Shown here in pieces: positions 1 through 64,000 of a stretch of DNA of 64,000 nt. Where the stretch lies: assembly GCF_014208035.1 (NCBI RefSeq), contig NZ_JACHMK010000001.1, positions 2,232,001 to 2,296,000 on the forward strand, given 5' to 3'. The notes under the pieces are model-generated. The model saw nothing but the letters and a program-made list of their open reading frames with translations. It ran no database searches and was not told the origin of the DNA. Source of the DNA: Schaalia hyovaginalis. Lineage in GTDB: Bacteria > Actinomycetota > Actinomycetes > Actinomycetales > Actinomycetaceae. The number at the start of each line of letters is the position of its first letter. The first letter of the stretch is position 1. The translations under genes were made by a program, and so were the position numbers.

Positions 1-133
1 GATCGTCCGTGTTGCTTGGGGCGAGGAAGGGTTCATGTTTTCCTTTCGTTGTCATGCGCTACGAGTCGCAGCAGCTTCCCTCAGGAGCGCTCGTGGGCAC
101 GAGGGCGGTGCTCGGGCGATGAATGGCCGCGCT

Positions 134-1093
134 TCATCGGGCCCGCGCTCGCCGAGGGGAGCGCGGGGAGCCCGCCCATCGGATGTAGAGGCCGATGGCG
201 ATGATCGTCGCCGCGAGCCCCAGGGCCCACCAGGGGAAGCCGGGAACGGTGGGGGCGGAGAAGGGGGCGGGAGACCCCTTAGCCGCGGGCAGGGCGATGC
301 GTTCGCCCGTGAGGAGGATCCGATGCGTATTGATGCCGATCGGGGTGCAGGTGACCAGGGCGGCCAGGTCCTTCCCGGGGACCGCTTGCAAGGACTCGGT
401 CGCTTCGGGCTCGACGACCTTCTTCTCCGAGACCCGGTAGGCCAGGACCTCGCCGAACACCTCGAGGGTGAAGACGTCGCCGATCTCGACGGCGTCCAGG
501 TCGGTGAACATGCGGGCCTGCGCGAGCCCTCGGTGCCCGGTCAGCACCGTCCTCGTATCGGAGCCTCCGACCGGCAGGGAGGTTCCTTCGAGGTGGCCGA
601 TCCCTTCGAGAAGGGTCTGGTCATCGGTGCCGTGGTAGATAGGCAGGTCGAGTTCGATGGAGGGTATCCGGATGCGGCCCATGAGGCCGCTGTCGTTGAG
701 CGACAGGATCGAGCGGTACTCGCCTTCAGTCCCCTCCGATTCTCCCTCTGACTTCGGGATGCTCACGTTCCCTTCGAGGACGGCTCCCACGCGGAGCCCC
801 TCGTTGTATTCGCGGGCCCGCTGGAGTTGGGCCTCTTTTTCTAAGCTGGCCGCAGCGACGCGCAGACCGTATTCGGACACGATCCGCGACTGGTTGTACT
901 GACTGATCCAGCTCGCGATGTTCGGATACAGGAGCGTAAGCATCCCGATGATCGCGAAGACGGAGGCGATGATCGAGAAGCCGTCGGGGCGCCAGGCGCG
1001 ACGCTCCCCCATCGAGGGCGTCCGGCCGTTCGGCGGTTCTGCGAGCGCGCAGGATGTTGCGGGCTCGGCGCCTTTGCGTCGACGAATGCTCAT
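134..1093 (-). CDS. srtC: Class C (pilin-polymerising) sortase
   Basis: Membrane transpeptidase that links pilin subunits by isopeptide bonds outside the cell. From the ATG at 1093 it is 319 aa. A hydrophobic segment lies at about residues 39-63 and a second near the C-terminus (about 288-306), the two-anchor layout usual for class C enzymes. Catalytic residues are visible: His187 in TGHRG, Cys249 in LVTCTPIG and Arg258 in NTHR. An upstream in-frame start at 1183 would overlap the pilin gene by about 55 nt, so I prefer 1093. It follows the broken pilin gene directly (stop at 1129), the usual pilin-then-sortase order of actinomycete fimbrial operons, so the substrate is probably the adjacent sorted proteins. 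Confidence 0.9.
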   Translation of the reverse strand: MSIRRRKGAEPATSCALAEPPNGRTPSMGERRAWRPDGFSIIASVFAIIGMLTLLYPNIASWISQYNQSRIVSEYGLRVAAASLEKEAQLQRAREYNEGLRVGAVLEGNVSIPKSEGESEGTEGEYRSILSLNDSGLMGRIRIPSIELDLPIYHGTDDQTLLEGIGHLEGTSLPVGGSDTRTVLTGHRGLAQARMFTDLDAVEIGDVFTLEVFGEVLAYRVSEKKVVEPEATESLQAVPGKDLAALVTCTPIGINTHRILLTGERIALPAAKGSPAPFSAPTVPGFPWWALGLAATIIAIGLYIRWAGSPRSPRRARAR

Positions 1094-1128
1094 GATGTCC
1101 CCGTGTTCGACTTCGTGGGTGTACCCGC

Positions 1129-3583
1129 TCAGGCGTCCCGGTGCTTGCGCCTGCGCTGGGCGATCCAGAGGGCGCCTGCGCACAGGATCAGGAAGGCCGA
1201 GCCTGCGATGAGGAAGGCGTCGGACCCGGCACCGCCGGTCAGCGGGAGGACGGGAGTCTGGAGGGCCGCGTTGCGGATCTTGCCGTCTTCGGGCAGCCCG
1301 CGGACCTTCTCGTCCTCGTCGATGGTGATGTCAATGGGGGCGGCGAGTTTGCGGAAGCCCGCGGGAGCCGCGGTCTCCGTCAGGCGGTAGGTGCCCATCG
1401 GCAGTCCGTCGACTTTGAAGGCGCCGCCTTTCCCAGGGGTGACGGGGATCTCGCCGACCTCGGGAGCGCTCGTGCGGGAGAGCTTCCAGGTGGAACCGTT
1501 CAGGGCCTGCCCGGCTTCGTCCGTCTTGGTCCATTCGAGGGCGGATGTGCGCAAGGCGTTCGTGACCGTGCAGGTGTAGGTCTTGCCCGCTTCGAGGCGC
1601 ACCTCGCCCTTCTCATTCACGTCGCCGCCCTCGCAGGTCCAGCCTTTGGCCTTGTGGGCCGTTTCGGACAGTCCGCCGGTGATGGTCTTGGGCTTTTCGG
1701 CAAGGGAGTAGGCGCCGGCGAGGACTTCGATTCTGGTCACCTTTTCAGAGCCGGTGACTCCTTCCAGGCTGGTCGCGGGCTGCGGCTTTAAGCGCCCGCG
1801 CCGATCGCCTCGGCACTGAGAGGGCCGTCAACGCGGGTAGCGCTGAGGAGCCAGTCGGTGGCTTCAGCCTTTTTCGCCCATTCCTTGTCGCTTCCCTCTT
1901 CGAGGGCCTTCTTGAGGGTGAGTGTGGCTGTGGGGGCGTAGAGGTTGGTGTAGGTGCAGGTGATCGGGATGCTCTGCGGATCCGTTTCCTGCAGGCCGGC
2001 GGGGATTGTGAGGGCCGGACCATTGATGGTGGCGCCCTTGATGGCCTGATTCTTGCCGTCGAGGCATTGGAGGCTCTTCACAGACCAGCCTGCGGGCAGG
2101 TCGTTCTCCGTGATCGTGAGTTCGGCACCGGTGTTATGACCGGCCTCGACCTTCTTCTCGGCCCGCTTCTGCACACTCGCCTGAAGGGTGAATGTCGTGT
2201 TCCACAGCTCTGCGAGAGGTCCGGAGACGGTGTAGCTGAAGGAGTGCTCGCCCGAGTCGGCGATGCCGGGGGCGAATTCCACCTGCTTGACGATCATGAC
2301 GGGGCGGACCTGCACGAGCGAGGCCCAGAGGCAGCCGTAGGTGAGCGCGTTCTCCTTGGTGATGAACTTGTTCTCGACCTGCGACTGATCATTCGGCCGA
2401 GCGGGGCACTGCCCAGAAGCGGTGGGGGTGAATCCCTCGATCTTCGAGGTGTAGTGGTGCCCATTCGACTCGAAAGTGGTCGGAGCGATCGTCGAAGTGA
2501 ACTCGAGAATATCGTCCGAGCTGCCATTCCACTGGTAGCCCGAGGGGTCGTTCGCCGTCTCGTGGAGCTGCCAGGGGAAGCTGAGATCCTTCTGGACTCC
2601 CGCCAGCTTCAGGCGGATGTTGAGATTGGCCTGGAAGCGGCCGTGAAGCGCCCTGACGGAGTTATTCACGTGCACGAAATAGCCGAGGTTGAACTTCTCC
2701 CCGACGGGCACGGACCCCGGGTCGCGCGCCGCGAAGCCGACGGCGCTCTTTGCCTGGAGGTTGAGCTTCCCCTCCTCGGTTCCGAGATCAAGGTTCCACC
2801 TTCCCAAGCACCCAAAGGGCCAGAACTGGTTCTTGCAGCTGGACTGGGCGTTGTGCGCGGAGTAGACCATCGATCCGGCTCCGACGAAGGCGGTTGCTCC
2901 CCCTGTCCCACCGTCATTCGAGATGAGGAAATCATCCTTTTGGCCCACATTTCCCGCAGTGGTCGAGCCGTAGCGGATGCATCACCCTTGACGAAATGCT
3001 CTTGCGTGATCTGCTCATTCACGCCCTTGTGCCCCTGGGCCTGGACCTCCAGTTTGATTCCCGCCGCATCTGCAGGCGGAGCAAGGAGCGGCGCGGCTTC
3101 GGGTTCGGAAAGGGGCTGCTCCGCTGCGGGGCCTTCGGGGCCATCGGCCTCGGCGCCCTGGGATTCACGGGGAGCTTCTTCTCCGCTGCTCTGCGATGAG
3201 GACTCCCCCTCGCCCTCGCCTGCACGAAGCGCAAGGGGCTGCGAATCAGCAGGGCGCTCGGGGGTTGAGGAGGGGTCGTTCACATCGTTCGGGGACGCGC
3301 CCTCGTCTCCCTGAGAATCCGAGACTGCGGTGAGCATGGCGCTTCGCGAAGCGGCGGATCCGGCATCTGCCCGGAGCTCCGCACCCGTTGCGGCGTACGC
3401 GGAGCCGCCGAATGCCGAGGCGAGGAGCGAAAACGCCGTAAGGGAGAGGAGCGCCCGACGAGGCCAGGCGGATGATGAAACAGCGGGTGCGATATGCGCG
3501 CCCCGACCGGCGGGGTCACGGAATCCTCCTATTTCAAAATTTGGAAGACTCACTGTAACGAAGGCGTTTAGGGGCGACAACAC
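1129..3583 (-). pseudogene. Large pilin-like surface protein, broken by at least two frameshifts
   Basis: Three consecutive reading frames together make one sortase-anchored protein. Frame 1 (about 3583-2966) holds a signal peptide ending SAYA and a Ser/Glu/Pro-rich stretch. Frame 2 (to the stop at 1788) carries beta-sandwich-like repeats. Frame 3 (to 1129) carries a SpaA/Cna-B-type module with an E-box-like YRLTETAAPAGF, an LPLTG sorting motif, a hydrophobic helix and RRRKHRD. The first break lies at about 2955-2995. The second is near 1788, where one base change in TTAAA would join GAGA to KPQPATSLEG. A third indel is possible: the only strong ribosome site (AGGAGGA, 3524-3530) precedes GTG 3519 in a different frame, and a 2-bp change in GCGCGC near 3496-3501 would join it to the signal peptide. 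Likely a fimbrial tip or shaft subunit; decay, phase variation or sequence error cannot be separated here. Confidence 0.75.
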
Positions 3584-4175
3584 CCTGAATCAACAGTGCC
3601 CCGGCAATCATTAACTGAAAAACTCCGCCTCCCGCACACCCCTTGCCGAAGCATCGCGGCGACAACGCTCAGGGGGCGACGCATGGTCCCGCACCGCTCA
3701 ACCCCAGCCGCTCAGGCCCACGCGCCTTGACGCAAAACATCCACCCCACCCCGAGGAAAAAGCTCAAATATCAACAAAAACGAGCGCTTCCAGCATCCCT
3801 CGAATGCGTGCAGCACCGAAGGGTCGCGCGAAGCCGGAGCGAAGCCCTCAAAGCCCCGGCAAGCGAGTGAAGGCTTCCAGACTCATCAGGTTTTGAAATG
3901 GCGGACAGTCGCCATACCGCGCGACGCTTCACAAAGAAGGGCTGTCACGAGCGCGCCATATCGAGCCCTCAACACCACCGGATAGTTTTCAATAAATCAG
4001 GTGTTCTCCCCTAGCTTTTCCGCCTCAGCGCATAGGCCGCGCTCGAACGGCTCGTGGCGTCCAGGGCGCTCCGGGCCCGCCAAGCGCGCAGCGCCAGCGA
4101 TCCGCGATCCCCCTTCGACATGACAAGGGGCGGGCAGCTTTCGCTGCCCGCCCCGGAGTTTCAGGAGATCACTCT
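3584..4175. other. Intergenic region, no gene seen
   Basis: About 590 bp between the two surface-protein genes. I see no convincing coding sequence. AT-rich patches around 3745-3790 and 3960-4010 probably carry the promoter of the broken pilin gene. The 3' side contains the terminator hairpin at 4127-4154. Confidence 0.6.
4127..4154 (-). terminator. Terminator hairpin after surface-protein gene
   Basis: Perfect 11-bp stem (GGGGCGGGCAG / CTGCCCGCCCC) with loop CTTTCG, 22 bp beyond the stop of the minus-strand gene at 4176. It separates that gene from the downstream pilin/sortase genes. Confidence 0.7.
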
Positions 4176-5852
4176 TCAGCGTTCACGGCGCCTCAGCGCC
4201 GCAACGCCGGCCAGGGTGAAGAGCGTCGCGCCGAGGGCGAGGACTCCCCCTTCGGTGCCCGTCGCGGCGAGGCCGCCCTTCTTCGGGGTCACGGGCTGCG
4301 CGGACTGCGGCTTGCTCGGCTCCGGCTTGGTCGGTTCCGGTTTGCTCGGTTCCGGCTCGTTCGGCTCCGGTTTGCTCGGTTCCGGCTCATCGGGAGTCGG
4401 GTCAATCGGAGCTTCCGCCTTGTACTTCACCGTGTAGGTGATGCCATCCTGCGCCTTCGCATCCTCAAGACCCGCCTTCTGCTCACCATTCCAGGTGAAA
4501 GCGAAACGAATGTCACGACCACCGGTCGCGGCCGACTTCGACGCCAAAGCCGAGAAACGACCCGACACCTCACCCGTGACCGTGTACTCCGTATCCGGGG
4601 TTGAATCCGCAGTGAAGGTCACACCACTGACAGTCACCTGCAAGGGCGACTGCGCAGCATCAACGACCGCCTTGAGATCCCCATAGGTCTTCACCTTCTC
4701 CTTCGCGGCATCAGTCAGCGCGAACTTCACCGTGACGACCTGACCAGCCACCTCGACACTCGACACCTCGAAATCCGCAGACCCGGAAAACACCGCGGAC
4801 TTCGACGCATCCGTGAAAGCCATCCCCACCGGCAACGTGAGAGCGGCCGTGAAGGAGAAGTCGGCCTCGGAGATCGCGATATCGGCGAAATCAGGAGCGG
4901 TCTGCGAATACTGCTTCTCGATCGCGACCATCTGCTGGCGAATGTCATCAACGTACAAAGCACCGGTCAAAGCCAGAACCGAAGACCGCCCCTCAGCCAC
5001 CGCCACGGCATCATGCTCAGTATCCGCAGCACCAGAATCCACAGCACCCAGAAGATCCCCAGGCAGGACCCCTTCCTGTTCGAAAAGGGTCGGTTCGCTC
5101 GGGGAAGGAGGATCGATCGGACCAGGCGGCGTCGGCTCGGCGGCGATGCACGGCAGGGCCGAGATGCCCGCCGCCAGGGGTGAGCTGGCCGTATCCATCG
5201 CGAAGGTCTGGAGGCCGATTCCCAAACGGCCCCAGGTCCTGGAGGGATAGAAGCTGAAGCTGCCCGTCGCAGTAACCGCAGCGCCTTCGAGGGGCGCCGC
5301 CTCATCCTTCGTGTTGACCACGGCCGTGTAGGGGATCGTGATGTCCACCGTGTGCGCGGCCGGATCGGCGAGATCGGCCTGATAACCCTGGTAGATCTGA
5401 GCCCAGTTCACATCGTTGAGCTTGATCTTGAAGGTATGCGTGAGTCCGTCCGGGCTGACCGCGCTCTCCTTCACCGAAGCGATCATGGACGAGGACTCCG
5501 CCACGGCGGCCGCCCCGACCTGCGCTCCCTGGGGGAAGGTCACGGTGTAGGTAAAGGAGGCGCTCGTACTCACCGTCTCCTTGTCCCAGGGGAAGTGTCC
5601 GGCGTTCGCTTCAGACTTGACCTCGGACTCGAAGGGTTTGAGCAGCTCCGTCATCTGCAGCTTCGCGGCGAACTCGCCGACGTAGCTCGCGGGGAGGGCA
5701 TCACCCGCAGAGCAGGAAGCAGTGCCGGTCGTAGCGGCGAACTGCGCCGCCGGCATCGGTGCCGCGCCATAGGCCGCCGCCGACGCGAGGGTGAGCGATC
5801 CGAACCCGAGAACGGCCGCACCCACGGCCGCCCCGACTCTCTTCATGAACAC
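4176..5852 (-). CDS. Sortase-anchored surface protein with LAATG motif
   Basis: Exported wall protein, 558 aa from GTG 5852 (best spacing to AGGAGAGGAG); ATG 5846 and GTG 5876 are alternatives. It starts with a short positive stretch and hydrophobic signal peptide. Two similar beta-rich modules follow, one in the first half and one in the second, each with stretches such as FTYTVTFPQG and FSFTAALTLPVG. A proline-rich spacer with repeats of the type EPSKPEPNEP comes next, then LAATG, a hydrophobic helix and RRRER. LAATG departs from canonical LPxTG. I do not recognise a named domain; it may be a fimbrial subunit or adhesin served by the neighbouring sortase. A metal-box-like site lies about 45 bp upstream, suggesting iron or metal control. 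Confidence 0.8.
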   Translation of the reverse strand: MFMKRVGAAVGAAVLGFGSLTLASAAAYGAAPMPAAQFAATTGTASCSAGDALPASYVGEFAAKLQMTELLKPFESEVKSEANAGHFPWDKETVSTSASFTYTVTFPQGAQVGAAAVAESSSMIASVKESAVSPDGLTHTFKIKLNDVNWAQIYQGYQADLADPAAHTVDITIPYTAVVNTKDEAAPLEGAAVTATGSFSFYPSRTWGRLGIGLQTFAMDTASSPLAAGISALPCIAAEPTPPGPIDPPSPSEPTLFEQEGVLPGDLLGAVDSGAADTEHDAVAVAEGRSSVLALTGALYVDDIRQQMVAIEKQYSQTAPDFADIAISEADFSFTAALTLPVGMAFTDASKSAVFSGSADFEVSSVEVAGQVVTVKFALTDAAKEKVKTYGDLKAVVDAAQSPLQVTVSGVTFTADSTPDTEYTVTGEVSGRFSALASKSAATGGRDIRFAFTWNGEQKAGLEDAKAQDGITYTVKYKAEAPIDPTPDEPEPSKPEPNEPEPSKPEPTKPEPSKPQSAQPVTPKKGGLAATGTEGGVLALGATLFTLAGVAALRRRER

Positions 5853-5894
5853 GCGAATGCATCTCCTCTCCTGCACGGCGCCCCTCCGGTGCCG

Positions 5895-5913
5895 TCGCGT
5901 TACCCTTACCTAA
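5895..5913 (-). promoter_or_regulatory. Candidate DtxR-family (iron) box
   Basis: Minus-strand TTAGGTAAGGGTAACGCGA matches about 13 of 19 positions of the known DtxR/IdeR operator TTAGGTTAGCCTAACCTAA. It lies just upstream of the surface-protein start. The spacing fits an operator in the promoter; the regulator itself is not in the window. Confidence 0.4.
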
Positions 5914-5980
5914 GCACATGAGGGGATACAAGAAAACCCTATGAATACATCGTGCCGAAGGGAACTCATAGCGGGAAAGC

Positions 5981-6018
5981 GCGTCGCCCCCACCCGGTGA
6001 CCCGGGTGGGGGCGACGC
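5981..6018 (-). terminator. tuf terminator
   Basis: Perfect 17-bp stem (5981-5997 with 6002-6018) and a 4-nt loop, 35 bp beyond the tuf stop codon. Confidence 0.85.
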
Positions 6019-6052
6019 TCAAGCGAACGCTATGCGGCCTGAGCCGCGAGGA

Positions 6053-7240
6053 TCACTTGATGATCTCGGTGACGCGGCCGGAACCGACCGTGCGGCCACC
6101 CTCGCGGATCGCGAAGCCGAGGCCCGGCTCCATGGCGATCGGCTGGATGAGCTCGACGGTGATCTCGGTGGTGTCGCCCGGCATGACCATGTCGGTGCCC
6201 TCGGGGAGGGTGATGACGCCGGTCACGTCCGTGGTGCGGAAGTAGAACTGCGGGCGGTAGTTCGAGAAGAACGGGTTGTGACGGCCGCCCTCTTCCTTCT
6301 TGAGGATGTAGACCTGGCCCTTGAAGTTCGTGTGCGGGGTGATCGAGCCGGGGATGGCGACGACCTGGCCGCGCTCGACCTCGTCACGCTTGGTGCCGCG
6401 CAGGAGGAGACCGCAGTTCTCGCCGGCCCAGGCCTCATCCATCGACTTGTGGAACATCTCGATGCCCGTGACCGTGGTCTTCTGGGGATCACGGATGCCG
6501 AGGATCTCGATCTCGGTGTTGATCGGGAGCTTGCCGCGCTCAACACGACCGGTGACGACGGTGCCACGACCGGTGATCGTGAAGACGTCCTCGATCGGCA
6601 TGAGGAAGGGCTTGTCCATGTCGCGCTCGGGGGTCGGCACGTAGGAGTCGACGGCCTCCATGAGCTCCTCGACCTTGGCGACCCACTGGGCGTCGCCCTC
6701 GAGGGCCTTGAGGGCCGAGACCTGGATGATCGGGGCGTCGCGGTCGAAGCCCTGCGACTCGAGGAGGTCGCGGCACTCTTCCTCGACGAGCTCGAGCATC
6801 TCTTCGTCGTCAACGGCGTCGGACTTGTTGAGGGCGACGAGGATCGTCGGAACGCCGACCTGACGGGCGAGCAGCACGTGCTCGCGGGTCTGGGCCATCG
6901 GGCCGTCGGTGGCGGCGACGACGAGGATCGCGCCGTCCATCTGGGCCGCACCGGTGATCATGTTCTTCACGTAGTCGGCGTGGCCGGGGGCGTCGACGTG
7001 GGCGTAGTGACGGGCCTCGGTCTGGTACTCGACGTGTGCGACGTTGATCGTGATGCCGCGCTCGCGCTCCTCAGGAGCGTTGTCAACCTGGTCGAACGGG
7101 GTGAACTCGTTCAGCTCCGGGTACTTGTCGTGCAGGACCTTGGTGATCGCTGCGGTGAGCGTGGTCTTGCCGTGGTCAACGTGACCGATCGTGCCGATGT
7201 TGACGTGCGGCTTGCTGCGCTCGAACTTGGCCTTCGCCAC
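6053..7240 (-). CDS. tuf: Elongation factor Tu
   Basis: GTPase that delivers aminoacyl-tRNA to the ribosome. 395 aa from GTG 7240, which has AGGAGG at the right distance; the frame stays open upstream but the family begins at (V)[14 protein letters not shown]1 [10 protein letters not shown]3 DAPGHADYV and G4 NKSD are all visible, followed by the two beta-barrel domains and the conserved C-terminus ending VTEIIK. It follows fusA, as in other actinobacteria, but a hairpin lies between them, so tuf probably also has its own promoter. Confidence 0.98.
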
Positions 7241-7345
7241 TGGTGTCCTCCTGGACTCGGGTAGTTTTTCTAGCCTATGGCTAGGTGTCACTCTAACACC
7301 CAGCCCGCTTGAAACCTACAGGGATTCTTTGGGGTGTGAGCCGCA

Positions 7346-7385
7346 TCGCTGCGCCCTCGACGATTGAGGGACGAGGGCGCAGCGA
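7346..7385 (-). terminator. Hairpin between fusA and tuf
   Basis: A 14-bp perfect stem (7346-7359 with 7372-7385) just after the fusA stop. It likely terminates or attenuates the str operon before tuf. Confidence 0.75.
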
Positions 7386-7412
7386 CCGCCCGTGAAATGG
7401 AACCGAAGAGCC

Positions 7413-9536
7413 TCAGTTGCCCTTGGCCTTGCCGACGATCTCGTCGGCGACGTTGCGCGGAACCTCGGCGTAGGAGTCGAACTCCATCGAGTAGACCGCG
7501 CGGCCCTGGGTCTTCGACCGCAGGTCGCCGACGTAGCCGAACATCTCCGAGAGCGGGACCTGAGCCTTCACGACGCGAACGCCGTGCTGCTCGTCCATCG
7601 AGGAGATCTGACCGCGACGGGAGTTGAGGTCGCCGATGACGTCGCCCATGTACTCCTCGGGAGTACGGACCTCGACGGCCATGATCGGCTCGAGGAGGAC
7701 CGGGGACGCCTTCTTCGCGGCTTCCTTGAGGGCCATGGAGCCCGCGACCTTGAACGCCATTTCCGAGGAGTCGACTTCGTGGTACGCGCCGTCGAGCAGC
7801 GTCGCCTTGATGCCGACCATCGGGTAACCGGCGAGAACACCGGACTGCATGGCGTCCTGGATACCCGCGTTGACCGAGGGGATGTACTCGCGCGGGACGC
7901 GGCCACCGGTGACCTTGTCCTCGAATGCGTACTCCTCCTCGGCATCCGCTTCGAGGGGCTCGAGAGCGATGATGACGCGCGCGAACTGACCGGAACCGCC
8001 GGTCTGCTTCTTGTGCGTGTACTCGTACTTCTCGACCTTCTTGCGGATGGTCTCGCGGTAGGCGACCATCGGCGCGCCGACGTTCGCCTCGACCTTGAAC
8101 TCGCGACGCATACGGTCGACGATGATGTCGAGGTGGAGCTCGCCCATGCCGCCGATGATCGTCTGGCCCGTCTCCGGATCGAGCTCGACCGTGAAGGTCG
8201 GGTCCTCTTCGGCGAGCTTCTGGATCGCGACGCCCATCTTCTCCTGGTCGGCCTTCGACTTCGGCTCGACGGCGACCTGGATAACGGGCTTCGGGAAGGT
8301 CATGGACTCGAGGACGATCGGCTTGTCGATCGCGCAGAGCGTATCGCCGGTGGTCGTGTCCTTGAGGCCGATGACCGCGTAGATGTGGCCGGCGTGCGCC
8401 TCTTCGACCGGATTCTCCTTGTTGGAGTGCATCTGGAAGATCTTGCCGATGCGCTCCTTCTTGCCCTTGGTCGAGTTGAGGACCTGGGCGCCGGACTCGA
8501 CCTTGCCGGAGTACACGCGGACGAAGGTGAGCTTGCCGTAGAAGGGGTGCGCGGCGATCTTGAAGGCGAGCGCCGAGAAGGGCTCCGCCTCGGAGGGCTT
8601 GCGGGACTCGGTCTGCTCCTCGGTCTCCGAGCCCGGCTTGAAGCCCTTGACATCGCCGATGTCGAGCGGAGTCGGGAGGAAGTCGACGACCGCGTCGAGC
8701 ACGGGCTGGACGCCCATGTTGCGCAGCGCGGTGCCGCAGTACACCGGGAAGGCGCGACCGGAGATCGTGAGGAGGCGGATGCCTTCCTTGATCTGCTCGA
8801 TGGTCAGCTCGCCGTTCTCGAGGTAGGCCTCGGTCAGCTCATCCGAGCCCTCGGCAGCGGCCTCGACGAGCATCTCGCGATACTCCTCGGCCTTCTCCTG
8901 AAGGTCCTCGGGGATCGGACCGCGGACGACGAGCGAACCGAGGGTCGGCTCACCCTTCTCATCCTTGGCCGGGTAGTGGATCGACTCCATGGTGAGCAGG
9001 TCGACCTGACCCTCGAAGTCGTTCTCCGCGCCGATCGGGAGCTGCATGACGATCGGGGTCGCGTGGAGGCGATCGCGGATCGTGCCGACCGAGAAGTAGA
9101 AGTCCGCGCCCATCTTGTCCATCTTGTTGATGAAGCAGATGCGGGGGACCTCGTACTTGTCGGCCTGGCGCCACACGGTCTCGGACTGGGGCTCGACGCC
9201 CTCCTTGCCGTCGAAGACCGCGACGGCGCCGTCGAGCACGCGCAAGGAGCGCTCGACCTCGACCGTAAAGTCCACGTGGCCGGGGGTGTCGATGATGTTG
9301 ATCTGGTTGCCGTTCCAGAAGGAGGTGACCGCGGCGGACGTGATCGTGATGCCGCGCTCCTTCTCCTGCTCCATCCAGTCGGTCGTCGAGGCGCCGTCGT
9401 GGGTCTCGCCGATCTTGTAGTTGATGCCCGTGTAGAACAGGATGCGTTCCGTCACGGTCGTCTTGCCGGCATCAATGTGAGCCATGATGCCGATGTTGCG
9501 AACCTTGTTGAGGTCCGTAAGCACATCTAGTGCCAC
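7413..9536 (-). CDS. fusA: Elongation factor G
   Basis: Translocation GTPase, 707 aa, normal length. GTG start at 9536 with AAGGAA upstream. Motifs: AHIDAGKTT (G1) at the N-terminus, DTPGHVDFT (G3), NKMD (G4), then domains II-V. It stands third in the rpsL-rpsG-fusA-tuf (str) order. Nothing unusual in the sequence. Confidence 0.98.
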
Positions 9537-9634
9537 GAGTGCGATTCCTTCGCTCGAGTTGTATGAGGTGTTCGCGGTCTATTCGCCCCGATCGGCGAAA
9601 GCGGGTCGCCCCGCCCTCGCCGATCGGAAGGGAA

Positions 9635-10105
9635 TCACCAGCGGTAGTGAGCGAACGCGCGGTTCGACTCGGCCATCTTGTGCATGTCCTCGCGACGCTT
9701 GACAGCGGCGCCGAGACCATTCGAAGCATCCAGGATCTCGTTGGCGAGACGCTCGGTCATCGTCTTCTCGCGACGCTGGCGTGAGAAGTCGACGAGCCAG
9801 CGCAGGGCGAGCGTCGTGGCGCGCGCGGGGCGGACCTCGACCGGGACCTGGTAGGTCGCGCCGCCGACGCGGCGGGAGCGCACCTCGAGGGCGGGACGGA
9901 TGTTGTCGAGAGCGCGCTTGAGAACCGTGACCGGTTCCTGCTCGGTGCGCTCGCGAACCGTCTCGAGCGCGCCGTAGACGATGCGCTCGGCGACGGTCTT
10001 CTTGCCGTCCAGGAGGACGCGGTTGACGAGCTGGGTGACGACCTTCGAGCCGTAGACCGGATCGTCGACGAGGGGGCGCTTGGGAGCCGGGCCCTTACGA
10101 GGCAT
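9635..10105 (-). CDS. rpsG: 30S ribosomal protein S7
   Basis: Primary 16S rRNA 3'-domain binder, 156 aa. Starts [11 protein letters not shown] and ends FAHYRW, as is usual for the family. Its ATG overlaps the rpsL stop by one base (TAATG), so the two are translationally coupled. About 100 bp separates it from fusA. Confidence 0.98.
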
Positions 10106-10479
10106 TACTTCTTCTCCTTCTTCGCGCCGTAGCGGGAACGGGCCTGCTTGCGGTTGCGGACGCCCTGCGTGTCGAGCGAACCGCGGACGATGCGGTAGCG
10201 GACACCGGGGAGGTCCTTCACACGACCGCCGCGGACGAGGACGATCGAGTGCTCCTGAAGGTTGTGGCCCTCACCGGGGATGTACGCGGTGACCTCAATG
10301 CCGGAGGAGAGGCGAACACGCGCGACCTTGCGGAGGGCGGAGTTCGGCTTCTTCGGGGTCGTGGTGTACACGCGCGTGCACACTCCGCGGCGCTGGGGCG
10401 AGCCCTTGAGCGCCGGGGTCTTCACCTTCGAGCGCTTGGAGCTGCGTCCCTTGCGGACGAGCTGCTGAATGGTAGGCAC
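10105..10479 (-). CDS. rpsL: 30S ribosomal protein S12
   Basis: Decoding-centre protein, 124 aa. [13 protein letters not shown] and [11 protein letters not shown] are intact, including the lysines whose replacement gives streptomycin resistance, so the sequence looks wild type. First gene of the str operon. Confidence 0.98.
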
Positions 10480-10902
10480 TGGTTCTCCAGTTTCTTTCCG
10501 TCTGCGGCCCTCGGCTTGCGGCTTTGGGCCCTTGCGTCAGTCTTCCGCGACTTCACTGATCCCCCGCGGGCGCACAGTCATCCGCCAGGGGCCGGCGCGC
10601 CATGATAGCCGCCGCCCCGATCGGGGCCGGCCAGAGAATGACGCCCGGAGCTCCGACGGAGGGAGCCCGCTGCCGGGACGCGCCGACGAGCGGGCGTTCC
10701 GACGAAAAGGGACCCGCGAATGCGCGGGAACCGTCCTCAAGTCTACGGGGGGCGCACTCGCGCGGTCAAAGGCCCGGGAAGTGAGCTGCGGCGCACGAAG
10801 CCCCTTCACACTTCCTTACGACCTCCTAATTGATCTAAGGTTCACCTTAATTCTGAACGTCCTCCCAGGACTCCCCCGCCCCGACGACCCGAGGTCAGCC
10901 CA
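10480..10902. other. Divergent control region between rpsL and the transport operon
   Basis: About 420 bp without a gene. The left part is the rpsL leader and promoter. The right part is locally AT-rich (about 10820-10855) and holds the palindrome annotated at 10835-10850 and presumably the promoter of the transport operon. Confidence 0.6.
10835..10850 (+). promoter_or_regulatory. Palindromic operator candidate before the transport operon
   Basis: CTAAGGTTCACCTTAA: arms TAAGGT / ACCTTA around two bases. It resembles boxes of DtxR/MntR-type metal regulators but has closer arms than the classical 19-bp DtxR site. It lies about 50 bp before the first gene of an operon that looks like metal or siderophore uptake. 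Confidence 0.45.
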
Positions 10903-11490
10903 ATGACACCCCCATCCACCGAGATCCGCACGTCCAACAGGAGCGGGCTGCGGGACTCCGCGCTCGGCACCCGCAACCTCATGACCATCGCAGCACTCGC
11001 CATCGTGGGCTCGCTCCTCGTCGTCCCCCTCTCGATCGCGACCCCGGTCCTCGCCACCACCCCCAAGGCGATCCTCGGGCTGTGCGCCATCATGGGCGTC
11101 TGGTACCTCGCCTACCTCCTGCCCGGACTCCTCGTCCGCAAGCCCGGCGCATTCCTCATCGCCGGCCTCCTCATGGGGGTCATCTCCACCTTCACGACCC
11201 CCCTCGGCCCGAGCGCCATCATCGGGAACGCCATGGGCGCCGCCTTCCTCGAACTCCCGATGCTCCTGCTCCTCTACAGGAAGTGGACCTGGTGGGCCTA
11301 CGCCCTCGGCGCCACGGTCTTCGGCGCATTCAACGCCGCCGTGTACGGCGCCTCGTACCAGATCGTCCAGACCCCCGCCGAATACGCCCTCGGCATCGCC
11401 CTCTCGCTCGGATCCTGCTACCTCACCCTCGCCTGCGCGATGCTCCTGCGCCGCTCGCTCGAACGCGCCGGGATCGGAGTGCTCAAGTGA
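10903..11490 (+). CDS. ECF transporter substrate-binding (S) component
   Basis: Membrane protein of 195 aa with about five to six hydrophobic helices, beginning after a hydrophilic stretch (LMTIAALAIVGSLLVVPLS), and rich in small residues, as in MptD/YkoE-type S components. It precedes the A-A' ATPase (13-bp gap) and T component, giving a complete dedicated (group I) ECF importer. The substrate is not evident from sequence. The metal-box-like palindrome and the downstream siderophore-type ABC pair suggest an iron-related ligand; thiamine precursor analogues are the alternative for YkoE-like proteins. Confidence 0.8.
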   Translation: MTPPSTEIRTSNRSGLRDSALGTRNLMTIAALAIVGSLLVVPLSIATPVLATTPKAILGLCAIMGVWYLAYLLPGLLVRKPGAFLIAGLLMGVISTFTTPLGPSAIIGNAMGAAFLELPMLLLLYRKWTWWAYALGATVFGAFNAAVYGASYQIVQTPAEYALGIALSLGSCYLTLACAMLLRRSLERAGIGVLK

Positions 11491-11503
11491 AAGGGCCGCT
11501 CAG

Positions 11504-13219
11504 GTGACGACGGCAGCGCGCCTCGAAGGCCTGAGGATCCACTACCGCGCCTCCACCGCCCCCACGCCCCGCACCCCCCTCACCCTCGAACTCGAAGAGG
11601 GCTCCTCGACCCTCCTCATCGGCCCCTCCGGCTGCGGGAAGTCGAGCATATCCCTCACCCTCGACGGCCTCGTCCCCCACTCGGTCCCCTCCGGCTACAG
11701 CGGATCGGTCCTCGTCGACGGCGCCGAGGTCGCGGACGCCGACATCGCCGCACTCGCCCGGAGCGTCGCCCTCGTCATGCAGGATCCCGACTCCCAGATC
11801 GTCACCCGCCGCGTCTGGGACGAAGTCGCCTACGCCCTCGAGAACCTGTGCATGGCGAGGGAGGAGATCGACGAAAGAGTCTCCTCCGCCCTCCGCTTCC
11901 TCGGCATCGAGGACCTCGCCGCGCGCGACCCCTGGAGCCTGTCGGGCGGGCAGCGCCAAAGAGTCGTCCTCGCCGGCGCCCTCGCGCAACGGCCCCGCCT
12001 CCTCGTCCTCGACGAACCGAGCGCGAACCTCGACCCGAAGGCGACCCGGGACCTCCACAGCGCCCTCGCCGACATCGTCGACGCCGGGACGACGCTCCTC
12101 ATCGTCGAGCACAACCTCGACGAGCTCGCCCACCGGGTCCACCGGGTCGTCGCCCTCGATCACGAAGGGGCGGTCATCGCCCAGGGGACTCCCCGCGAGG
12201 TCTTCTCCCTCGAAGCACGGGCGCTGCAAGCCGCGGGGATCCGCCTGCCCGCAGCGACTCGCCTGGGGCTCCTCCTCGGCGAGGCGCACCCGCCGCTCGG
12301 CCCCGATCAGGCCGAGGAGATGCTCGCCCGTCTCTCCCCCTCCCTTCCCCCCGCGCCCACCGACTCCCCCGAAACCCCCTCCCCGGACGCCGGACCCCGC
12401 GAGGACGACCCCCTCCTGGAGGCCCGCGGACTCGGATTCTCCCGCTCGAGAACCCCGATCCTGAAGGACATCGATCTGCGGATCGCCAAGGGCGAAACAG
12501 TCGCCCTCATCGGGGCGAACGGAGCGGGCAAGACCACCCTCCTGCGCCTCCTCGCCGGACTCGAAGCGCCGAGCTCGGGCACGATCCTGCGGCCGGGGCG
12601 CGAAGGCCTCGCACGACGCCGCCGCTCGCACTCGAATTGCACCCTGGTCACCCAGAACCCCGAACACCAATTCGTCACCTCGAACGTCCGCGACGAACTC
12701 GCCCACGGGATGCGACTCGCGAAGACGCCACGAGCCGAGATCGATCGCGCGGTCGAAAGGATGCTCAGCGACTACGGCCTCGCCGACGTCGCCGACCGCA
12801 ACCCCTTCACCCTCTCCGGAGGGCAGAAGAGGCGCCTGAGCGTCGCAGCCGCCCTGAGCTCGCCCCGCGAGCTCCTGCTCCTCGATGAGCCGACCTTCGG
12901 GCAGGACGGACGATCAATCCGAGCCCTCATGGAACGCGCACGCGAATTCACCTCGCGCCGAGGAGCGGTCCTCTTCACCACTCACGACCTCGAAATCGCC
13001 TCGACCTACGCCGATCGCGTCATCGTCCTCGCAGACGGCTCGATCGGCGCCCAGGGCCCCGCCCATCGGATCCTGTCCGACGACGGACTCCTCGAATCCC
13101 TCGGGCTCCTCGCCGCGCCCCTGACCCGCATCGCGGCGCAAGCGCGCCTCGCAGGCGCCCCCGTTCCCCGCTGGTCCTCCTGGTCCGAGGTCCCCGTCCT
13201 GGAAGAAGCCCCCCGTTGA
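11504..13219 (+). CDS. ECF transporter fused A-A' ATPase
   Basis: 571-aa protein with two complete ABC domains. Domain 1: Walker A GPSGCGKS (residues 40-47), signature LSGGQRQR, Walker B LLVLDEPSANLDP. Domain 2, after a Pro/Ala linker at about residues 260-300: Walker A GANGAGKTT, signature LSGGQKRR, Walker B LLLLDEPTFGQD. Start GTG 11504. It energises the S/T module encoded on either side. Its last codons overlap the T-component start. Confidence 0.93.
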   Translation: MTTAARLEGLRIHYRASTAPTPRTPLTLELEEGSSTLLIGPSGCGKSSISLTLDGLVPHSVPSGYSGSVLVDGAEVADADIAALARSVALVMQDPDSQIVTRRVWDEVAYALENLCMAREEIDERVSSALRFLGIEDLAARDPWSLSGGQRQRVVLAGALAQRPRLLVLDEPSANLDPKATRDLHSALADIVDAGTTLLIVEHNLDELAHRVHRVVALDHEGAVIAQGTPREVFSLEARALQAAGIRLPAATRLGLLLGEAHPPLGPDQAEEMLARLSPSLPPAPTDSPETPSPDAGPREDDPLLEARGLGFSRSRTPILKDIDLRIAKGETVALIGANGAGKTTLLRLLAGLEAPSSGTILRPGREGLARRRRSHSNCTLVTQNPEHQFVTSNVRDELAHGMRLAKTPRAEIDRAVERMLSDYGLADVADRNPFTLSGGQKRRLSVAAALSSPRELLLLDEPTFGQDGRSIRALMERAREFTSRRGAVLFTTHDLEIASTYADRVIVLADGSIGAQGPAHRILSDDGLLESLGLLAAPLTRIAAQARLAGAPVPRWSSWSEVPVLEEAPR

Positions 13220-14040
13220 CCCCCGTCCTTGCCCCTCCGCAACCGCCCGCGCCCCTCGGACTGCACTCCCTCCTGGGTTTCGACCCCCTCTCCCCCCTCC
13301 TCGCGATCATCCCCTTCATCGCGATCGTCGGGACCTCGCTCTCCTGGCATCCCGGCGCCCTCGTCCTCCTCCTCGTCGCGCCCATGCTGCCCCTCGCCCA
13401 AGCGCGCCGGGGTTCCGCGTCGCTCCTCGGCCTCGCCGTCTTCGTCCTCCTGCTCACCGTGGGGATCGCCGCCGCTTCATCCGCCCCGACGATCCCCCTC
13501 ACGGACGACCCCTCGGCCCTGCCGCCCCTCCCCTGGTTTACGGCGGAGCAGTGGAACATCGCCTTCAACACCTCGGCGCGCATCGGGGCGATCATCGCCC
13601 TCCTCCTCTCCGCCGGACTCCTGTCCGCCCCCGAGGACACCGTGCGGGCCTTCGTCATCCACCTCAAGATGCCCAATCGCATCGGCCAAGCCGGAATCAC
13701 CGCCCTCGGCTTCCTGCCCGCACTGCGCCGCGAACACCGGTCGATCCTCGAAGCCCACCTCCTCAGGGGGTCCCGCCTCGACCTCCCCCTCCTCGAAACC
13801 CCCGTCCGCTGGGCGCGATCCGCGCCCGCCCTGATCGCGGCCGCCGTCCGCCGCGCCGAACGCACCGCGATGTCGATGGACGCCAGAGCCTTCGGCGCGT
13901 TCCCGACGCGCACCGAGCGCAGCGCCCTCTCCTGGCGCCCGCGCGATACGGCTCTCATCCTGCTCGCCCTCCTCCTGGCGGCCGTCCTGCTCCACCAGTC
14001 CTGGGACACCGGATTCGCCCTGACCCCCAACCGCCTCTGA
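13216..14040 (+). CDS. ECF transporter transmembrane (T) component
   Basis: 274-aa integral membrane protein, TTG start overlapping the ATPase stop by 4 nt. It has several N-terminal hydrophobic helices, then a basic cytoplasmic region with motif-like ARG segments (HLLRGSRLD and AVRRAERTAMSMDARAFG), characteristic of CbiQ/EcfT proteins that couple to the ATPases, and a final helix. Together with the two upstream genes it completes the importer. Confidence 0.9.
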   Translation: MTPVLAPPQPPAPLGLHSLLGFDPLSPLLAIIPFIAIVGTSLSWHPGALVLLLVAPMLPLAQARRGSASLLGLAVFVLLLTVGIAAASSAPTIPLTDDPSALPPLPWFTAEQWNIAFNTSARIGAIIALLLSAGLLSAPEDTVRAFVIHLKMPNRIGQAGITALGFLPALRREHRSILEAHLLRGSRLDLPLLETPVRWARSAPALIAAAVRRAERTAMSMDARAFGAFPTRTERSALSWRPRDTALILLALLLAAVLLHQSWDTGFALTPNRL

Positions 14041-14053
14041 CGCATTGAAGGCC

Positions 14054-15784
14054 ATGAACACCCGACTCACCCTCTCCTCGCTGCTCAAGCCCGTCCTCCC
14101 CTCCATCATCGGGGTCTTCCTCTGCGGATTCGCCTCAGCGGGCTTCACCCTCCTCTCCCCGATCGCCGTCACGCGCCTCGCCCTCGGCGCCCTCAGGGGA
14201 AACCTCGATTCCCGCACCGCCCTCTTCTGGCTCGCGATGATCCTCATCGGCTTCTCCCTCGCCCATCTCCTGGCCGGCGGGGCGACCTCGTACGCCCACA
14301 TGGTCGAATTCCGATTCCGCCGGGAGCTGCGCGAACGCATCGCCCGCCACGTCTCGCGACTCCCCCTGGGGTGGTTCGTCTCCGAATCCTCCGGACGGAT
14401 CCGCACGATCATCGCCGAGGACGTGACGAAGATCCACACGATCATCGCCCACTTCGGAGTCGATCTCGGAGCGGGAATCGGAACCCTCCTCCTGGGCTCC
14501 GCCTACCTCATCGCCCTGTCGTGGCCCTACGCCCTCATTCTCCTCGTCTGGCTCCTCGTCTCCCTCGCGCTCTTCACGGTCGCGATGATGCTCAACCCCG
14601 CCTCCGGCATCGAGGAGTTCACCGAGGCCGAGAAGGACCTCAGCTCCTCGACCGTGGAAATGGTCGACGGGATCGCCACGGTCAAGGCCTTCGGCATGTC
14701 CGACAGCCTCTTCCGGAGGTTCTCCGCGGCCCTCGACCGGTACACGACCGCCTCCTACGAATGGATGAAGGGGCCCGGACGGCCGATGGCGGTCCTCATG
14801 GTCCTCATCTCCCCCGCCGGGATGCTCGTCCCCGTCCTGCTCGGCGGCTGGGCGCTCGCCTCGGCGGGCCTCATCGAAGCGATCCTCATCGTCCCCTTCC
14901 TCCTCGTCGGCGTCGCACTGCCCTCGGGACTCGACGGCGTCATCCCGCTCGCCCACCTCCTCACTCAGGGGAAGGACGCCGCCGAGCGCATCGGCGCCCT
15001 CCTCGCGGAAGAGCCCCTTCCCGAAGCCGAGCACCCCCTCGCGATCGATCCCGCAGCGCCGGCGGAAGTCGTCCTCGAGGACGTCTCCTTCCGCTACCGG
15101 GAGGACGCGCCCTACGCCCTCCGGAACGTATCGGCCCGCTTCCCCGCGGGCTCGGTCACGGCCGTCGTCGGCCCCTCCGGCTCGGGCAAATCCACCCTCG
15201 TCAAGCTCATCGCCCGATTCTGGGACACGAGCGAAGGACGCATCCTCGTGTCGGGGGCGCCCATCAAGGAACTCGCCACCCCCGCGCTCCTCTCGCAACT
15301 CGCGATCGTCCTCCAGGACGGGGGGCTGCTCAGCGACAGCGTCACCGAGAACATCCGGCTCGGCTGCCCCGACGCCACCGAGGAGGAGATCGTCGAGGCC
15401 GCCAAGTCCGCCCTCATCCACGAGCGGATACTCGAGCTGCCCCGGGGCTACGACTCCGTCATCGGCACCGAGGGAGCCCACTTCTCGGGCGGCGAGGCGC
15501 AGAGGCTCGCCCTCGCCCGCGCATTCCTCTCCGATTCGAGGATCCTCCTCCTCGACGAGGCGACCGCCCAGGCGGACCCCCATTCCGAGCGCCGCATCCA
15601 GGAGGCGCTCGGCGCCCTCGCCCGGAACCGCACGACCATCGTCATCGCACACCGCCTCGCCACCGTCGTCGACGCCGACCAGATCCTCGTCCTCGATCAG
15701 GGGCGGCTCGTCGACAGCGGAACGCACACCGAACTCCTCGCCCGCAAGGGCGTCTACGCGGACATGTGGAAGGCCCAGCAATGA
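14054..15784 (+). CDS. ABC half-transporter, siderophore-import type (first of a pair)
   Basis: Six-helix membrane domain (residues 1-about 310) fused to an ATPase: Walker A GPSGSGKS, a slightly divergent signature FSGGEAQR, Walker B ILLLDEATAQADP and H-loop AHR. 576 aa from ATG 14054; TTG 14045 is also possible. It overlaps the next half-transporter by 4 nt, so the two probably form a heterodimer. Adjacent paired half-transporters of this kind include YbtPQ and IrtAB, which import iron-siderophores despite an exporter-like fold. Operon context favours import, but export cannot be excluded. Confidence 0.82.
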   Translation: MNTRLTLSSLLKPVLPSIIGVFLCGFASAGFTLLSPIAVTRLALGALRGNLDSRTALFWLAMILIGFSLAHLLAGGATSYAHMVEFRFRRELRERIARHVSRLPLGWFVSESSGRIRTIIAEDVTKIHTIIAHFGVDLGAGIGTLLLGSAYLIALSWPYALILLVWLLVSLALFTVAMMLNPASGIEEFTEAEKDLSSSTVEMVDGIATVKAFGMSDSLFRRFSAALDRYTTASYEWMKGPGRPMAVLMVLISPAGMLVPVLLGGWALASAGLIEAILIVPFLLVGVALPSGLDGVIPLAHLLTQGKDAAERIGALLAEEPLPEAEHPLAIDPAAPAEVVLEDVSFRYREDAPYALRNVSARFPAGSVTAVVGPSGSGKSTLVKLIARFWDTSEGRILVSGAPIKELATPALLSQLAIVLQDGGLLSDSVTENIRLGCPDATEEEIVEAAKSALIHERILELPRGYDSVIGTEGAHFSGGEAQRLALARAFLSDSRILLLDEATAQADPHSERRIQEALGALARNRTTIVIAHRLATVVDADQILVLDQGRLVDSGTHTELLARKGVYADMWKAQQ

Positions 15785-17526
15785 TCACGACGCTCCTGTC
15801 TCTCCTCGACTCCCGCTCGGCGTTGAAGGCGAGCATCTTCGCCCACGCGCTCTCCGGAGTGCTCCAGGGGATCGCCCTGGCCCTCCTCGTCCCCTTCCTC
15901 TCCTCCTTCCTCAGCAGCGGCGCACCCGATCCCCTGTGGCTCGCCCCGCTCCTCATCGCAGTCCTCCTCGCCATGGCGGCCTCGATCGCCGGATCCGTCA
16001 TCGCCTTCAGAGTCGCCTCCATCGACATGTGCGGCACCCTGATCCGCAAGGTCGGCGCGCGCGTCCAGGAGCTCCCCCTCGGCTGGTTCGACGCAGGCTC
16101 GACGGGGCGCGTCACGACGGCGACCTCCACGAGCATCTCGCTCCTGTCGCACCTGCCCTCAATCGTCATCCCGAAACTCGTCTCGACCGCCGGCAGCGCC
16201 CTCGTCCTCCTCCTCGCGACCCTGTACTACGACTGGCGGATGGGACTCGCGATCGCCGTCTCGATCCCCATCGCCCTGTGGGCCCTGCGACTGCTGCGAA
16301 AGGCGGTCGTGCGCGAACACCGCGCCGAGGAGGAGGCGATGACCGACCTCAGCTCACGGATCCTCGAGTTCGCGCGCCTCCAACCCGTCCTGCGCGCCAC
16401 GAGCGCCCTCGAGGACGGATGGGGCCCCTTGGAGGGCGCGCTCCGCCGAGAGCACGAGACGACGAGGAGGGCGGGCCTGGCGAAGGGGCCCGCGGGCGCC
16501 CTCTTCCACGCGGGAATCCAGATCCCCCTCGTCCTCGCCCTGGGAATCGGCGCATTCAGGATGCTCGGGGGCGAGCTCGACGAAACGGCCTTCATCGCCC
16601 TCGCCCTGATGGCCGTGCGCTTCGCCGAACCGACGGGCATGCTCGCCTTCTACGTCGACCCCCTTCACCAGTCGCGAGTCGCCCTCGACGGCATCTCCTC
16701 CATCATCGACGCGCCCGGTCTTCCCGAGCCCGCCGACGACGAGGCGCGGGTCCCCTCGAAGCCCCTCGACGTCGTCCTCGACGACGTCTCCTTCTCCTAC
16801 AACCCGGATCGGCCCGTCCTCGAGCACCTCGACATCACCCTCCCCGCCGAGTCGGTCACCGCCCTCGTCGGGCCTTCGGGCTCTGGGAAGTCCACCGTGC
16901 TGCGCCTCATCGCCCGCTTCTGGGACGCCGACTCCGGATCGATCCGCATCGGAGACGCGGACGTGCGCGCCGTGCGCACCCCCGATCTCATGAACATGGT
17001 CTCGATGGTCTTCCAGGACGTCTACCTCTTCGACACGAGCATCGAGGAGAACGTCCGCATCGGCAGGAGCGGTGCGAGCGACGAGGAGGTGGCCGCAGCG
17101 GCGGCGAGGGCGGGCCTCACGGAGGTCGTCGACAGGCTCCCCGAGGGCTGGAAGACCCTCGTCGGCGAGGGCGGATCGGCCCTCTCCGGCGGCGAGAGGC
17201 AGAGGGTCGCGATCGCGAGGGCCTTCCTCAAGGACGCGCCGATCCTCCTCCTCGATGAGGTGACGAGCGCCCTCGACGGCGTCAACGAGGCCTCGGTGAC
17301 GAGGGCCCTCTCCGAGCTCTCGAAGGGGCGCACGGTCCTCGTCATCGCCCACCGCCTCTCGACCATCCGCCGGGCGGACCGCATCGTCGTCCTGCGCGAC
17401 GGCAGGATCGAGGCGATCGGCGGGCACGAGGAGCTCTACGGGACGGACGGCACCTACCGGGAGTTCTGGGACGACCAGGCCGAGGTCGAGCGCTGGAGGA
17501 TCTCACGGCACGAGGGGGCGCGATGA
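15781..17526 (+). CDS. ABC half-transporter, siderophore-import type (second of a pair)
   Basis: 581 aa from ATG 15781, overlapping the previous gene (ATGA). Membrane domain in the first ~320 residues, then Walker A GPSGSGKS, signature LSGGERQR, Walker B ILLLDEVTSALDG and H-loop AHRLST. Presumed heterodimer partner of the preceding protein. Last gene of the five-gene operon; a strong hairpin follows before the converging rpoC. Confidence 0.85.
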   Translation: MITTLLSLLDSRSALKASIFAHALSGVLQGIALALLVPFLSSFLSSGAPDPLWLAPLLIAVLLAMAASIAGSVIAFRVASIDMCGTLIRKVGARVQELPLGWFDAGSTGRVTTATSTSISLLSHLPSIVIPKLVSTAGSALVLLLATLYYDWRMGLAIAVSIPIALWALRLLRKAVVREHRAEEEAMTDLSSRILEFARLQPVLRATSALEDGWGPLEGALRREHETTRRAGLAKGPAGALFHAGIQIPLVLALGIGAFRMLGGELDETAFIALALMAVRFAEPTGMLAFYVDPLHQSRVALDGISSIIDAPGLPEPADDEARVPSKPLDVVLDDVSFSYNPDRPVLEHLDITLPAESVTALVGPSGSGKSTVLRLIARFWDADSGSIRIGDADVRAVRTPDLMNMVSMVFQDVYLFDTSIEENVRIGRSGASDEEVAAAAARAGLTEVVDRLPEGWKTLVGEGGSALSGGERQRVAIARAFLKDAPILLLDEVTSALDGVNEASVTRALSELSKGRTVLVIAHRLSTIRRADRIVVLRDGRIEAIGGHEELYGTDGTYREFWDDQAEVERWRISRHEGAR

Positions 17527-17590
17527 GGTGAAACACGAGGGGGCGATGAGCGCGCCCTCGAAGCGCCCTCGATGAGACGGGACGAGACGG

Positions 17591-17630
17591 CGGGAGGCCC
17601 GACGGTTCACACGAACCGCCGGGCCTCCCG
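17591..17630. terminator. Bidirectional terminator between transport operon and rpoC
   Basis: An 18-bp perfect stem (17591-17608 with 17613-17630) with loop ACAC, placed between convergent genes. Confidence 0.85.
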
Positions 17631-17678
17631 TATCCCCAGGGCCCGACGGCCGATCACGGACCGCCGAGCCCCCGGGGC

Positions 17679-21584
<3,906 letters not shown>

Positions 21585-21594
21585 ATCTCCCTAA

Positions 21595-24500
21595 TCAGAT
21601 CGCGTCGATGGTCGCCGCGGCGTTCGGACGGGCATCGAGGGTGATGCCGAGGTCTTCGCGCGCGTTGAAGTCTTCGTCCTGGTCACGCAGGTCGATGGCG
21701 TTGCCGGCCGCGTCGAGGGCTTCGACGTTGAGGCACAGCGAGCGCATCTCCTGGATGAGCACTCGGAAGGACTCGGGGATGCCGGGCTCGGGGATGTCCT
21801 CGCCCTTGACGATCGCTTCGTACACCTTCACGCGGCCGGTCGTGTCGTCCGACTTGATGGTGAGGAGCTCCTGGAGGGCGTAGGCGGCGCCGTAGGCCTC
21901 GAGCGCCCACACCTCCATCTCGCCGAATCGCTGGCCGCCGAACTGGGCCTTACCGCCCAGCGGCTGCTGAGTGATCATCGAGTACGGACCCGTCGAACGC
22001 GCGTGGATCTTGTCGTCGACGAGGTGGTGGAGCTTGAGCATGTAGGTGTAGCCGACCGCGATCGGGTACGGGAAGGGCTCGCCGGAGCGCCCGTCGAAGA
22101 GCCTGGCCTTGCCTTCCTCGTTCGTGAGGCGGTCGCCGTCGCGGTTCGGGTTGACGTTGCGCAGCAGGCCCGCCAGTTCTTCGGCTTCGAGGCCGTCGAA
22201 CACCGGGGTCGCGACGAGCGTCTTCGGCGCGGTGGTGATGCCGTCGGCGGGCAGGTGGCGGGTCCAGGACTCGCCGGCCTCGACGGCCTTGGAGGCGTCC
22301 CAGCCCTGGTGGGCGAGCCAGCCGAGGTGGTACTCGAGGACCTGTCCGACGTTCATACGACCGGGGACGCCGAGCGGGTTGAGGATGATGTCGACCGGGG
22401 TTCCGTCCTCGAGGAAAGGCATGTCCTCGACGGGCAGGATCTTGGAGACGACGCCCTTGTTGCCGTGGCGGCCGGCCATCTTGTCGCCGATCGTGATCTT
22501 GCGCCGCTGGGCGACGTAGACGCGGACGGTCTGGCGGACGCCGGGGTTGAGGTCGTCCTCGTCGTTGTTGAACTCGCGGACGCCGATGACGATGCCCTCC
22601 TGGCCGTGGGGCACGCGCAGGGACGTGTCGCGGACCTCGCGGGCCTTCTCGCCGAAGATCGCGCGCAGGAGGCGCTCTTCCGAGGTGAGCTCGGTTTCGC
22701 CCTTGGGCGTGACCTTGCCGACGAGGACGTCGCCGGCCACGACCTCGGCGCCGATGCGGATGATGCCGCGCTCGTCGAGATCGGCGAGGGACTCCTCGGA
22801 GACGTTGGGGATGTCGCGGGTGATCTCCTCGTCGCCGAGCTTCGTCTCGCGGGCGTCGACCTCGTACTCCTCGATGTGGATCGAGGTGAGGACGTCCTCT
22901 TCGACGACGCGGCGCGACAGGATGATCGCGTCCTCGTAGTTGAGGCCCTCCCACGACATGTAGGCGACCAGGAGGTTCTTGCCGAGGGCGACTTCACCGT
23001 TGTCGGTGGCGGGGCCGTCGGCGAGGACGGTGCCGACCTCGACGCGGTCGCCCTCGTCGACGATGACGCGCTGGTTCGTGCAGTTGCCCGGGTTCGAGCG
23101 CTCGAACTTCTCGAGGCGGTACGAACGGCGGTCGCCCTCGTCCGTGGAGACGACGATGAGGTCGGCGGAGACCTCGGCGACGACGCCGGACACGTCGGAG
23201 ACGATCATCTCGCCGGAGTCGGAGGCCGCGCGGCGCTCCATGCCGGTGCCGACGAGCGGCGCCTCGGTGGTGAGGAGCGGCACGGCCTGGCGCTGCATGT
23301 TCGCGCCCATGAGGGCCCGGTTCGCGTCGTCGTGCTCGAGGAAGGGGATGAAGGCGGCGGCGACGGAGACCATCTGGCGCGCGGAGACGTCCATGTAGTC
23401 GACGCGGTCGCGCGCGATGAGGGTCGGGTCCTCGCCTGCGACGCGGCAGAGCACGTGATCCTCGCTGAAGGTCCCGTCTTCTTCGAGGGGCGAGGAGGCC
23501 TGGGCGATGTAGTGCCCGAACTCGTCGTCCGCGGTGAGGTACTCGACCTCGTCGGTCACCTTGCCGTCGCGCACGACGCGGTACGGAGTCTCGATGAAGC
23601 CGAAGGGGTTGATGCGCGCGAAGGTCGCGAGGGAGCCGATGAGGCCGATGTTCGGGCCTTCAGGGGACTCGATCGGGCACATGCGGCCGTAGTGCGAGGG
23701 GTGGACGTCGCGGACCTCCATGCCCGCGCGGTCGCGCGAGAGGCCGCCGGGGCCGAGGGCCGAGAGGCGGCGCTTGTGGGTCAGGCCCGCGAGCGGGTTG
23801 TTCTGGTCCATGAACTGCGACAGCTGGGAGGTTCCGAAGAACTCCTTGATCGCGGCGACGACCGGACGGATGTTGATGAGCGACTGGGGCGTGATCGAAT
23901 CCGCCTCCTGGGTCGTCATGCGCTCGCGCACGGTGCGCTCCATGCGGGCGAGGCCGTTGCGGACCTGCGCCTGGATGAGCTCGCCGACGGCGCGGATGCG
24001 GCGGTTGCCGAAGTGGTCGATGTCGTCGGACTCGACGCGGACCTCGACGGGCTGACCGGCGCGCACGCCAGCGAAGGTCTTCTCGCCCTGGTGGAGCGCG
24101 AGGAGGTACTTCACGGTCGCGACGATGTCGGACGGATCCAGGATCGACATCGTCGGGTCGGCGTCGAGGCCGAGCTTCTTGTTGATCTTGTAGCGGCCGA
24201 CCTTCGCCAGGTCGTAGCGCTTGTCGTCGAAGTAGAGGTTCGACAGGAGCTTCTCCGCGGACTCGACGGTCGCGGGCTCGCCCGGACGGAGCTTGCGGAA
24301 GATGTCGATGAGCGCTTCTTCCGTGGTCTTCACCGCGTCCTTCTCGAGGGTTTCGAGGAGGACCGGGTAGTCGGAGAACTCGTCGCGGATCTCGGACTCG
24401 GTCAGGCCGATCGCCTTGAGGAAGTGGGTGACGGGCTGCTTGCGCTTGCGGTCGATGCGCACGCCGACTGCGTCGCGCTTGTCGATCTCGAACTCGAGCC

Positions 24501-25071
24501 ATGCGCCGCGGCTGGGGATGATCTTCGCGCCGAAGGTCTCGCGGTCGGAGGAGCGGTCGGTGAGGCGCTCGAAGTACACGCCCGGGGAGCGGACGAGCTG
24601 GGAGACCACGACGCGCTCGGTGCCGTTGATGATGAAGGTGCCGCGCGGGGTCATGAGCGGGAAGTCGCCCATGAAAACGGTCTGGCTCTTGATCTCGCCG
24701 GTCTCGTAGTTCATGAACTCGGCGGTGATGTACATCGGTGCCGAGTAGGTGTAGTCCTTGGTCTTGGCCTCTTCGATCGAGTACTTGGGACGCTCGAGCC
24801 GGTGGTCCCTGAAGGACAGGGCCATCTTCTCGTTAATGTCCGTGATCGGGGAGAACTCTTCGAAGATCTCTTCAAGACCGGAGACGTCGGGGACGTCGGT
24901 GCGCCCCTGGGCCTTCGCGGCTTCGACGCGCGCCTTCCACGCGTCGTTTCCCAGGAGCCAGTCGAAGCTCTCGACCTGGAGGCCGAGGAGGTTCGGGGCC
25001 TGGAGCGGTTCGCGGAGCTTCGCGAACGAGATGCGGTTCCTGGGCTGGTTGGCAGTGCTGCTGGCAGCCAA
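21595..25071 (-). CDS. rpoB: RNA polymerase subunit beta
   Basis: 1158 aa from TTG 25071. This start matches the known actinobacterial habit of beginning (L)A...[13 protein letters not shown] and has AAGGA upstream; the frame is open further upstream to 25119. The rifampicin-binding cluster reads [12 protein letters not shown] and [13 protein letters not shown] with the usual resistance positions unchanged. The ICE's left boundary lies only about 290 bp upstream, so the native rpoB promoter region is now bordered by the element. Confidence 0.97.
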
Positions 25072-25364
25072 AGGGGATCCTTCCCTGCAGTTCCTGTGCG
25101 CGCGCACGCCTTCGCCCATTATCTGACACCGTCCACTCCCGCTCGGCGCCTGGTTAGCGGGTGGGTACGGGTCACCTCGGGCACAATAAGGCGCAACTAG
25201 TCATGCTAGGCTTGCGGGCCCGCCGACTCAACACGCTGAGGCATTTGTGTTGCGATTCACGAGGGCGGGGCTATCCTTCGCCTTCCCTGCGAAAATCCCG
25301 TCCTCGGCGCTTTTGGCGACCTCCGCGGTTGGCGTCCTCGGTGTTCCCGGCGCCCTTGCCGTTC
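25072..25364. other. rpoB upstream region up to the ICE boundary
   Basis: About 290 bp that should contain the rpoB leader and promoter. The stretch around 25185-25215 is the most AT-rich. No gene is seen. Confidence 0.5.
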
Positions 25365-25405
25365 TTGGTGCCCCAAGTCGGGCTTGAACCGACGACCGAC
25401 GGATT
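25365..25405. repeat. attL: 41-bp repeat of the tRNA 3' end
   Basis: Identical to 63806-63846; it begins TTGGTGCCCCAAGTC and ends GACCGACGGATT. The matching bases stop exactly at 25364/63805 and at 25406/63847. This copy is the displaced tRNA 3' fragment. Confidence 0.95.
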
Positions 25406-25563
25406 GCTCGCCATTGCGATCGTCGCCGTGGTCAGCTTTCTGCTCCAGCGCACGATCCCCACTCCCCCAGCAACGCTTGCCTTGCCATTAGTGCCCGCGT
25501 TGCCGCCTTTGCCAGCCGCAAAATCCTTTCTGGCCTGCAAAGAAACGGGAGACAGTTGGACCC

Positions 25564-26421
25564 ATGCGACCAACTCATCCCCTCTCACTACCGATCCCCG
25601 AAGGCTGGACCGGTCCCCTGACGGACTGGGCTACGAACTTGAGGGCGGCTGGTTTCAGTGAGCGAACTGTCAAGACACGCAGCGTCCAGCTCCGGCGTAT
25701 CGCTCGAGAACTCGGACGAAGCACACCCGATCAAGTCCAACCGCAAGACCTTCTTGAGTGGGCCGGACATCAAGACTGGGCAGCCGCCACACGGCACAGC
25801 TACTACACCAGTCTTCGAGTGTTTTTCCGCTGGTACTACGGTCCAGACGCCCTCAGGAAGAGCCCCGCACTCGCTCTCCCCCGCGTCACCTGCCCTCCCG
25901 GCATTCCACGCCCAACGCCCCGCGAAGTCCTCGACGACGGGCTTCAGGCTGCGAGCGAACGAGTCGAACTCATCCTCAGCCTCGCCGCATGCGCTGGACT
26001 ACGCGCCACCGAGATCTCACAGGTCCACGCAAACGACCTCGTCGACGATCTCGAAGGATTCTCCCTCGTCGTGCACGGCAAAGGAGGGCGCATCCGCCAG
26101 GTTCCGCTCCCCACATGGCTCGCCTTCCGCGTCGAGTCCGCCTGCGACCAGGGCAAAGGATGGGCCTTCCCCTCCAAGTACGGGGGCCACATCTCCGGCG
26201 CACGAGTCAGCGAACTCGGCTCCCAAGCCTTGCCGGGCAGATGGACGCTCCACACCCTCAGGCACCGCTTCGCGACCCTCGCCTACCGAGCAGACCGCGA
26301 CCTCCTCACCGTCCAACGACTCCTGGGACACGCATCTGTTCAGACAACGCAGCGATACGCCGAACCGCCCCACAACGCCCTCCGACGGGCCGTGCGAGCA
26401 GCCGACATCCACCGCAACTGA
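25564..26421 (+). CDS. int: Tyrosine integrase
   Basis: Site-specific recombinase that integrates and excises the element at the tRNA gene. 285 aa: N-terminal SAM-like core-binding domain (about residues 15-100), then the catalytic domain with Arg147 (AGLRATE), Lys173 (HGKGG), His230-x-x-Arg233 (HTLRHRF), His256 (LLGHAS) and Tyr265 (TTQRYAEP). All catalytic residues are present. It lies 158 bp from attL, transcribed away from it. In the excised circle the upstream sequence becomes the right end of the element, which places the regulator promoter at 63465-63493 upstream of int. Confidence 0.95.
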   Translation: MRPTHPLSLPIPEGWTGPLTDWATNLRAAGFSERTVKTRSVQLRRIARELGRSTPDQVQPQDLLEWAGHQDWAAATRHSYYTSLRVFFRWYYGPDALRKSPALALPRVTCPPGIPRPTPREVLDDGLQAASERVELILSLAACAGLRATEISQVHANDLVDDLEGFSLVVHGKGGRIRQVPLPTWLAFRVESACDQGKGWAFPSKYGGHISGARVSELGSQALPGRWTLHTLRHRFATLAYRADRDLLTVQRLLGHASVQTTQRYAEPPHNALRRAVRAADIHRN

Positions 26422-26464
26422 CAGCAACGCCAGCACACCTGGCACAACCCGCAAAGGAAGCCCC

Positions 26465-26662
26465 ATGCGACTCCTCACCGAAACCGAGCAGAACATCCTC
26501 ATCGAAGCCATCACCAGCCACCGCGAACACCTCGAAGACCTCATCTTCCGCGACCAGCAGACGAGCGCCGACGCCAAGTGGCAGGAGGAACTCACCGCCA
26601 CAAACAACCTCTATGAGCTCGTCTTCTCGGCTGGCTCCGTGTGCCTGTTCGACCAGAAGTGA
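26465..26662 (+). CDS. Small protein, first of a tandem paralogous pair
   Basis: 65 aa with AAGGAAG before ATG 26465. Acidic and helical. Its pattern LLTETEQNILIEAI...TNNLYELV..SAGSVCLFD is repeated in the next gene (VLSTNEQVTLMAAL...TNDLYRLIANARSVIIQPFD), so the two are paralogues. I do not recognise the family. Position between int and parA suggests an element housekeeping or regulatory role. Confidence 0.65.
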   Translation: MRLLTETEQNILIEAITSHREHLEDLIFRDQQTSADAKWQEELTATNNLYELVFSAGSVCLFDQK

Positions 26663-26667
26663 CAGCA

Positions 26668-26895
26668 ATGCCAGCCCCGACAGCATCGCCAGCCATGCAG
26701 GTCTTGTCCACGAATGAGCAGGTCACGCTCATGGCCGCCCTCGACGAGTGGACTGACCGTCTCGTCGTCGAGCGGGCCGCAGCCGACCAGGCAGGCGAAC
26801 CAACCACCGCCTTCACGGCACAGCTCGCCACGACGAACGACCTCTACCGGCTGATCGCCAATGCGAGAAGCGTCATCATTCAGCCCTTCGACTAA
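26668..26895 (+). CDS. Small protein, second of a tandem paralogous pair
   Basis: 75 aa from ATG 26668 (GTG 26641 and ATG 26695 are alternatives; none has a strong ribosome site). Clearly related to the preceding 65-aa protein over its whole length. The N-terminal MPAPTASPA is encoded by one of the dispersed GCCAGC-type repeats of the element, so ATG 26695 may be the ancestral start. Confidence 0.6.
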   Translation: MPAPTASPAMQVLSTNEQVTLMAALDEWTDRLVVERAAADQAGEPTTAFTAQLATTNDLYRLIANARSVIIQPFD

Positions 26896-26920
26896 CCCGA
26901 AACAATCCCAGGAGAACCTC

Positions 26921-27709
26921 ATGAAGACTCTCGCCATCTGCAACCAGAAGGGCGGCGTCGGCAAGTCGACGACCACCTTCCATTTCGCCCGTGCGGCCGC
27001 GCTCGAGGGACTGCGGGTCCTCGTCGTTGACCTCGACCCGCAGGGAAACATCACAGCCAACCTCTCCTGCGATCCTCTGCCGGAGACCAGCGTCGGCGTC
27101 GCCGACGCCCTTACCCCGCACGGTGCGCTCGCACTCCACGATGTCACCGTCTCCACGGTGTGGGGCGGAGTGGACCTCGTTCCCACGCCCAACGGCGACA
27201 ACCTCGCAGGGGTCCGCGATCGCCTGGTCAGTCTCCCGATCGGAGGAGAGTCCCGCCTGGCCCACACGCTCACCGGCGCGGGAGCCTCCCACGATCTCGT
27301 CCTCATCGACTGCCCGCCCTCGCTCGACAAGCTCACCATCAACGCGCTCGTCGCCGCCGATGGAGTCCTCATCGTCACCCAGTCCAAGCAGTGGAGCGCC
27401 ACCGGGCTCGCCAACCTGTTGAGCACGGTGAGCGCCGTCCAGGAAGTCAACCACCGTCTCCACGTCGCCGGGATCGTCGTCAACATGCACGAGAAACAGA
27501 CGATTTCCGGCAGCGGATGGCTCGCCGACCTCCACTCATTCACCGAAACGGAGCACCTGCCCCTCATCTCCACTCCGATCCCGCGCGCGGTCCTCATCTC
27601 CGACGCCGTGGAAGCCTCGACCGCCCTCGACGAATGGCCCACCAACCGACGCCAGGCCCGCGCGTTCTCCGACCTGTACCGCACGATCCTCAAGGAGGCC
27701 CTCCGATGA
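26921..27709 (+). CDS. parA: ParA family ATPase
   Basis: 262 aa. Deviant Walker A motif near the N-terminus (NQKGGVGKSTTT), Walker A' DLDPQGN, and Walker B-like LVLIDCPPS. Good ribosome site (AGGAGA). It overlaps the next gene, a ribbon-helix-helix protein, by 4 nt, the layout of small ParA/RHH partition cassettes. It probably stabilises the excised, replicating form of the ICE. Confidence 0.92.
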   Translation: MKTLAICNQKGGVGKSTTTFHFARAAALEGLRVLVVDLDPQGNITANLSCDPLPETSVGVADALTPHGALALHDVTVSTVWGGVDLVPTPNGDNLAGVRDRLVSLPIGGESRLAHTLTGAGASHDLVLIDCPPSLDKLTINALVAADGVLIVTQSKQWSATGLANLLSTVSAVQEVNHRLHVAGIVVNMHEKQTISGSGWLADLHSFTETEHLPLISTPIPRAVLISDAVEASTALDEWPTNRRQARAFSDLYRTILKEALR

Positions 27710-28026
27710 GCACGCGACCCCAACCCCGTACCTCCAAGCTCACCGGCTACACCCACGTCACAACTCCGCCGAGCCAGACCCCACGCCAGCCCGAGCAGCC
27801 CGCCCCAACCATGAAGATCAAGGTCACCTTCCGCGTCGACGCCGACCTCATGGACCAAGCCCGAGCAGCGTTCTGGACCTGCGGCCCCCGAACGGGCGTC
27901 TCCTCCCTCGCCGAGTGGATCCAAGAAGCCATCGAAGCCAAGCTCGCCGACGACATCGCCACCTACAACGACGGTCAGCCCTTCACCCCCGTTCCCACCG
28001 GCCGACTCCCCACCGGACGCCGCTAG
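27706..28026 (+). CDS. Small DNA-binding partner of ParA (ribbon-helix-helix type)
   Basis: 106 aa; ATG overlaps the parA stop (ATGA). A disordered Thr/Pro/Gln-rich N-terminus is followed by MKIKVTFRVDADLMDQARAA and SSLAEWIQEAIEAKL, a pattern like CopG/ParG-type RHH domains. Role inferred from position: centromere binding and autoregulation of the cassette. Confidence 0.7.
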   Translation: MSTRPQPRTSKLTGYTHVTTPPSQTPRQPEQPAPTMKIKVTFRVDADLMDQARAAFWTCGPRTGVSSLAEWIQEAIEAKLADDIATYNDGQPFTPVPTGRLPTGRR

Positions 28027-28105
28027 CCGCGCGTGCGCATTCGACAGCACGCCCGGCACTGCCATCAACACCGGCACGCCTAGCAACGCTGAGAAGGACC
28101 CTCTG

Positions 28106-28876
28106 ATGACCAGCACTATCGAAGACCAGATCCGACGATTCCTTGCCATTGCGCGAGATTCCGGCGCGAGCACCAATGAGCGTGAGGTCGCTCTCGAGCG
28201 GGCGAGCATCCTCATGGCTCGTCACTCCATCACACGCCTAACCGACGAGTCGTCGCCCGCCGTCCGACGCGACGAGATCAAGACTCGGGAGATAAGGATT
28301 CCCGGAGGCATGACGACTCCCTCACTAGCGCAGGCGCACGCCGTCCACCAGGTCGCCCAAGCCTGCGGAGCGACCACCTACTACACCGACGAGAGAAGAC
28401 GCCCAGGGAGCCCCGGCGTCTTCGTGCACGTGGTCGGCTTCGTCTCCGACCTTGACTGGCTCGCTCCTCTCATCACTGCTCTGACGGCTCACACGGCTTC
28501 AGCCTGGACCCAATGGCGCAAAGCCAGCCCCGGCTACAAGCGGATGAAGCCCGCCAACCAGCGGCGCGCACGAGCAGGCTTCATCCTCGGATACGCCCAA
28601 GGAGTCGCCCAACGGATCCGCACCACCCGCAGCGCCACCATCACCGAGCAGGAGGCCGCCGGAGACTCCTCCACCGCACTTGCTGTCCGGGATCGCTCCC
28701 GCAGGCTCGCGGACTACATCACCACCCTCGATCTCCACGAGGGCAGCGGAGTCAACACCCATGAGCGTGCGCTCAAGGACGGGCGCGACGCGGGCTGGAA
28801 CTCCCACCTCGGCACCGACACCCCCAACCTCAACAACTCAGAGCATCGCCAGATCGCCGCCAACAGGCGCGGCTAG
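28106..28876 (+). CDS. DUF2786 domain protein
   Basis: 256 aa with AAGGA before ATG 28106. N-terminal helices (IRRFLAIARD...NEREVALERASILMARHSI) fit the DUF2786 pattern found on actinobacterial phages and mobile elements. The rest is helical and basic with an Arg-rich middle part. Biochemical role unknown. Confidence 0.7.
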   Translation: MTSTIEDQIRRFLAIARDSGASTNEREVALERASILMARHSITRLTDESSPAVRRDEIKTREIRIPGGMTTPSLAQAHAVHQVAQACGATTYYTDERRRPGSPGVFVHVVGFVSDLDWLAPLITALTAHTASAWTQWRKASPGYKRMKPANQRRARAGFILGYAQGVAQRIRTTRSATITEQEAAGDSSTALAVRDRSRRLADYITTLDLHEGSGVNTHERALKDGRDAGWNSHLGTDTPNLNNSEHRQIAANRRG

Positions 28877-28878
28877 GC

Positions 28879-28897
28879 GTGTGTGCACACCCGACGT
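28879..28897 (+). promoter_or_regulatory. Dispersed 19-bp motif, copy 1
   Basis: GTGTGTGCACACCCGACGT, three bases after the DUF2786 stop codon and upstream of the glutaredoxin-like gene. Identical to copy 2 (31056). A short ATG frame of 14 codons begins 6 nt after it (28904). Confidence 0.6.
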
Positions 28898-28964
28898 AAA
28901 GACATGACGCGCCCCTCCCTGCCAGGTCGGCACGCCACTCCACGATCGTGAAAGGACTGAACCG

Positions 28965-29432
28965 ATGCTCACATCACAGACCCGCGTGCACGCCCCCGGA
29001 AGTATCGATCCGAATCGGGACGACTGGGAAGGCACGATCCACGAGCGTCAGGACGATCGGGCAGACACCCTACCCGCTGTCACCCTCTACACGACACCGG
29101 GATGCCCCGGCTGCCAGATGACGCACCGGGCTTTCGAGAAGGCTGGACTCGAGTTCATCACGATCGACCTATCGACCCGACCCGACCTCATCGAACAGTT
29201 CAAACGCGAGGGGCTCATGTCGGCGCCGATCCTTGAAGACGAGGCGGGGGAGCGAACGAGCGGATTCCGCCCCGACAGGATCCGGGCTCTCATCGCCGCG
29301 AACACCGGCAAGACCACCCACGCCAGCACAGCCCGCAACGCCAGCACCGCTGGCGCAGCCAGCACAACGGGTTCCGCCCCGTCGCGGCCTCGCGGGCGGT
29401 CCACGTTCGAAGCGGGAGGTCCGCGCCCGTGA
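28965..29432 (+). CDS. Glutaredoxin/NrdH-like protein
   Basis: 155 aa. The central domain (about residues 38-110) has the redox motif CPGC (TLYTTPGCPGCQMTHRAFEK) and a C-terminal half with TSGFRPDRI, as in NrdH/glutaredoxins. The C-terminal tail (ASTARNASTAGAASTTG) is low complexity and encoded by the element's GCCAGC-type repeat, so it is probably a late addition. AAAGGA ribosome site. Such genes are common in actinobacterial mobile elements; role in transfer not known. Confidence 0.8.
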   Translation: MLTSQTRVHAPGSIDPNRDDWEGTIHERQDDRADTLPAVTLYTTPGCPGCQMTHRAFEKAGLEFITIDLSTRPDLIEQFKREGLMSAPILEDEAGERTSGFRPDRIRALIAANTGKTTHASTARNASTAGAASTTGSAPSRPRGRSTFEAGGPRP

Positions 29433-30382
29433 AGCTCGGATTCGCCGCCGTCGCTCTCGCCCCGCTCGCGATCCTTCCCCTCATGATCGTCGCCTCGTCC
29501 CAGGCGACGGGCGCGAGACCGCTGGGCTCAGGCTTGGCAGGGGTGCCCGCCGAGTACCGCGACGCGATCATCGCGGCCGGCTCGCAGTGCGAGGGCGTCA
29601 CCCCGGCAATCCTCGCCGCCCAGATCAAGCAGGAGTCCGGGTGGAACCCGCAGGCCGTGAGCCCCGTCGGAGCACAGGGCCTCACCCAGTTCATGCCCAC
29701 GACCTGGGCCGCCCACGGCGTCGACGGCGACGGAGACGGCAAGGCCGACCCGTTCAACCCCCTCGACGCGATCGCCAGCCAGGGCCGCTACATGTGCGAA
29801 CTTGCCTCGTCTGTGCGCGCTTGGCTTGACCAGGGCACGGTCTCGGGCGACTTCACATCCCTGGTACTCGCCGCCTACAACGCCGGCCCCGGCGCCGTCC
29901 ACGACAATCACGGGATGCCTCCCTTCCCGGAGACCATCAACTACGCCGCCAGGATCATCGCCGACGCCACCACCTTCGCGGGCGCCTCGTCAGCGAGCGG
30001 GAATCAGATCGTCGACCAAGCGCGCACCCACACGGGAGCTCCCTACGTGTGGGGCGGAACAACCCCTTCCGGAGTCGATTGCTCCGGCCTCATCGTCCTG
30101 ACCATGCAAGAACTCGGCTACTCCTTCCCCGAAGGTCGGCCCAGTGCCGACCAGATCGTCCACTCCAGCGCCGTCGCCCCGATCAGCGAAGCCGACCTCC
30201 AGCCCGGAGACTTCATCGGCTTCTCCCAGTCCGGCACACCCCACGTCGACCACATCGGGATCTATGTCGGCGACGGACGCATGATCCACGCCCCCGACTT
30301 CGGCGCCGTCGTCCACGAGGTCCCCATTTCCACCGGCTACTGGCGCAGCCAGCTCTGGTTCCCCGTCCGCTACACCCGCTAG
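29429..30382 (+). CDS. Secreted transglycosylase / NlpC-P60 peptidoglycan hydrolase
   Basis: 317 aa, GTG start overlapping the previous stop by 4 nt. N-terminal hydrophobic signal or anchor (about residues 4-24), a lytic transglycosylase domain (AAQIKQESGWNPQAVSPVGAQGLTQFMP), then an NlpC/P60 domain with Cys in VDCSGLI and His in DHIGIYVG. It plays the VirB1-like role: opening the wall locally for the secretion channel. Confidence 0.92.
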   Translation: MKLGFAAVALAPLAILPLMIVASSQATGARPLGSGLAGVPAEYRDAIIAAGSQCEGVTPAILAAQIKQESGWNPQAVSPVGAQGLTQFMPTTWAAHGVDGDGDGKADPFNPLDAIASQGRYMCELASSVRAWLDQGTVSGDFTSLVLAAYNAGPGAVHDNHGMPPFPETINYAARIIADATTFAGASSASGNQIVDQARTHTGAPYVWGGTTPSGVDCSGLIVLTMQELGYSFPEGRPSADQIVHSSAVAPISEADLQPGDFIGFSQSGTPHVDHIGIYVGDGRMIHAPDFGAVVHEVPISTGYWRSQLWFPVRYTR

Positions 30383-30402
30383 ACCCCGAAAGGCCCCCGA
30401 AC

Positions 30403-30594
30403 ATGTCCCCCGTATTCGCCGCCGTCGCAGGCACCGTCATGAGCCTGTCAACCGTCTCCTCACTCGTCGTCGGAGCCGCCATCGCGTCCAACGCTGAGCC
30501 CGAGTATCAGAAGGCAAGCTTCCTGACGATCAGCGGCGTCGGCATCCTCAGCGCCGCCGCCTACCTCATGGCAGCCCACGCACTCCTCAACTGA
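30403..30594 (+). CDS. Small two-helix membrane protein
   Basis: 63 aa with two hydrophobic segments (about residues 4-28 and 41-61) separated by AEPEYQKAS. GAAAGG-type ribosome site. Lies between the wall hydrolase and ssb. Size and layout recall holin-like or VirB2/pilin-like proteins; no function can be assigned. Confidence 0.65.
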   Translation: MSPVFAAVAGTVMSLSTVSSLVVGAAIASNAEPEYQKASFLTISGVGILSAAAYLMAAHALLN

Positions 30595-30614
30595 CCCCCT
30601 GAAAGGACACCATC

Positions 30615-30980
30615 ATGAGCTACATCATCCGCAGCGGAAACCTCACCGGCGCACCCGCCACGACCACCACCGACCGGGGGCGCACGCTCACGCACGCCAG
30701 GGTCGCCGTCACCGACCGTGTGCGAAGCGAGGACGGTGAATGGGCCGAAGGCGCCACCGTCTTCTACGACCTCACCATCCCCGGCACCCCCGGCGAAAGG
30801 CTCGTCGGCTTCCAGGAACGTGCAGGCAACCGACGCATCGTCTTCGCCGGAACCTACAGCGTGCGCGAGTGGACGGGACGCGACGGCGAGACGCGCCTCT
30901 CCCACCAGGTGTGGGTCGACCACATCGGCGCCGACCTCGCCACCAACGACCTCGCCCTCGCCCTCACCGACGACGAGTAG
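30615..30980 (+). CDS. ssb: Single-stranded DNA-binding protein
   Basis: 121 aa, single OB-fold: begins MSYIIRSGNLTGAP, with HARVAV and strand pattern as in SSB. AAAGGA ribosome site. It lacks the long glycine-rich linker and typical DDDIPF tip of chromosomal SSB. Probably coats the transferred or replicating strand. Confidence 0.85.
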   Translation: MSYIIRSGNLTGAPATTTTDRGRTLTHARVAVTDRVRSEDGEWAEGATVFYDLTIPGTPGERLVGFQERAGNRRIVFAGTYSVREWTGRDGETRLSHQVWVDHIGADLATNDLALALTDDE

Positions 30981-31055
30981 GCGGACGCAAACGCCAGCGG
31001 GCACTGACACCATTACCAGCACAACCCGCAACGCCAGCACCGCGGGCACCCAGGT

Positions 31056-31074
31056 GTGTGTGCACACCCGACGT
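31056..31074 (+). promoter_or_regulatory. Dispersed 19-bp motif, copy 2
   Basis: GTGTGTGCACACCCGACGT, identical to copy 1, 37 bp upstream of the methylase-helicase start. Confidence 0.6.
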
Positions 31075-31110
31075 GATCACAGACGCGATCACCACGGGAA
31101 GGGACCACCG

Positions 31111-34100
31111 ATGGCCCGGCACACCACCACCGACGAGAACCAGCTCGACCTGTTCTCCATCTTCGAAGAGCAGGACGTTTACAAGGAGGAACACGATGCG
31201 CTACGACACGAGCGGCAGAACCTACTGGTACCAGTGGTGGAAGGACCGGATTCTCAGCGACAGGCAAGCGAGCGTGTTCCTCATCGACACGATGACCCAT
31301 TGGGAGCAGATCTTCCTCGAGGAGACCATCGAGGAGCACGCCCAGCTCTTCAACCCGACGGATCCGGCCTGGAGTCCGATCGACTGGGCTGGGGAGTACA
31401 CGGTCGAGGACACGACGGACCCGCAGGAAATCCGGCTGCTCCAGAATCAGCTCGAGAAGGAGATCCTCACGCGCTTCTACGAGCTGGCGATGGCGCGACT
31501 GTGCATCCTGACCGGGATGGGATCGGACTGGAACGGAGCTCCCTGGACGGAATCCGACTTCGATCCGAAGCTCGACTTGAATCGGTTGACGATGCTGGTC
31601 CAGGGCGACGACAGAGACCGGGCAGCACAGTGGATGCTCAACCACGGCCCCGTGGATACCGAGACGATCCTCGTCTGGTTCATGATGTGGTGGCTCGACC
31701 GGCCCCTGCCGGAGGGTCTGGTGGAGACTCCGCCGGCCCAGTGGGACACGATCAGCTCGACGCATCGGTATCCCACTCCGATTCCGTTCTGGGTTGGCGA
31801 GACGCGCCCCTTCTCCCAGTGGGTGAACGATCTGATCTTGCAGCTCGCGCAGCGCAAGGGCCTGGACTGGGAGGACCTCATGGAGCTGACGGCAGAGGAC
31901 GAGCAGTAGGCCCCTCCTTCACCCCGTCATCACACGCGACGCCCTCCACCCCCACGCGGAGAGCCGACGCGAACCTCCACGCGATCAGCCTCCTTCACGT
32001 CCTCGAATCCGAAGGCCGCCCCGCCACCCCCGCCGAGCAGGCTCAGCTCGCCCAGTGGAGCGGATGGGGCGGCCTGTCGGGGATGTTCGATGAGTCCAAG
32101 CCCGAATGGGCCTCACGGCGCGAGCACCTCCAGGGCCTCCTCAACGATGAGGACTACGCCCAGGCGCGCGCCAGCGTCCTCAACGCCCACTACACCCACG
32201 CCCAATACGTCGAAGCGATCTGGCACTCCCTCGCCGCCCACGGCCTCACCTCCGGGCACGTCCTCGAGCCCGGATGCGGGGCGGGCACCTTCATAGGGCT
32301 CGCCCCCGACGGCGTGGCCATGACGGGCGTCGAACTCGACCCGACGACCAGCCGAATCGCCCACGCCTTGTACCCGAACGCGGAAATCCGCAACGAGGGT
32401 TACGAAAAGACACCGACAACTCGGCTTTTCGACGCTGCGGTAGGGAACGTCCCCTTCGGGGACTACGCCCTCTACGATCCGGCGAACAACCCCGGCGAGC
32501 ACTCCATCCACAACCACTTCATCATCAAAGCTCTCGCCCAGACCAAGCCCGGCGGCTACGTCGCAGTCCTGACCAGCCACCACACGCTCGACGCGAAGAA
32601 CCCGTCCGCCCGCCGTGACATGTACGAGCGCGCCGACCTCATCTCCGCGATCCGTCTCCCGTCGGGCGCGCACGAGCAGACCGCCGACACGCAGGTCGTC
32701 ACCGACCTCCTCGTCTTCCGCGTCCGCAAGGACGGTGAAGAGCCTCGTGCGTTCACCTGGGAGCACGCTCACTCTCACGTTCTCGCCCCCGAGGCGACCC
32801 CGGTCGCGATCAACGATGCGATCATGAGCCGACCGGACCGGGTGATCGGCACCATGTCCGCCACGCGGGGCCTCTACGGCGCAGTCGGCCTTCACGTCGC
32901 TTCCACGACGGACGCCTCCACCATCGCAGCCCAGATCACGAGCCGCCTCGACCAGGACCTCACCCAGGCGACCATTGAGGGCCTAGCCTACGACTCCACC
33001 CCAGCTCCCACCATCGACGCGACCGCAGGCATCACCGTCGACGCGCGCGAGCTCGGCTCCCTGCGATCCAACAAGGGCGCCTTCGAACGCCTCGGCGCCG
33101 ACGGCTGGGAAGCGATCAAGGTCCCCAAGACTCAGCAGGCCGAGCTCGCGCGCCTGCTCGATCTTCGCGACCGCACCCGGACCCTCCTCACCCTGGAGAC
33201 CCGCAGCCGCACGGACACGCCTGAGATGACGGCGTGCCGCCAGGGCCTGCGGGACGCCTACATGGCCTACACCGTGGACTTCGGTCCCCTCAACCGCGCC
33301 AAGCACCGCACGCACATCACGATCGACAAGAAGACCGGTGAACAGGAAGAGGACATCATCACCACGCGCCCGCCGGTCTTCCGGATCTTCGCGAAGGACC
33401 CCTACGCCGCACTCACCCGCGCCATCGAGGTCTACGACGACGAGGCCGAGACTGGCCGGCCCGCTCCGCTGCTGGAGCGACGCCAAGTGTTCGCCTCATA
33501 TGTCCCCAAGGGCGCTTCGACCCCTGAAGACGCACTCGCGATCTGCCTCGACCAGAAGGGCAGCATCGACCTCGACTACTGCCAGTACCTACTCGCAGCC
33601 ACAGACACCAGAGAAGCTCGCGCCACGCTCGGCGAGCTCGTGTTCGACACCCCCGAAGGCCACATCGTGCGCCGCGAGGAGTACCTGTCGGGCAACGTGC
33701 GCGCCAAGCTCGCGGCCGCCAAGGAGCTGGCCCTCACCGACCCGGCGTTCCAGGCCAACGTCGACGCCCTCCAGTCCGTCATGCCCGACGACCTCGGAAT
33801 CGCCGACATCTGCGTCACCCTCGGCGCCCCCTGGATCCCCGTGAAGGACCACCAGGCGTTCCTGTCTCGCGAGCTCAACCTTCCCGGACGGCTCACGTAC
33901 AACCCGTCAGACGGGTGGGGCCTGACCGGCGCCCCCACGCACGGCATCAACCAGACCTCCCGATGGGGAACCGACCGCAAGACCGGAACCGACATCTTCA
34001 AGGACCTGCTGAACTCCAAGGAAATCAAGGTCACCGACACGGTTCCCGTGACGCGCGACGACGGATCACCGACCACCCGCACCGTTGTCAACCGGGCCGC

Positions 34101-37044
34101 GACTGAAGCCGCCCAGGGCAAGGCAGACGAGATTCGCGAGGCGTTCCAGCAGTGGATCTGGCGCGACCCCCACCGGGCACGACGCCTCGTCGCCACCTAC
34201 AACGAACGCTTCAACTCGCTCGTACCCCGCAGCTACGAGGACGCCGGCCGCCACCTCCAGCTACCCGGCCTCGCCTCCACATTCACGCTCCGCACCCACC
34301 AGCGAGCCGCGATCGCCCGAATGATCGCCGAACCTACCTGCGGCCTGTTCCACGAGGTCGGCGCCGGGAAGACACTGGAAATGGTGTGCGGCGTCATGGA
34401 GCAGAAGCGCCTCGGCCTCGTCTCCAAGCCGATGATCATCGTCCCCAACCACATGCTCGGCCAGTTCGAACGCGAATGGCTCCAGGCATATCCCCACGCT
34501 CGTATCCTCACCGCCGACTCCCAGCGCTTCTCCAAGCCCGAAGGCCGCCAAGACTTCTTCGCTCGGGCCACCACCAGCGAGTGGGACGCCGTGATCTGCA
34601 CACAAGCCGCGTTCAAGAGAATCCGCGTCTCGAAGCAGACCAGAGCCGCATACGAGAACAAGGAGCTCGCCGACCTCGACGCCTGGCTCGCACAGGCCAC
34701 CGACTCCATGTCCATCCGCAAGGCGGAATCGAAACGGAAGAAACTCCAAACGAGACTCGACGAAGCACAGGCAGCAGCCGAGGCAGCCTCCGACGCTGGC
34801 CTCGTCTTCGAGGAACTCGGCGTCGACTACCTCGTCGTTGACGAGGCCCACTACTACAAGAACCTCGCGGCGAACACGGAGATCGACGGCGTGATCGCCA
34901 GTACGTCGGCAGCCAAGTGCACTGACCTGGATATGAAACTGGACTGGCTGCGAGCAACACACGGTGAACGCGTTGCGACGTTCGCGACCGCCACCCCGAT
35001 TGCGAACACGATGGGCGAAATGTGGGTCATGACCCACTACCTGCGCCCCGACCTGCTCACCGACGCTGGGCTCACGACCTTCAACGAATGGGCTCGGACG
35101 TTCACCGCCACGGAGCAAAGGATCGAGTCGACCGTCTCCGGCGCCCTCGCCGCCAAGCAGCGGGTCGCCCGCTTCCAGAACATGCCTGAACTGCTCACAA
35201 TGTGGGGGGTCTTCGCCGACGTGAAGACCCGCAGCCAGCTCGACCTGAAGATCCCCGAACTCGCCGCACGCACCAACGGTGCACGCGAGCCTGAAGTCGT
35301 CGCCGTCAACATCGGGGCCGCGATGAACGAGTTCACCGAGGCGATCTCCACGCGCGCCGACCGGATCCACAACGGTGCTGTGCCCGCATACGAAGACAAC
35401 TTCCTCGCCATCACCACCGACGGGCGAGCGATGGCCACCGACTACCGGCTTCTCTCCGACCAGTCCGCCACCCGAGCCCTCACAGGCGTCACGAGCCCCA
35501 TCAGCAGCCAGAAGATCGACGCCGTAGCAGCGAACGTCGCCCGCATCTACCACGAAACCAAGAACCGGACCTACCAGGATGTGACAGGGGAACTCTCCCC
35601 CATCCCCGGAGCACTCCAGCTCGTCTTCTGCGACCAAGGCACCCCGAAGAAGGACTGGAACCTCTACGACGAACTCAAGACCCTCCTCGTCAACGCGGGC
35701 GTGCCCGCAGACAAGATCGCCTTCACCCACGACGCCACCAGCACCGACGAGAAGGACCGCCTCTTCATGCAGGCGCGAAACGGAGCCATTAACGTCCTCA
35801 TCGGGTCAACCGAGAAGATGGGCACCGGCGCGAACATCCAGGCACGCGCAATAGCCCTTCACCACGTCACCGCCCCTTGGAGGCCAGCCGACATCGCCCA
35901 GCGGGAGGGCCGCATCCTGCGCCAAGGCAACCAGAACGACGAGGTTCAGATCTTCCGCTACGTCACCGAGCACTCCTTCGACGAATACTCCTGGCAGACC
36001 CTCGAACGCAAAGCTCGCTTCATCAACCAGATCATGACCCATACGGTCGACGCTCGCACCGCCGAAGACATCTCCGCAGGCACCGAGGAAGCCTCCTACG
36101 CCCAAGTCAAGGCGATTGCATCTGGCAACCCCCTCCTCCTCGAAGAAGCCCGCCTGAAGAACCAGGTCACCACCTACCAGGCCCGCTCCAAGAACCACGA
36201 GCTCCAGCACTCCCACCTACGCACGATGCTCCCCTCCTTCGACCGGCAGATCACAGCCCTCACTCGCAAGGCCCAGATCCGAGAAGACCTCGCCGCCCGC
36301 ACCACATCCACCAAGGGCGACGACTTCACCGCCCGCATCGCCGACATTCTCGCCGACACCCGCGCCGACGCCGCCGCCACGCTCACCCGCACGCTCACCG
36401 CCTGCAACCTGAGCTCCAACCGGATGGCATACATCAACTTCCACCGGCAAGGCCTCCCCAACGTCGAGGTCACCGTCGCCGGACACCAATTCGTCTTCGG
36501 CGTCGCACCCGCTCCACGGGACGCCTACGACTACCCCGACATGAGCAAACCCACCGTCCTCGTCGCAGCCCTCAAAGACCTCCACATGGACGACGAGTAC
36601 CTCACCAACGAGGCCGTCCGCTTCGCCGTCACCGACCTTCGCGACCCCTCCCAAGCCCTCGGCGTCATCCGCAAGCTCGAGAACCACGCGACCAACCTGG
36701 CCACCACTGCCAAGCGATACCGCCAGCACGCCGACGACGCCCAGGCCGAACGCGACCGGGCAACCGCCGAGCTCGCCCGCCCCAACCCCTACACCGACCG
36801 GCTTGCAGCCGCCCAGGCCGAGCTCGACGCGATTCGCCGCCAGATGAGCCAAGCCGCCCACGGGCAACAACTCATCCCCGAGCTCGACCCCACGCCCAGA
36901 GGCATCGACGCCGACGTGGCGCGAGTACGCGCCCTCCCCCTCGGGGACACACTACGATGCCGCGCCGCCTCCCCGAGCAGTCCATCCGCGCCCTTCACCG
37001 GGAATCAGCACTCCGCCGGACGGGCGAGCGCCACTCTACGTTGA
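31111..37044 (+). CDS. Giant DNA methylase-SNF2 helicase protein, 5' part interrupted
   Basis: Open from ATG 31111 (1977 codons). The N-terminus QLDLFSIFEEQ and everything from about 31960 (ANLHAISLLHVLESEGR...WSGWGGL) are family-like. An amidomethylase-type fold follows with LEPGCGAGTF and NVPFGDY (near codon 445; NPPF is usual). Then a superfamily 2 helicase: Walker A GAGKT near codon 1084, DEAHYYKN near 1245, and motif VI QREGRILRQG. Such proteins are standard in actinobacterial and Firmicute ICEs and probably act on transferred DNA or in anti-restriction. Between 31196 and 31909 the frame overlaps an independent 237-aa gene, and the translation there (Arg/Gly/Asp/Pro-rich) looks like a shadow. 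So either the product carries a meaningless insert, or the true gene is 5'-disrupted; no in-frame ATG lies between 31910 and 32080. Confidence 0.8.
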   Translation: MARHTTTDENQLDLFSIFEEQDVYKEEHDALRHERQNLLVPVVEGPDSQRQASERVPHRHDDPLGADLPRGDHRGARPALQPDGSGLESDRLGWGVHGRGHDGPAGNPAAPESAREGDPHALLRAGDGATVHPDRDGIGLERSSLDGIRLRSEARLESVDDAGPGRRQRPGSTVDAQPRPRGYRDDPRLVHDVVARPAPAGGSGGDSAGPVGHDQLDASVSHSDSVLGWRDAPLLPVGERSDLAARAAQGPGLGGPHGADGRGRAVGPSFTPSSHATPSTPTRRADANLHAISLLHVLESEGRPATPAEQAQLAQWSGWGGLSGMFDESKPEWASRREHLQGLLNDEDYAQARASVLNAHYTHAQYVEAIWHSLAAHGLTSGHVLEPGCGAGTFIGLAPDGVAMTGVELDPTTSRIAHALYPNAEIRNEGYEKTPTTRLFDAAVGNVPFGDYALYDPANNPGEHSIHNHFIIKALAQTKPGGYVAVLTSHHTLDAKNPSARRDMYERADLISAIRLPSGAHEQTADTQVVTDLLVFRVRKDGEEPRAFTWEHAHSHVLAPEATPVAINDAIMSRPDRVIGTMSATRGLYGAVGLHVASTTDASTIAAQITSRLDQDLTQATIEGLAYDSTPAPTIDATAGITVDARELGSLRSNKGAFERLGADGWEAIKVPKTQQAELARLLDLRDRTRTLLTLETRSRTDTPEMTACRQGLRDAYMAYTVDFGPLNRAKHRTHITIDKKTGEQEEDIITTRPPVFRIFAKDPYAALTRAIEVYDDEAETGRPAPLLERRQVFASYVPKGASTPEDALAICLDQKGSIDLDYCQYLLAATDTREARATLGELVFDTPEGHIVRREEYLSGNVRAKLAAAKELALTDPAFQANVDALQSVMPDDLGIADICVTLGAPWIPVKDHQAFLSRELNLPGRLTYNPSDGWGLTGAPTHGINQTSRWGTDRKTGTDIFKDLLNSKEIKVTDTVPVTRDDGSPTTRTVVNRAATEAAQGKADEIREAFQQWIWRDPHRARRLVATYNERFNSLVPRSYEDAGRHLQLPGLASTFTLRTHQRAAIARMIAEPTCGLFHEVGAGKTLEMVCGVMEQKRLGLVSKPMIIVPNHMLGQFEREWLQAYPHARILTADSQRFSKPEGRQDFFARATTSEWDAVICTQAAFKRIRVSKQTRAAYENKELADLDAWLAQATDSMSIRKAESKRKKLQTRLDEAQAAAEAASDAGLVFEELGVDYLVVDEAHYYKNLAANTEIDGVIASTSAAKCTDLDMKLDWLRATHGERVATFATATPIANTMGEMWVMTHYLRPDLLTDAGLTTFNEWARTFTATEQRIESTVSGALAAKQRVARFQNMPELLTMWGVFADVKTRSQLDLKIPELAARTNGAREPEVVAVNIGAAMNEFTEAISTRADRIHNGAVPAYEDNFLAITTDGRAMATDYRLLSDQSATRALTGVTSPISSQKIDAVAANVARIYHETKNRTYQDVTGELSPIPGALQLVFCDQGTPKKDWNLYDELKTLLVNAGVPADKIAFTHDATSTDEKDRLFMQARNGAINVLIGSTEKMGTGANIQARAIALHHVTAPWRPADIAQREGRILRQGNQNDEVQIFRYVTEHSFDEYSWQTLERKARFINQIMTHTVDARTAEDISAGTEEASYAQVKAIASGNPLLLEEARLKNQVTTYQARSKNHELQHSHLRTMLPSFDRQITALTRKAQIREDLAARTTSTKGDDFTARIADILADTRADAAATLTRTLTACNLSSNRMAYINFHRQGLPNVEVTVAGHQFVFGVAPAPRDAYDYPDMSKPTVLVAALKDLHMDDEYLTNEAVRFAVTDLRDPSQALGVIRKLENHATNLATTAKRYRQHADDAQAERDRATAELARPNPYTDRLAAAQAELDAIRRQMSQAAHGQQLIPELDPTPRGIDADVARVRALPLGDTLRCRAASPSSPSAPFTGNQHSAGRASATLR
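31196..31909 (+). CDS. Hypothetical protein nested in the 5' part of the helicase gene
   Basis: 237 aa, with a near-perfect ribosome site (AAGGAGG) 6 nt before ATG 31196. Very Trp-rich (WYQWWKD, FMMWWLD, WGDE-type contexts) and acidic, with normal amino acid composition, unlike the overlapping frame. No recognised family. The whole gene sits inside the helicase frame (-1 relative phase) and carries its own translation start, so it looks like an inserted cargo gene. Confidence 0.8.
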   Translation: MRYDTSGRTYWYQWWKDRILSDRQASVFLIDTMTHWEQIFLEETIEEHAQLFNPTDPAWSPIDWAGEYTVEDTTDPQEIRLLQNQLEKEILTRFYELAMARLCILTGMGSDWNGAPWTESDFDPKLDLNRLTMLVQGDDRDRAAQWMLNHGPVDTETILVWFMMWWLDRPLPEGLVETPPAQWDTISSTHRYPTPIPFWVGETRPFSQWVNDLILQLAQRKGLDWEDLMELTAEDEQ

Positions 37045-37058
37045 AGTGCCACGCCTTC

Positions 37059-37098
37059 CGTGTCGGGTTTGCAGGTCTGAAACAGCGAACCTGACACG
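37059..37098 (+). terminator. Hairpin after the methylase-helicase gene
   Basis: Stem CGTGTCGGGTT / AACCTGACACG (one G-T wobble), 14 bp after the stop codon at 37044. Probable terminator of the left-arm operon. Confidence 0.6.
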
Positions 37099-37204
37099 AC
37101 GGCCTCCAGTATCAAGCGTCTCCCCTCGGCAACGAACTGTCCGATTCCGAGATGGCGAAGAAATCCAAACAGCGCCACGAACGAGGACAGCCTCGAGCAG
37201 GCAA

Positions 37205-37230
37205 CCGCCCTGAGCCAAGGCTCAGGGCGG
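37205..37230 (-). terminator. Hairpin after the DUF3800 gene
   Basis: An 11-bp perfect stem CCGCCCTGAGC / GCTCAGGGCGG with 4-nt loop, about 90 bp beyond the DUF3800 stop. Confidence 0.55.
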
Positions 37231-37316
37231 CGCTAAAAGTATGGAACTGTTCGCGGGAGGTCACCGCTCCTATGCTGGGTAGTGGATCTGTGACCCGGCC
37301 CAGCGGGCGCTAGCTT

Positions 37317-38108
37317 CTAACCTGAGGCTAGGGCTTCAGCGCTCGAGCTCAGCCTACCTGCTTGCCGCAGTTCCAGCAATGACCTCTCGTGACTGGTCTG
37401 AATCTCGAGAAGTTCCGTGTCACAGTCCCTGAAATATCCGGATCCGAGCGCACTTGCAATGTCGCGCGATAGGCGAGCTTTCGGAGTCTGATCTTCAAGG
37501 AAGGCTTCTAAGCCCTTGTCCTCTATCTTCTTGCGGGCATGAAAGATTGCGCTCGCGACCATGTCTGCGATCTGGAGACCGGAGCATGTTCGCGAGTCGA
37601 GGCTGATAGCTGCCGCAATGCGCTTGTTGCCAAGCCGCTCGTTAACTTCGTTCATCAGGCAGTCTCCGTATGACACGCCTTCTGGAACATCGATATGGTC
37701 GAGGAGAGCGACGGCGATCTCTCGGCGTGTTACGAGGCCCTTGAGGAGTCGGCGCGTCGCAAAGAGGTGGCCTTGCCATTGAGTCCGACTGCTCCAAGGG
37801 TCGTAGTGTCGTTTGTCGAGGACGAAGGCGCCGAAGGTGCAGCAACCCGTGTCGACGATCTCGCGAAATACGTCGCTCAGGATTGGTTCGGATCGCTTCG
37901 TTACGTTGGAGAACTTCAATTCGTCTGCTGAGTTGAACTTGTGTCTGTCTCTGACGGCCTTGACGGTTCGCGACACACGATCAGGGTCCGTGGTCCGAAC
38001 GGCAGCTGTGACGAAGTAGCTGCCGAGCGATCCTTTGGAACCAGCTTCATCAATGAAGTAGACAACGCCTTGAGCGTTCGTCGGAAGGACGAGCTTCGGA
38101 GGCTTCAT
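37317..38108 (-). CDS. DUF3800 domain protein
   Basis: 263 aa. VYFIDEAGSKGSLGSYFVTAAV near the N-terminus, a central KRSEPILSDVFREI region, and SGLQIADMVASAIFHARK near the C-terminus, as in DUF3800 proteins, which are thought to have an RNase H-like fold with acidic catalytic residues. Base composition is visibly less GC-rich than neighbouring genes, suggesting recent acquisition. It stands alone: terminators on both sides separate it from the helicase and from the next minus-strand unit. DUF3800 genes are often found on mobile elements and near defence genes; function unproven. Confidence 0.8.
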   Translation of the reverse strand: MKPPKLVLPTNAQGVVYFIDEAGSKGSLGSYFVTAAVRTTDPDRVSRTVKAVRDRHKFNSADELKFSNVTKRSEPILSDVFREIVDTGCCTFGAFVLDKRHYDPWSSRTQWQGHLFATRRLLKGLVTRREIAVALLDHIDVPEGVSYGDCLMNEVNERLGNKRIAAAISLDSRTCSGLQIADMVASAIFHARKKIEDKGLEAFLEDQTPKARLSRDIASALGSGYFRDCDTELLEIQTSHERSLLELRQAGRLSSSAEALASG

Positions 38109-38289
38109 TCACGGCTCCAGGATTATTGGCACGGTACGGTGACGATGCTAGAGCAGACGGGCTGCATGTGCGACCAAGCGCTCCTGCCAACGGATTCTGG
38201 TAAGGCTCCCAAGCAACCTAATCAGGGTCGTACCGGGGGCCCAGGCGTTCGAGACATATCGAACGATCCCGACCTGCCGGCGCTATATC

Positions 38290-38323
38290 GTGTGGGTGCC
38301 CGGCTGGGGCCGGGCACCCACAC
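38290..38323 (-). terminator. Terminator of the DprA/phosphoribosyltransferase operon
   Basis: A 15-bp perfect stem (GTGTGGGTGCCCGGC / GCCGGGCACCCACAC, loop TGGG), immediately beyond the stop of the 77-aa gene. Confidence 0.85.
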
Positions 38324-38329
38324 GCGCAC

Positions 38330-38563
38330 TCAGTCTTCGTTCACCCTGCGCCGCGTCGAGGTTCTACGTGGCAGCTTCGATGGGTCGACGAAGCCGGCCT
38401 TGATGAGGTCAGCTCGTGCCCAGCCGACACCGGTCGCGGCCCTCCATGCGTCCTTGTACTCGTCGGAGACTTCCCACATGGTCGTCAGCTTGCTTCCCAG
38501 AGTGCGCAGCATCGTCTCTCGGTGTTCGTCGCGTTCGAGGAGCTTTTCCACGGGGTCGGTCAT
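38330..38563 (-). CDS. Hypothetical protein downstream of the PRTase gene
   Basis: 77 aa from ATG 38563, which has AGGAAGGA at good distance (an upstream in-frame start at 38617 lacks one). Begins MTDPVEKLLERDEHRETML, helical; the middle carries WEVSDEYKDAWRAATGVGWARADLIKAGF and the tail is basic. No family recognised. About 150 bp after the PRTase start-proximal neighbour and before a strong terminator, so probably the third gene of the same transcript. Confidence 0.65.
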   Translation of the reverse strand: MTDPVEKLLERDEHRETMLRTLGSKLTTMWEVSDEYKDAWRAATGVGWARADLIKAGFVDPSKLPRRTSTRRRVNED

Positions 38564-38710
38564 TGTGTGTCCTTCCTGTTGGCGTGTCCTTCGTAGATAC
38601 GTCGGACGGGGACACACACCCAGCGGCGCCTGCTCGAGTAGGGCGACCCGCGCGGAGCTACTGACAATGCTTGACCGCTCTGCGGCTGCACATCGCTCGC
38701 GGCGACTCGT

Positions 38711-39502
38711 CTACCGGATCGTCGGGCAGTTCCCGGAACGGGTCCACGGGCACGCCCACATCGAGTCCGGCGTGTTCGCGAGGTCGCGAATGCGGTCGAC
38801 GAGCGGCTGCGCGGGAGCGTATCCACTATCCACGAGGCGGGCGATCGTCAGGATCGACACCTTCTCGATTCCCTCCCTGAAGAGGGCTTCCGCCGCCGAG
38901 CGGGCGTTGCTGCCCGTGACCCATGTGTCTTCGATGAGCAGCACGTGCCGCGCACGATCGGCGTCGGGCGTATGGACGAGGTGGAGCCGTTCTGGCTGGT
39001 AGACGCGCTTGCCTTCCCCTGGAGTCGTCCACAGGTTGAGCTCGGGAAGCCGGTCGCCGATCACGCTGGACGCGATTCGCGACAACGCGTGGTCAACGGA
39101 CTTCGTGTTGACTGTCGAACGCAGTGAGGGAACGATGCACCACGCGTCGACGGAACCTTCCTGCGCTTCCAGACAGCGGTAGTGGTCGGCGAAGGCGAAG
39201 TAGAGGACTCCACGGATGAGCTGGCGCGCATCCTGGACGTAGCGCGCCTCACCGCTCTCCTTGTAGGCGAAGAGCGACCGATAGAGCTGTGCACCCTTGA
39301 CCGCGTACAAGCAGAAGCCCAGGCGAGGGGTCTTCCCCTGCCCGTAACGCCCATTGCAGGCAGGACAGAACTTGTAGTCGTTGCCTGCGGCTCCTCGGCA
39401 GGTCGCGCACGCATGGACCGGGCCTGGGAGCGCGCGTGTCAGGACGGACCCGTAGGTCGATTCCAATGCGCGCCGGTAGTCGGCCTGGCGATCAGCCGTC
39501 AT
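38711..39502 (-). CDS. ComF-like phosphoribosyltransferase with zinc ribbon
   Basis: 263 aa. Zinc ribbon C32-x-x-C35 and C46-x-x-C49 at the N-terminus, then a phosphoribosyltransferase domain with the PRPP loop VLLIEDTWVTGSN (residues 187-199). This layout resembles competence protein ComF, but spacing and length differ, and an extra C-terminal segment carries two cysteines. Its ATG overlaps the stop of the DprA-like gene by 4 nt, so the pair is co-translated. Substrate unknown. Confidence 0.85.
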   Translation of the reverse strand: MTADRQADYRRALESTYGSVLTRALPGPVHACATCRGAAGNDYKFCPACNGRYGQGKTPRLGFCLYAVKGAQLYRSLFAYKESGEARYVQDARQLIRGVLYFAFADHYRCLEAQEGSVDAWCIVPSLRSTVNTKSVDHALSRIASSVIGDRLPELNLWTTPGEGKRVYQPERLHLVHTPDADRARHVLLIEDTWVTGSNARSAAEALFREGIEKVSILTIARLVDSGYAPAQPLVDRIRDLANTPDSMWACPWTRSGNCPTIR

Positions 39503-40389
39503 AGGGCAGCTACTGAATCGGCCAGGAGACGGCGGTGCGCTTGGATGGTCTCAATCGCCTCGGATATTTCGCCAAGGCTCGAGGCGACGAAGACTCCCGG
39601 CTTGCTCGCCATCTCCTTGGCCCATTCGGTGGCGTAGACGACGCCGGATAGGAGGATGACATTGCGGGAGTGGGCAAGAGCGCGCCGCGCCTGATGACGG
39701 GTCCCGGAGTGCTCCCCTGCGGCGACGACGATCGTGGCGAGACTGTAGCCGGACATCGTGACATTGCGCATCGGGAAGGTGTGTCGACTGGTGGCGGCGC
39801 CGGGTGTGAACTGCGAGAGGACGAGGCCGTCGGCGGCTTCAATACGATCGCGCAGCGGCTGATTCTCCTTCGGGTATGTGACGTCGATGGGCGTCCCCAT
39901 GATCGCGACAGTGCGCACCCCAGCGTCGAGCGCGCCCGTGTGAGCAGCGGCATCGACCCCCTTGGCCAGGCCCGAGGCGACGGATAAGCCATGCGCAATT
40001 CCGGCTCGTTCCGCGATGGCCCGCGCCGCTTCGCACTGGCGCGGACCCGCATCCCGAGACCCGACGATCGCGACGGCCTCATCATCCCCGGCAAGACGTC
40101 CGGTGTAGAAGAGCAGGGCGGGAGCCTCGCGGACGCTGAGGAGACGCTGCGGGTAGCCGGCGTCGAACAGGGTGACGACCTGAATACCCCGCTGGCTCCA
40201 CGAGGCGACCTCGAGACGACATTCGTCCAGCTGAGACTCATCAGCGAAGAGCGCACTTCCGGTCACCCGGTCTAGCGCCTCGTCAACCCCGCGTTCCAGA
40301 AGGAGCTGGACGCGCTCAGGCTGGGAGAAGTCGCGGTTCTTCGCGCGCATGACCGCAAGAATCCGCGCGACCTCCTCCATGTCCCTCAT
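39499..40389 (-). CDS. DprA/Smf-like SLOG-fold protein
   Basis: 296 aa. After a helical N-terminal part comes a Rossmann-like DprA core: AIVGSRDAGPRQ, SGLAKGVDAAAHTGAL, TVAIMGTP, and FPMRNVTMSGYSLATIVVAAGEHSGTRHQA. In DprA this fold loads RecA on single-stranded DNA; other SLOG proteins bind or process nucleotides. It lacks the C-terminal winged helix of chromosomal DprA. It heads a two- or three-gene unit with a ComF-like PRTase. A TAGAAT hexamer lies 6 nt before ATG 40389, suggesting a leaderless transcript. Confidence 0.85.
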   Translation of the reverse strand: MRDMEEVARILAVMRAKNRDFSQPERVQLLLERGVDEALDRVTGSALFADESQLDECRLEVASWSQRGIQVVTLFDAGYPQRLLSVREAPALLFYTGRLAGDDEAVAIVGSRDAGPRQCEAARAIAERAGIAHGLSVASGLAKGVDAAAHTGALDAGVRTVAIMGTPIDVTYPKENQPLRDRIEAADGLVLSQFTPGAATSRHTFPMRNVTMSGYSLATIVVAAGEHSGTRHQARRALAHSRNVILLSGVVYATEWAKEMASKPGVFVASSLGEISEAIETIQAHRRLLADSVAAL

Positions 40390-40507
40390 GGTCTAATTCT
40401 ACCCACCCCCACAGGCAGCTGGCCCCGCCGAGCCCTCGCGCGCCCTCACACGGGACGCTTCCGTCCTCCCGACGACTCAAGGGCATCGCTGCCGCTCAAG
40501 AGAAGGC

Positions 40508-40789
40508 ATGAGACGCCTCTCCGGCCTGCTGACCGTCCTCCTTCAATCGGTGCGACGGCTCCGATTCCTCATCACCGGCCAGATTCACACGGCTGCACCA
40601 CCCGCGTCCTGCGCCGAGCTTCACGAGATCGCTCGAGACCAGCTCGTCATGGTCCTCGCAGCTGCTCTCGAACCGCACCTCGGCTGCGTAGCCGCGTTCA
40701 TCGCGAATCTTCTCGTGGCCGCTCTCGCGGACGCCCTTTCACGCGTCGCGACGGGAGTCCGCAAGTGGCGACGCTCGCGCCGCCGGTGA
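40508..40789 (+). CDS. Small basic-hydrophobic hypothetical protein
   Basis: 93 aa with hydrophobic helices (about residues 46-76) between Arg-rich ends. Codon third positions are mostly G/C as in real genes of the element, and two terminator-like hairpins follow it. No good ribosome site and no family; it may be spurious. Confidence 0.4.
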   Translation: MRRLSGLLTVLLQSVRRLRFLITGQIHTAAPPASCAELHEIARDQLVMVLAAALEPHLGCVAAFIANLLVAALADALSRVATGVRKWRRSRRR

Positions 40790-40811
40790 GCAGCCGACGG
40801 CGCCACCAGCA

Positions 40812-40837
40812 GGCGCACCCCCTTCACGGGGTGCGCC
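40812..40837 (+). terminator. Hairpin after the 93-aa gene
   Basis: Stem GGCGCACCCC / GGGGTGCGCC, loop CTTCAC. Confidence 0.6.
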
Positions 40838-40849
40838 CCTGACCTGACC

Positions 40850-40881
40850 GGTGGTGTGCCCCCGATGGTGGGCACACCACC
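40850..40881. terminator. Second hairpin at the edge of the mobilisation region
   Basis: A 12-bp perfect stem GGTGGTGTGCCC / GGGCACACCACC with 8-nt loop. It may be a terminator or belong to the transfer origin region that follows. Confidence 0.5.
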
Positions 40882-41321
40882 ACGCCTCGCCCGCCCCCAA
40901 TATGCACAGCCGCTAGAGCCTTGAGAGCTCCGCCTGCACACAGTGGGGACGGGCGAGGCCACTTCGACGGGGCGCCCACCCTCCGGCGCCCGGGGCTTCG
41001 CGCCCACCGCGCTCGCCCCTGGGACGCCGAACGTGGACGCCCCGCATTTTCCCACGCATCGAGGCGCATCAGGCTGGGCCTCATTCGCCCTCGCATGCAG
41101 GCATGGCCTCCATGCTCGCTCCGCCACTTAGACACCGCCCGAGGCGGCGTTACGCGCAAGCGCGCCCCACCAGGGGCGCGCGTAAGCGCAGGCGGAGCAA
41201 GTTGATACATAGTGGGAACACTATGAGCACTTGGGCTGGACGCTGTGCGGCCACCCTGGCACACTGGACGTGTGATCCCCTGTGGGGTCGTTGCACTGAG
41301 CTAATGACGAACGGAGCCGCC
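40882..41321. other. Probable transfer origin (oriT) region
   Basis: About 440 bp without a convincing gene, directly upstream of mobC and the relaxases, where oriT usually lies. Structure: an imperfect inverted repeat at about 41148-41189 centred on GCGCGCCCC / GGGGCGCGC (41160-41181), and a small perfect hairpin CATAGTG-GGAA-CACTATG at 41208-41225. The nic site cannot be placed from sequence alone. Confidence 0.5.
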
Positions 41322-41720
41322 ATGAACGCCGACTCGGACGCTTCGCGTTCGGGTCGACGTTTGCCTCGAAGTGTTGCCGGTGTGAAGCGGCGCGCTCTGA
41401 AGGTAACCCTGTCATCTGATGAGTACGCGGCTCTTCGTGCGCGAGCAGAGAATACGGGCGAGTCGATGTCGCGAATTCTGGTTCGTTCCGCGACAACTGG
41501 TGGAACATCCGATCAGATTGACGGAGCGCGTCTCGATGAACTCATGCATGTGCTCACCGACTTGCAGACGCAAGTGCGAGGAGTGTCGGGCAACCTCAAT
41601 CAGCTCGCCCACTGGGCGAACTCGCACCATGCATTCCCCGAAGAGGCCGCTGATCTTGCGAAGCGTGTTCGCAGGATCCTCGTTGACATTGAGCACACCT
41701 TTGAGGGAGTGCACCGATGA
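41322..41720 (+). CDS. mobC: MobC-like relaxosome accessory protein
   Basis: 132 aa from ATG 41322 (GGAG upstream). A basic N-terminus with RALKVTLSSDEYAALRARAENTGESMSRILVRSA, as in ribbon-helix-helix MobC proteins, then the MobC hallmark VSGNLNQLAHWANS. Overlaps the first relaxase by 4 nt. Expected to bind oriT and help open it for nicking. Confidence 0.85.
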   Translation: MNADSDASRSGRRLPRSVAGVKRRALKVTLSSDEYAALRARAENTGESMSRILVRSATTGGTSDQIDGARLDELMHVLTDLQTQVRGVSGNLNQLAHWANSHHAFPEEAADLAKRVRRILVDIEHTFEGVHR

Positions 41721-42334
41721 TTCCCAATATCGTCGACGGTGGCGACACTGCCGGCCTTATGCGCTACCTCGTAGGACCGGGCGGAGCGGGTGAACATGAA
41801 GATCCGCACCTGGTTGCGGGAGATGGTGTCCTTCTCGATTTCTTTCCTGATCGCTTTGAATTGAACGTTGATGTCGCAACACAGATTGCGTCAATGCTGG
41901 ACCGCTACATGAACGTCATGCGCGTCCATCCGACCGGACGGATACGCAATTTCAGCGCCAAGACCGGAAAGACCGAAGTCATCGGTCGCGGCAGGAACCA
42001 CGTCTGGCACTGCACGTTGTGCCTGTCCCCCACTGAGTCATTCCTTGAAGACGAGACATGGCAATTGATTGCCACCGACTTCATGGACGAGATGGGCTTT
42101 ACCGAAGCGTCTGGCAAAGCACCCTGCCGGTGGGTTGCCGTGCGACACGGCGCATCGAAGAACGGTGGGGACCACATTCATATCGCCGCGAACATCGTGC
42201 GTGGTGACGGGACGAAGTGGTCACCGTGGCGCGATCAAGTGATCGCACATCGCGTGTGCAACAGCCTCGAGCACAAGTACGGGCTCGAGGTCTTGGAGTC
42301 ACGCGAGGGTGCTCCGGTGCGAGGCCGAAGATGA
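41717..42334 (+). CDS. Relaxase, short tandem copy (catalytic domain only)
   Basis: 205 aa; ATG overlaps mobC (ATGA). It contains the complete N-terminal relaxase domain: Tyr17 in MRYLVGPG and the HUH-type metal site HIHIAAN. It aligns along nearly all its length with the first ~205 residues of the next gene, including identical runs such as DGGDTAGLMRYLVGPG and SKNGGDHIHIAANIVR, then ends at VRGRR followed directly by the ATG of the second copy. Catalytic residues look intact, so it may be an active truncated relaxase or a decaying duplicate. Confidence 0.85.
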   Translation: MIPNIVDGGDTAGLMRYLVGPGGAGEHEDPHLVAGDGVLLDFFPDRFELNVDVATQIASMLDRYMNVMRVHPTGRIRNFSAKTGKTEVIGRGRNHVWHCTLCLSPTESFLEDETWQLIATDFMDEMGFTEASGKAPCRWVAVRHGASKNGGDHIHIAANIVRGDGTKWSPWRDQVIAHRVCNSLEHKYGLEVLESREGAPVRGRR

Positions 42335-43935
42335 TCTCGCACATTGTTGACGGTGGCGACACTGCCGGCCTTATGCGCTACCTCGTAGGACCGGGCCGCG
42401 CCAATGAACACGAGAACCCGCACCTGGTTGCGGGGGATTCGATCATTATGGATCGCTTCGAGGGGTGGGCGCACCTGAGTCCTGCACAGGCAGGTGAGAT
42501 TGCGTCAATGATCGACCGTTACATGAATGTTCTGTCAGAGCACCCCACTGGCGCTATCCGCAATTTCAATCCCGAGACGGGCACAACGGAAATCGTGGAT
42601 CGCGGGCCGAACCACGTCTGGCATTGCTCACTCTCCCTCCCACCGAGGGCGGGACTCCTCGACGATGAGACGTGGCGGAAGATCGCGCAGGACTTCATGG
42701 ACGAGATGGGCTTTACGGAAGCGTCCGGCAAACCTCCCTGCCGGTGGGTCGCCGTGCGACACGGCACTTCCAAGAACGGTGGCGATCACATTCATATCGC
42801 CGCGAACATCGTGCGCGCCGACGGCACAAAGTGGTCGAGATGGTGGGACTGGAAGAACGCGGGCCGCGCATGCAATACGCTCGAGCACAAGTACGGGCTC
42901 GAAGTCATCGAGTCGCGTGAGCACAATCGCGGAGCGCGCGCTGACACTCCTCACGAGCTCAATGCCGCCAAGCGTGCGGGCAGGCCCGAAACGACGAGGG
43001 CGATGCTGGAGACTCGCGTGCGCGCGGCAGCAGCCGGTGCAGCGAACGAAGCAGAGTTCGTGCGGAGCGTCCGCGAGCTGGGGGTGCGTATTCGTCCGAG
43101 GTTTGCCAAGGGCCGCACCGATGTTGTCCTCGGCTACTCCGTCGCCCTCCACACTGATGCCGCCACAGCTGAAGCGACGCGCTGGTATTCGGGTACTTCT
43201 CTTGCGCGTGACCTCACTCTGGCGCGTCTGAGAGGTAGATGGGCGGTCACTCCCGAAGGTGCACAGGCCGCCGTCGATGAGTGGCGTGCCGCGTGGAGAG
43301 GTGAGCCTGCTCGAAGGCGCGAGCGCCCGTATGATGCGCGCGCCTTCCAGGCGAGCGCCCAGGCACTTAGAGCGCACCGCGATGCGTTCTCCCGGATCGA
43401 CCCAACCGACCCCGTTGCGCTCGCTGACGCGACGCAAGACCTGGCGGGCCTTCTCAGTGCCGCCGCCATGCAGCCTGACCTCGACGCCACGCAGGCACGT
43501 GAATACTCTCGCGCCGCTAGAGCCCTGGGACGCCACGCGCAACTCAAGTCGAGACCGCCGAGACTCTCCCCTACCCGCACACCGTTCACGCACGCGGCAC
43601 GCCTCTTCCTGACCACAAGCAAACCAAAGTCAGATGCGGCCCGAGCAGCGGCGCTCCTGGACGACATGACCGCTTTCGCGCGCTCCCTCGCCAACCTGCA
43701 CCGCGCGGCTCAGCAAGCGCAGACTGCCGCGATGATCGAACGCGACCTTGCCACGCTCTTCGCACACGCGAACTCGCCCGCCCTCGATCCTCAGCTCGCC
43801 CGGATCAAAGAACTCGCCGCTGCTTCTGGCTCGCCCTCCAAGATCGGTCGACCATCACCAACGAGAACACCGTACACGCCCGCTCCGCACGCGCCACGGC
43901 CAGTGGATCGACCGACACACACGCCGCACTTGTAG
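42331..43935 (+). CDS. Relaxase, full-length copy
   Basis: 534 aa from ATG 42331, overlapping the first copy by 4 nt. N-terminal relaxase domain (Tyr17, HIHIAAN), then helical Ala/Arg-rich regions and a Pro/Thr-rich tail. Fits the MobA/VirD2-like (MOBP-type) relaxases of actinobacterial conjugative elements. It nicks oriT, stays covalently attached to the strand and pilots it to the coupling protein encoded at 47321-48982. Confidence 0.9.
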   Translation: MISHIVDGGDTAGLMRYLVGPGRANEHENPHLVAGDSIIMDRFEGWAHLSPAQAGEIASMIDRYMNVLSEHPTGAIRNFNPETGTTEIVDRGPNHVWHCSLSLPPRAGLLDDETWRKIAQDFMDEMGFTEASGKPPCRWVAVRHGTSKNGGDHIHIAANIVRADGTKWSRWWDWKNAGRACNTLEHKYGLEVIESREHNRGARADTPHELNAAKRAGRPETTRAMLETRVRAAAAGAANEAEFVRSVRELGVRIRPRFAKGRTDVVLGYSVALHTDAATAEATRWYSGTSLARDLTLARLRGRWAVTPEGAQAAVDEWRAAWRGEPARRRERPYDARAFQASAQALRAHRDAFSRIDPTDPVALADATQDLAGLLSAAAMQPDLDATQAREYSRAARALGRHAQLKSRPPRLSPTRTPFTHAARLFLTTSKPKSDAARAAALLDDMTAFARSLANLHRAAQQAQTAAMIERDLATLFAHANSPALDPQLARIKELAAASGSPSKIGRPSPTRTPYTPAPHAPRPVDRPTHTPHL

Positions 43936-44136
43936 GTCACACGACAGCGGCTCCCGGTGCTGTGGTGGCGTGCCGGAAACGATCGTTTCTGATGCGAAAG
44001 TGAAGGCTGAGGAGAACAGATGCGACACGCCGGACATGCCCGCCCCGAAACTGCGCACCGAAACACAGACAACCCACAATTACTACTCGACCGTTTTCGG
44101 TGTAACGAGGTATGGTGAACATAGAGCGGAAGGATC

Positions 44137-44409
44137 ATGATGCACACCGACGAGGCGTATGAAGATTTCAGTCCGATGATCTACGACATCATGCGCGAGT
44201 TGGCGACTCAGCTCGGCGGACGCTACATCGAGTGGATGGACGAAGCGGAAGACCCGGATGCGAGAGAGCACTGGCGTCACGAGCAGTTCCGCGTCATGCG
44301 TGAAGTCCGCGCCGTCAACCCCGACAGCCTCCAAGAAATCGAAGAACACACCGCCAAGCTCCAAGCCGAGCTGCGGGCAATGCCGCGCTACGCGCCTGTA
44401 CTCGCGTGA
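44137..44409 (+). CDS. Putative antitoxin of the zeta module
   Basis: 90 aa, ATG 44137 with GGAAGGATC upstream (ATG 44140 is next). Acidic, helical (MIYDIMRELATQLGG, EIEEHTAKLQAELRA). Overlaps the zeta toxin start by 4 nt (GTGA), the position of the cognate antitoxin. It shows no helix-turn-helix, so unlike PezA it is probably not a repressor; closer in size to epsilon but without clear likeness. Confidence 0.65.
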   Translation: MMHTDEAYEDFSPMIYDIMRELATQLGGRYIEWMDEAEDPDAREHWRHEQFRVMREVRAVNPDSLQEIEEHTAKLQAELRAMPRYAPVLA

Positions 44410-45461
44410 CCAGCGAGTTGAGCGCACGCGTTCTGCGTGAGCGTTTCGAGACGAGGATCGTTCCCTACCTTGATGACCTGCGCGAGCAGGCCCGCGATGA
44501 CAGTTCATGGCCGCCGGTCCTCGTGTACACAGGAGGCCAACCGGGAGCAGGCAAGAGCAGGGCGAACGAGCGCGCCGCACAGGCGCGCCCTTCTCTCGTT
44601 CCCATCATCGGTGATGATTTGCGTCAGTTTCATCCCGCCTACGCGCAGATCATGCGCGATGACCCGGCCTCAATGCCAGAGCGCACGGCCCATGCATCGG
44701 GACAGTGGATCGCAATGTCCGCCCGCTACTTGCGTGAGCGCCGCGCTGACGTGCTCATCGAGACGACGCTGCGTTCCCCTGAGGCGATGGCGTCGACTAT
44801 CGCCTCGTTTCGTGAGGCGGGCTACGTTGTCGAGATGCGCATGGTCGCAGTCCCTGAAGAAGTCTCGCGTCTTGCCACCATTGAGCGCTATGCCGGGCAA
44901 GTGACCTCGACGGGAGTGGGACGATGGACGCCCTCAGATATGCACGATGAGGCTTATGCGGCAGCCCCGCACACCGTTGAATGTCTCATTTCCTCGGGAG
45001 CCGTTGACCGGTTCGTCCTTGAAGACCGCGCGGGCCGAGTGCTTGTCGACTCCACGTACTTTGGTCTACGCGACGCCCAGCTTTCAGAAGCAGGGCGGAG
45101 CGCAGCCGAAGAATTCACCTCGCAACGCTCAGTCGATACCCTTGACACGCCGAGCGCGCTCGCTTGGATGCAGCAGGCCAGACGCCAGCTCGAATTCGTG
45201 CGCCACCTCGACCACCCAGACACTGACCTCATCGCCACCCTCACGCGCAGTCTCACTGTTGATGCGCCTGTTATCGCCGGAAGAGCGTATCGCGATGATC
45301 CCAACCGGGCAGGCGACGAGCTGGACTTCCTTCGCATCGCCGCTCGCATGTTCACTCTCCCCCACACGCAGGCACCGAAGGATGTTCCTTCGCTCCAGTC
45401 CCCTACAAACAGTCCGGCCCTTCGTTCAACGGAAGGACGCACTCACGGGAGGCAGGTGTGA
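44406..45461 (+). CDS. Zeta-type toxin kinase
   Basis: 351 aa, GTG start. Walker A GGQPGAGKS (residues 43-51), GDDLRQFHP (69-77) and IETTLR, all diagnostic of zeta/PezT toxins, which phosphorylate UDP-N-acetylglucosamine and block wall synthesis. The C-terminal ~150 residues are extra relative to short zeta toxins and helical. In the ICE it should punish loss of the element. Co-translated with the upstream antitoxin and the downstream resolvase. Confidence 0.9.
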   Translation: MTSELSARVLRERFETRIVPYLDDLREQARDDSSWPPVLVYTGGQPGAGKSRANERAAQARPSLVPIIGDDLRQFHPAYAQIMRDDPASMPERTAHASGQWIAMSARYLRERRADVLIETTLRSPEAMASTIASFREAGYVVEMRMVAVPEEVSRLATIERYAGQVTSTGVGRWTPSDMHDEAYAAAPHTVECLISSGAVDRFVLEDRAGRVLVDSTYFGLRDAQLSEAGRSAAEEFTSQRSVDTLDTPSALAWMQQARRQLEFVRHLDHPDTDLIATLTRSLTVDAPVIAGRAYRDDPNRAGDELDFLRIAARMFTLPHTQAPKDVPSLQSPTNSPALRSTEGRTHGRQV

Positions 45462-46048
45462 GCGCACGTGTCGGGTATGCGCGAGTCTCTACGCGCGAGC
45501 AGAACCCGCAGGCCCAAGAAGCCCTTTTGCGGGAGGCCGGATGCGAGCGCATCTTCACCGACCACGGAGAATCAAGCCGCACGGTGGCGCGCCCCCAGTG
45601 GGAAGCGTGCTTGGACTACCTGCGCAGGGGCGACACCTTGGTGATCGTTGCTCTGGATCGCATCGCGGGCACAGAACGCATGGCGATCGAGATCATCCGC
45701 GACCTTGCTCACCGAGGCGTGCGCCTCAAAAGCCTCACTGAGGCTTTCCTTGACGTGGACACCTCCACGCCAATGGGAGAAGCGATCATCGGGATCATGG
45801 CGGTCCTAGCCCAGCTGCGCGTCGCCACGATCCGTGAAAACACAAGGCGAGGGCTCGAACACGCCCGCGCCCAAGGCCGGCGCGGAGGTCGCCCGACGGT
45901 GATGACACCTGAGAAGACCCAAGCCGCGCGCCTCATGCGCCAAAACGGCTACAGCTTCGCCCATATCGGCAAGAGTCTCGGTGTCGGCGCATCCTCCGTC
46001 GCACGCGCACTCTCCCGACCCGAAACCACCGAACCGGCGCAGCAATAG
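45458..46048 (+). CDS. Serine recombinase (resolvase/invertase)
   Basis: 196 aa, GTG start overlapping the toxin by 4 nt. Catalytic Ser11 in YARVSTREQN, Arg pair in LDRIAGTERM, the E-helix and a C-terminal helix-turn-helix (YSFAHIGKSLGVGASSVARAL). Typical small resolvase. Probably resolves multimers or rearranges the element; tying it to the toxin operon is common on plasmids. Confidence 0.92.
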   Translation: MSARVGYARVSTREQNPQAQEALLREAGCERIFTDHGESSRTVARPQWEACLDYLRRGDTLVIVALDRIAGTERMAIEIIRDLAHRGVRLKSLTEAFLDVDTSTPMGEAIIGIMAVLAQLRVATIRENTRRGLEHARAQGRRGGRPTVMTPEKTQAARLMRQNGYSFAHIGKSLGVGASSVARALSRPETTEPAQQ

Positions 46049-46094
46049 CTCAAGCGTCGGCCATACTTGCCCACTCTCATTGCGGTCACGCGCT

Positions 46095-46113
46095 GTGTGT
46101 GCACGCTCGACGT
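46095..46113 (+). promoter_or_regulatory. Dispersed 19-bp motif, copy 3
   Basis: GTGTGTGCACGCTCGACGT, two mismatches from copies 1 and 2. It ends 6 nt before ATG 46120 of the DUF4913 gene. Confidence 0.55.
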
Positions 46114-46119
46114 ATCAGC

Positions 46120-46557
46120 ATGAACACTCACGCTGAATCAGCAGAATCCGCAAGCCCCATGACCGACGCCAAGGGTGGCGAAGAGGAGACAGAAAACAGC
46201 CTGTACTATCCGAACATCGACGCGTTCGTCGAGCAGTACCTCGCCCCGATGTACGACCTACCCAAGACGCAAAACCGGGTCTGGTGCCGACAGTGGTGGC
46301 GGCACGAAGGTGCGGTGATTCGCCTGCACGCCCTGTGGTTGTCATGGGAAGAGACCCGCGTGCACGAGTCGCCCGGCACGATGGCCTCGTGGATCCTGAA
46401 CATCGCCGATCCGATGATGGCGGTCTTGTTCAATCCAACTTCGGGCCCGTTCATCGGCTGCTCTGAGGATCGCGGCCACGAGTCCGAGCGCCCGCATTCT
46501 GATGGGCGGCTCCCCTGCGATCCCCCACCCACCGGCCTGTTCGACCCGAGGCAGTAA
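46120..46557 (+). CDS. DUF4913 domain protein
   Basis: 145 aa. After a disordered acidic N-terminus: FVEQYLAPMYDLPKTQNRVWCRQWWRHEGAVIRLHALW and DPMMAVLFNPTSGPFIGC, the DUF4913 pattern seen next to TraG/VirD4 genes in actinobacterial conjugative elements. It converges on the secretion operon with a terminator between. Role unknown, likely in transfer. Confidence 0.8.
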   Translation: MNTHAESAESASPMTDAKGGEEETENSLYYPNIDAFVEQYLAPMYDLPKTQNRVWCRQWWRHEGAVIRLHALWLSWEETRVHESPGTMASWILNIADPMMAVLFNPTSGPFIGCSEDRGHESERPHSDGRLPCDPPPTGLFDPRQ

Positions 46558-46569
46558 TCCCACACGCCC

Positions 46570-46603
46570 GAGCGGGGCGCTCTTTTGTGTGAGCGCCCCG
46601 CTC
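46570..46603. terminator. Bidirectional terminator at the end of the secretion operon
   Basis: A 13-bp perfect stem (GAGCGGGGCGCTC / GAGCGCCCCGCTC) around TTTTGTGT, between convergent genes. Confidence 0.85.
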
Positions 46604-46613
46604 ATGGCGTGCG

Positions 46614-47324
46614 TTAGAGGGTCTGAGAGCGTTTGTGGCGCATTTTGTTGGCCCGATACGACGAGACTGTGCTCCCTTTCCGCCCCTTCTTCGCCTGCGA
46701 CACGAAAGTCTTGCGTGCTGGGGCGTGCAGTGACGTGTCCGCAAGCAGGGCGCCGTGAAGCGCGTGAACATCTTGACCGGCCGACGCGTGTGCTTTCTGG
46801 GTGATCCATTCGGCCCTGGCTTGCGCCGAATCCCAGGTGACCACACTGCGGGTCGCCTCAGCACTCTCCGTATCTGCCCTTGGCACCTGCACGTTATCGG
46901 CCGGGGCCGTCGCCTCGGCTTCGTCGACGCGTTCGCGCGCGTCGACCGTCTTGGGGTGCTGGGCCTCGCTCTGAGCGTCGGCACGACCTGCGTGCTTGTC
47001 GCACTCACGCGCAGCGAGCGCCGCTTCCGGATCCCACGGGGCGAACGCGCGCGCCGCCTGGACGGCCTCGCGGACATCGTCTACACGAGTCGACGGGTCG
47101 TCCCAGAATCTTGGGTCTAAGGCGCGTCGGTACAGGCGCTGCGCCGCATCTCTCTCCACGTCAAGAGTCCGCCGGAGGCTTTCCACACCCTCATGCGAGA
47201 TCCGGGCCGCGCGTGCCAGGGTCGCGGCGCGTCGTTGCGCCACGGATTCCCCCACCCTCAAAGCAGCGCGGACGATCTTTTCGACCTCCTGGTGCTGAAG
47301 GTCGCCAATACGTTCATCTGTCAT
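46614..47324 (-). CDS. Hypothetical protein, last gene of the secretion operon
   Basis: 236 aa from ATG 47324, overlapping the coupling-protein stop (ATGA). Highly charged, helical, rich in Ala, Arg and Glu, with a basic C-terminus (YRANKMRHKRS). Probably cytoplasmic. No family recognised; position suggests a substrate-docking or accessory role. Confidence 0.7.
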   Translation of the reverse strand: MTDERIGDLQHQEVEKIVRAALRVGESVAQRRAATLARAARISHEGVESLRRTLDVERDAAQRLYRRALDPRFWDDPSTRVDDVREAVQAARAFAPWDPEAALAARECDKHAGRADAQSEAQHPKTVDARERVDEAEATAPADNVQVPRADTESAEATRSVVTWDSAQARAEWITQKAHASAGQDVHALHGALLADTSLHAPARKTFVSQAKKGRKGSTVSSYRANKMRHKRSQTL

Positions 47325-48982
47325 GCGTGCGCTCCCTTTTCTTTCTTTTCTGTCTTCCAGTACGGAATCAATGCTGCGAGGAGGGCCGGCGTGCCCGAGG
47401 CGAACACCCATGCCCTTCCCGCCGGTAGAGCCTGCAAGTCGGCGACCGTAGCGATCGGCCGTTGCTGGGACTCTCGCGAGGTCGACGTCGACCGTCCTTG
47501 CGCGGACGTCGACATCGATCTCGAGTCGACGTAGTGCACGCCAATCAGATCTGACAGCTGCGCCAGGAAGTCGCGCTCAGAGACGCCTCCCCCGTAGACT
47601 TTCACATTGGACGCGCTCCAGAGTTTACGGATGCCGGCATCCCCCCAGGCGTGCGCGCCCTGGCTCCACGACTGAAGGATCGTGTCGACGCAGATCCCAC
47701 GAGACCCGAAATGGCTATACAGGTCGGGAAGATCACGCCATCTACACACATTCGCTGCCTCGTCGAGCTCAATGAGCATCGGGGTCGCCATCCTGCCGTT
47801 AGGTTGGCCTTTCGCGTGAAGGAGGGCCGCCTGCACGACGGCCACCGTCAACGCCGTCACGATCGGCGCCGCTGACCCTTTGCCTTCTTGAGACAGGCAG
47901 TAGAGCGTGTCCGTGGAGGCGACGAACTCCTCTGGCAAAAACTCGACTCCACCGGGTTCTACCCATGCCAACGCCTCCTCGTTGAGGAGAAAGGAGAGGA
48001 TCTGTCCAGCCGACCCGTAGACGCCCGACCTGGTTTCCGCCACCAGGCTCATGTTCGCCGCCAGGGACTGGTAGACCATCTGTTCGCCGCTGCGCTCTAG
48101 AATCCGCAGCGGCTCCCGATCATCCGGGTCGGTGACCCACCGGTACACGTCCCGCAGGCTCTTGTCCCCGCGGCCGCCGGCCAAGAGGAGCGCCGTGACA
48201 ACATCGCGAGCCGCCCCGTCAAAATAAGCGTTGGTCGTAGCGTTGGCGGCCCTCGTCGAATCCACGAACACTTGCGCCAGATCCTTGGCTTCGACCGCAT
48301 TCGTCACCTGCCGAAGCGGGTTCCACCACCAGGAGCGTTCCTCATCGCAAATGCCCTGGGGGTCAAACACCCACACGCGGCCTCGGTCGGCACGCTTCTT
48401 CCGTGTCGAGTCGACGATGTCGCGCTTGTTCGAGGTCGCGACGACGGCGCCGGGGGCCGCGAAAATACGCGGAACCACCCAGCATGTCGTCTTACCGGTC
48501 CTGGGGCCCGAGATGTTGATGCCAACGTCCTCAAATGAACTCACGAGCTCCACGCCGCCTACGACCGACCGGCCGATCGGAAGCCCCACCACGGGGCCCG
48601 CCACGCGCAGGCGTTCTGCTTTCTTCGCTGCGGCCTGGCGGGTCAGCGCATGGATGTCTGATCCTGAGCCCGCAAGGCGAGCCGCACGGTCCCCTCGGCG
48701 CCGCCCCGTCATTCTCGCCGACACGGCACCCGCACCGACGAACACACACCCCACGAGGAGTGCGACACCCAGCGACCATACGAGAACGGCACGAGGAAGA
48801 TCTCCGCGCACGACAGCGGCGAGCACCTCGAACGGCTTGGCAGGGGCGGCCTGGCCCGAGTGCCAGCTCCACAAGCGAGCCCCCGCCCACACGACCCCCG
48901 CAGCGCAAAACGCAACGACGGTCCCTCCGACGAACAGAAGTGTCTGGCCGTCCCACGTGCGCATGTCGTCGCGCAGGCTCAT
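47321..48982 (-). CDS. virD4: Type IV coupling protein (TraG/VirD4)
   Basis: 553 aa from ATG 48982 (GGGAG upstream; overlaps the VirB4 stop). Two N-terminal transmembrane helices (about residues 15-40 and 68-90), Walker A GPRTGKTT, Walker B LIELDEAANV, and the TraG-type C-terminal ATPase region (SGICVDTILQSWSQ-like). It links the relaxase-DNA complex to the secretion channel. Confidence 0.93.
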   Translation of the reverse strand: MSLRDDMRTWDGQTLLFVGGTVVAFCAAGVVWAGARLWSWHSGQAAPAKPFEVLAAVVRGDLPRAVLVWSLGVALLVGCVFVGAGAVSARMTGRRRGDRAARLAGSGSDIHALTRQAAAKKAERLRVAGPVVGLPIGRSVVGGVELVSSFEDVGINISGPRTGKTTCWVVPRIFAAPGAVVATSNKRDIVDSTRKKRADRGRVWVFDPQGICDEERSWWWNPLRQVTNAVEAKDLAQVFVDSTRAANATTNAYFDGAARDVVTALLLAGGRGDKSLRDVYRWVTDPDDREPLRILERSGEQMVYQSLAANMSLVAETRSGVYGSAGQILSFLLNEEALAWVEPGGVEFLPEEFVASTDTLYCLSQEGKGSAAPIVTALTVAVVQAALLHAKGQPNGRMATPMLIELDEAANVCRWRDLPDLYSHFGSRGICVDTILQSWSQGAHAWGDAGIRKLWSASNVKVYGGGVSERDFLAQLSDLIGVHYVDSRSMSTSAQGRSTSTSRESQQRPIATVADLQALPAGRAWVFASGTPALLAALIPYWKTEKKEKGAHA

Positions 48983-50475
48983 GCGTGCATCTCCCATCGC
49001 TGGTTGGTGTTCGACAACCCGCGCGACACTTCAGAGTGCACGAAGTCGACACGCAAAGCGAACCCCGGAGCACCAGAGGTTTTCAGGAGGAACTTGCCGC
49101 GCCCCACAGGAGCAGACTCCCTGCCGGTCGCCGGGTCATAGGTGCCCGGCGCGTTCCACGAGGCAAGCAGGTCCTGCTCTGCTTGGCTCACCGCCACAAC
49201 CCCAGAGAGCAAGTCCATTTCGCGCGCGGGCAGGCCGCCGAGGAACAGCATCTTCGACCGCTCCACGAAACCGAGGGCTTTGAGACGGTCTGCTTCCGAG
49301 TCCAAGGCAGCGAAGTCACTCATCGAGTGGGTAATCATCATCTGCCCCACACCCACACTCCGGTTGAGTCTGGTCAGAGCGTCGACCCGGTCGACCAGGC
49401 CAGACGAGGAGCGAAGGGTCCGCCATAGTTCATCCATGACGATCATGTAGCGGCGCCTGGGGGCCGCTCCCGCATCCGCGAGACTTTGGGCGATCTCCAC
49501 GGTGGCAAACCCATAGGACCAGCACGCCAGCAGGACAGCGGCCTGAAGGTCAGCATCGGCCTGGAGGAGTGAGTGCACATCGAAGACGACGCTGCGGTCC
49601 ATCATCATCGGCGTCGTCGTCTCCACCGCGAACAGTTCCCCAAACCTGCCTGACAGCAGAGCCATAAGGGAGGCTTCCAGCGCTTCAGTGATCTCCCTGT
49701 AGTGCGTGTCATCGCCCCGGTCCAAGGCCGCACGGCGAAGCTCGGCTGGCCCTTCTCGCACCACGTCAAGAACGTGAGCGAGCCTAGGGCGCTCATAGCG
49801 CTCTTCGACGATCCGGATCGCCTCATCGAGGATCGTCTCTTCCCTGTCCGTGGGAGCCGACCGGCGGATGATGTGCACGAGGGAGGCGACGAGTGTTTTC
49901 TTGCGTTCGTGCGCTTCGGCCTCCAAAGCGTCGGCCTCTTCCGCGGCCCCCGCGTCTCGCAGCAGGTGTGCCGCTTCGACACTGTTTCCCGCGTCCAACG
50001 GATTGATCCCACCCTTGCCGTGTCCGATCTCAATGACCTGCGCGCCGAGTGCTTCCATGAGATCCACGTAATCCGGCTTGATGTCGCCCAGCACCATCGT
50101 GTGCATCCCGAACGCCTCTAGGCCTTCGATCATGCGGCGCACGAGCGAAGACTTGCCCAAGCCGTTCAGGCCGAGCACCATCGCCGACGGCGCTGAGATC
50201 AGGCCCTTCTCGAACCAGCTGATCGGGTCTGCGCAGATTGTGCCCGTCCCATTTGTCGCCCGCCCCAGGGGAACGCCGACCAGGGGTGCGCCAGACCCGA
50301 CAACGAGCGGGAACAGCCCGCAGACCTGCCTGGTCGTCCCCCGGTAGGGGCGGATGATCGGCATGGATGCGGCATACCCTCCGCCCGGCCTCTTCCAGCC
50401 CCGCTTCATGGCCCCACCCGTACCGGCCCCGGTCAGTTCTGCAAGCAACTGACCCACAAACCCGAAGATGCTCAC
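48979..50475 (-). CDS. virB4: VirB4-type secretion ATPase
   Basis: 498 aa, GTG start overlapping the previous gene. Walker A LGLNGLGKSS at about residue 100, Walker B YMIVMDELWRTL, and the following MMITHSMSDF segment typical of VirB4/TrbE C-terminal domains. The N-terminal half usual for VirB4 is absent here; in this gene arrangement it is carried by the upstream SCO6880-like protein. Confidence 0.88.
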   Translation of the reverse strand: MSIFGFVGQLLAELTGAGTGGAMKRGWKRPGGGYAASMPIIRPYRGTTRQVCGLFPLVVGSGAPLVGVPLGRATNGTGTICADPISWFEKGLISAPSAMVLGLNGLGKSSLVRRMIEGLEAFGMHTMVLGDIKPDYVDLMEALGAQVIEIGHGKGGINPLDAGNSVEAAHLLRDAGAAEEADALEAEAHERKKTLVASLVHIIRRSAPTDREETILDEAIRIVEERYERPRLAHVLDVVREGPAELRRAALDRGDDTHYREITEALEASLMALLSGRFGELFAVETTTPMMMDRSVVFDVHSLLQADADLQAAVLLACWSYGFATVEIAQSLADAGAAPRRRYMIVMDELWRTLRSSSGLVDRVDALTRLNRSVGVGQMMITHSMSDFAALDSEADRLKALGFVERSKMLFLGGLPAREMDLLSGVVAVSQAEQDLLASWNAPGTYDPATGRESAPVGRGKFLLKTSGAPGFALRVDFVHSEVSRGLSNTNQRWEMHA

Positions 50476-51959
50476 AATGCGCCTCCCAGCCGCTGACCAG
50501 TCGGGCGCACGCCCACAGGCAAGCCGAGCGCGAAGGCGCTATCTTGCGCGCCGTACGCAAGCCTGACCTGGAGGCGCGACGCGGCCGCCAAGGCCGTGAC
50601 CGCAGAAGACGTGTCCTCCATGTCCTCACTCATCGTCGTGGCCGTAATCACCATCCCGAAGTCCACCAATCCCGCGCCTGCCGCCTCTTCGGCCGCGACC
50701 TGTTGCGCCGCGTGCAACTCATTGAGTGAGCGGGCGGTGGGCCGGCCCATTGTCTCCACGCGAGCGCGCGCCTTGTTGAGGTCTGCCTCCACGACTCCTG
50801 GGGCTTTGCCCGCGTCCATCGGCCGATACAGGATCGTCACCCGCTTGCGCGCCACATCCGCGTTGGCTGACAAGATCGTGCGCAGGATCGACGACTGAAC
50901 CACACCCCTCGGGGGTGCAGACACCACCCACGAGCGAGAGCGCCCCGAATCATGCACGTAGGTATCCCACTGAGCATGAGCCGTCACCGGGCCCGCGTCC
51001 CCCCACGACACATGCACCTCCTCGCCGGCCGCCGCCGCGTCCTCGAACAACTCTTCACACGCCGGGTCGTAAGCGACGCGCACCAGGCGCACCACCTCAT
51101 CGACCGTCATCAGATGCACAGCCCCAGCCCCCGCCGCCACAAGCGTTTGTGTGAGCCCCGGAAGCCGGGTCCCAATGTCGCGTGCCGCCTGATCGAACTG
51201 GCGACGCTTAGCTCCCATCCGCGCCGGGTCAAACACCACAGTGATCCAGGTACGCACCTGCGCTGACCCCGCCTTGTACTCCTCGACCACCTCACGCATG
51301 ATTTGACGCGCCAAATCAGGCGCATCCGGGCTCATACGACGCGTCACTTCACGGTCAAGCCGCGACCCTGTATCCGGAGACGTCTCCACGCACACCGATG
51401 CGCCCACGATCCCCAGCTCTCCGCCCAGATCAGCCAGCCACTGACCCCAGTAGGCGACCTGAAGATCCACATGCTCCGTGTCCAGCAGATCAGCCCCCGA
51501 AGGCGCAACCTTGAGGACGACAGCGAGACTGCCGTCCGCGTGACGGATCAACGCAAAAGGGCGATCATACGAGTCAACCTGACTCGACAGGGTCGAGGCC
51601 GACAAGACTCCCGGCAACATGCAGTGACCAGAAGCGACAGAGGCGGGAGCAAGCGGCCCCGACCGATAGATGTTCTCCTTCTTACGCGATGCCCTCCAAA
51701 ACCTCATCGTCTCCCCCATCCTGTCTGCAAGAGAAATACCGTGCCTGTCTTTGACTGAAATGGCCCAGATCGCGCCCGCCGACACCGCGCCCACGAGCGT
51801 CGACCACAAGGGACCCGCCAGCGCGTAGACGAGGACCATGAGGATCATGGCGACAAGCACACCCATCGACGCAGCGAATGAGAGTTGCCCAAACCCCGCA
51901 GCCGACGGCCTGCGCCAATTCCCATACGTCCTGGGGCCTTCATGTTCACCGCTACTCAT
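50472..51959 (-). CDS. SCO6880 family secretion protein (PrgI-VirB4 N-terminal-like)
   Basis: 495 aa. Two hydrophobic helices near the N-terminus (about residues 28-70, PrgI-like), then a soluble mixed domain. Position before the VirB4 ATPase with a 4-nt overlap is the standard SCO6880 arrangement in actinobacteria; the two proteins together correspond to one full-length VirB4. Confidence 0.82.
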   Translation of the reverse strand: MSSGEHEGPRTYGNWRRPSAAGFGQLSFAASMGVLVAMILMVLVYALAGPLWSTLVGAVSAGAIWAISVKDRHGISLADRMGETMRFWRASRKKENIYRSGPLAPASVASGHCMLPGVLSASTLSSQVDSYDRPFALIRHADGSLAVVLKVAPSGADLLDTEHVDLQVAYWGQWLADLGGELGIVGASVCVETSPDTGSRLDREVTRRMSPDAPDLARQIMREVVEEYKAGSAQVRTWITVVFDPARMGAKRRQFDQAARDIGTRLPGLTQTLVAAGAGAVHLMTVDEVVRLVRVAYDPACEELFEDAAAAGEEVHVSWGDAGPVTAHAQWDTYVHDSGRSRSWVVSAPPRGVVQSSILRTILSANADVARKRVTILYRPMDAGKAPGVVEADLNKARARVETMGRPTARSLNELHAAQQVAAEEAAGAGLVDFGMVITATTMSEDMEDTSSAVTALAAASRLQVRLAYGAQDSAFALGLPVGVRPTGQRLGGAL

Positions 51960-53302
51960 TCCTTCGCCACCCCCGCAGCACCCGTCGCCGCATCACTCGC
52001 TGTCTTCGTCACCTCGGAGGCGACCTGCGCCCCTGCGATCACAGCCGCCGCCACACCACCTGTCGCCACCGTCGCTCCCGCAGCCGCCGCACCACCCGAG
52101 GCGGCACCGCCTGCTGCGCCGCCGCCGGCGCTCGCAGGTGCGCCGGCCGAGGCACCGCTGCTCGCCGAGGCGCCACCCCCGTGGGTCGGTGCCGGCGAGG
52201 ATGCGGGGGCCGGCGTCGACGATGATGATCCCGCCGCGCCACCACCCCCAGCGGGTGACGGCGAGGATGCTCCCGCCCCGCCTGAATGCACCGACGCCGT
52301 ATGGGACGAATGCATCGACATGATCGACCCGGTCGCCATCGCACCCATCACAGCCGTATCCCCCACGCCAGGGCCTCCCTGGCTCATCGCCGCCGACGCG
52401 GGCACCACAAACCCGATCAACGCCGGCAACACCAACACCGCAGCGACAAGTAGGAGAATGCCCATGATGAACGTCGTCACGTCATCACTCGACCACTGAT
52501 CCGCAAACCCCGCACGCGACGTGAGCTTGATTGCCACCGCGTACACGATGGACGCGGCAGGCTTATACAGGACGAACGCCACCAGCCACGTGACATTCTT
52601 GGTGAACCATGAGCGTCCCCAGGTCGTGTTCGTGCATGCCGCACTGATCGGCAAGATGCCGACCAGAATGACGAGGAAGGCCGAGCGGAGCATCATCATG
52701 CCGATCTGCACAACGTTCGCGATGATGCCGAACAGCCCCAAGATGATGATGAGGATCGGGCCGAGGGTGCCTGTGTATTGTCCAGCGAGCAGGCCCCCTT
52801 GAAACAAGGAGAACGCGAACTGGGTCCCATCCCCTCCCGTTGCCTCATCCAAGATCCACTGGGAAAACGCGTCAGCCGCCTGGATCAGATAATGCACGAT
52901 GCCGATCCCTGCGACAGCGACCGTCATATACGTCAGCACCGCCGACATCAGATCGCGCAGCGGACGGCCCGACCGGCCTGTCGCCAGCTGGATCCCCGCA
53001 GCGATCACGGACACCATCACCGCCGCGATCACGAACACATACAGGTGCGACTGGACGAACACCGCCTCAGAAGACCCACCCCTCAAATCAGGGGTGTCAA
53101 CCTCCACCCAAAATGTTCCGATTCGCACGAGAGTGTCCGTGAGCGTCTCGAACACGCCGTCCGCCCACGATTTCAGCACCGTGTTCGAGGCGGCCCGTCC
53201 CACTCCCCCAATGATCGCGGCCGCATTATTCGTCGCACACGCGAAATCGAACGGGACACACAGTTGAAGATCTTCCGCTGCGAGAAGGTCATGTCCCATC
53301 AT
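51956..53302 (-). CDS. VirB6/TrbL-like polytopic membrane protein
   Basis: 448 aa from ATG 53302, sharing one base with the previous stop (TGATG). About six transmembrane segments in the first 320 residues, then a long low-complexity tail of Gly, Ala and Ser. Forms the inner-membrane channel of the secretion system. The tail is unusually repetitive (GGA/ASS runs). Confidence 0.8.
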   Translation of the reverse strand: MMGHDLLAAEDLQLCVPFDFACATNNAAAIIGGVGRAASNTVLKSWADGVFETLTDTLVRIGTFWVEVDTPDLRGGSSEAVFVQSHLYVFVIAAVMVSVIAAGIQLATGRSGRPLRDLMSAVLTYMTVAVAGIGIVHYLIQAADAFSQWILDEATGGDGTQFAFSLFQGGLLAGQYTGTLGPILIIILGLFGIIANVVQIGMMMLRSAFLVILVGILPISAACTNTTWGRSWFTKNVTWLVAFVLYKPAASIVYAVAIKLTSRAGFADQWSSDDVTTFIMGILLLVAAVLVLPALIGFVVPASAAMSQGGPGVGDTAVMGAMATGSIMSMHSSHTASVHSGGAGASSPSPAGGGGAAGSSSSTPAPASSPAPTHGGGASASSGASAGAPASAGGGAAGGAASGGAAAAGATVATGGVAAAVIAGAQVASEVTKTASDAATGAAGVAKE

Positions 53303-54081
53303 CACCAGCTCCACTCGATAAAGCCCGCAGGCAAGCCAGCAGAGTCAAGGCGTGACGCTCCCCAGTTGTTCCCCTCGGGCCACGTGAACTTCCAATCCCC
53401 GTCCGTGTATTCCATCTTCATCGGCCACGTCAGCCACGCACCCGCCGAGGACGCAGAATCCACCACGAGGACCACAAGGACCACCTCCTCGCTCCACTGC
53501 TCCGACCAGAACCCGTGCACACGGATCCCCTCCGGTTCCGTCCCCGCCTGCGAGTCGGGAGTCAACGCCAACGCCTCACGCGCGTTCGCGTCATCCACCG
53601 CACGCGTCCGAATCACCTCAGCCACACTGGGCCCACGCGCGATCCAGTTCAACGCATTCGCCGCAGCAACAACCGCCCCCTCTTCTGATGGGGCGTAACA
53701 GCCCGGCACCCCCTCACGCACACGCGGGCCCGCAGGCGACACAAACGTCGGGACCGTATCAATGGTTTCCACGCGCCCCAAGGGCGCGGCCGTCAACCGG
53801 CCATCGTCGAGCCCGCCGGTCGGCGCGCACACGCCCGCTCCCCCGCTCTCACCCGAAGCGCCAGCATTACTGGCATTACCAGCATTGCCAGCGTTGTCGG
53901 CGTTGCTGGCGTTGTCACTCATGCCCGCGTTGCTGGCCCCCGTATCCGCCGGGCCAGGCCCCGCCACCACCACCCACACGACCCCCACCACCAGGGCGAC
54001 CAGAGCAATCGCCGAGAGGAGGAAGGCCGGGCGAGCGAAAGGATGCCGCTCAGGCATCACAGGATCATCGCGCGTCATCAT
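53302..54081 (-). CDS. VirB8-like membrane-anchored protein with Asn-Ala repeat
   Basis: 259 aa. N-terminal cytoplasmic stretch, one transmembrane helix (about residues 20-40), a repetitive linker (NASNADNAGNAGNASNAG) and a soluble domain ending WPEGNNWGASRLDSAG. The topology matches VirB8/TcpC-type bridging proteins, without a decisive motif. The linker is encoded by the same GCCAGCAACGCC-type repeat that is scattered between genes in the left arm. Confidence 0.6.
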   Translation of the reverse strand: MMTRDDPVMPERHPFARPAFLLSAIALVALVVGVVWVVVAGPGPADTGASNAGMSDNASNADNAGNAGNASNAGASGESGGAGVCAPTGGLDDGRLTAAPLGRVETIDTVPTFVSPAGPRVREGVPGCYAPSEEGAVVAAANALNWIARGPSVAEVIRTRAVDDANAREALALTPDSQAGTEPEGIRVHGFWSEQWSEEVVLVVLVVDSASSAGAWLTWPMKMEYTDGDWKFTWPEGNNWGASRLDSAGLPAGFIEWSW

Positions 54082-54359
54082 CCGAACAACGCGACAATCG
54101 CACGGACCAGACCCGCCGCACTCGCGATGAGCATCGCACCCACCGCGACTTTCCCGATCTGATGCACATGCTCAGACGAGGTCCCCCGATGATTCGCGAT
54201 CGCCAACGCCGAACCCGCGACGATGAACCCGACGATCGCGACCACAAGACCACCCCACATGAACCACGACAACAGCGTGTTCACAGGCCCTTCCAGGTTC
54301 GGAGGCGGCGTCGGGTGCGGATCCAACTCACTGCCCAGCACACTCATGAGAATCTTCAT
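54078..54359 (-). CDS. Small two-helix membrane protein, pilin-like
   Basis: 93 aa, ATG overlapping the previous stop. Two hydrophobic segments (about residues 32-54 and 71-91) separated by a short loop (NHRGTSSEHVHQ), as in VirB2/TrbC-type subunits; no clear signal peptide cleavage site. Position within the secretion operon supports a channel or pilus role. Confidence 0.65.
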   Translation of the reverse strand: MKILMSVLGSELDPHPTPPPNLEGPVNTLLSWFMWGGLVVAIVGFIVAGSALAIANHRGTSSEHVHQIGKVAVGAMLIASAAGLVRAIVALFG

Positions 54360-54955
54360 GCGTTTTCCTTCCGTAAAGCGAGAACCTCATCGAGGACCCG
54401 CGCGAACGCCCGAGATGGCGTTCCCACCTCGGCACGCACACTCAATCGCCACGCCCCCACCCAAGGGGCATAGATCGTGGTCGGGAACGCTCCCGCCGTC
54501 TTCTCTGCTGCAAGCCGCAGAGCCTTCGGGAGGCGTCCGGGAATGTCGGGCACGATGAGCAGACCGACAAGGTTCACGCCCGGGACCGCTCCGGCCGCCC
54601 ACTGCATCCCCGCCTTGCGGGCCGCCTCCAGGCCTGCCATGTTCGACCGGCACACAACGAGCACGTCAGCCTCACCACCGGTGATGCTCGGCCACGCACA
54701 CCCGGCGTCCCCCGCGTCGACCAAGCTCGCCCAGGTGGACGTACCCGCCCCGCCGTGAGCGCCGACCAGCCAGAACCTCTGGCGCGATTCAAGGGACGGA
54801 TACGAGCGTTCCAACGCAAACGGCGCCGCAACGTCTGCGCCGGCCTTCCATACCCCAACCGCCTGACGCGCAGGCAGCGTCTGCTCGGTGGGCACACGCT
54901 GTACGTTGTCGCGACGAGCAATCCACGGATTCTCGCTTTCAGGCATACAAACCAT
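54356..54955 (-). CDS. P-loop-like protein heading the secretion operon
   Basis: 199 aa from ATG 54955 (GGAAGGGACGGTG upstream). Contains a ParA-like glycine-rich loop GAHGGAGTST and later VLVVCRSNMAGLEAARKAG, similar to proteins annotated DUF6668 upstream of actinobacterial secretion genes. ATPase activity is likely but unproven. First gene of an eight-gene chain with overlapping starts. Confidence 0.65.
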   Translation of the reverse strand: MVCMPESENPWIARRDNVQRVPTEQTLPARQAVGVWKAGADVAAPFALERSYPSLESRQRFWLVGAHGGAGTSTWASLVDAGDAGCAWPSITGGEADVLVVCRSNMAGLEAARKAGMQWAAGAVPGVNLVGLLIVPDIPGRLPKALRLAAEKTAGAFPTTIYAPWVGAWRLSVRAEVGTPSRAFARVLDEVLALRKENA

Positions 54956-55005
54956 CACCGTCCCTTCCTGCACATACGTCAGATGAGGACACACAGGAGG
55001 CAGTA

Positions 55006-55308
55006 GTGACAGAACACACCCGGCCAACGTGGCCGAAGATCCGCATTGACGTTGACGACCTCGGATCAGTTCATCTCTTCGTCGCCGGAGTACATAGACA
55101 GAACGTCATTCCCTCGCGGACTGCACGCCAGCAGGCAATGGACGCAGTCGTCGACCTCGCACGACGCTACGCCCGCCCCCTCGACGTCGATGCCACCGAC
55201 GAGCACGGCACTTTCCACATGACCGTCCATCCCGACGGGCACATCGACGAGAACGCCTACACACCCCGCAGCGACTCCGCAGGGACTACCTCCGCACAGG
55301 GGGCCTGA
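55006..55308 (+). CDS. Hypothetical protein divergent from the secretion operon
   Basis: 100 aa, GTG start with GGAGG upstream. An N-terminal beta-rich part (IRIDVDDLGSVHLFVAGV) is followed by an amphipathic helix (AMDAVVDLARRYARPL) and another strand region. No family recognised. Shares a 50-bp divergent promoter region with the secretion operon. Confidence 0.7.
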   Translation: MTEHTRPTWPKIRIDVDDLGSVHLFVAGVHRQNVIPSRTARQQAMDAVVDLARRYARPLDVDATDEHGTFHMTVHPDGHIDENAYTPRSDSAGTTSAQGA

Positions 55309-55592
55309 TGAAAGCCCCGCATCTGCTCCCCCAGTTCGCCTTCGTCCTCGGCGACGAAGACGTCAACCTCGACGAGCTCGAATGGCGCCATCCCTTGCTC
55401 GCCACCGACTACGACCTCGCCTACGAGCAGGCACTGGACCAATGCGAAGCAATCGGCCTCGATCCGACGGCCACCACAATTCGGATCTATTTCCGCCTCC
55501 AGGCCGTCGGCTACACGCCCTGGGCGCCTGTCGACGACCAGACCGACTACCGCGCACTCATCGCCCGCATCGACCCGATCATCGAGCTCTGA
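55308..55592 (+). CDS. Hypothetical acidic protein
   Basis: 94 aa; ATG shares one base with the previous stop (TGATG), so both are co-translated. Acidic, with LAYEQALDQCEAIGLDPTATTIRIYF. No family recognised. Followed by two identical palindromes and the converging replication-type operon. Confidence 0.7.
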   Translation: MKAPHLLPQFAFVLGDEDVNLDELEWRHPLLATDYDLAYEQALDQCEAIGLDPTATTIRIYFRLQAVGYTPWAPVDDQTDYRALIARIDPIIEL

Positions 55593-55602
55593 CCAGCCCA
55601 GA

Positions 55603-55627
55603 GCAGGGTCTCAAAATGAGACCCTGC
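55603..55627. repeat. Palindromic hairpin, copy 1
   Basis: Stem GCAGGGTCTCA / TGAGACCCTGC around AAA; identical to copy 2 exactly 140 bp downstream. About 35 bp after each palindrome are also partly alike. Confidence 0.8.
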
Positions 55628-55742
55628 CCCCATAATTCCCATTTTGTAACGCACTTCACATTCTCGGGGCGAACATGCGCCCAGCCAACACAGCCACGAC
55701 AGACCCGCACGCCAACCCACGACATCAACCTCGCCCGACAAG

Positions 55743-55767
55743 GCAGGGTCTCAAAATGAGACCCTGC
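55743..55767. repeat. Palindromic hairpin, copy 2
   Basis: Same stem and loop as copy 1. Lies 45 bp from the 3' end of the converging minus-strand gene, so it may serve as its terminator or as a protein-binding site. Confidence 0.8.
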
Positions 55768-55812
55768 CCTCACACATTTCAATTTGTGAGGCATTTCATA
55801 AATCGGGGGTGT

Positions 55813-56853
55813 TTATGCTGCTGATCGCCACTGGCGCACCAGGGCCGCGCACCGACCGGCGATGTCGGCGTCATCCAGGTCGAGAATGCCTGCCGTGGTG
55901 CCCCGGCGTGACCCAACCAAGAGTGTCATCCACGCCCGGGCGACCGTGGGATCGATCCCCAGGTCCGCCAGCCGCACATCCGCACCGGCGATCGCGTGGC
56001 GCCGGCCCGGGTCACCGCAAGCGATCTCTGCGATCCGGCGCGTGCCGGCCCAAGCGATTGTTTCGTCCATGCCGGCCGACACCAGACCGTCCACGATGCG
56101 ACGCAACGGTCCACTGACGTCATCGAGGGCGACCCACCGGTCCCTCTCGACAGGCGCCGGATCGTTGGCGCTCACGTCGGGCAGGGTCTCGACGGGGATC
56201 GGACGAGAGGCGAATGCGACATCACGAGTCAGACCCCGACGCACCACGATCGTGGTCCACAAGCCCCACGGCCTGCGCGAGGCAATGAGCTCATCAGCAT
56301 TGTCACGCAGGGCCTGCCAGGCCAGCGCGATCGTATCGGTGAGCGCCTCATCAAAGCCCATCCCGGATGCCATCGCGTGGCGGATCGGCGCCCAGAATTG
56401 CCGGGGCCCCTCAGCGACCAGTGTCGCCCCAAGACACTGGGCCGCTTCCCCCGTCCATCCGCTGGCTTGAGCTGCGTGCAGCGCCTCACGCAGGCCGTCA
56501 TTATCGTTCTTGCCGATCGGCCGGGCATCACCGAGGCTCAGCGGGACCGCCTCGACCATCGGCTCAGACGAGGCCGCCTCCTCGGGCGCGAAGCGGAGCT
56601 CGAACACGGACGCCGCTTGCCGATCATTCATGCGCCTACCATATCGACGCACCAATCCCAGCTCCTCGAGCTGAGCCAACGCACGGAACACGCTCGCCCT
56701 GCTCCGGCCGGTCGCCTCCACAAGCCAGTCGATCGAGCAGATCGCCGCTCCACGACAGTCGGCCAAACGCCCGAGCTCACCCATGACCAGACGGGCCGTG
56801 GGCGAGACGCCGTGCAGTCCGCGCAGCTGGCCATGCCAGGAGATGATCTTCAC
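55813..56853 (-). CDS. Winged-helix DNA-binding protein (replication-type), last of three
   Basis: 346 aa from GTG 56853, overlapping the previous stop (GTGA). N-terminal winged helix (SIDWLVEATGRSRASVFRALAQLEELGLVRRYGRR), then a long helical region of unknown function with WGLWTTIVVRRGL. Three consecutive genes encode winged-helix proteins, which suggests a replication or copy-control module for the excised circle. Confidence 0.7.
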   Translation of the reverse strand: MKIISWHGQLRGLHGVSPTARLVMGELGRLADCRGAAICSIDWLVEATGRSRASVFRALAQLEELGLVRRYGRRMNDRQAASVFELRFAPEEAASSEPMVEAVPLSLGDARPIGKNDNDGLREALHAAQASGWTGEAAQCLGATLVAEGPRQFWAPIRHAMASGMGFDEALTDTIALAWQALRDNADELIASRRPWGLWTTIVVRRGLTRDVAFASRPIPVETLPDVSANDPAPVERDRWVALDDVSGPLRRIVDGLVSAGMDETIAWAGTRRIAEIACGDPGRRHAIAGADVRLADLGIDPTVARAWMTLLVGSRRGTTAGILDLDDADIAGRCAALVRQWRSAA

Positions 56854-58043
56854 GCCGACGCACCGCCCTCGCCGCGTCGATCCATCGCGATCCGCGTCCA
56901 CGTCGCCCAGTTCGCGTCGGGCATCTCGGCCGCCACCTGCGCGACCAGCGCGTCGAACTCGGCGTCAACCACGTCATCGACCAGCGCCTCGACCTGACGA
57001 TCCTGGCTGGCGCGCAACGCCGCGAGCCGCTCGCGATCACGGCGCTCAGCCTGCTCGCGCAGCCGCTCAGGCGCCGCCTGCGGATCCACATTCGCCTCCA
57101 AGCGGGCCGCCACCAAAGCGGCCAAGCGATGCACCCGGAAAGGCAAGCGCTGGTCCATGAGCTGGCGGATCTGGCCCGGAGCCCAGCCAGCATCGAGACG
57201 CACACGCAGCATCTGGGCCACGCGGCGAGCACCCTGGCGATCCAAGGCCTGCAACGCGGGCGGCAAACACGCCGCCACGAGGAGCCCATCATCCTCGCTT
57301 GAGCCCCCAGCACGCTTGACGTCAGCCTCCAGGGCATCGAGAGGCTCCCCTGGCACCGGATCAGCCCATGAGTCGCCAGACTCGAGCGGGTCACCCGCCG
57401 GACACGCCGCCGACGGCGCCTCCGGGAGGGCAGGCGACACCGCCGCCGTGGCCTCCCCGAACTCAGCCTCACCATCGAAGCCCGACCCGACCCCAGCGCC
57501 GCGACCCGCATCGCGCGCCTGCTCGCACGAGGTCAGGTCTGGTGGTTCTATTGGTGGTTCTTTCTTTATATCTATGGGGCTCACCTGTGAGCCCTTTACC
57601 CCCCGATTTTGAGCCCCATAAGAGCCATGGGGCTCACGGTGAGACTCATTCGTTGACCTGCGCAGATACTCCCGCTCTCCGGGCTGTCGGTCCTCGCTAC
57701 CTTCTATGGGGCTCAATTTGAGCCCCATAGGCTGACCTGCGCTTTCGTTCAACTGAGGGCGTGTACCAACCATGAGGTGATACATGGTCGACCCGCGGTG
57801 TGCGCGCCCGTTCTCGTCGTAGAAGTAGCGAGCCTCCCGCTCGATCAATCCAAGTGACTCGAGCTGGTTGAGGTAGCGCGCCACCGACGAACGCGAGCAC
57901 TCGACAACCGATGCGAGCGTCTCCCGCTTCGGCCAGGCACGATCCTCATCGTCCGCGTACTCAGCCAGCGCAACGAGAACCCACTTCGCTGACCCGATAC
58001 CCCGGATCTCATGGAGCGCCCAATTCACGGCCTTGAAGCTCAT
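56850..58043 (-). CDS. Winged-helix DNA-binding protein (replication-type), second of three
   Basis: 397 aa from ATG 58043 (GGAGG upstream; overlaps the previous stop). N-terminal helix-turn-helix of the HTH_36 type: WPKRETLASVVECSRSSVARYLNQLESLGLIEREARYF. A low-complexity Pro/Glu-rich middle follows, then a helical Arg-rich C-terminus. The central part repeats short segments of the form GxxxSPIxx (LKLSPIEGSED, SQVSPIDIKKE). Like RepA-type initiators in outline; no catalytic motif. Confidence 0.7.
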   Translation of the reverse strand: MSFKAVNWALHEIRGIGSAKWVLVALAEYADDEDRAWPKRETLASVVECSRSSVARYLNQLESLGLIEREARYFYDENGRAHRGSTMYHLMVGTRPQLNESAGQPMGLKLSPIEGSEDRQPGEREYLRRSTNESHREPHGSYGAQNRGVKGSQVSPIDIKKEPPIEPPDLTSCEQARDAGRGAGVGSGFDGEAEFGEATAAVSPALPEAPSAACPAGDPLESGDSWADPVPGEPLDALEADVKRAGGSSEDDGLLVAACLPPALQALDRQGARRVAQMLRVRLDAGWAPGQIRQLMDQRLPFRVHRLAALVAARLEANVDPQAAPERLREQAERRDRERLAALRASQDRQVEALVDDVVDAEFDALVAQVAAEMPDANWATWTRIAMDRRGEGGASA

Positions 58044-58315
58044 CGGACCATACCTCCGATCACGAGGCGGGCCGACCAACAGCCCGAGTCATCCCAGCGG
58101 CGCGCGTCGATGAGGCCAGCGCGGTGAAGGGAGGCGAGAGAGCCTTCGACCTTGCTCACCGGCAGGGAGGTCTTCGTCGCGAGGACATTGGGGTCAATGC
58201 GCACTCGGGCGAGCGCGCCCGCATCATGCGCCAGGGCGAGAAGAACGAGCTTGTCTGTTTGGGTTCGACACGGCGCAAGCCACGCCGCGTCGGCAAGCCA
58301 CTGTGTGGAAGTCAT
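58040..58315 (-). CDS. Small winged-helix protein, first of three
   Basis: 91 aa from ATG 58315 (AGGAAC upstream). The whole protein is a winged helix (IDPNVLATKTSLPVSKVEGSLASLHRAGLIDARRW). The longer frame to 58501 lacks a ribosome site. Likely regulator of the three-gene operon. Confidence 0.65.
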   Translation of the reverse strand: MTSTQWLADAAWLAPCRTQTDKLVLLALAHDAGALARVRIDPNVLATKTSLPVSKVEGSLASLHRAGLIDARRWDDSGCWSARLVIGGMVR

Positions 58316-58392
58316 GGGGTTCCTACCGTTCGCCGGGCCCGGACTACCGCCAGCGACTGTGCTGGGGTATGCTCGGGCGCGTTCAATAGCGC

Positions 58393-58431
58393 GGAAGCGG
58401 GAAAGACGATTCGTTCGTCTTTCCCGCTTCC
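58393..58431. terminator. Strong hairpin between the surface-protein gene and the winged-helix operon
   Basis: A 17-bp perfect stem (393-409 with 415-431 of this block) with loop TTCGT. A run of T follows on the plus strand (CCCTCTTTT), yet the upstream gene that needs a terminator (58569-61190) is on the minus strand, so it may work in both directions. Confidence 0.7.
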
Positions 58432-58568
58432 CCTCTTTTGCGTCTACGGCGGCCCGGTGGGGGATGTGGCAGGAGTCCACTCCCCCACCGAGCCGGTGCA
58501 AGCAGCCTTGTGGAGGGCGACCGCTTGCGACGGGCCCGCGCCGCCAAATACAGCGCGGGGGAATCGGG

Positions 58569-61190
58569 TCAGACGAGCTGACGACGACGAATGCCGAGGA
58601 TCGTCACGCCCACGCCCAGGACGACCAGGGAGGTCACACCGAAGAAGGCAGCGTCGGTGCCCGTCACCGGCAAGGTCGGCTTGGGGGAGTCGACCGTAAC
58701 GGTCTGGCCCTCGTCGTTGATGTCCGCGTGCGCAGCAACCTCAACACCGTTGCTCGTCGCCTTCTCGAAGACGACGATCGATTGGCCAGCAAGACCGGAC
58801 GTGTTGAAGTGGAACGAGACGGTCTCACAGCCCTTCGAATCCGCCGGGGTGAACTTCACCGACGAGGTGACAGGCTTGCCCGCAACCATGAGCTCCTTGC
58901 CGGTGGCCTTGTCCATGAGCGTGCCCGACAGCTCGTACTCCTTGCCGACGGCGAGGTTCTCGTAGCACACCTTGTCGTCCAGGACGACATCAGCGTTCGG
59001 GGCGAGCGTCTTGTCGGCGTCGGCATGATCGGTGGCCGTGGTGCCAAGCTTCGGGCCGGGCGTCTTCACGGTCTGCCCCTCGTCGTTGATGTCCGCGTGG
59101 GTCGCGACCGTCTTGCCGTCACGCGTGAGATCTTCGAATACGACCGTCGTCTTGCCCGCGAGAACCGAGGCATCGACAGTAATGTGCACCGTCGTGCAGT
59201 CGTCAGCCTTGGTCGGCGTGTGCTTGACCGTCGCCTGGACCGTCTTGCCCTCATCGTCGACGAACGGCTTGCCCGTCTCCTTGTCCATGAGCGTGGCAGT
59301 GAGCTCGTACTCCTTGCCCACAGCCAGGCCCGTGTAGCACACCTTGTCAGACACGGTAACGGTGCCGGAGGCAGCGAGCTCCTTGTCGCCGTCCGCCTTG
59401 TCCGTCGCAGTCGTCTTAAGGGTCGGGATCACGCCCTCGACCGTGAACTGCTCGGTCTTGTCCTCAACGCTAGTCGTCATCGGCGCCACACGATCATCAC
59501 CCGCAAAGGAAGTGACGAACACGTAGGTGCCGGACTCGGACGGATCAACCTTGAAAGAGTTCGAGCCCACCGTCGGATTGAAGCCATTCTTGGCAGGGAG
59601 AGTAACCTTCGCGACCACCCTCGCCTGCGCCTTGTTCGCCTCGGTCACGTCCAGGCCCTCCGGGAAGAACAGAAGAGTCTGATCCATCGTCTTCACGTCA
59701 GCCTTGAAGCCCCGGTCACCCGCGAAATCCGGATGATCCGACGGGAATCCGTCGACCCACACGTCATCAACGAGATAAGTGCCAGCCTTCGTCTCGCGCG
59801 ACGAGATCGCCGTGTTGATCTCCACCGGGAAGCGCTTCGACGTGATCTCCTTGTCCATCGCATACCCGTCAGTCCAGTCCTCATGGACGAACTCAGAAGC
59901 CGTGTACTCCTTGCCGCCCGTGGTGACCGGAGCCGTCTGGTCGGCCTTGACGACCTTCCACACCCACGTCACGAAGCCCGACGGGACCTGCACGCCCTCA
60001 AGGGTGGCGGTCTGCGTACCCGGCCCATCAAACGTCAGCGTCGCAGACCCGAGAATCTTCGCATCAGCAGGCACCGAATCCGACTTCGCGGCCGGCCGCT
60101 CACCCGTCCAATACGCCGTACCCACATAGGTCACCGGCACATTCTTCCCATCCAGAGACAGCCACTGGCCATCACCGTAATCAGCCTTCGCGCCAGCAGT
60201 AAACGTATCCGAAACCGGGGTCCCCTCATCAACGACGCGAGCAGCCGCAACGTCCGACGTGCCAACAGGCTGGAAATCAAAAATCACATCCCACGTCGGC
60301 CCCTGAGCAATCTCAGAACGCGGGTGCTCATTGTCACCCCAGATCACATCCTGGCGACCGCCCCCGGGAGACGCATAGCCAAGAGACGAGTTGCCAAGAT
60401 CGCCATATTCAACGTGGTAGCTTGCACCTCCATTTCCAGTTGAATGCCACTTGATACCGTCGATTCGCGTTGCAGCGGTCGAGGAAGAGTATGTGTTCGT
60501 ACCAGTGGCATCGAAGACAGCCGGGCCGGTCATCGTGATGGTGAACGGCTTGCCCGCCACATAGGCAGCAGCCCCGTTCTTCACGCCGATTCCGTCGATC
60601 GTGCCGAAGCGAGTCCCAGTGCCGGTCACCTCACCCGGCTCCCACGCGACAACGCCAGCCGCCTGCGCAGCAGCGACCATCTGACGCGCGCGGTCCTGAA
60701 TCGTCGCCGGCGTGATCCCGAGGAGCGTGTTGACGTTCGTCTGCGACTGCGCACCTGCGTTCTCGAAGTTCACGTGTGCAAGGAATCCGACTGCAGCGGC
60801 ATCCAGGTCGGTGTCAGAGAACTGAAGTGACGTCGGCATCCAGTTCTTCATGATGTACGCCATCTGCGGAATGTCGACGCTCAGATCAGCGGGCCGGCTC
60901 AGATTCGGCTGGTCTGTCAGCTGTCCCGGTGTCACCGCCACCTCCGCCGAAGGGTTCACGGCGTTCGCCTGGATGCACAGGCCCGGAACAGGCTGACCCT
61001 GATAGGGAATCCAGGTGCCGAGCCATCCGGTCCCGCCAGGGATCGGCATTCCTCGCACCCAGGAGCCCGCAGCCATCGCGGGCAGAGACACGATCATCGT
61101 CATCGCGATCATCGCGACTCCCAATGCTGCGGCTACGATGGACCGTAGCCGTGAGTGGCGCACAGGGGCGCCGATGGCAGACTTTGCCAT
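58569..61190 (-). CDS. VaFE-repeat surface protein with LPVTG anchor
   Basis: 873 aa. Signal peptide with a long hydrophobic core (about residues 19-41), a large N-terminal region with Trp/Gly-rich segments, and two ~105-residue repeats near the C-terminus, each containing DKVCY.(N/G)L.VGKEYEL, VVFE and HADINDEGQTV, the VaFE isopeptide-forming type. LPVTG near residue 840, hydrophobic helix, RRRQLV. AAGGAAGG ribosome site. Carried by the ICE, it probably mediates mating-pair or aggregate formation; the host's own sortases would anchor it. Confidence 0.9.
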   Translation of the reverse strand: MAKSAIGAPVRHSRLRSIVAAALGVAMIAMTMIVSLPAMAAGSWVRGMPIPGGTGWLGTWIPYQGQPVPGLCIQANAVNPSAEVAVTPGQLTDQPNLSRPADLSVDIPQMAYIMKNWMPTSLQFSDTDLDAAAVGFLAHVNFENAGAQSQTNVNTLLGITPATIQDRARQMVAAAQAAGVVAWEPGEVTGTGTRFGTIDGIGVKNGAAAYVAGKPFTITMTGPAVFDATGTNTYSSSTAATRIDGIKWHSTGNGGASYHVEYGDLGNSSLGYASPGGGRQDVIWGDNEHPRSEIAQGPTWDVIFDFQPVGTSDVAAARVVDEGTPVSDTFTAGAKADYGDGQWLSLDGKNVPVTYVGTAYWTGERPAAKSDSVPADAKILGSATLTFDGPGTQTATLEGVQVPSGFVTWVWKVVKADQTAPVTTGGKEYTASEFVHEDWTDGYAMDKEITSKRFPVEINTAISSRETKAGTYLVDDVWVDGFPSDHPDFAGDRGFKADVKTMDQTLLFFPEGLDVTEANKAQARVVAKVTLPAKNGFNPTVGSNSFKVDPSESGTYVFVTSFAGDDRVAPMTTSVEDKTEQFTVEGVIPTLKTTATDKADGDKELAASGTVTVSDKVCYTGLAVGKEYELTATLMDKETGKPFVDDEGKTVQATVKHTPTKADDCTTVHITVDASVLAGKTTVVFEDLTRDGKTVATHADINDEGQTVKTPGPKLGTTATDHADADKTLAPNADVVLDDKVCYENLAVGKEYELSGTLMDKATGKELMVAGKPVTSSVKFTPADSKGCETVSFHFNTSGLAGQSIVVFEKATSNGVEVAAHADINDEGQTVTVDSPKPTLPVTGTDAAFFGVTSLVVLGVGVTILGIRRRQLV

Positions 61191-61277
61191 TGGACCTTCC
61201 TTCCATTGAAGGGATAAGCCCTGACAGACAGGCCGAAAGGCCTAGGAACCACTGCCTGCCTGCCAGGGAGATTTCGG

Positions 61278-61295
61278 TGCGCCGCTCACGGCGCA
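61278..61295 (-). terminator. Hairpin after the coiled-coil membrane gene
   Basis: Stem TGCGCCG / CGGCGCA with loop CTCA, 23 bp past the stop of the gene at 61318, separating it from the surface-protein gene. Confidence 0.5.
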
Positions 61296-61317
61296 TCTTT
61301 CGGGGAGCTTGAAGCTG

Positions 61318-62352
61318 CTACCAGAGCGGAGTCTCCGCTCCGGTATAAGATCCGTTCGCGTCCGGCTGAATCTGATAGTGCTTGTGACCGTCGGGATCAT
61401 CGAAGTAACCGTCTGGCACCGTCGTAGAGGGAGCGCTCCACGCAGCGCCTGCGCCCGCACCCGTTGACGAGCTGACGCCAGTCCCATTGGACGAGCCGTT
61501 CGAGTAGTCCTGGGAGACCTGGGAGGCTGAGTATCCGCTCGAATATGAGGCATTTCCGCCATTCCCCGCACTCGACGAAGACTCTCCCGAGGAGTAGGAC
61601 GCGGCCGCCTGCGCCTGCTGGGCTTGGGTCCACGCAGCCTGGGAATCCGAGACTGCTTTCACCGCTGTCTCCGCCGCGACCTGTGCCTCAGCGATCCGGC
61701 TGATAGCAGCTGTCATCGCTTTCCAGTCATCGGCCTTCACCGGGATGGCAGTCACCTCTTTGAGAGCATCCACCGCGCTTTGCGCCACATGACGCACCCC
61801 CTCATCAGTGACCTTGCCCTGCGATTGACCGATCACCGCATACCACGCATCAACGTCGGCCTCCGCTGATTCACGTGCCGCCGTAAGCGCCGCAGACCTC
61901 TTGGCAATCACAGCCTCTTCCAACGCCTCCACCGCAGCCGTCATGTCCATTGAAGCCGCCTGGCACTCACCAGCCCTCGCCATCAATTCGCGAGCGGCCG
62001 CCTCCAAGGCCTCGCGCCCCGCAGGCATCTCACCTGCCGCAGGTGCCACCACACCCGGAGCTGTCACCGCCTCCACCAGGCTCGCATCATCAAGGCTCTT
62101 GCCCGCTTCGACAAGCTCAGCATCAACCTCAACCGGCGTGCACGCCGCAGCCACCGCTGACACAGCCTCGCTATAAGCTGCCTCAGCCCGGGAATCAAGA
62201 TGCGCCTCCCAGGCGACCACAGCCCCCAGCGCGGCAATCACACAGGAGGCCGCAACACCGAACACCATCGCGCGATGACGCGAAAGGAACGTCTCCTCCA
62301 CACGTTCAGCAGCAAAAGCCGCATCCAAAGCTTCACACTCATTCACTTCCAC
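61318..62352 (-). CDS. Membrane-anchored coiled-coil protein with Ser-rich tail
   Basis: 344 aa from GTG 62352, which is preceded by GGAGGAG at 6 nt; ATG 62379 is possible but has no ribosome site. One transmembrane helix (FGVAASCVIAALGAVVAW) near the N-terminus, then about 200 residues of Ala/Glu-rich helix, and a Ser/Gly/Tyr-rich C-terminus ending in DGYFDDPDGHKHYQI. Lacks a sorting motif. Neighbour of the surface protein; may work with it at the cell envelope. No family recognised. Confidence 0.7.
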   Translation of the reverse strand: MEVNECEALDAAFAAERVEETFLSRHRAMVFGVAASCVIAALGAVVAWEAHLDSRAEAAYSEAVSAVAAACTPVEVDAELVEAGKSLDDASLVEAVTAPGVVAPAAGEMPAGREALEAAARELMARAGECQAASMDMTAAVEALEEAVIAKRSAALTAARESAEADVDAWYAVIGQSQGKVTDEGVRHVAQSAVDALKEVTAIPVKADDWKAMTAAISRIAEAQVAAETAVKAVSDSQAAWTQAQQAQAAASYSSGESSSSAGNGGNASYSSGYSASQVSQDYSNGSSNGTGVSSSTGAGAGAAWSAPSTTVPDGYFDDPDGHKHYQIQPDANGSYTGAETPLW

Positions 62353-62468
62353 GACGATCTCCTCCACAATCCGCCGCATCCATTACCCGACAAGTCGACG
62401 GTACACGCCCACCAAGGCTGACGATTGCACGACCGTGGACATCACCCCGACGATGAGCAGGCCGACCC

Positions 62469-62500
62469 CTCGTGGCGCCGCCCGAAAGCGGCGCCACGAG
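62469..62500. terminator. Hairpin upstream of motif copy 4
   Basis: A 13-bp perfect stem CTCGTGGCGCCGC / GCGGCGCCACGAG with loop CCGAAA, between divergent genes. Could insulate the two directions. Confidence 0.5.
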
Positions 62501-62512
62501 AGACCACGCCCC

Positions 62513-62531
62513 GTGTGTGCACACGCGACGT
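62513..62531 (+). promoter_or_regulatory. Dispersed 19-bp motif, copy 4
   Basis: GTGTGTGCACACGCGACGT, one mismatch from copies 1 and 2, about 115 bp upstream of the 60-aa gene. Confidence 0.55.
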
Positions 62532-62647
62532 TGTATGCGGGCGAGGAAGTAACGAGCTTCCCCGCCCACCGGGAAACAGAGGAACGACCACTGTCTCCCA
62601 AGAGGTGACGACAGACGGTCTGTCGCACCCCCGAAAGGAGAACCCTC

Positions 62648-62830
62648 ATGGGATTCATCTCGATCAACAACGCCGAATACCTCGTCACCGACGATGAACT
62701 CGACGCCCTGACCCCGGACCTCAACAACTTCACCATCACTGGCATCGCACACCTGCGCTTCACCGGCAACGGCCAAGCCATTGACATCCGAATCAGCAAC
62801 GGAACCGTGATCACCACGAGCCGCAGCTGA
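62648..62830 (+). CDS. Small hypothetical protein
   Basis: 60 aa with a strong AAAGGAG ribosome site. Begins MGFISINNAEYLVTDDEL; alternating pattern in the second half (HLRFTGNGQAIDIRISNGTV) suggests beta structure. No family recognised. Confidence 0.65.
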   Translation: MGFISINNAEYLVTDDELDALTPDLNNFTITGIAHLRFTGNGQAIDIRISNGTVITTSRS

Positions 62831-62901
62831 TTGCGCCCCCACGGTGCCCAGGCCCCAAGCCTGGGCACCGTGACCGCGCAACACACCTGCCACCCGACAC
62901 A

Positions 62902-63159
62902 TCACCGCACGCCCCCCACCAGCGAAGGCCGCCGACCAGGGAGCCGACGCGCGCTGATCAACGCCACGCCGGCAACGATGAGAACAACAAGGACGACACC
63001 GACAGCCGCATCAACGACCTCACACGCGACACGAACACACCGGAACACCTCCACCTGCCCAGCACGCGGGACCACCGGCTCGCACCAGACGACCTTCCCC
63101 GCATCCACAAACGGCGGATCATCTACTACGCCTGACCAGCGCACCGTCATTGTTGTCAC
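62902..63159 (-). CDS. Small single-pass membrane protein after the excisionase
   Basis: 85 aa; GTG overlaps the excisionase stop by 4 nt (GTGA). One transmembrane helix near the C-terminus (AVGVVLVVLIVAGVALIS) followed by Arg-rich residues. The coupled start and the clear helix support it as a real gene; no family recognised. A frame on the other strand (62831-63190) looks spurious. Confidence 0.55.
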   Translation of the reverse strand: MTTMTVRWSGVVDDPPFVDAGKVVWCEPVVPRAGQVEVFRCVRVACEVVDAAVGVVLVVLIVAGVALISARRLPGRRPSLVGGVR

Positions 63160-63419
63160 ACCGCCGTCACAAGATCCGACACTTCGGTGACCGAGGGCGA
63201 AGTCGGCGCATCGTGTGACGTGGGAGCTGCGGCGGTGACCGGAGTCAGCAAAGCCTCAATATCCGCGCGACGGAAGTACAACCGACCCGAGGGATACCGC
63301 AGGCACGGCAGCTCACCTGCCTTCGCCCAACGTCGCACCGTATAGGCAGTCACACCGAGAATCTCACCCGCCTGACGTGCATCAATTCGCACATTGCTTT
63401 GCATATTCTGTATTGTCAT
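63156..63419 (-). CDS. xis: Excisionase-like MerR-type DNA-binding protein
   Basis: 87 aa from ATG 63419, chosen because TTGACT and TAATCA sit at promoter spacing just upstream. DARQAGEILGVTAYTVRRWAKAGELPCLRYPSGRLYFRRADIEALL is the HTH_17 pattern of recombination directionality factors. Divergent from the XRE-like gene at 63500 with a shared 80-bp control region. Expected to direct Int towards excision. Confidence 0.85.
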   Translation of the reverse strand: MTIQNMQSNVRIDARQAGEILGVTAYTVRRWAKAGELPCLRYPSGRLYFRRADIEALLTPVTAAAPTSHDAPTSPSVTEVSDLVTAV

Positions 63420-63426
63420 GCTGTCA

Positions 63427-63454
63427 TGATTACATGCACCGATCGATAAGTCAA
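63427..63454 (-). promoter_or_regulatory. Leaderless promoter of the excisionase gene
   Basis: -35 TTGACT (63449-63454) and -10 TAATCA (63427-63432) with a 16-bp spacer; the ATG at 63419 begins 7 nt after the -10, so the transcript should begin at or near the start codon. Confidence 0.55.
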
Positions 63455-63464
63455 CACACCCTCC

Positions 63465-63493
63465 TTGCATCTTTTGCACATCTCGCTTAGATT
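63465..63493 (+). promoter_or_regulatory. Leaderless promoter of the regulator gene
   Basis: -35 TTGCAT (63465-63470), 17-bp spacer, -10 TAGATT (63488-63493); ATG 63500 follows after 6 nt. Two TTGCACA direct repeats (63474-63480 and 63492-63498) overlap it; TGCACA is also the core of the dispersed 19-bp motif. Confidence 0.6.
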
Positions 63494-63499
63494 GCACAC

Positions 63500-63850
63500 A
63501 TGATCGGTTCACAAGCGTCCGAGCTCGTCACGCACCTGACAGTCGACCAAGCCGTAGGAATTGCGGTGAAGCAATACCTCTTCATCAACGCGATCCCCGC
63601 AACGAAACTGGCAAGTGTTCTCGAACTGTCCAGTGCCACTGTTTCGCGGAAGCTTCGCGGCCTTGTGGGATGGTCGACCGAAGAGCTCATGCTCACTGCG
63701 GCTTTCCTCAACATCTCAGTTCAAGACCTGATCCCCCAGGCTGACGGCTTGGGCGGCTGGTTGCCTGCTCCGTATCGCCCGGCGCGCGGCGATCGGGTAC
63801 CTGAGTTGGTGCCCCAAGTCGGGCTTGAACCGACGACCGACGGATTATGA
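63500..63850 (+). CDS. XRE-like regulator whose 3' end lies in the attachment site
   Basis: 116 aa in the integrated state. Helix-turn-helix region PATKLASVLELSSATVSRKLRG with ELMLTAAFLNISVQDLI, like small phage repressors. The last 13 codons (VPQVGLEPTTDG...) are the tRNA 3' end read backwards, and the stop TGA (63848-63850) comes from the chromosomal side of the junction. In the excised circle the same frame joins 25406 and stays open to 25661: 603 nt, 200 aa, adding a hydrophobic stretch (LAIAIVAVVSFLL) and a Pro/Ala-rich tail. Likely the control gene of excision/integration. Confidence 0.8.
   Translation: MIGSQASELVTHLTVDQAVGIAVKQYLFINAIPATKLASVLELSSATVSRKLRGLVGWSTEELMLTAAFLNISVQDLIPQADGLGGWLPAPYRPARGDRVPELVPQVGLEPTTDGL
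63806..63846. repeat. attR: 41-bp repeat inside the tRNA gene
   Basis: Exact copy of 25365-25405. It supplies the 3' half of the intact tRNA gene at this end, so tRNA function is preserved after integration. Confidence 0.95.
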
Positions 63851-63883
63851 GTCCGCTGCTCTGACCGACTGAGCTATTGGGGC
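63807..63883 (-). tRNA. tRNA with CAT anticodon (tRNA-Met, or Ile2 after lysidine modification)
   Basis: Complete cloverleaf on the minus strand: acceptor GCCCCAA / TTGGGGC, D-stem GCTC/GAGC, anticodon loop CTCATAA between GCGGA and TCCGT, T-stem GTCGG/CCGAC with loop TTCAAGC, discriminator A and encoded CCA (74 nt plus CCA). It lacks the unpaired first base of initiator tRNA. The CAT anticodon also fits Ile2; identity elements cannot be settled by eye. Confidence 0.95.
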
Positions 63884-63948
63884 GCACCAAGTTTAGCGGG
63901 CGTCCGAGGCGGGAGGCGACCCCTCACCGGTGAGAGGGCATCACGCCC

Positions 63949-64000
63949 TCGGCAACCCCGCGCGCACGGCGCGCAATACGTCCTTCGTCGCCGTCGGGAT
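63949..64000 (-). CDS. Possible C-terminal fragment of an upstream gene
   Basis: Minus-strand frame reading IPTATKDVLRAVRAGLPRA before a stop at 63949-63951, cut by the window edge. Composition is protein-like but the stretch is too short to assign. Confidence 0.3.

Follow-up and report, generated by a model that had tools for sequence, protein, structure and literature searches.

Integration-dependent immunity, in which a repressor gene upstream of int contains tRNA-antisense text, is described in several published reports (PMC4557955, PMC5559632, PMC9262239, PMC8092301). In phage BPs, the short form of the repressor is active and the long form is not (PMC4557955). The -AA tag is absent in some M. 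abscessus prophages, namely MabC, MabN, MabO and MabH, according to PMC8092301. State-dependent int promoters have already been described for other ICEs: in ICEKp1, a promoter at the opposite end of the element drives int after excision, and analogous behaviour is given for ICEclc and ICEEc1 (PMC13023037). In the open-access literature, we found no report joining an attP-in-regulator switch of the phage type to an ICE. For most ICEs, it is an open question how the transfer genes stay off in the chromosome and are silenced again in the recipient.

The window analyzed here, a 64-kb stretch of DNA from Schaalia hyovaginalis, contains a 38.4-kb element bounded by two 41-bp repeats that are 100% identical. 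Repeat comparison placed the attL core at 25365-25405 and the attR core at 63806-63846. A complete tRNA gene with anticodon CAT, the integration target, was called by ARAGORN at the right end only (63807-63883, minus strand), and none was called at the left end. The attR copy corresponds to the 3′ half of this complete gene, and the end of the repeat falls in the anticodon loop. In 9/35 genomes of the genus (own included; by eye), the left flank was found approximately 90-130 bp from a tRNA 3′ half on the same strand, and in G012 (L200), the one of these nine that was tested, the tRNA at the empty site was complete. The adjacency of flank and tRNA, together with the complete tRNA in G012, indicates that the repeats mark the insertion.

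The gene set of a T4SS-type ICE, i.e., relaxase, coupling protein and VirB4-type ATPase, is present between attL and attR. Both the relaxase (PF03432) and TraG exceeded Pfam cut-offs, and the VirB4 candidate, which fell under the curated NCBIfam cut-offs, is VirB4-like only. The MobC and relaxase genes occupy 41103-43935 on the plus strand, with the relaxase region partly duplicated (41716-42182 and 42330-42796, 75-80% identity, 614-nt shift). The T4SS core (47321-51959, minus strand) comprises a TraG/VirD4-type coupling protein, a VirB4-like ATPase (weak matches) and an SCO6880-family protein, and genes for ParA, DUF2786, glutaredoxin-like and SLT/NlpC-P60 cell-wall hydrolase proteins lie at 26861-30382 on the plus strand. 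With MobC, relaxase, coupling protein, VirB4-like ATPase, SCO6880-family protein, ParA and SLT/NlpC hydrolase all present, the element is an ICE by gene content. Cargo was observed at 30718-37044, 44406-46048 and 58569-61190, and includes a 2108-aa SNF2/helicase protein, a zeta-toxin gene, a resolvase and a TQ-ester-domain surface protein. In addition, four related 32-nt repeats (CCAGCAC...CGCAACGCCAGCA) occur in the left part of the ICE at 26412, 28053, 29323 and 31016, and short words resembling them were also seen to the right of attL in several elements.

At the right end of the element, a Cro/C1-type regulator is encoded at 63500-63850 on the plus strand; its integrated short form has 116 aa and an end that reads tRNA antisense (VPQVGLEPTTDGL). 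The ATG at 63500 is in frame with the start of the repeat (306 nt, 102 codons), and the TGA at 63848-63850 begins 1 nt past the attR repeat, in chromosomal DNA. An ORF with an HTH_17/excisionase-type domain is divergent from the regulator in the Cro/Xis position (63156-63512, minus strand, putative start). Upstream of the regulator is a -35/-10-like promoter with a leaderless layout (63465-63493, plus strand), in which a -35-like TTGCAT (63465-63470) is separated by a 17-nt spacer from a -10-like TAGATT (63488-63493) whose end lies 6 nt upstream of the ATG. Many of the 45 loci compared likewise have a -10-like hexamer approximately 6-7 nt ahead of an ATG (by eye, uncounted); among these 45 regulator start regions, a start codon was not found for G013 and G142. 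The recurrence of the hexamer at the same distance makes a leaderless start at 63500 likely, and the regulator is probably leaderless. When the regulator was used to scan genome contigs, only two loci matched, both weakly, and a scan of viral contigs gave no locus.

Since attP lies within the regulator gene, the integrated element encodes the 116-aa form, which stops in host tRNA antisense. Joining position 63846 to 25406, as in the excised circle, keeps 347 + 256 = 603 nt open, and the predicted product has 200 aa. The 3′ continuation of the frame (25406-25661, plus strand) adds 85 codons, including the junction codon, before the stop. It opens with a hydrophobic segment (LLAIAIVAVVSFLLQ; 25406-25448, plus strand), whose first codon straddles the junction and whose best 15-residue mean hydropathy is 2.71. 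The predicted long form ends GGWFQ and not -AA; an ssrA-like -AA end is thus absent in the window. In the circle, the tyrosine integrase gene (25564-26421, plus strand) would come after the regulator; it begins within the extension in a different frame, and the stop of the extension lies 95 nt inside int. The regulator promoter would then read through attP into int. The initial annotation had described a frame that enters the repeat on a codon boundary, a circle frame that is open to 25661 and a promoter that points through attP to int; this description is exact to the base, and all its coordinates hold.

This organization is widespread. In a first set, regulator matches were detected in 23 of 98 genomes, a tRNA was found at 25 of 26 loci scanned, and in 25 of 26 frames, taken from the window and 25 relatives (several as fragments), the regulator frame continued for 37 nt or more on the antisense strand of the tRNA; in L015, where a frameshift is apparent, the regulator stopped at the edge of the tRNA. 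In the bacterial family as a whole, 96 of 213 genomes had regulator matches. The comparison set included 46 elements, i.e., 45 further stretches and the window, with L134 and L154 omitted as contig ends. The regulator adjoined a tRNA in 45 of the 46 (the exception is G154b), and in all 45 its stop was located 37-68 nt inside the tRNA. Target tRNAs were of Met, Thr, Lys and Arg types. The attL site could be placed in 30 elements; 15 of the 45 tRNA-adjoining elements were without a usable attL, two of which were recovered later. Conservation of the frame across attP in related ICEs had been proposed as a check by the initial annotation, and the frame was open through the repeat in 30/30 elements with attL placed, the window included, and the stop of the integrated form begins between 2 nt before the repeat end (completed outside) and 24 nt after it. 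Of the 30 elements, 22 had an int homologue no more than 4 kb from attL, that of G132 being only partial and weak. TraG, VirB4-like, SCO6880-family and relaxase proteins were all matched in 17 of 46 elements (the window and 16 others, by eye), under the handles G000a, G008, G025, G023, G031, G003, G056, G206, G113, G143, G105, G201, G116, G109, G244, G243 and G214, where G201 and G244 were counted on a stretch without a bounding attL. At the level of encoded sequences, the integration-dependent change of the regulator is real and conserved on an ICE family.

The window integrase is 40-44% identical to phage integrases among the best 20 of 509 matching records, and the matches listed include Gordonia phages GMA5 and Emperor and mycobacteriophage Taheera. 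The regulator had six weak matches among phage records, including Pipp, IdentityCrisis and Bunker, and its profile matches were phrog_4583 and phrog_2328. In six phages inspected by eye, the repressor gene lies ahead of int and includes tRNA-antisense text. Features of an immunity cassette found in the window are an attP core in the repressor frame, a stop at the junction, a repressor and a tyrosine integrase in the same direction, and attB in a tRNA. The reading in the initial annotation is supported in part: integration changes the C-terminus of the encoded regulator, the cassette is related to that of phages with integration-dependent immunity, and relatives share the open frame across attP.

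We consider it fairly probable that this ICE carries a regulatory switch that depends on integration, in which the short form would repress, the circle tail would inactivate and the promoter would then read int. While the element is chromosomal, the short form would repress the divergent xis-type gene and the transfer genes. In the circle, i.e., in the donor after excision and in the recipient after transfer, the tail would disable the repressor by proteolysis and/or membrane trapping, and the regulator's own promoter would read into int. Re-integration would remove the tail and restore silence. By analogy with the phage repressors, the tail is likely to inactivate the repressor.

An extension could also be open by chance. 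The main count was made on 26 elements, the window included; G033 and G112 (partial repeat), G008 (near-duplicate of the window) and G152 (near-duplicate of G057) were left out. A frame was scored as open if it continued for at least 40 codons after attP, and as strongly hydrophobic if a 15-residue stretch with mean hydropathy of at least 1.4 occurred within 40 residues. The regulator frame was open in 21/26 elements vs 20/52 for the other two forward frames (Fisher one-sided p ~4e-4), and strongly hydrophobic in 16/26 vs 7/52 (Fisher one-sided p ~2e-5); reverse frames reached the hydrophobic cut-off in 10/78 cases. In 400 dinucleotide shuffles, the maximum counts were 16 (open) and 8 (hydrophobic).

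Two elements without an exact attL, G000b and G106b, were recovered by mismatch search. G000b (attL with 7 mismatches) has an extension of 86 aa with hydropathy 1.83 and fits the pattern; G106b (3 mismatches) has an open frame of 52 aa that ends -AA, and its hydropathy of 0.99 is below the cut-off. Candidates with mismatches were also present in G120a (9 mismatches) and G234 (8 mismatches). G000b is a second such regulator in the genome of the window, at another CAT tRNA (G000:C1, approximately 1925349-1945408; L094 from 19554 to L095). When the recovered elements and the near-duplicates were put back and near relatives were collapsed, 30 elements formed 24 clusters, with medians of 19/24 vs 21/48 for openness (p ~0.004) and 13/24 vs 6/48 for hydrophobicity (p ~3e-4). 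T at the second codon position, which is a mark of hydrophobic codons, had a frequency of 0.40 in the regulator frame vs 0.24 in each of the other frames. Significant differences were kept in strict clusterings at 0.7 and 0.5 identity. Looser clusterings, which over-linked elements, gave no significance (p 0.26 and 0.31 with 10 clusters, 0.45 and 0.19 with 9 clusters). On the basis of frame-specific openness, hydrophobicity and cluster-collapsed counts, the chance-only reading of the open frame was rejected. A codon-position substitution test on close pairs revealed no third-position excess and no clear purifying selection on exact residues. In a random-substitution test with nine comparisons, random outcomes were as good in a fraction of 0.04-0.41, weakly favouring an open hydrophobic frame. 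Our reading is that openness and hydrophobicity of the extension appear to have been kept and its exact residues not.

Proteins resembling the predicted long forms occur in databases. A profile built from regulators together with their tRNA-antisense ends identified 124 proteins, of which 119 were examined: in 28, at least 15 residues followed the tRNA-antisense signature, in 72 there were fewer, and in 19 the search pattern detected no signature. The pattern missed P0107 and P0115, both of which continue past the tRNA antisense. Predicted circle tails matched such proteins in 7/30 cases (G110, G120b, G132, G143, G116, G113 and G243; E up to 1e-4), the closest being G110 (100% over 51 aa) and G120b (98% over 41 aa); the window's own tail had no match among the 119 database relatives. 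Natural long-form proteins need contiguous junction DNA, in a circle or a tandem copy, and variation in frame or sequence could account for some of the 28. P0068, P0080 and P0082 enter the tRNA in another frame (GARTHDLRI) and yet have a G143-like tail, which would fit a compensating indel. A relative of the regulator was also observed on a Corynebacterium mustelae plasmid (L203:4956-5267), with its own stop right after the conserved WLPAP motif and with RepA instead of int downstream; because of this stop and RepA, the plasmid was rejected as a circular ICE form. That this relative, with no such integrase nearby, ends after WLPAP agrees with a tail that is part of the integration module.

These data bear on the possibility that only the promoter is switched, i.e., that the circle lets the regulator promoter drive int, with the extension being a by-product or noise that is never translated. 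We regard this as unlikely. State-dependent int promoters in ICEKp1 and, analogously, in ICEclc and ICEEc1 (PMC13023037) provide a precedent, and the extension's exact residues are without clear conservation. However, openness and hydrophobicity are specific to the regulator frame, database proteins carry the same tails in frame, and an extension of 34-82 codons stays in G105, G110, G113 and G109 although the detected int lies more than 1 kb past it.

The tails are of several kinds. Strongly hydrophobic tails were found in the window and G000b. Amphipathic tails have a hydrophobic stretch around a conserved Glu, with E-H or E-Y in 7 of ten chosen by eye. In P0045, a database protein of the amphipathic kind, the tail was modelled as one long helix with low to modest confidence (block means 43-69), preceded by a low-confidence linker. 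A third kind runs in frame into the integrase (G003, G056 and G206); in G214, the frame heads into int likewise and stops inside it. Finally, some tails are very short: G037 (8 aa), G052 (7 aa), G170 and G150 (23 residues, hydrophobic). G109 is listed among the short or non-hydrophobic exceptions. An -AA end was present in 1/32 predicted circle forms (G106b) and 9/28 database long forms. Among the database tails, those with -AA had the lower hydrophobicity (9 vs 19, p = 9e-4; 5 vs 14 with relatives collapsed by hand, p = 0.04), as expected if -AA and hydrophobicity are alternative inactivating signals. The integrases of G113 and G170 also end in -AA, like the tagged integrases of phages.

The initial annotation had called the long form membrane-type, with a Pro/Ala-rich tail. 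The hydrophobic stretch is indeed frame-specific, but it exceeded the cut-off in only 16 of the 26 elements, and the remainder are amphipathic or very short, or end in -AA in some database forms. The Pro/Ala-rich part is present, but short DNA repeats (GCCAGC, TTGCC) coincide with it in several tails, making it weak evidence of protein function, and it was set aside as a functional part of the protein. The repeats are perhaps integrase arm sites, which would explain the LPALP- and ASN-rich stretches.

The in-frame runs into int in G003, G056 and G206 invite another explanation, namely, that read-through brings ribosomes onto int, or yields a regulator-hydrophobic-integrase fusion, such that integrase is made from the circle only. 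The extension stop 95 nt inside int in the window and the extension/int overlaps in G025, G023, G031, G057, G154, G243 and G212 point the same way. Against this, the extension ends 142 nt (G150) or 62 nt (G170) before int, G105, G109, G110, G113 and G132 (weak match) have int at a distance of over 1 kb, and hydrophobicity is left unexplained; we find integrase coupling quite improbable. It is highly improbable that the long form is an active membrane-bound regulator or sensor working in the circle only, e.g., controlling transfer, since the resemblance of some tails to transmembrane segments is countered by the BPs repressor, active as short form and not as long (PMC4557955), and by the -AA ends of several database relatives.

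Within the favoured regulatory switch, a more specific and rather doubtful idea is that this ICE family, widespread in its actinobacterial family, swapped the phage degradation tag for a hydrophobic segment, which might direct the repressor to the membrane or a membrane protease in the circle only, with one branch having a repressor-membrane-integrase fusion. If so, one recombination event would switch repressor activity, repressor location and integrase supply together. The answer to how transfer genes are kept silent could here sit in recombination itself, with the repressor edited by integration, and a phage principle would carry over to conjugative elements. The switch would also account for the location of nearly all these regulator ends within tRNA genes and for the unusual GFEPATSGL termini of database proteins, and would provide a natural protein-fate switch.

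The closest described systems are BPs and its relatives (clusters G, I, N and P), Gordonia phages and M. abscessus prophages. Shared with them are attP inside the repressor gene, a tRNA target, a repressor upstream of a tyrosine integrase, a divergent Cro/RDF-type gene and a stop supplied at the integration junction, and both repressor and integrase are related. The carriers differ, being phages there and, by gene content, an ICE here. The ends differ as well: when translated, five of six phage repressors end in -AA and that of Taheera in -AS, and their last 60 residues have no strongly hydrophobic stretch (best 15-residue means 0.33-1.19), whereas the tails described here are mostly hydrophobic or amphipathic. 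Unlike in the phage systems, three relatives here run in frame into the integrase. Among ICEs, ICEBs1 has a similar Cro/C1-like HTH repressor, ImmR, whose DNA-binding domain was among the structural matches of the modelled relative P0045; ImmR is not known to span attP or to change its C-terminus upon integration. ICEKp1 and ICEclc are alike in that int is driven after excision from a promoter at the opposite end; their switch lies at the promoter, whereas here the coding frame of the regulator changes too.
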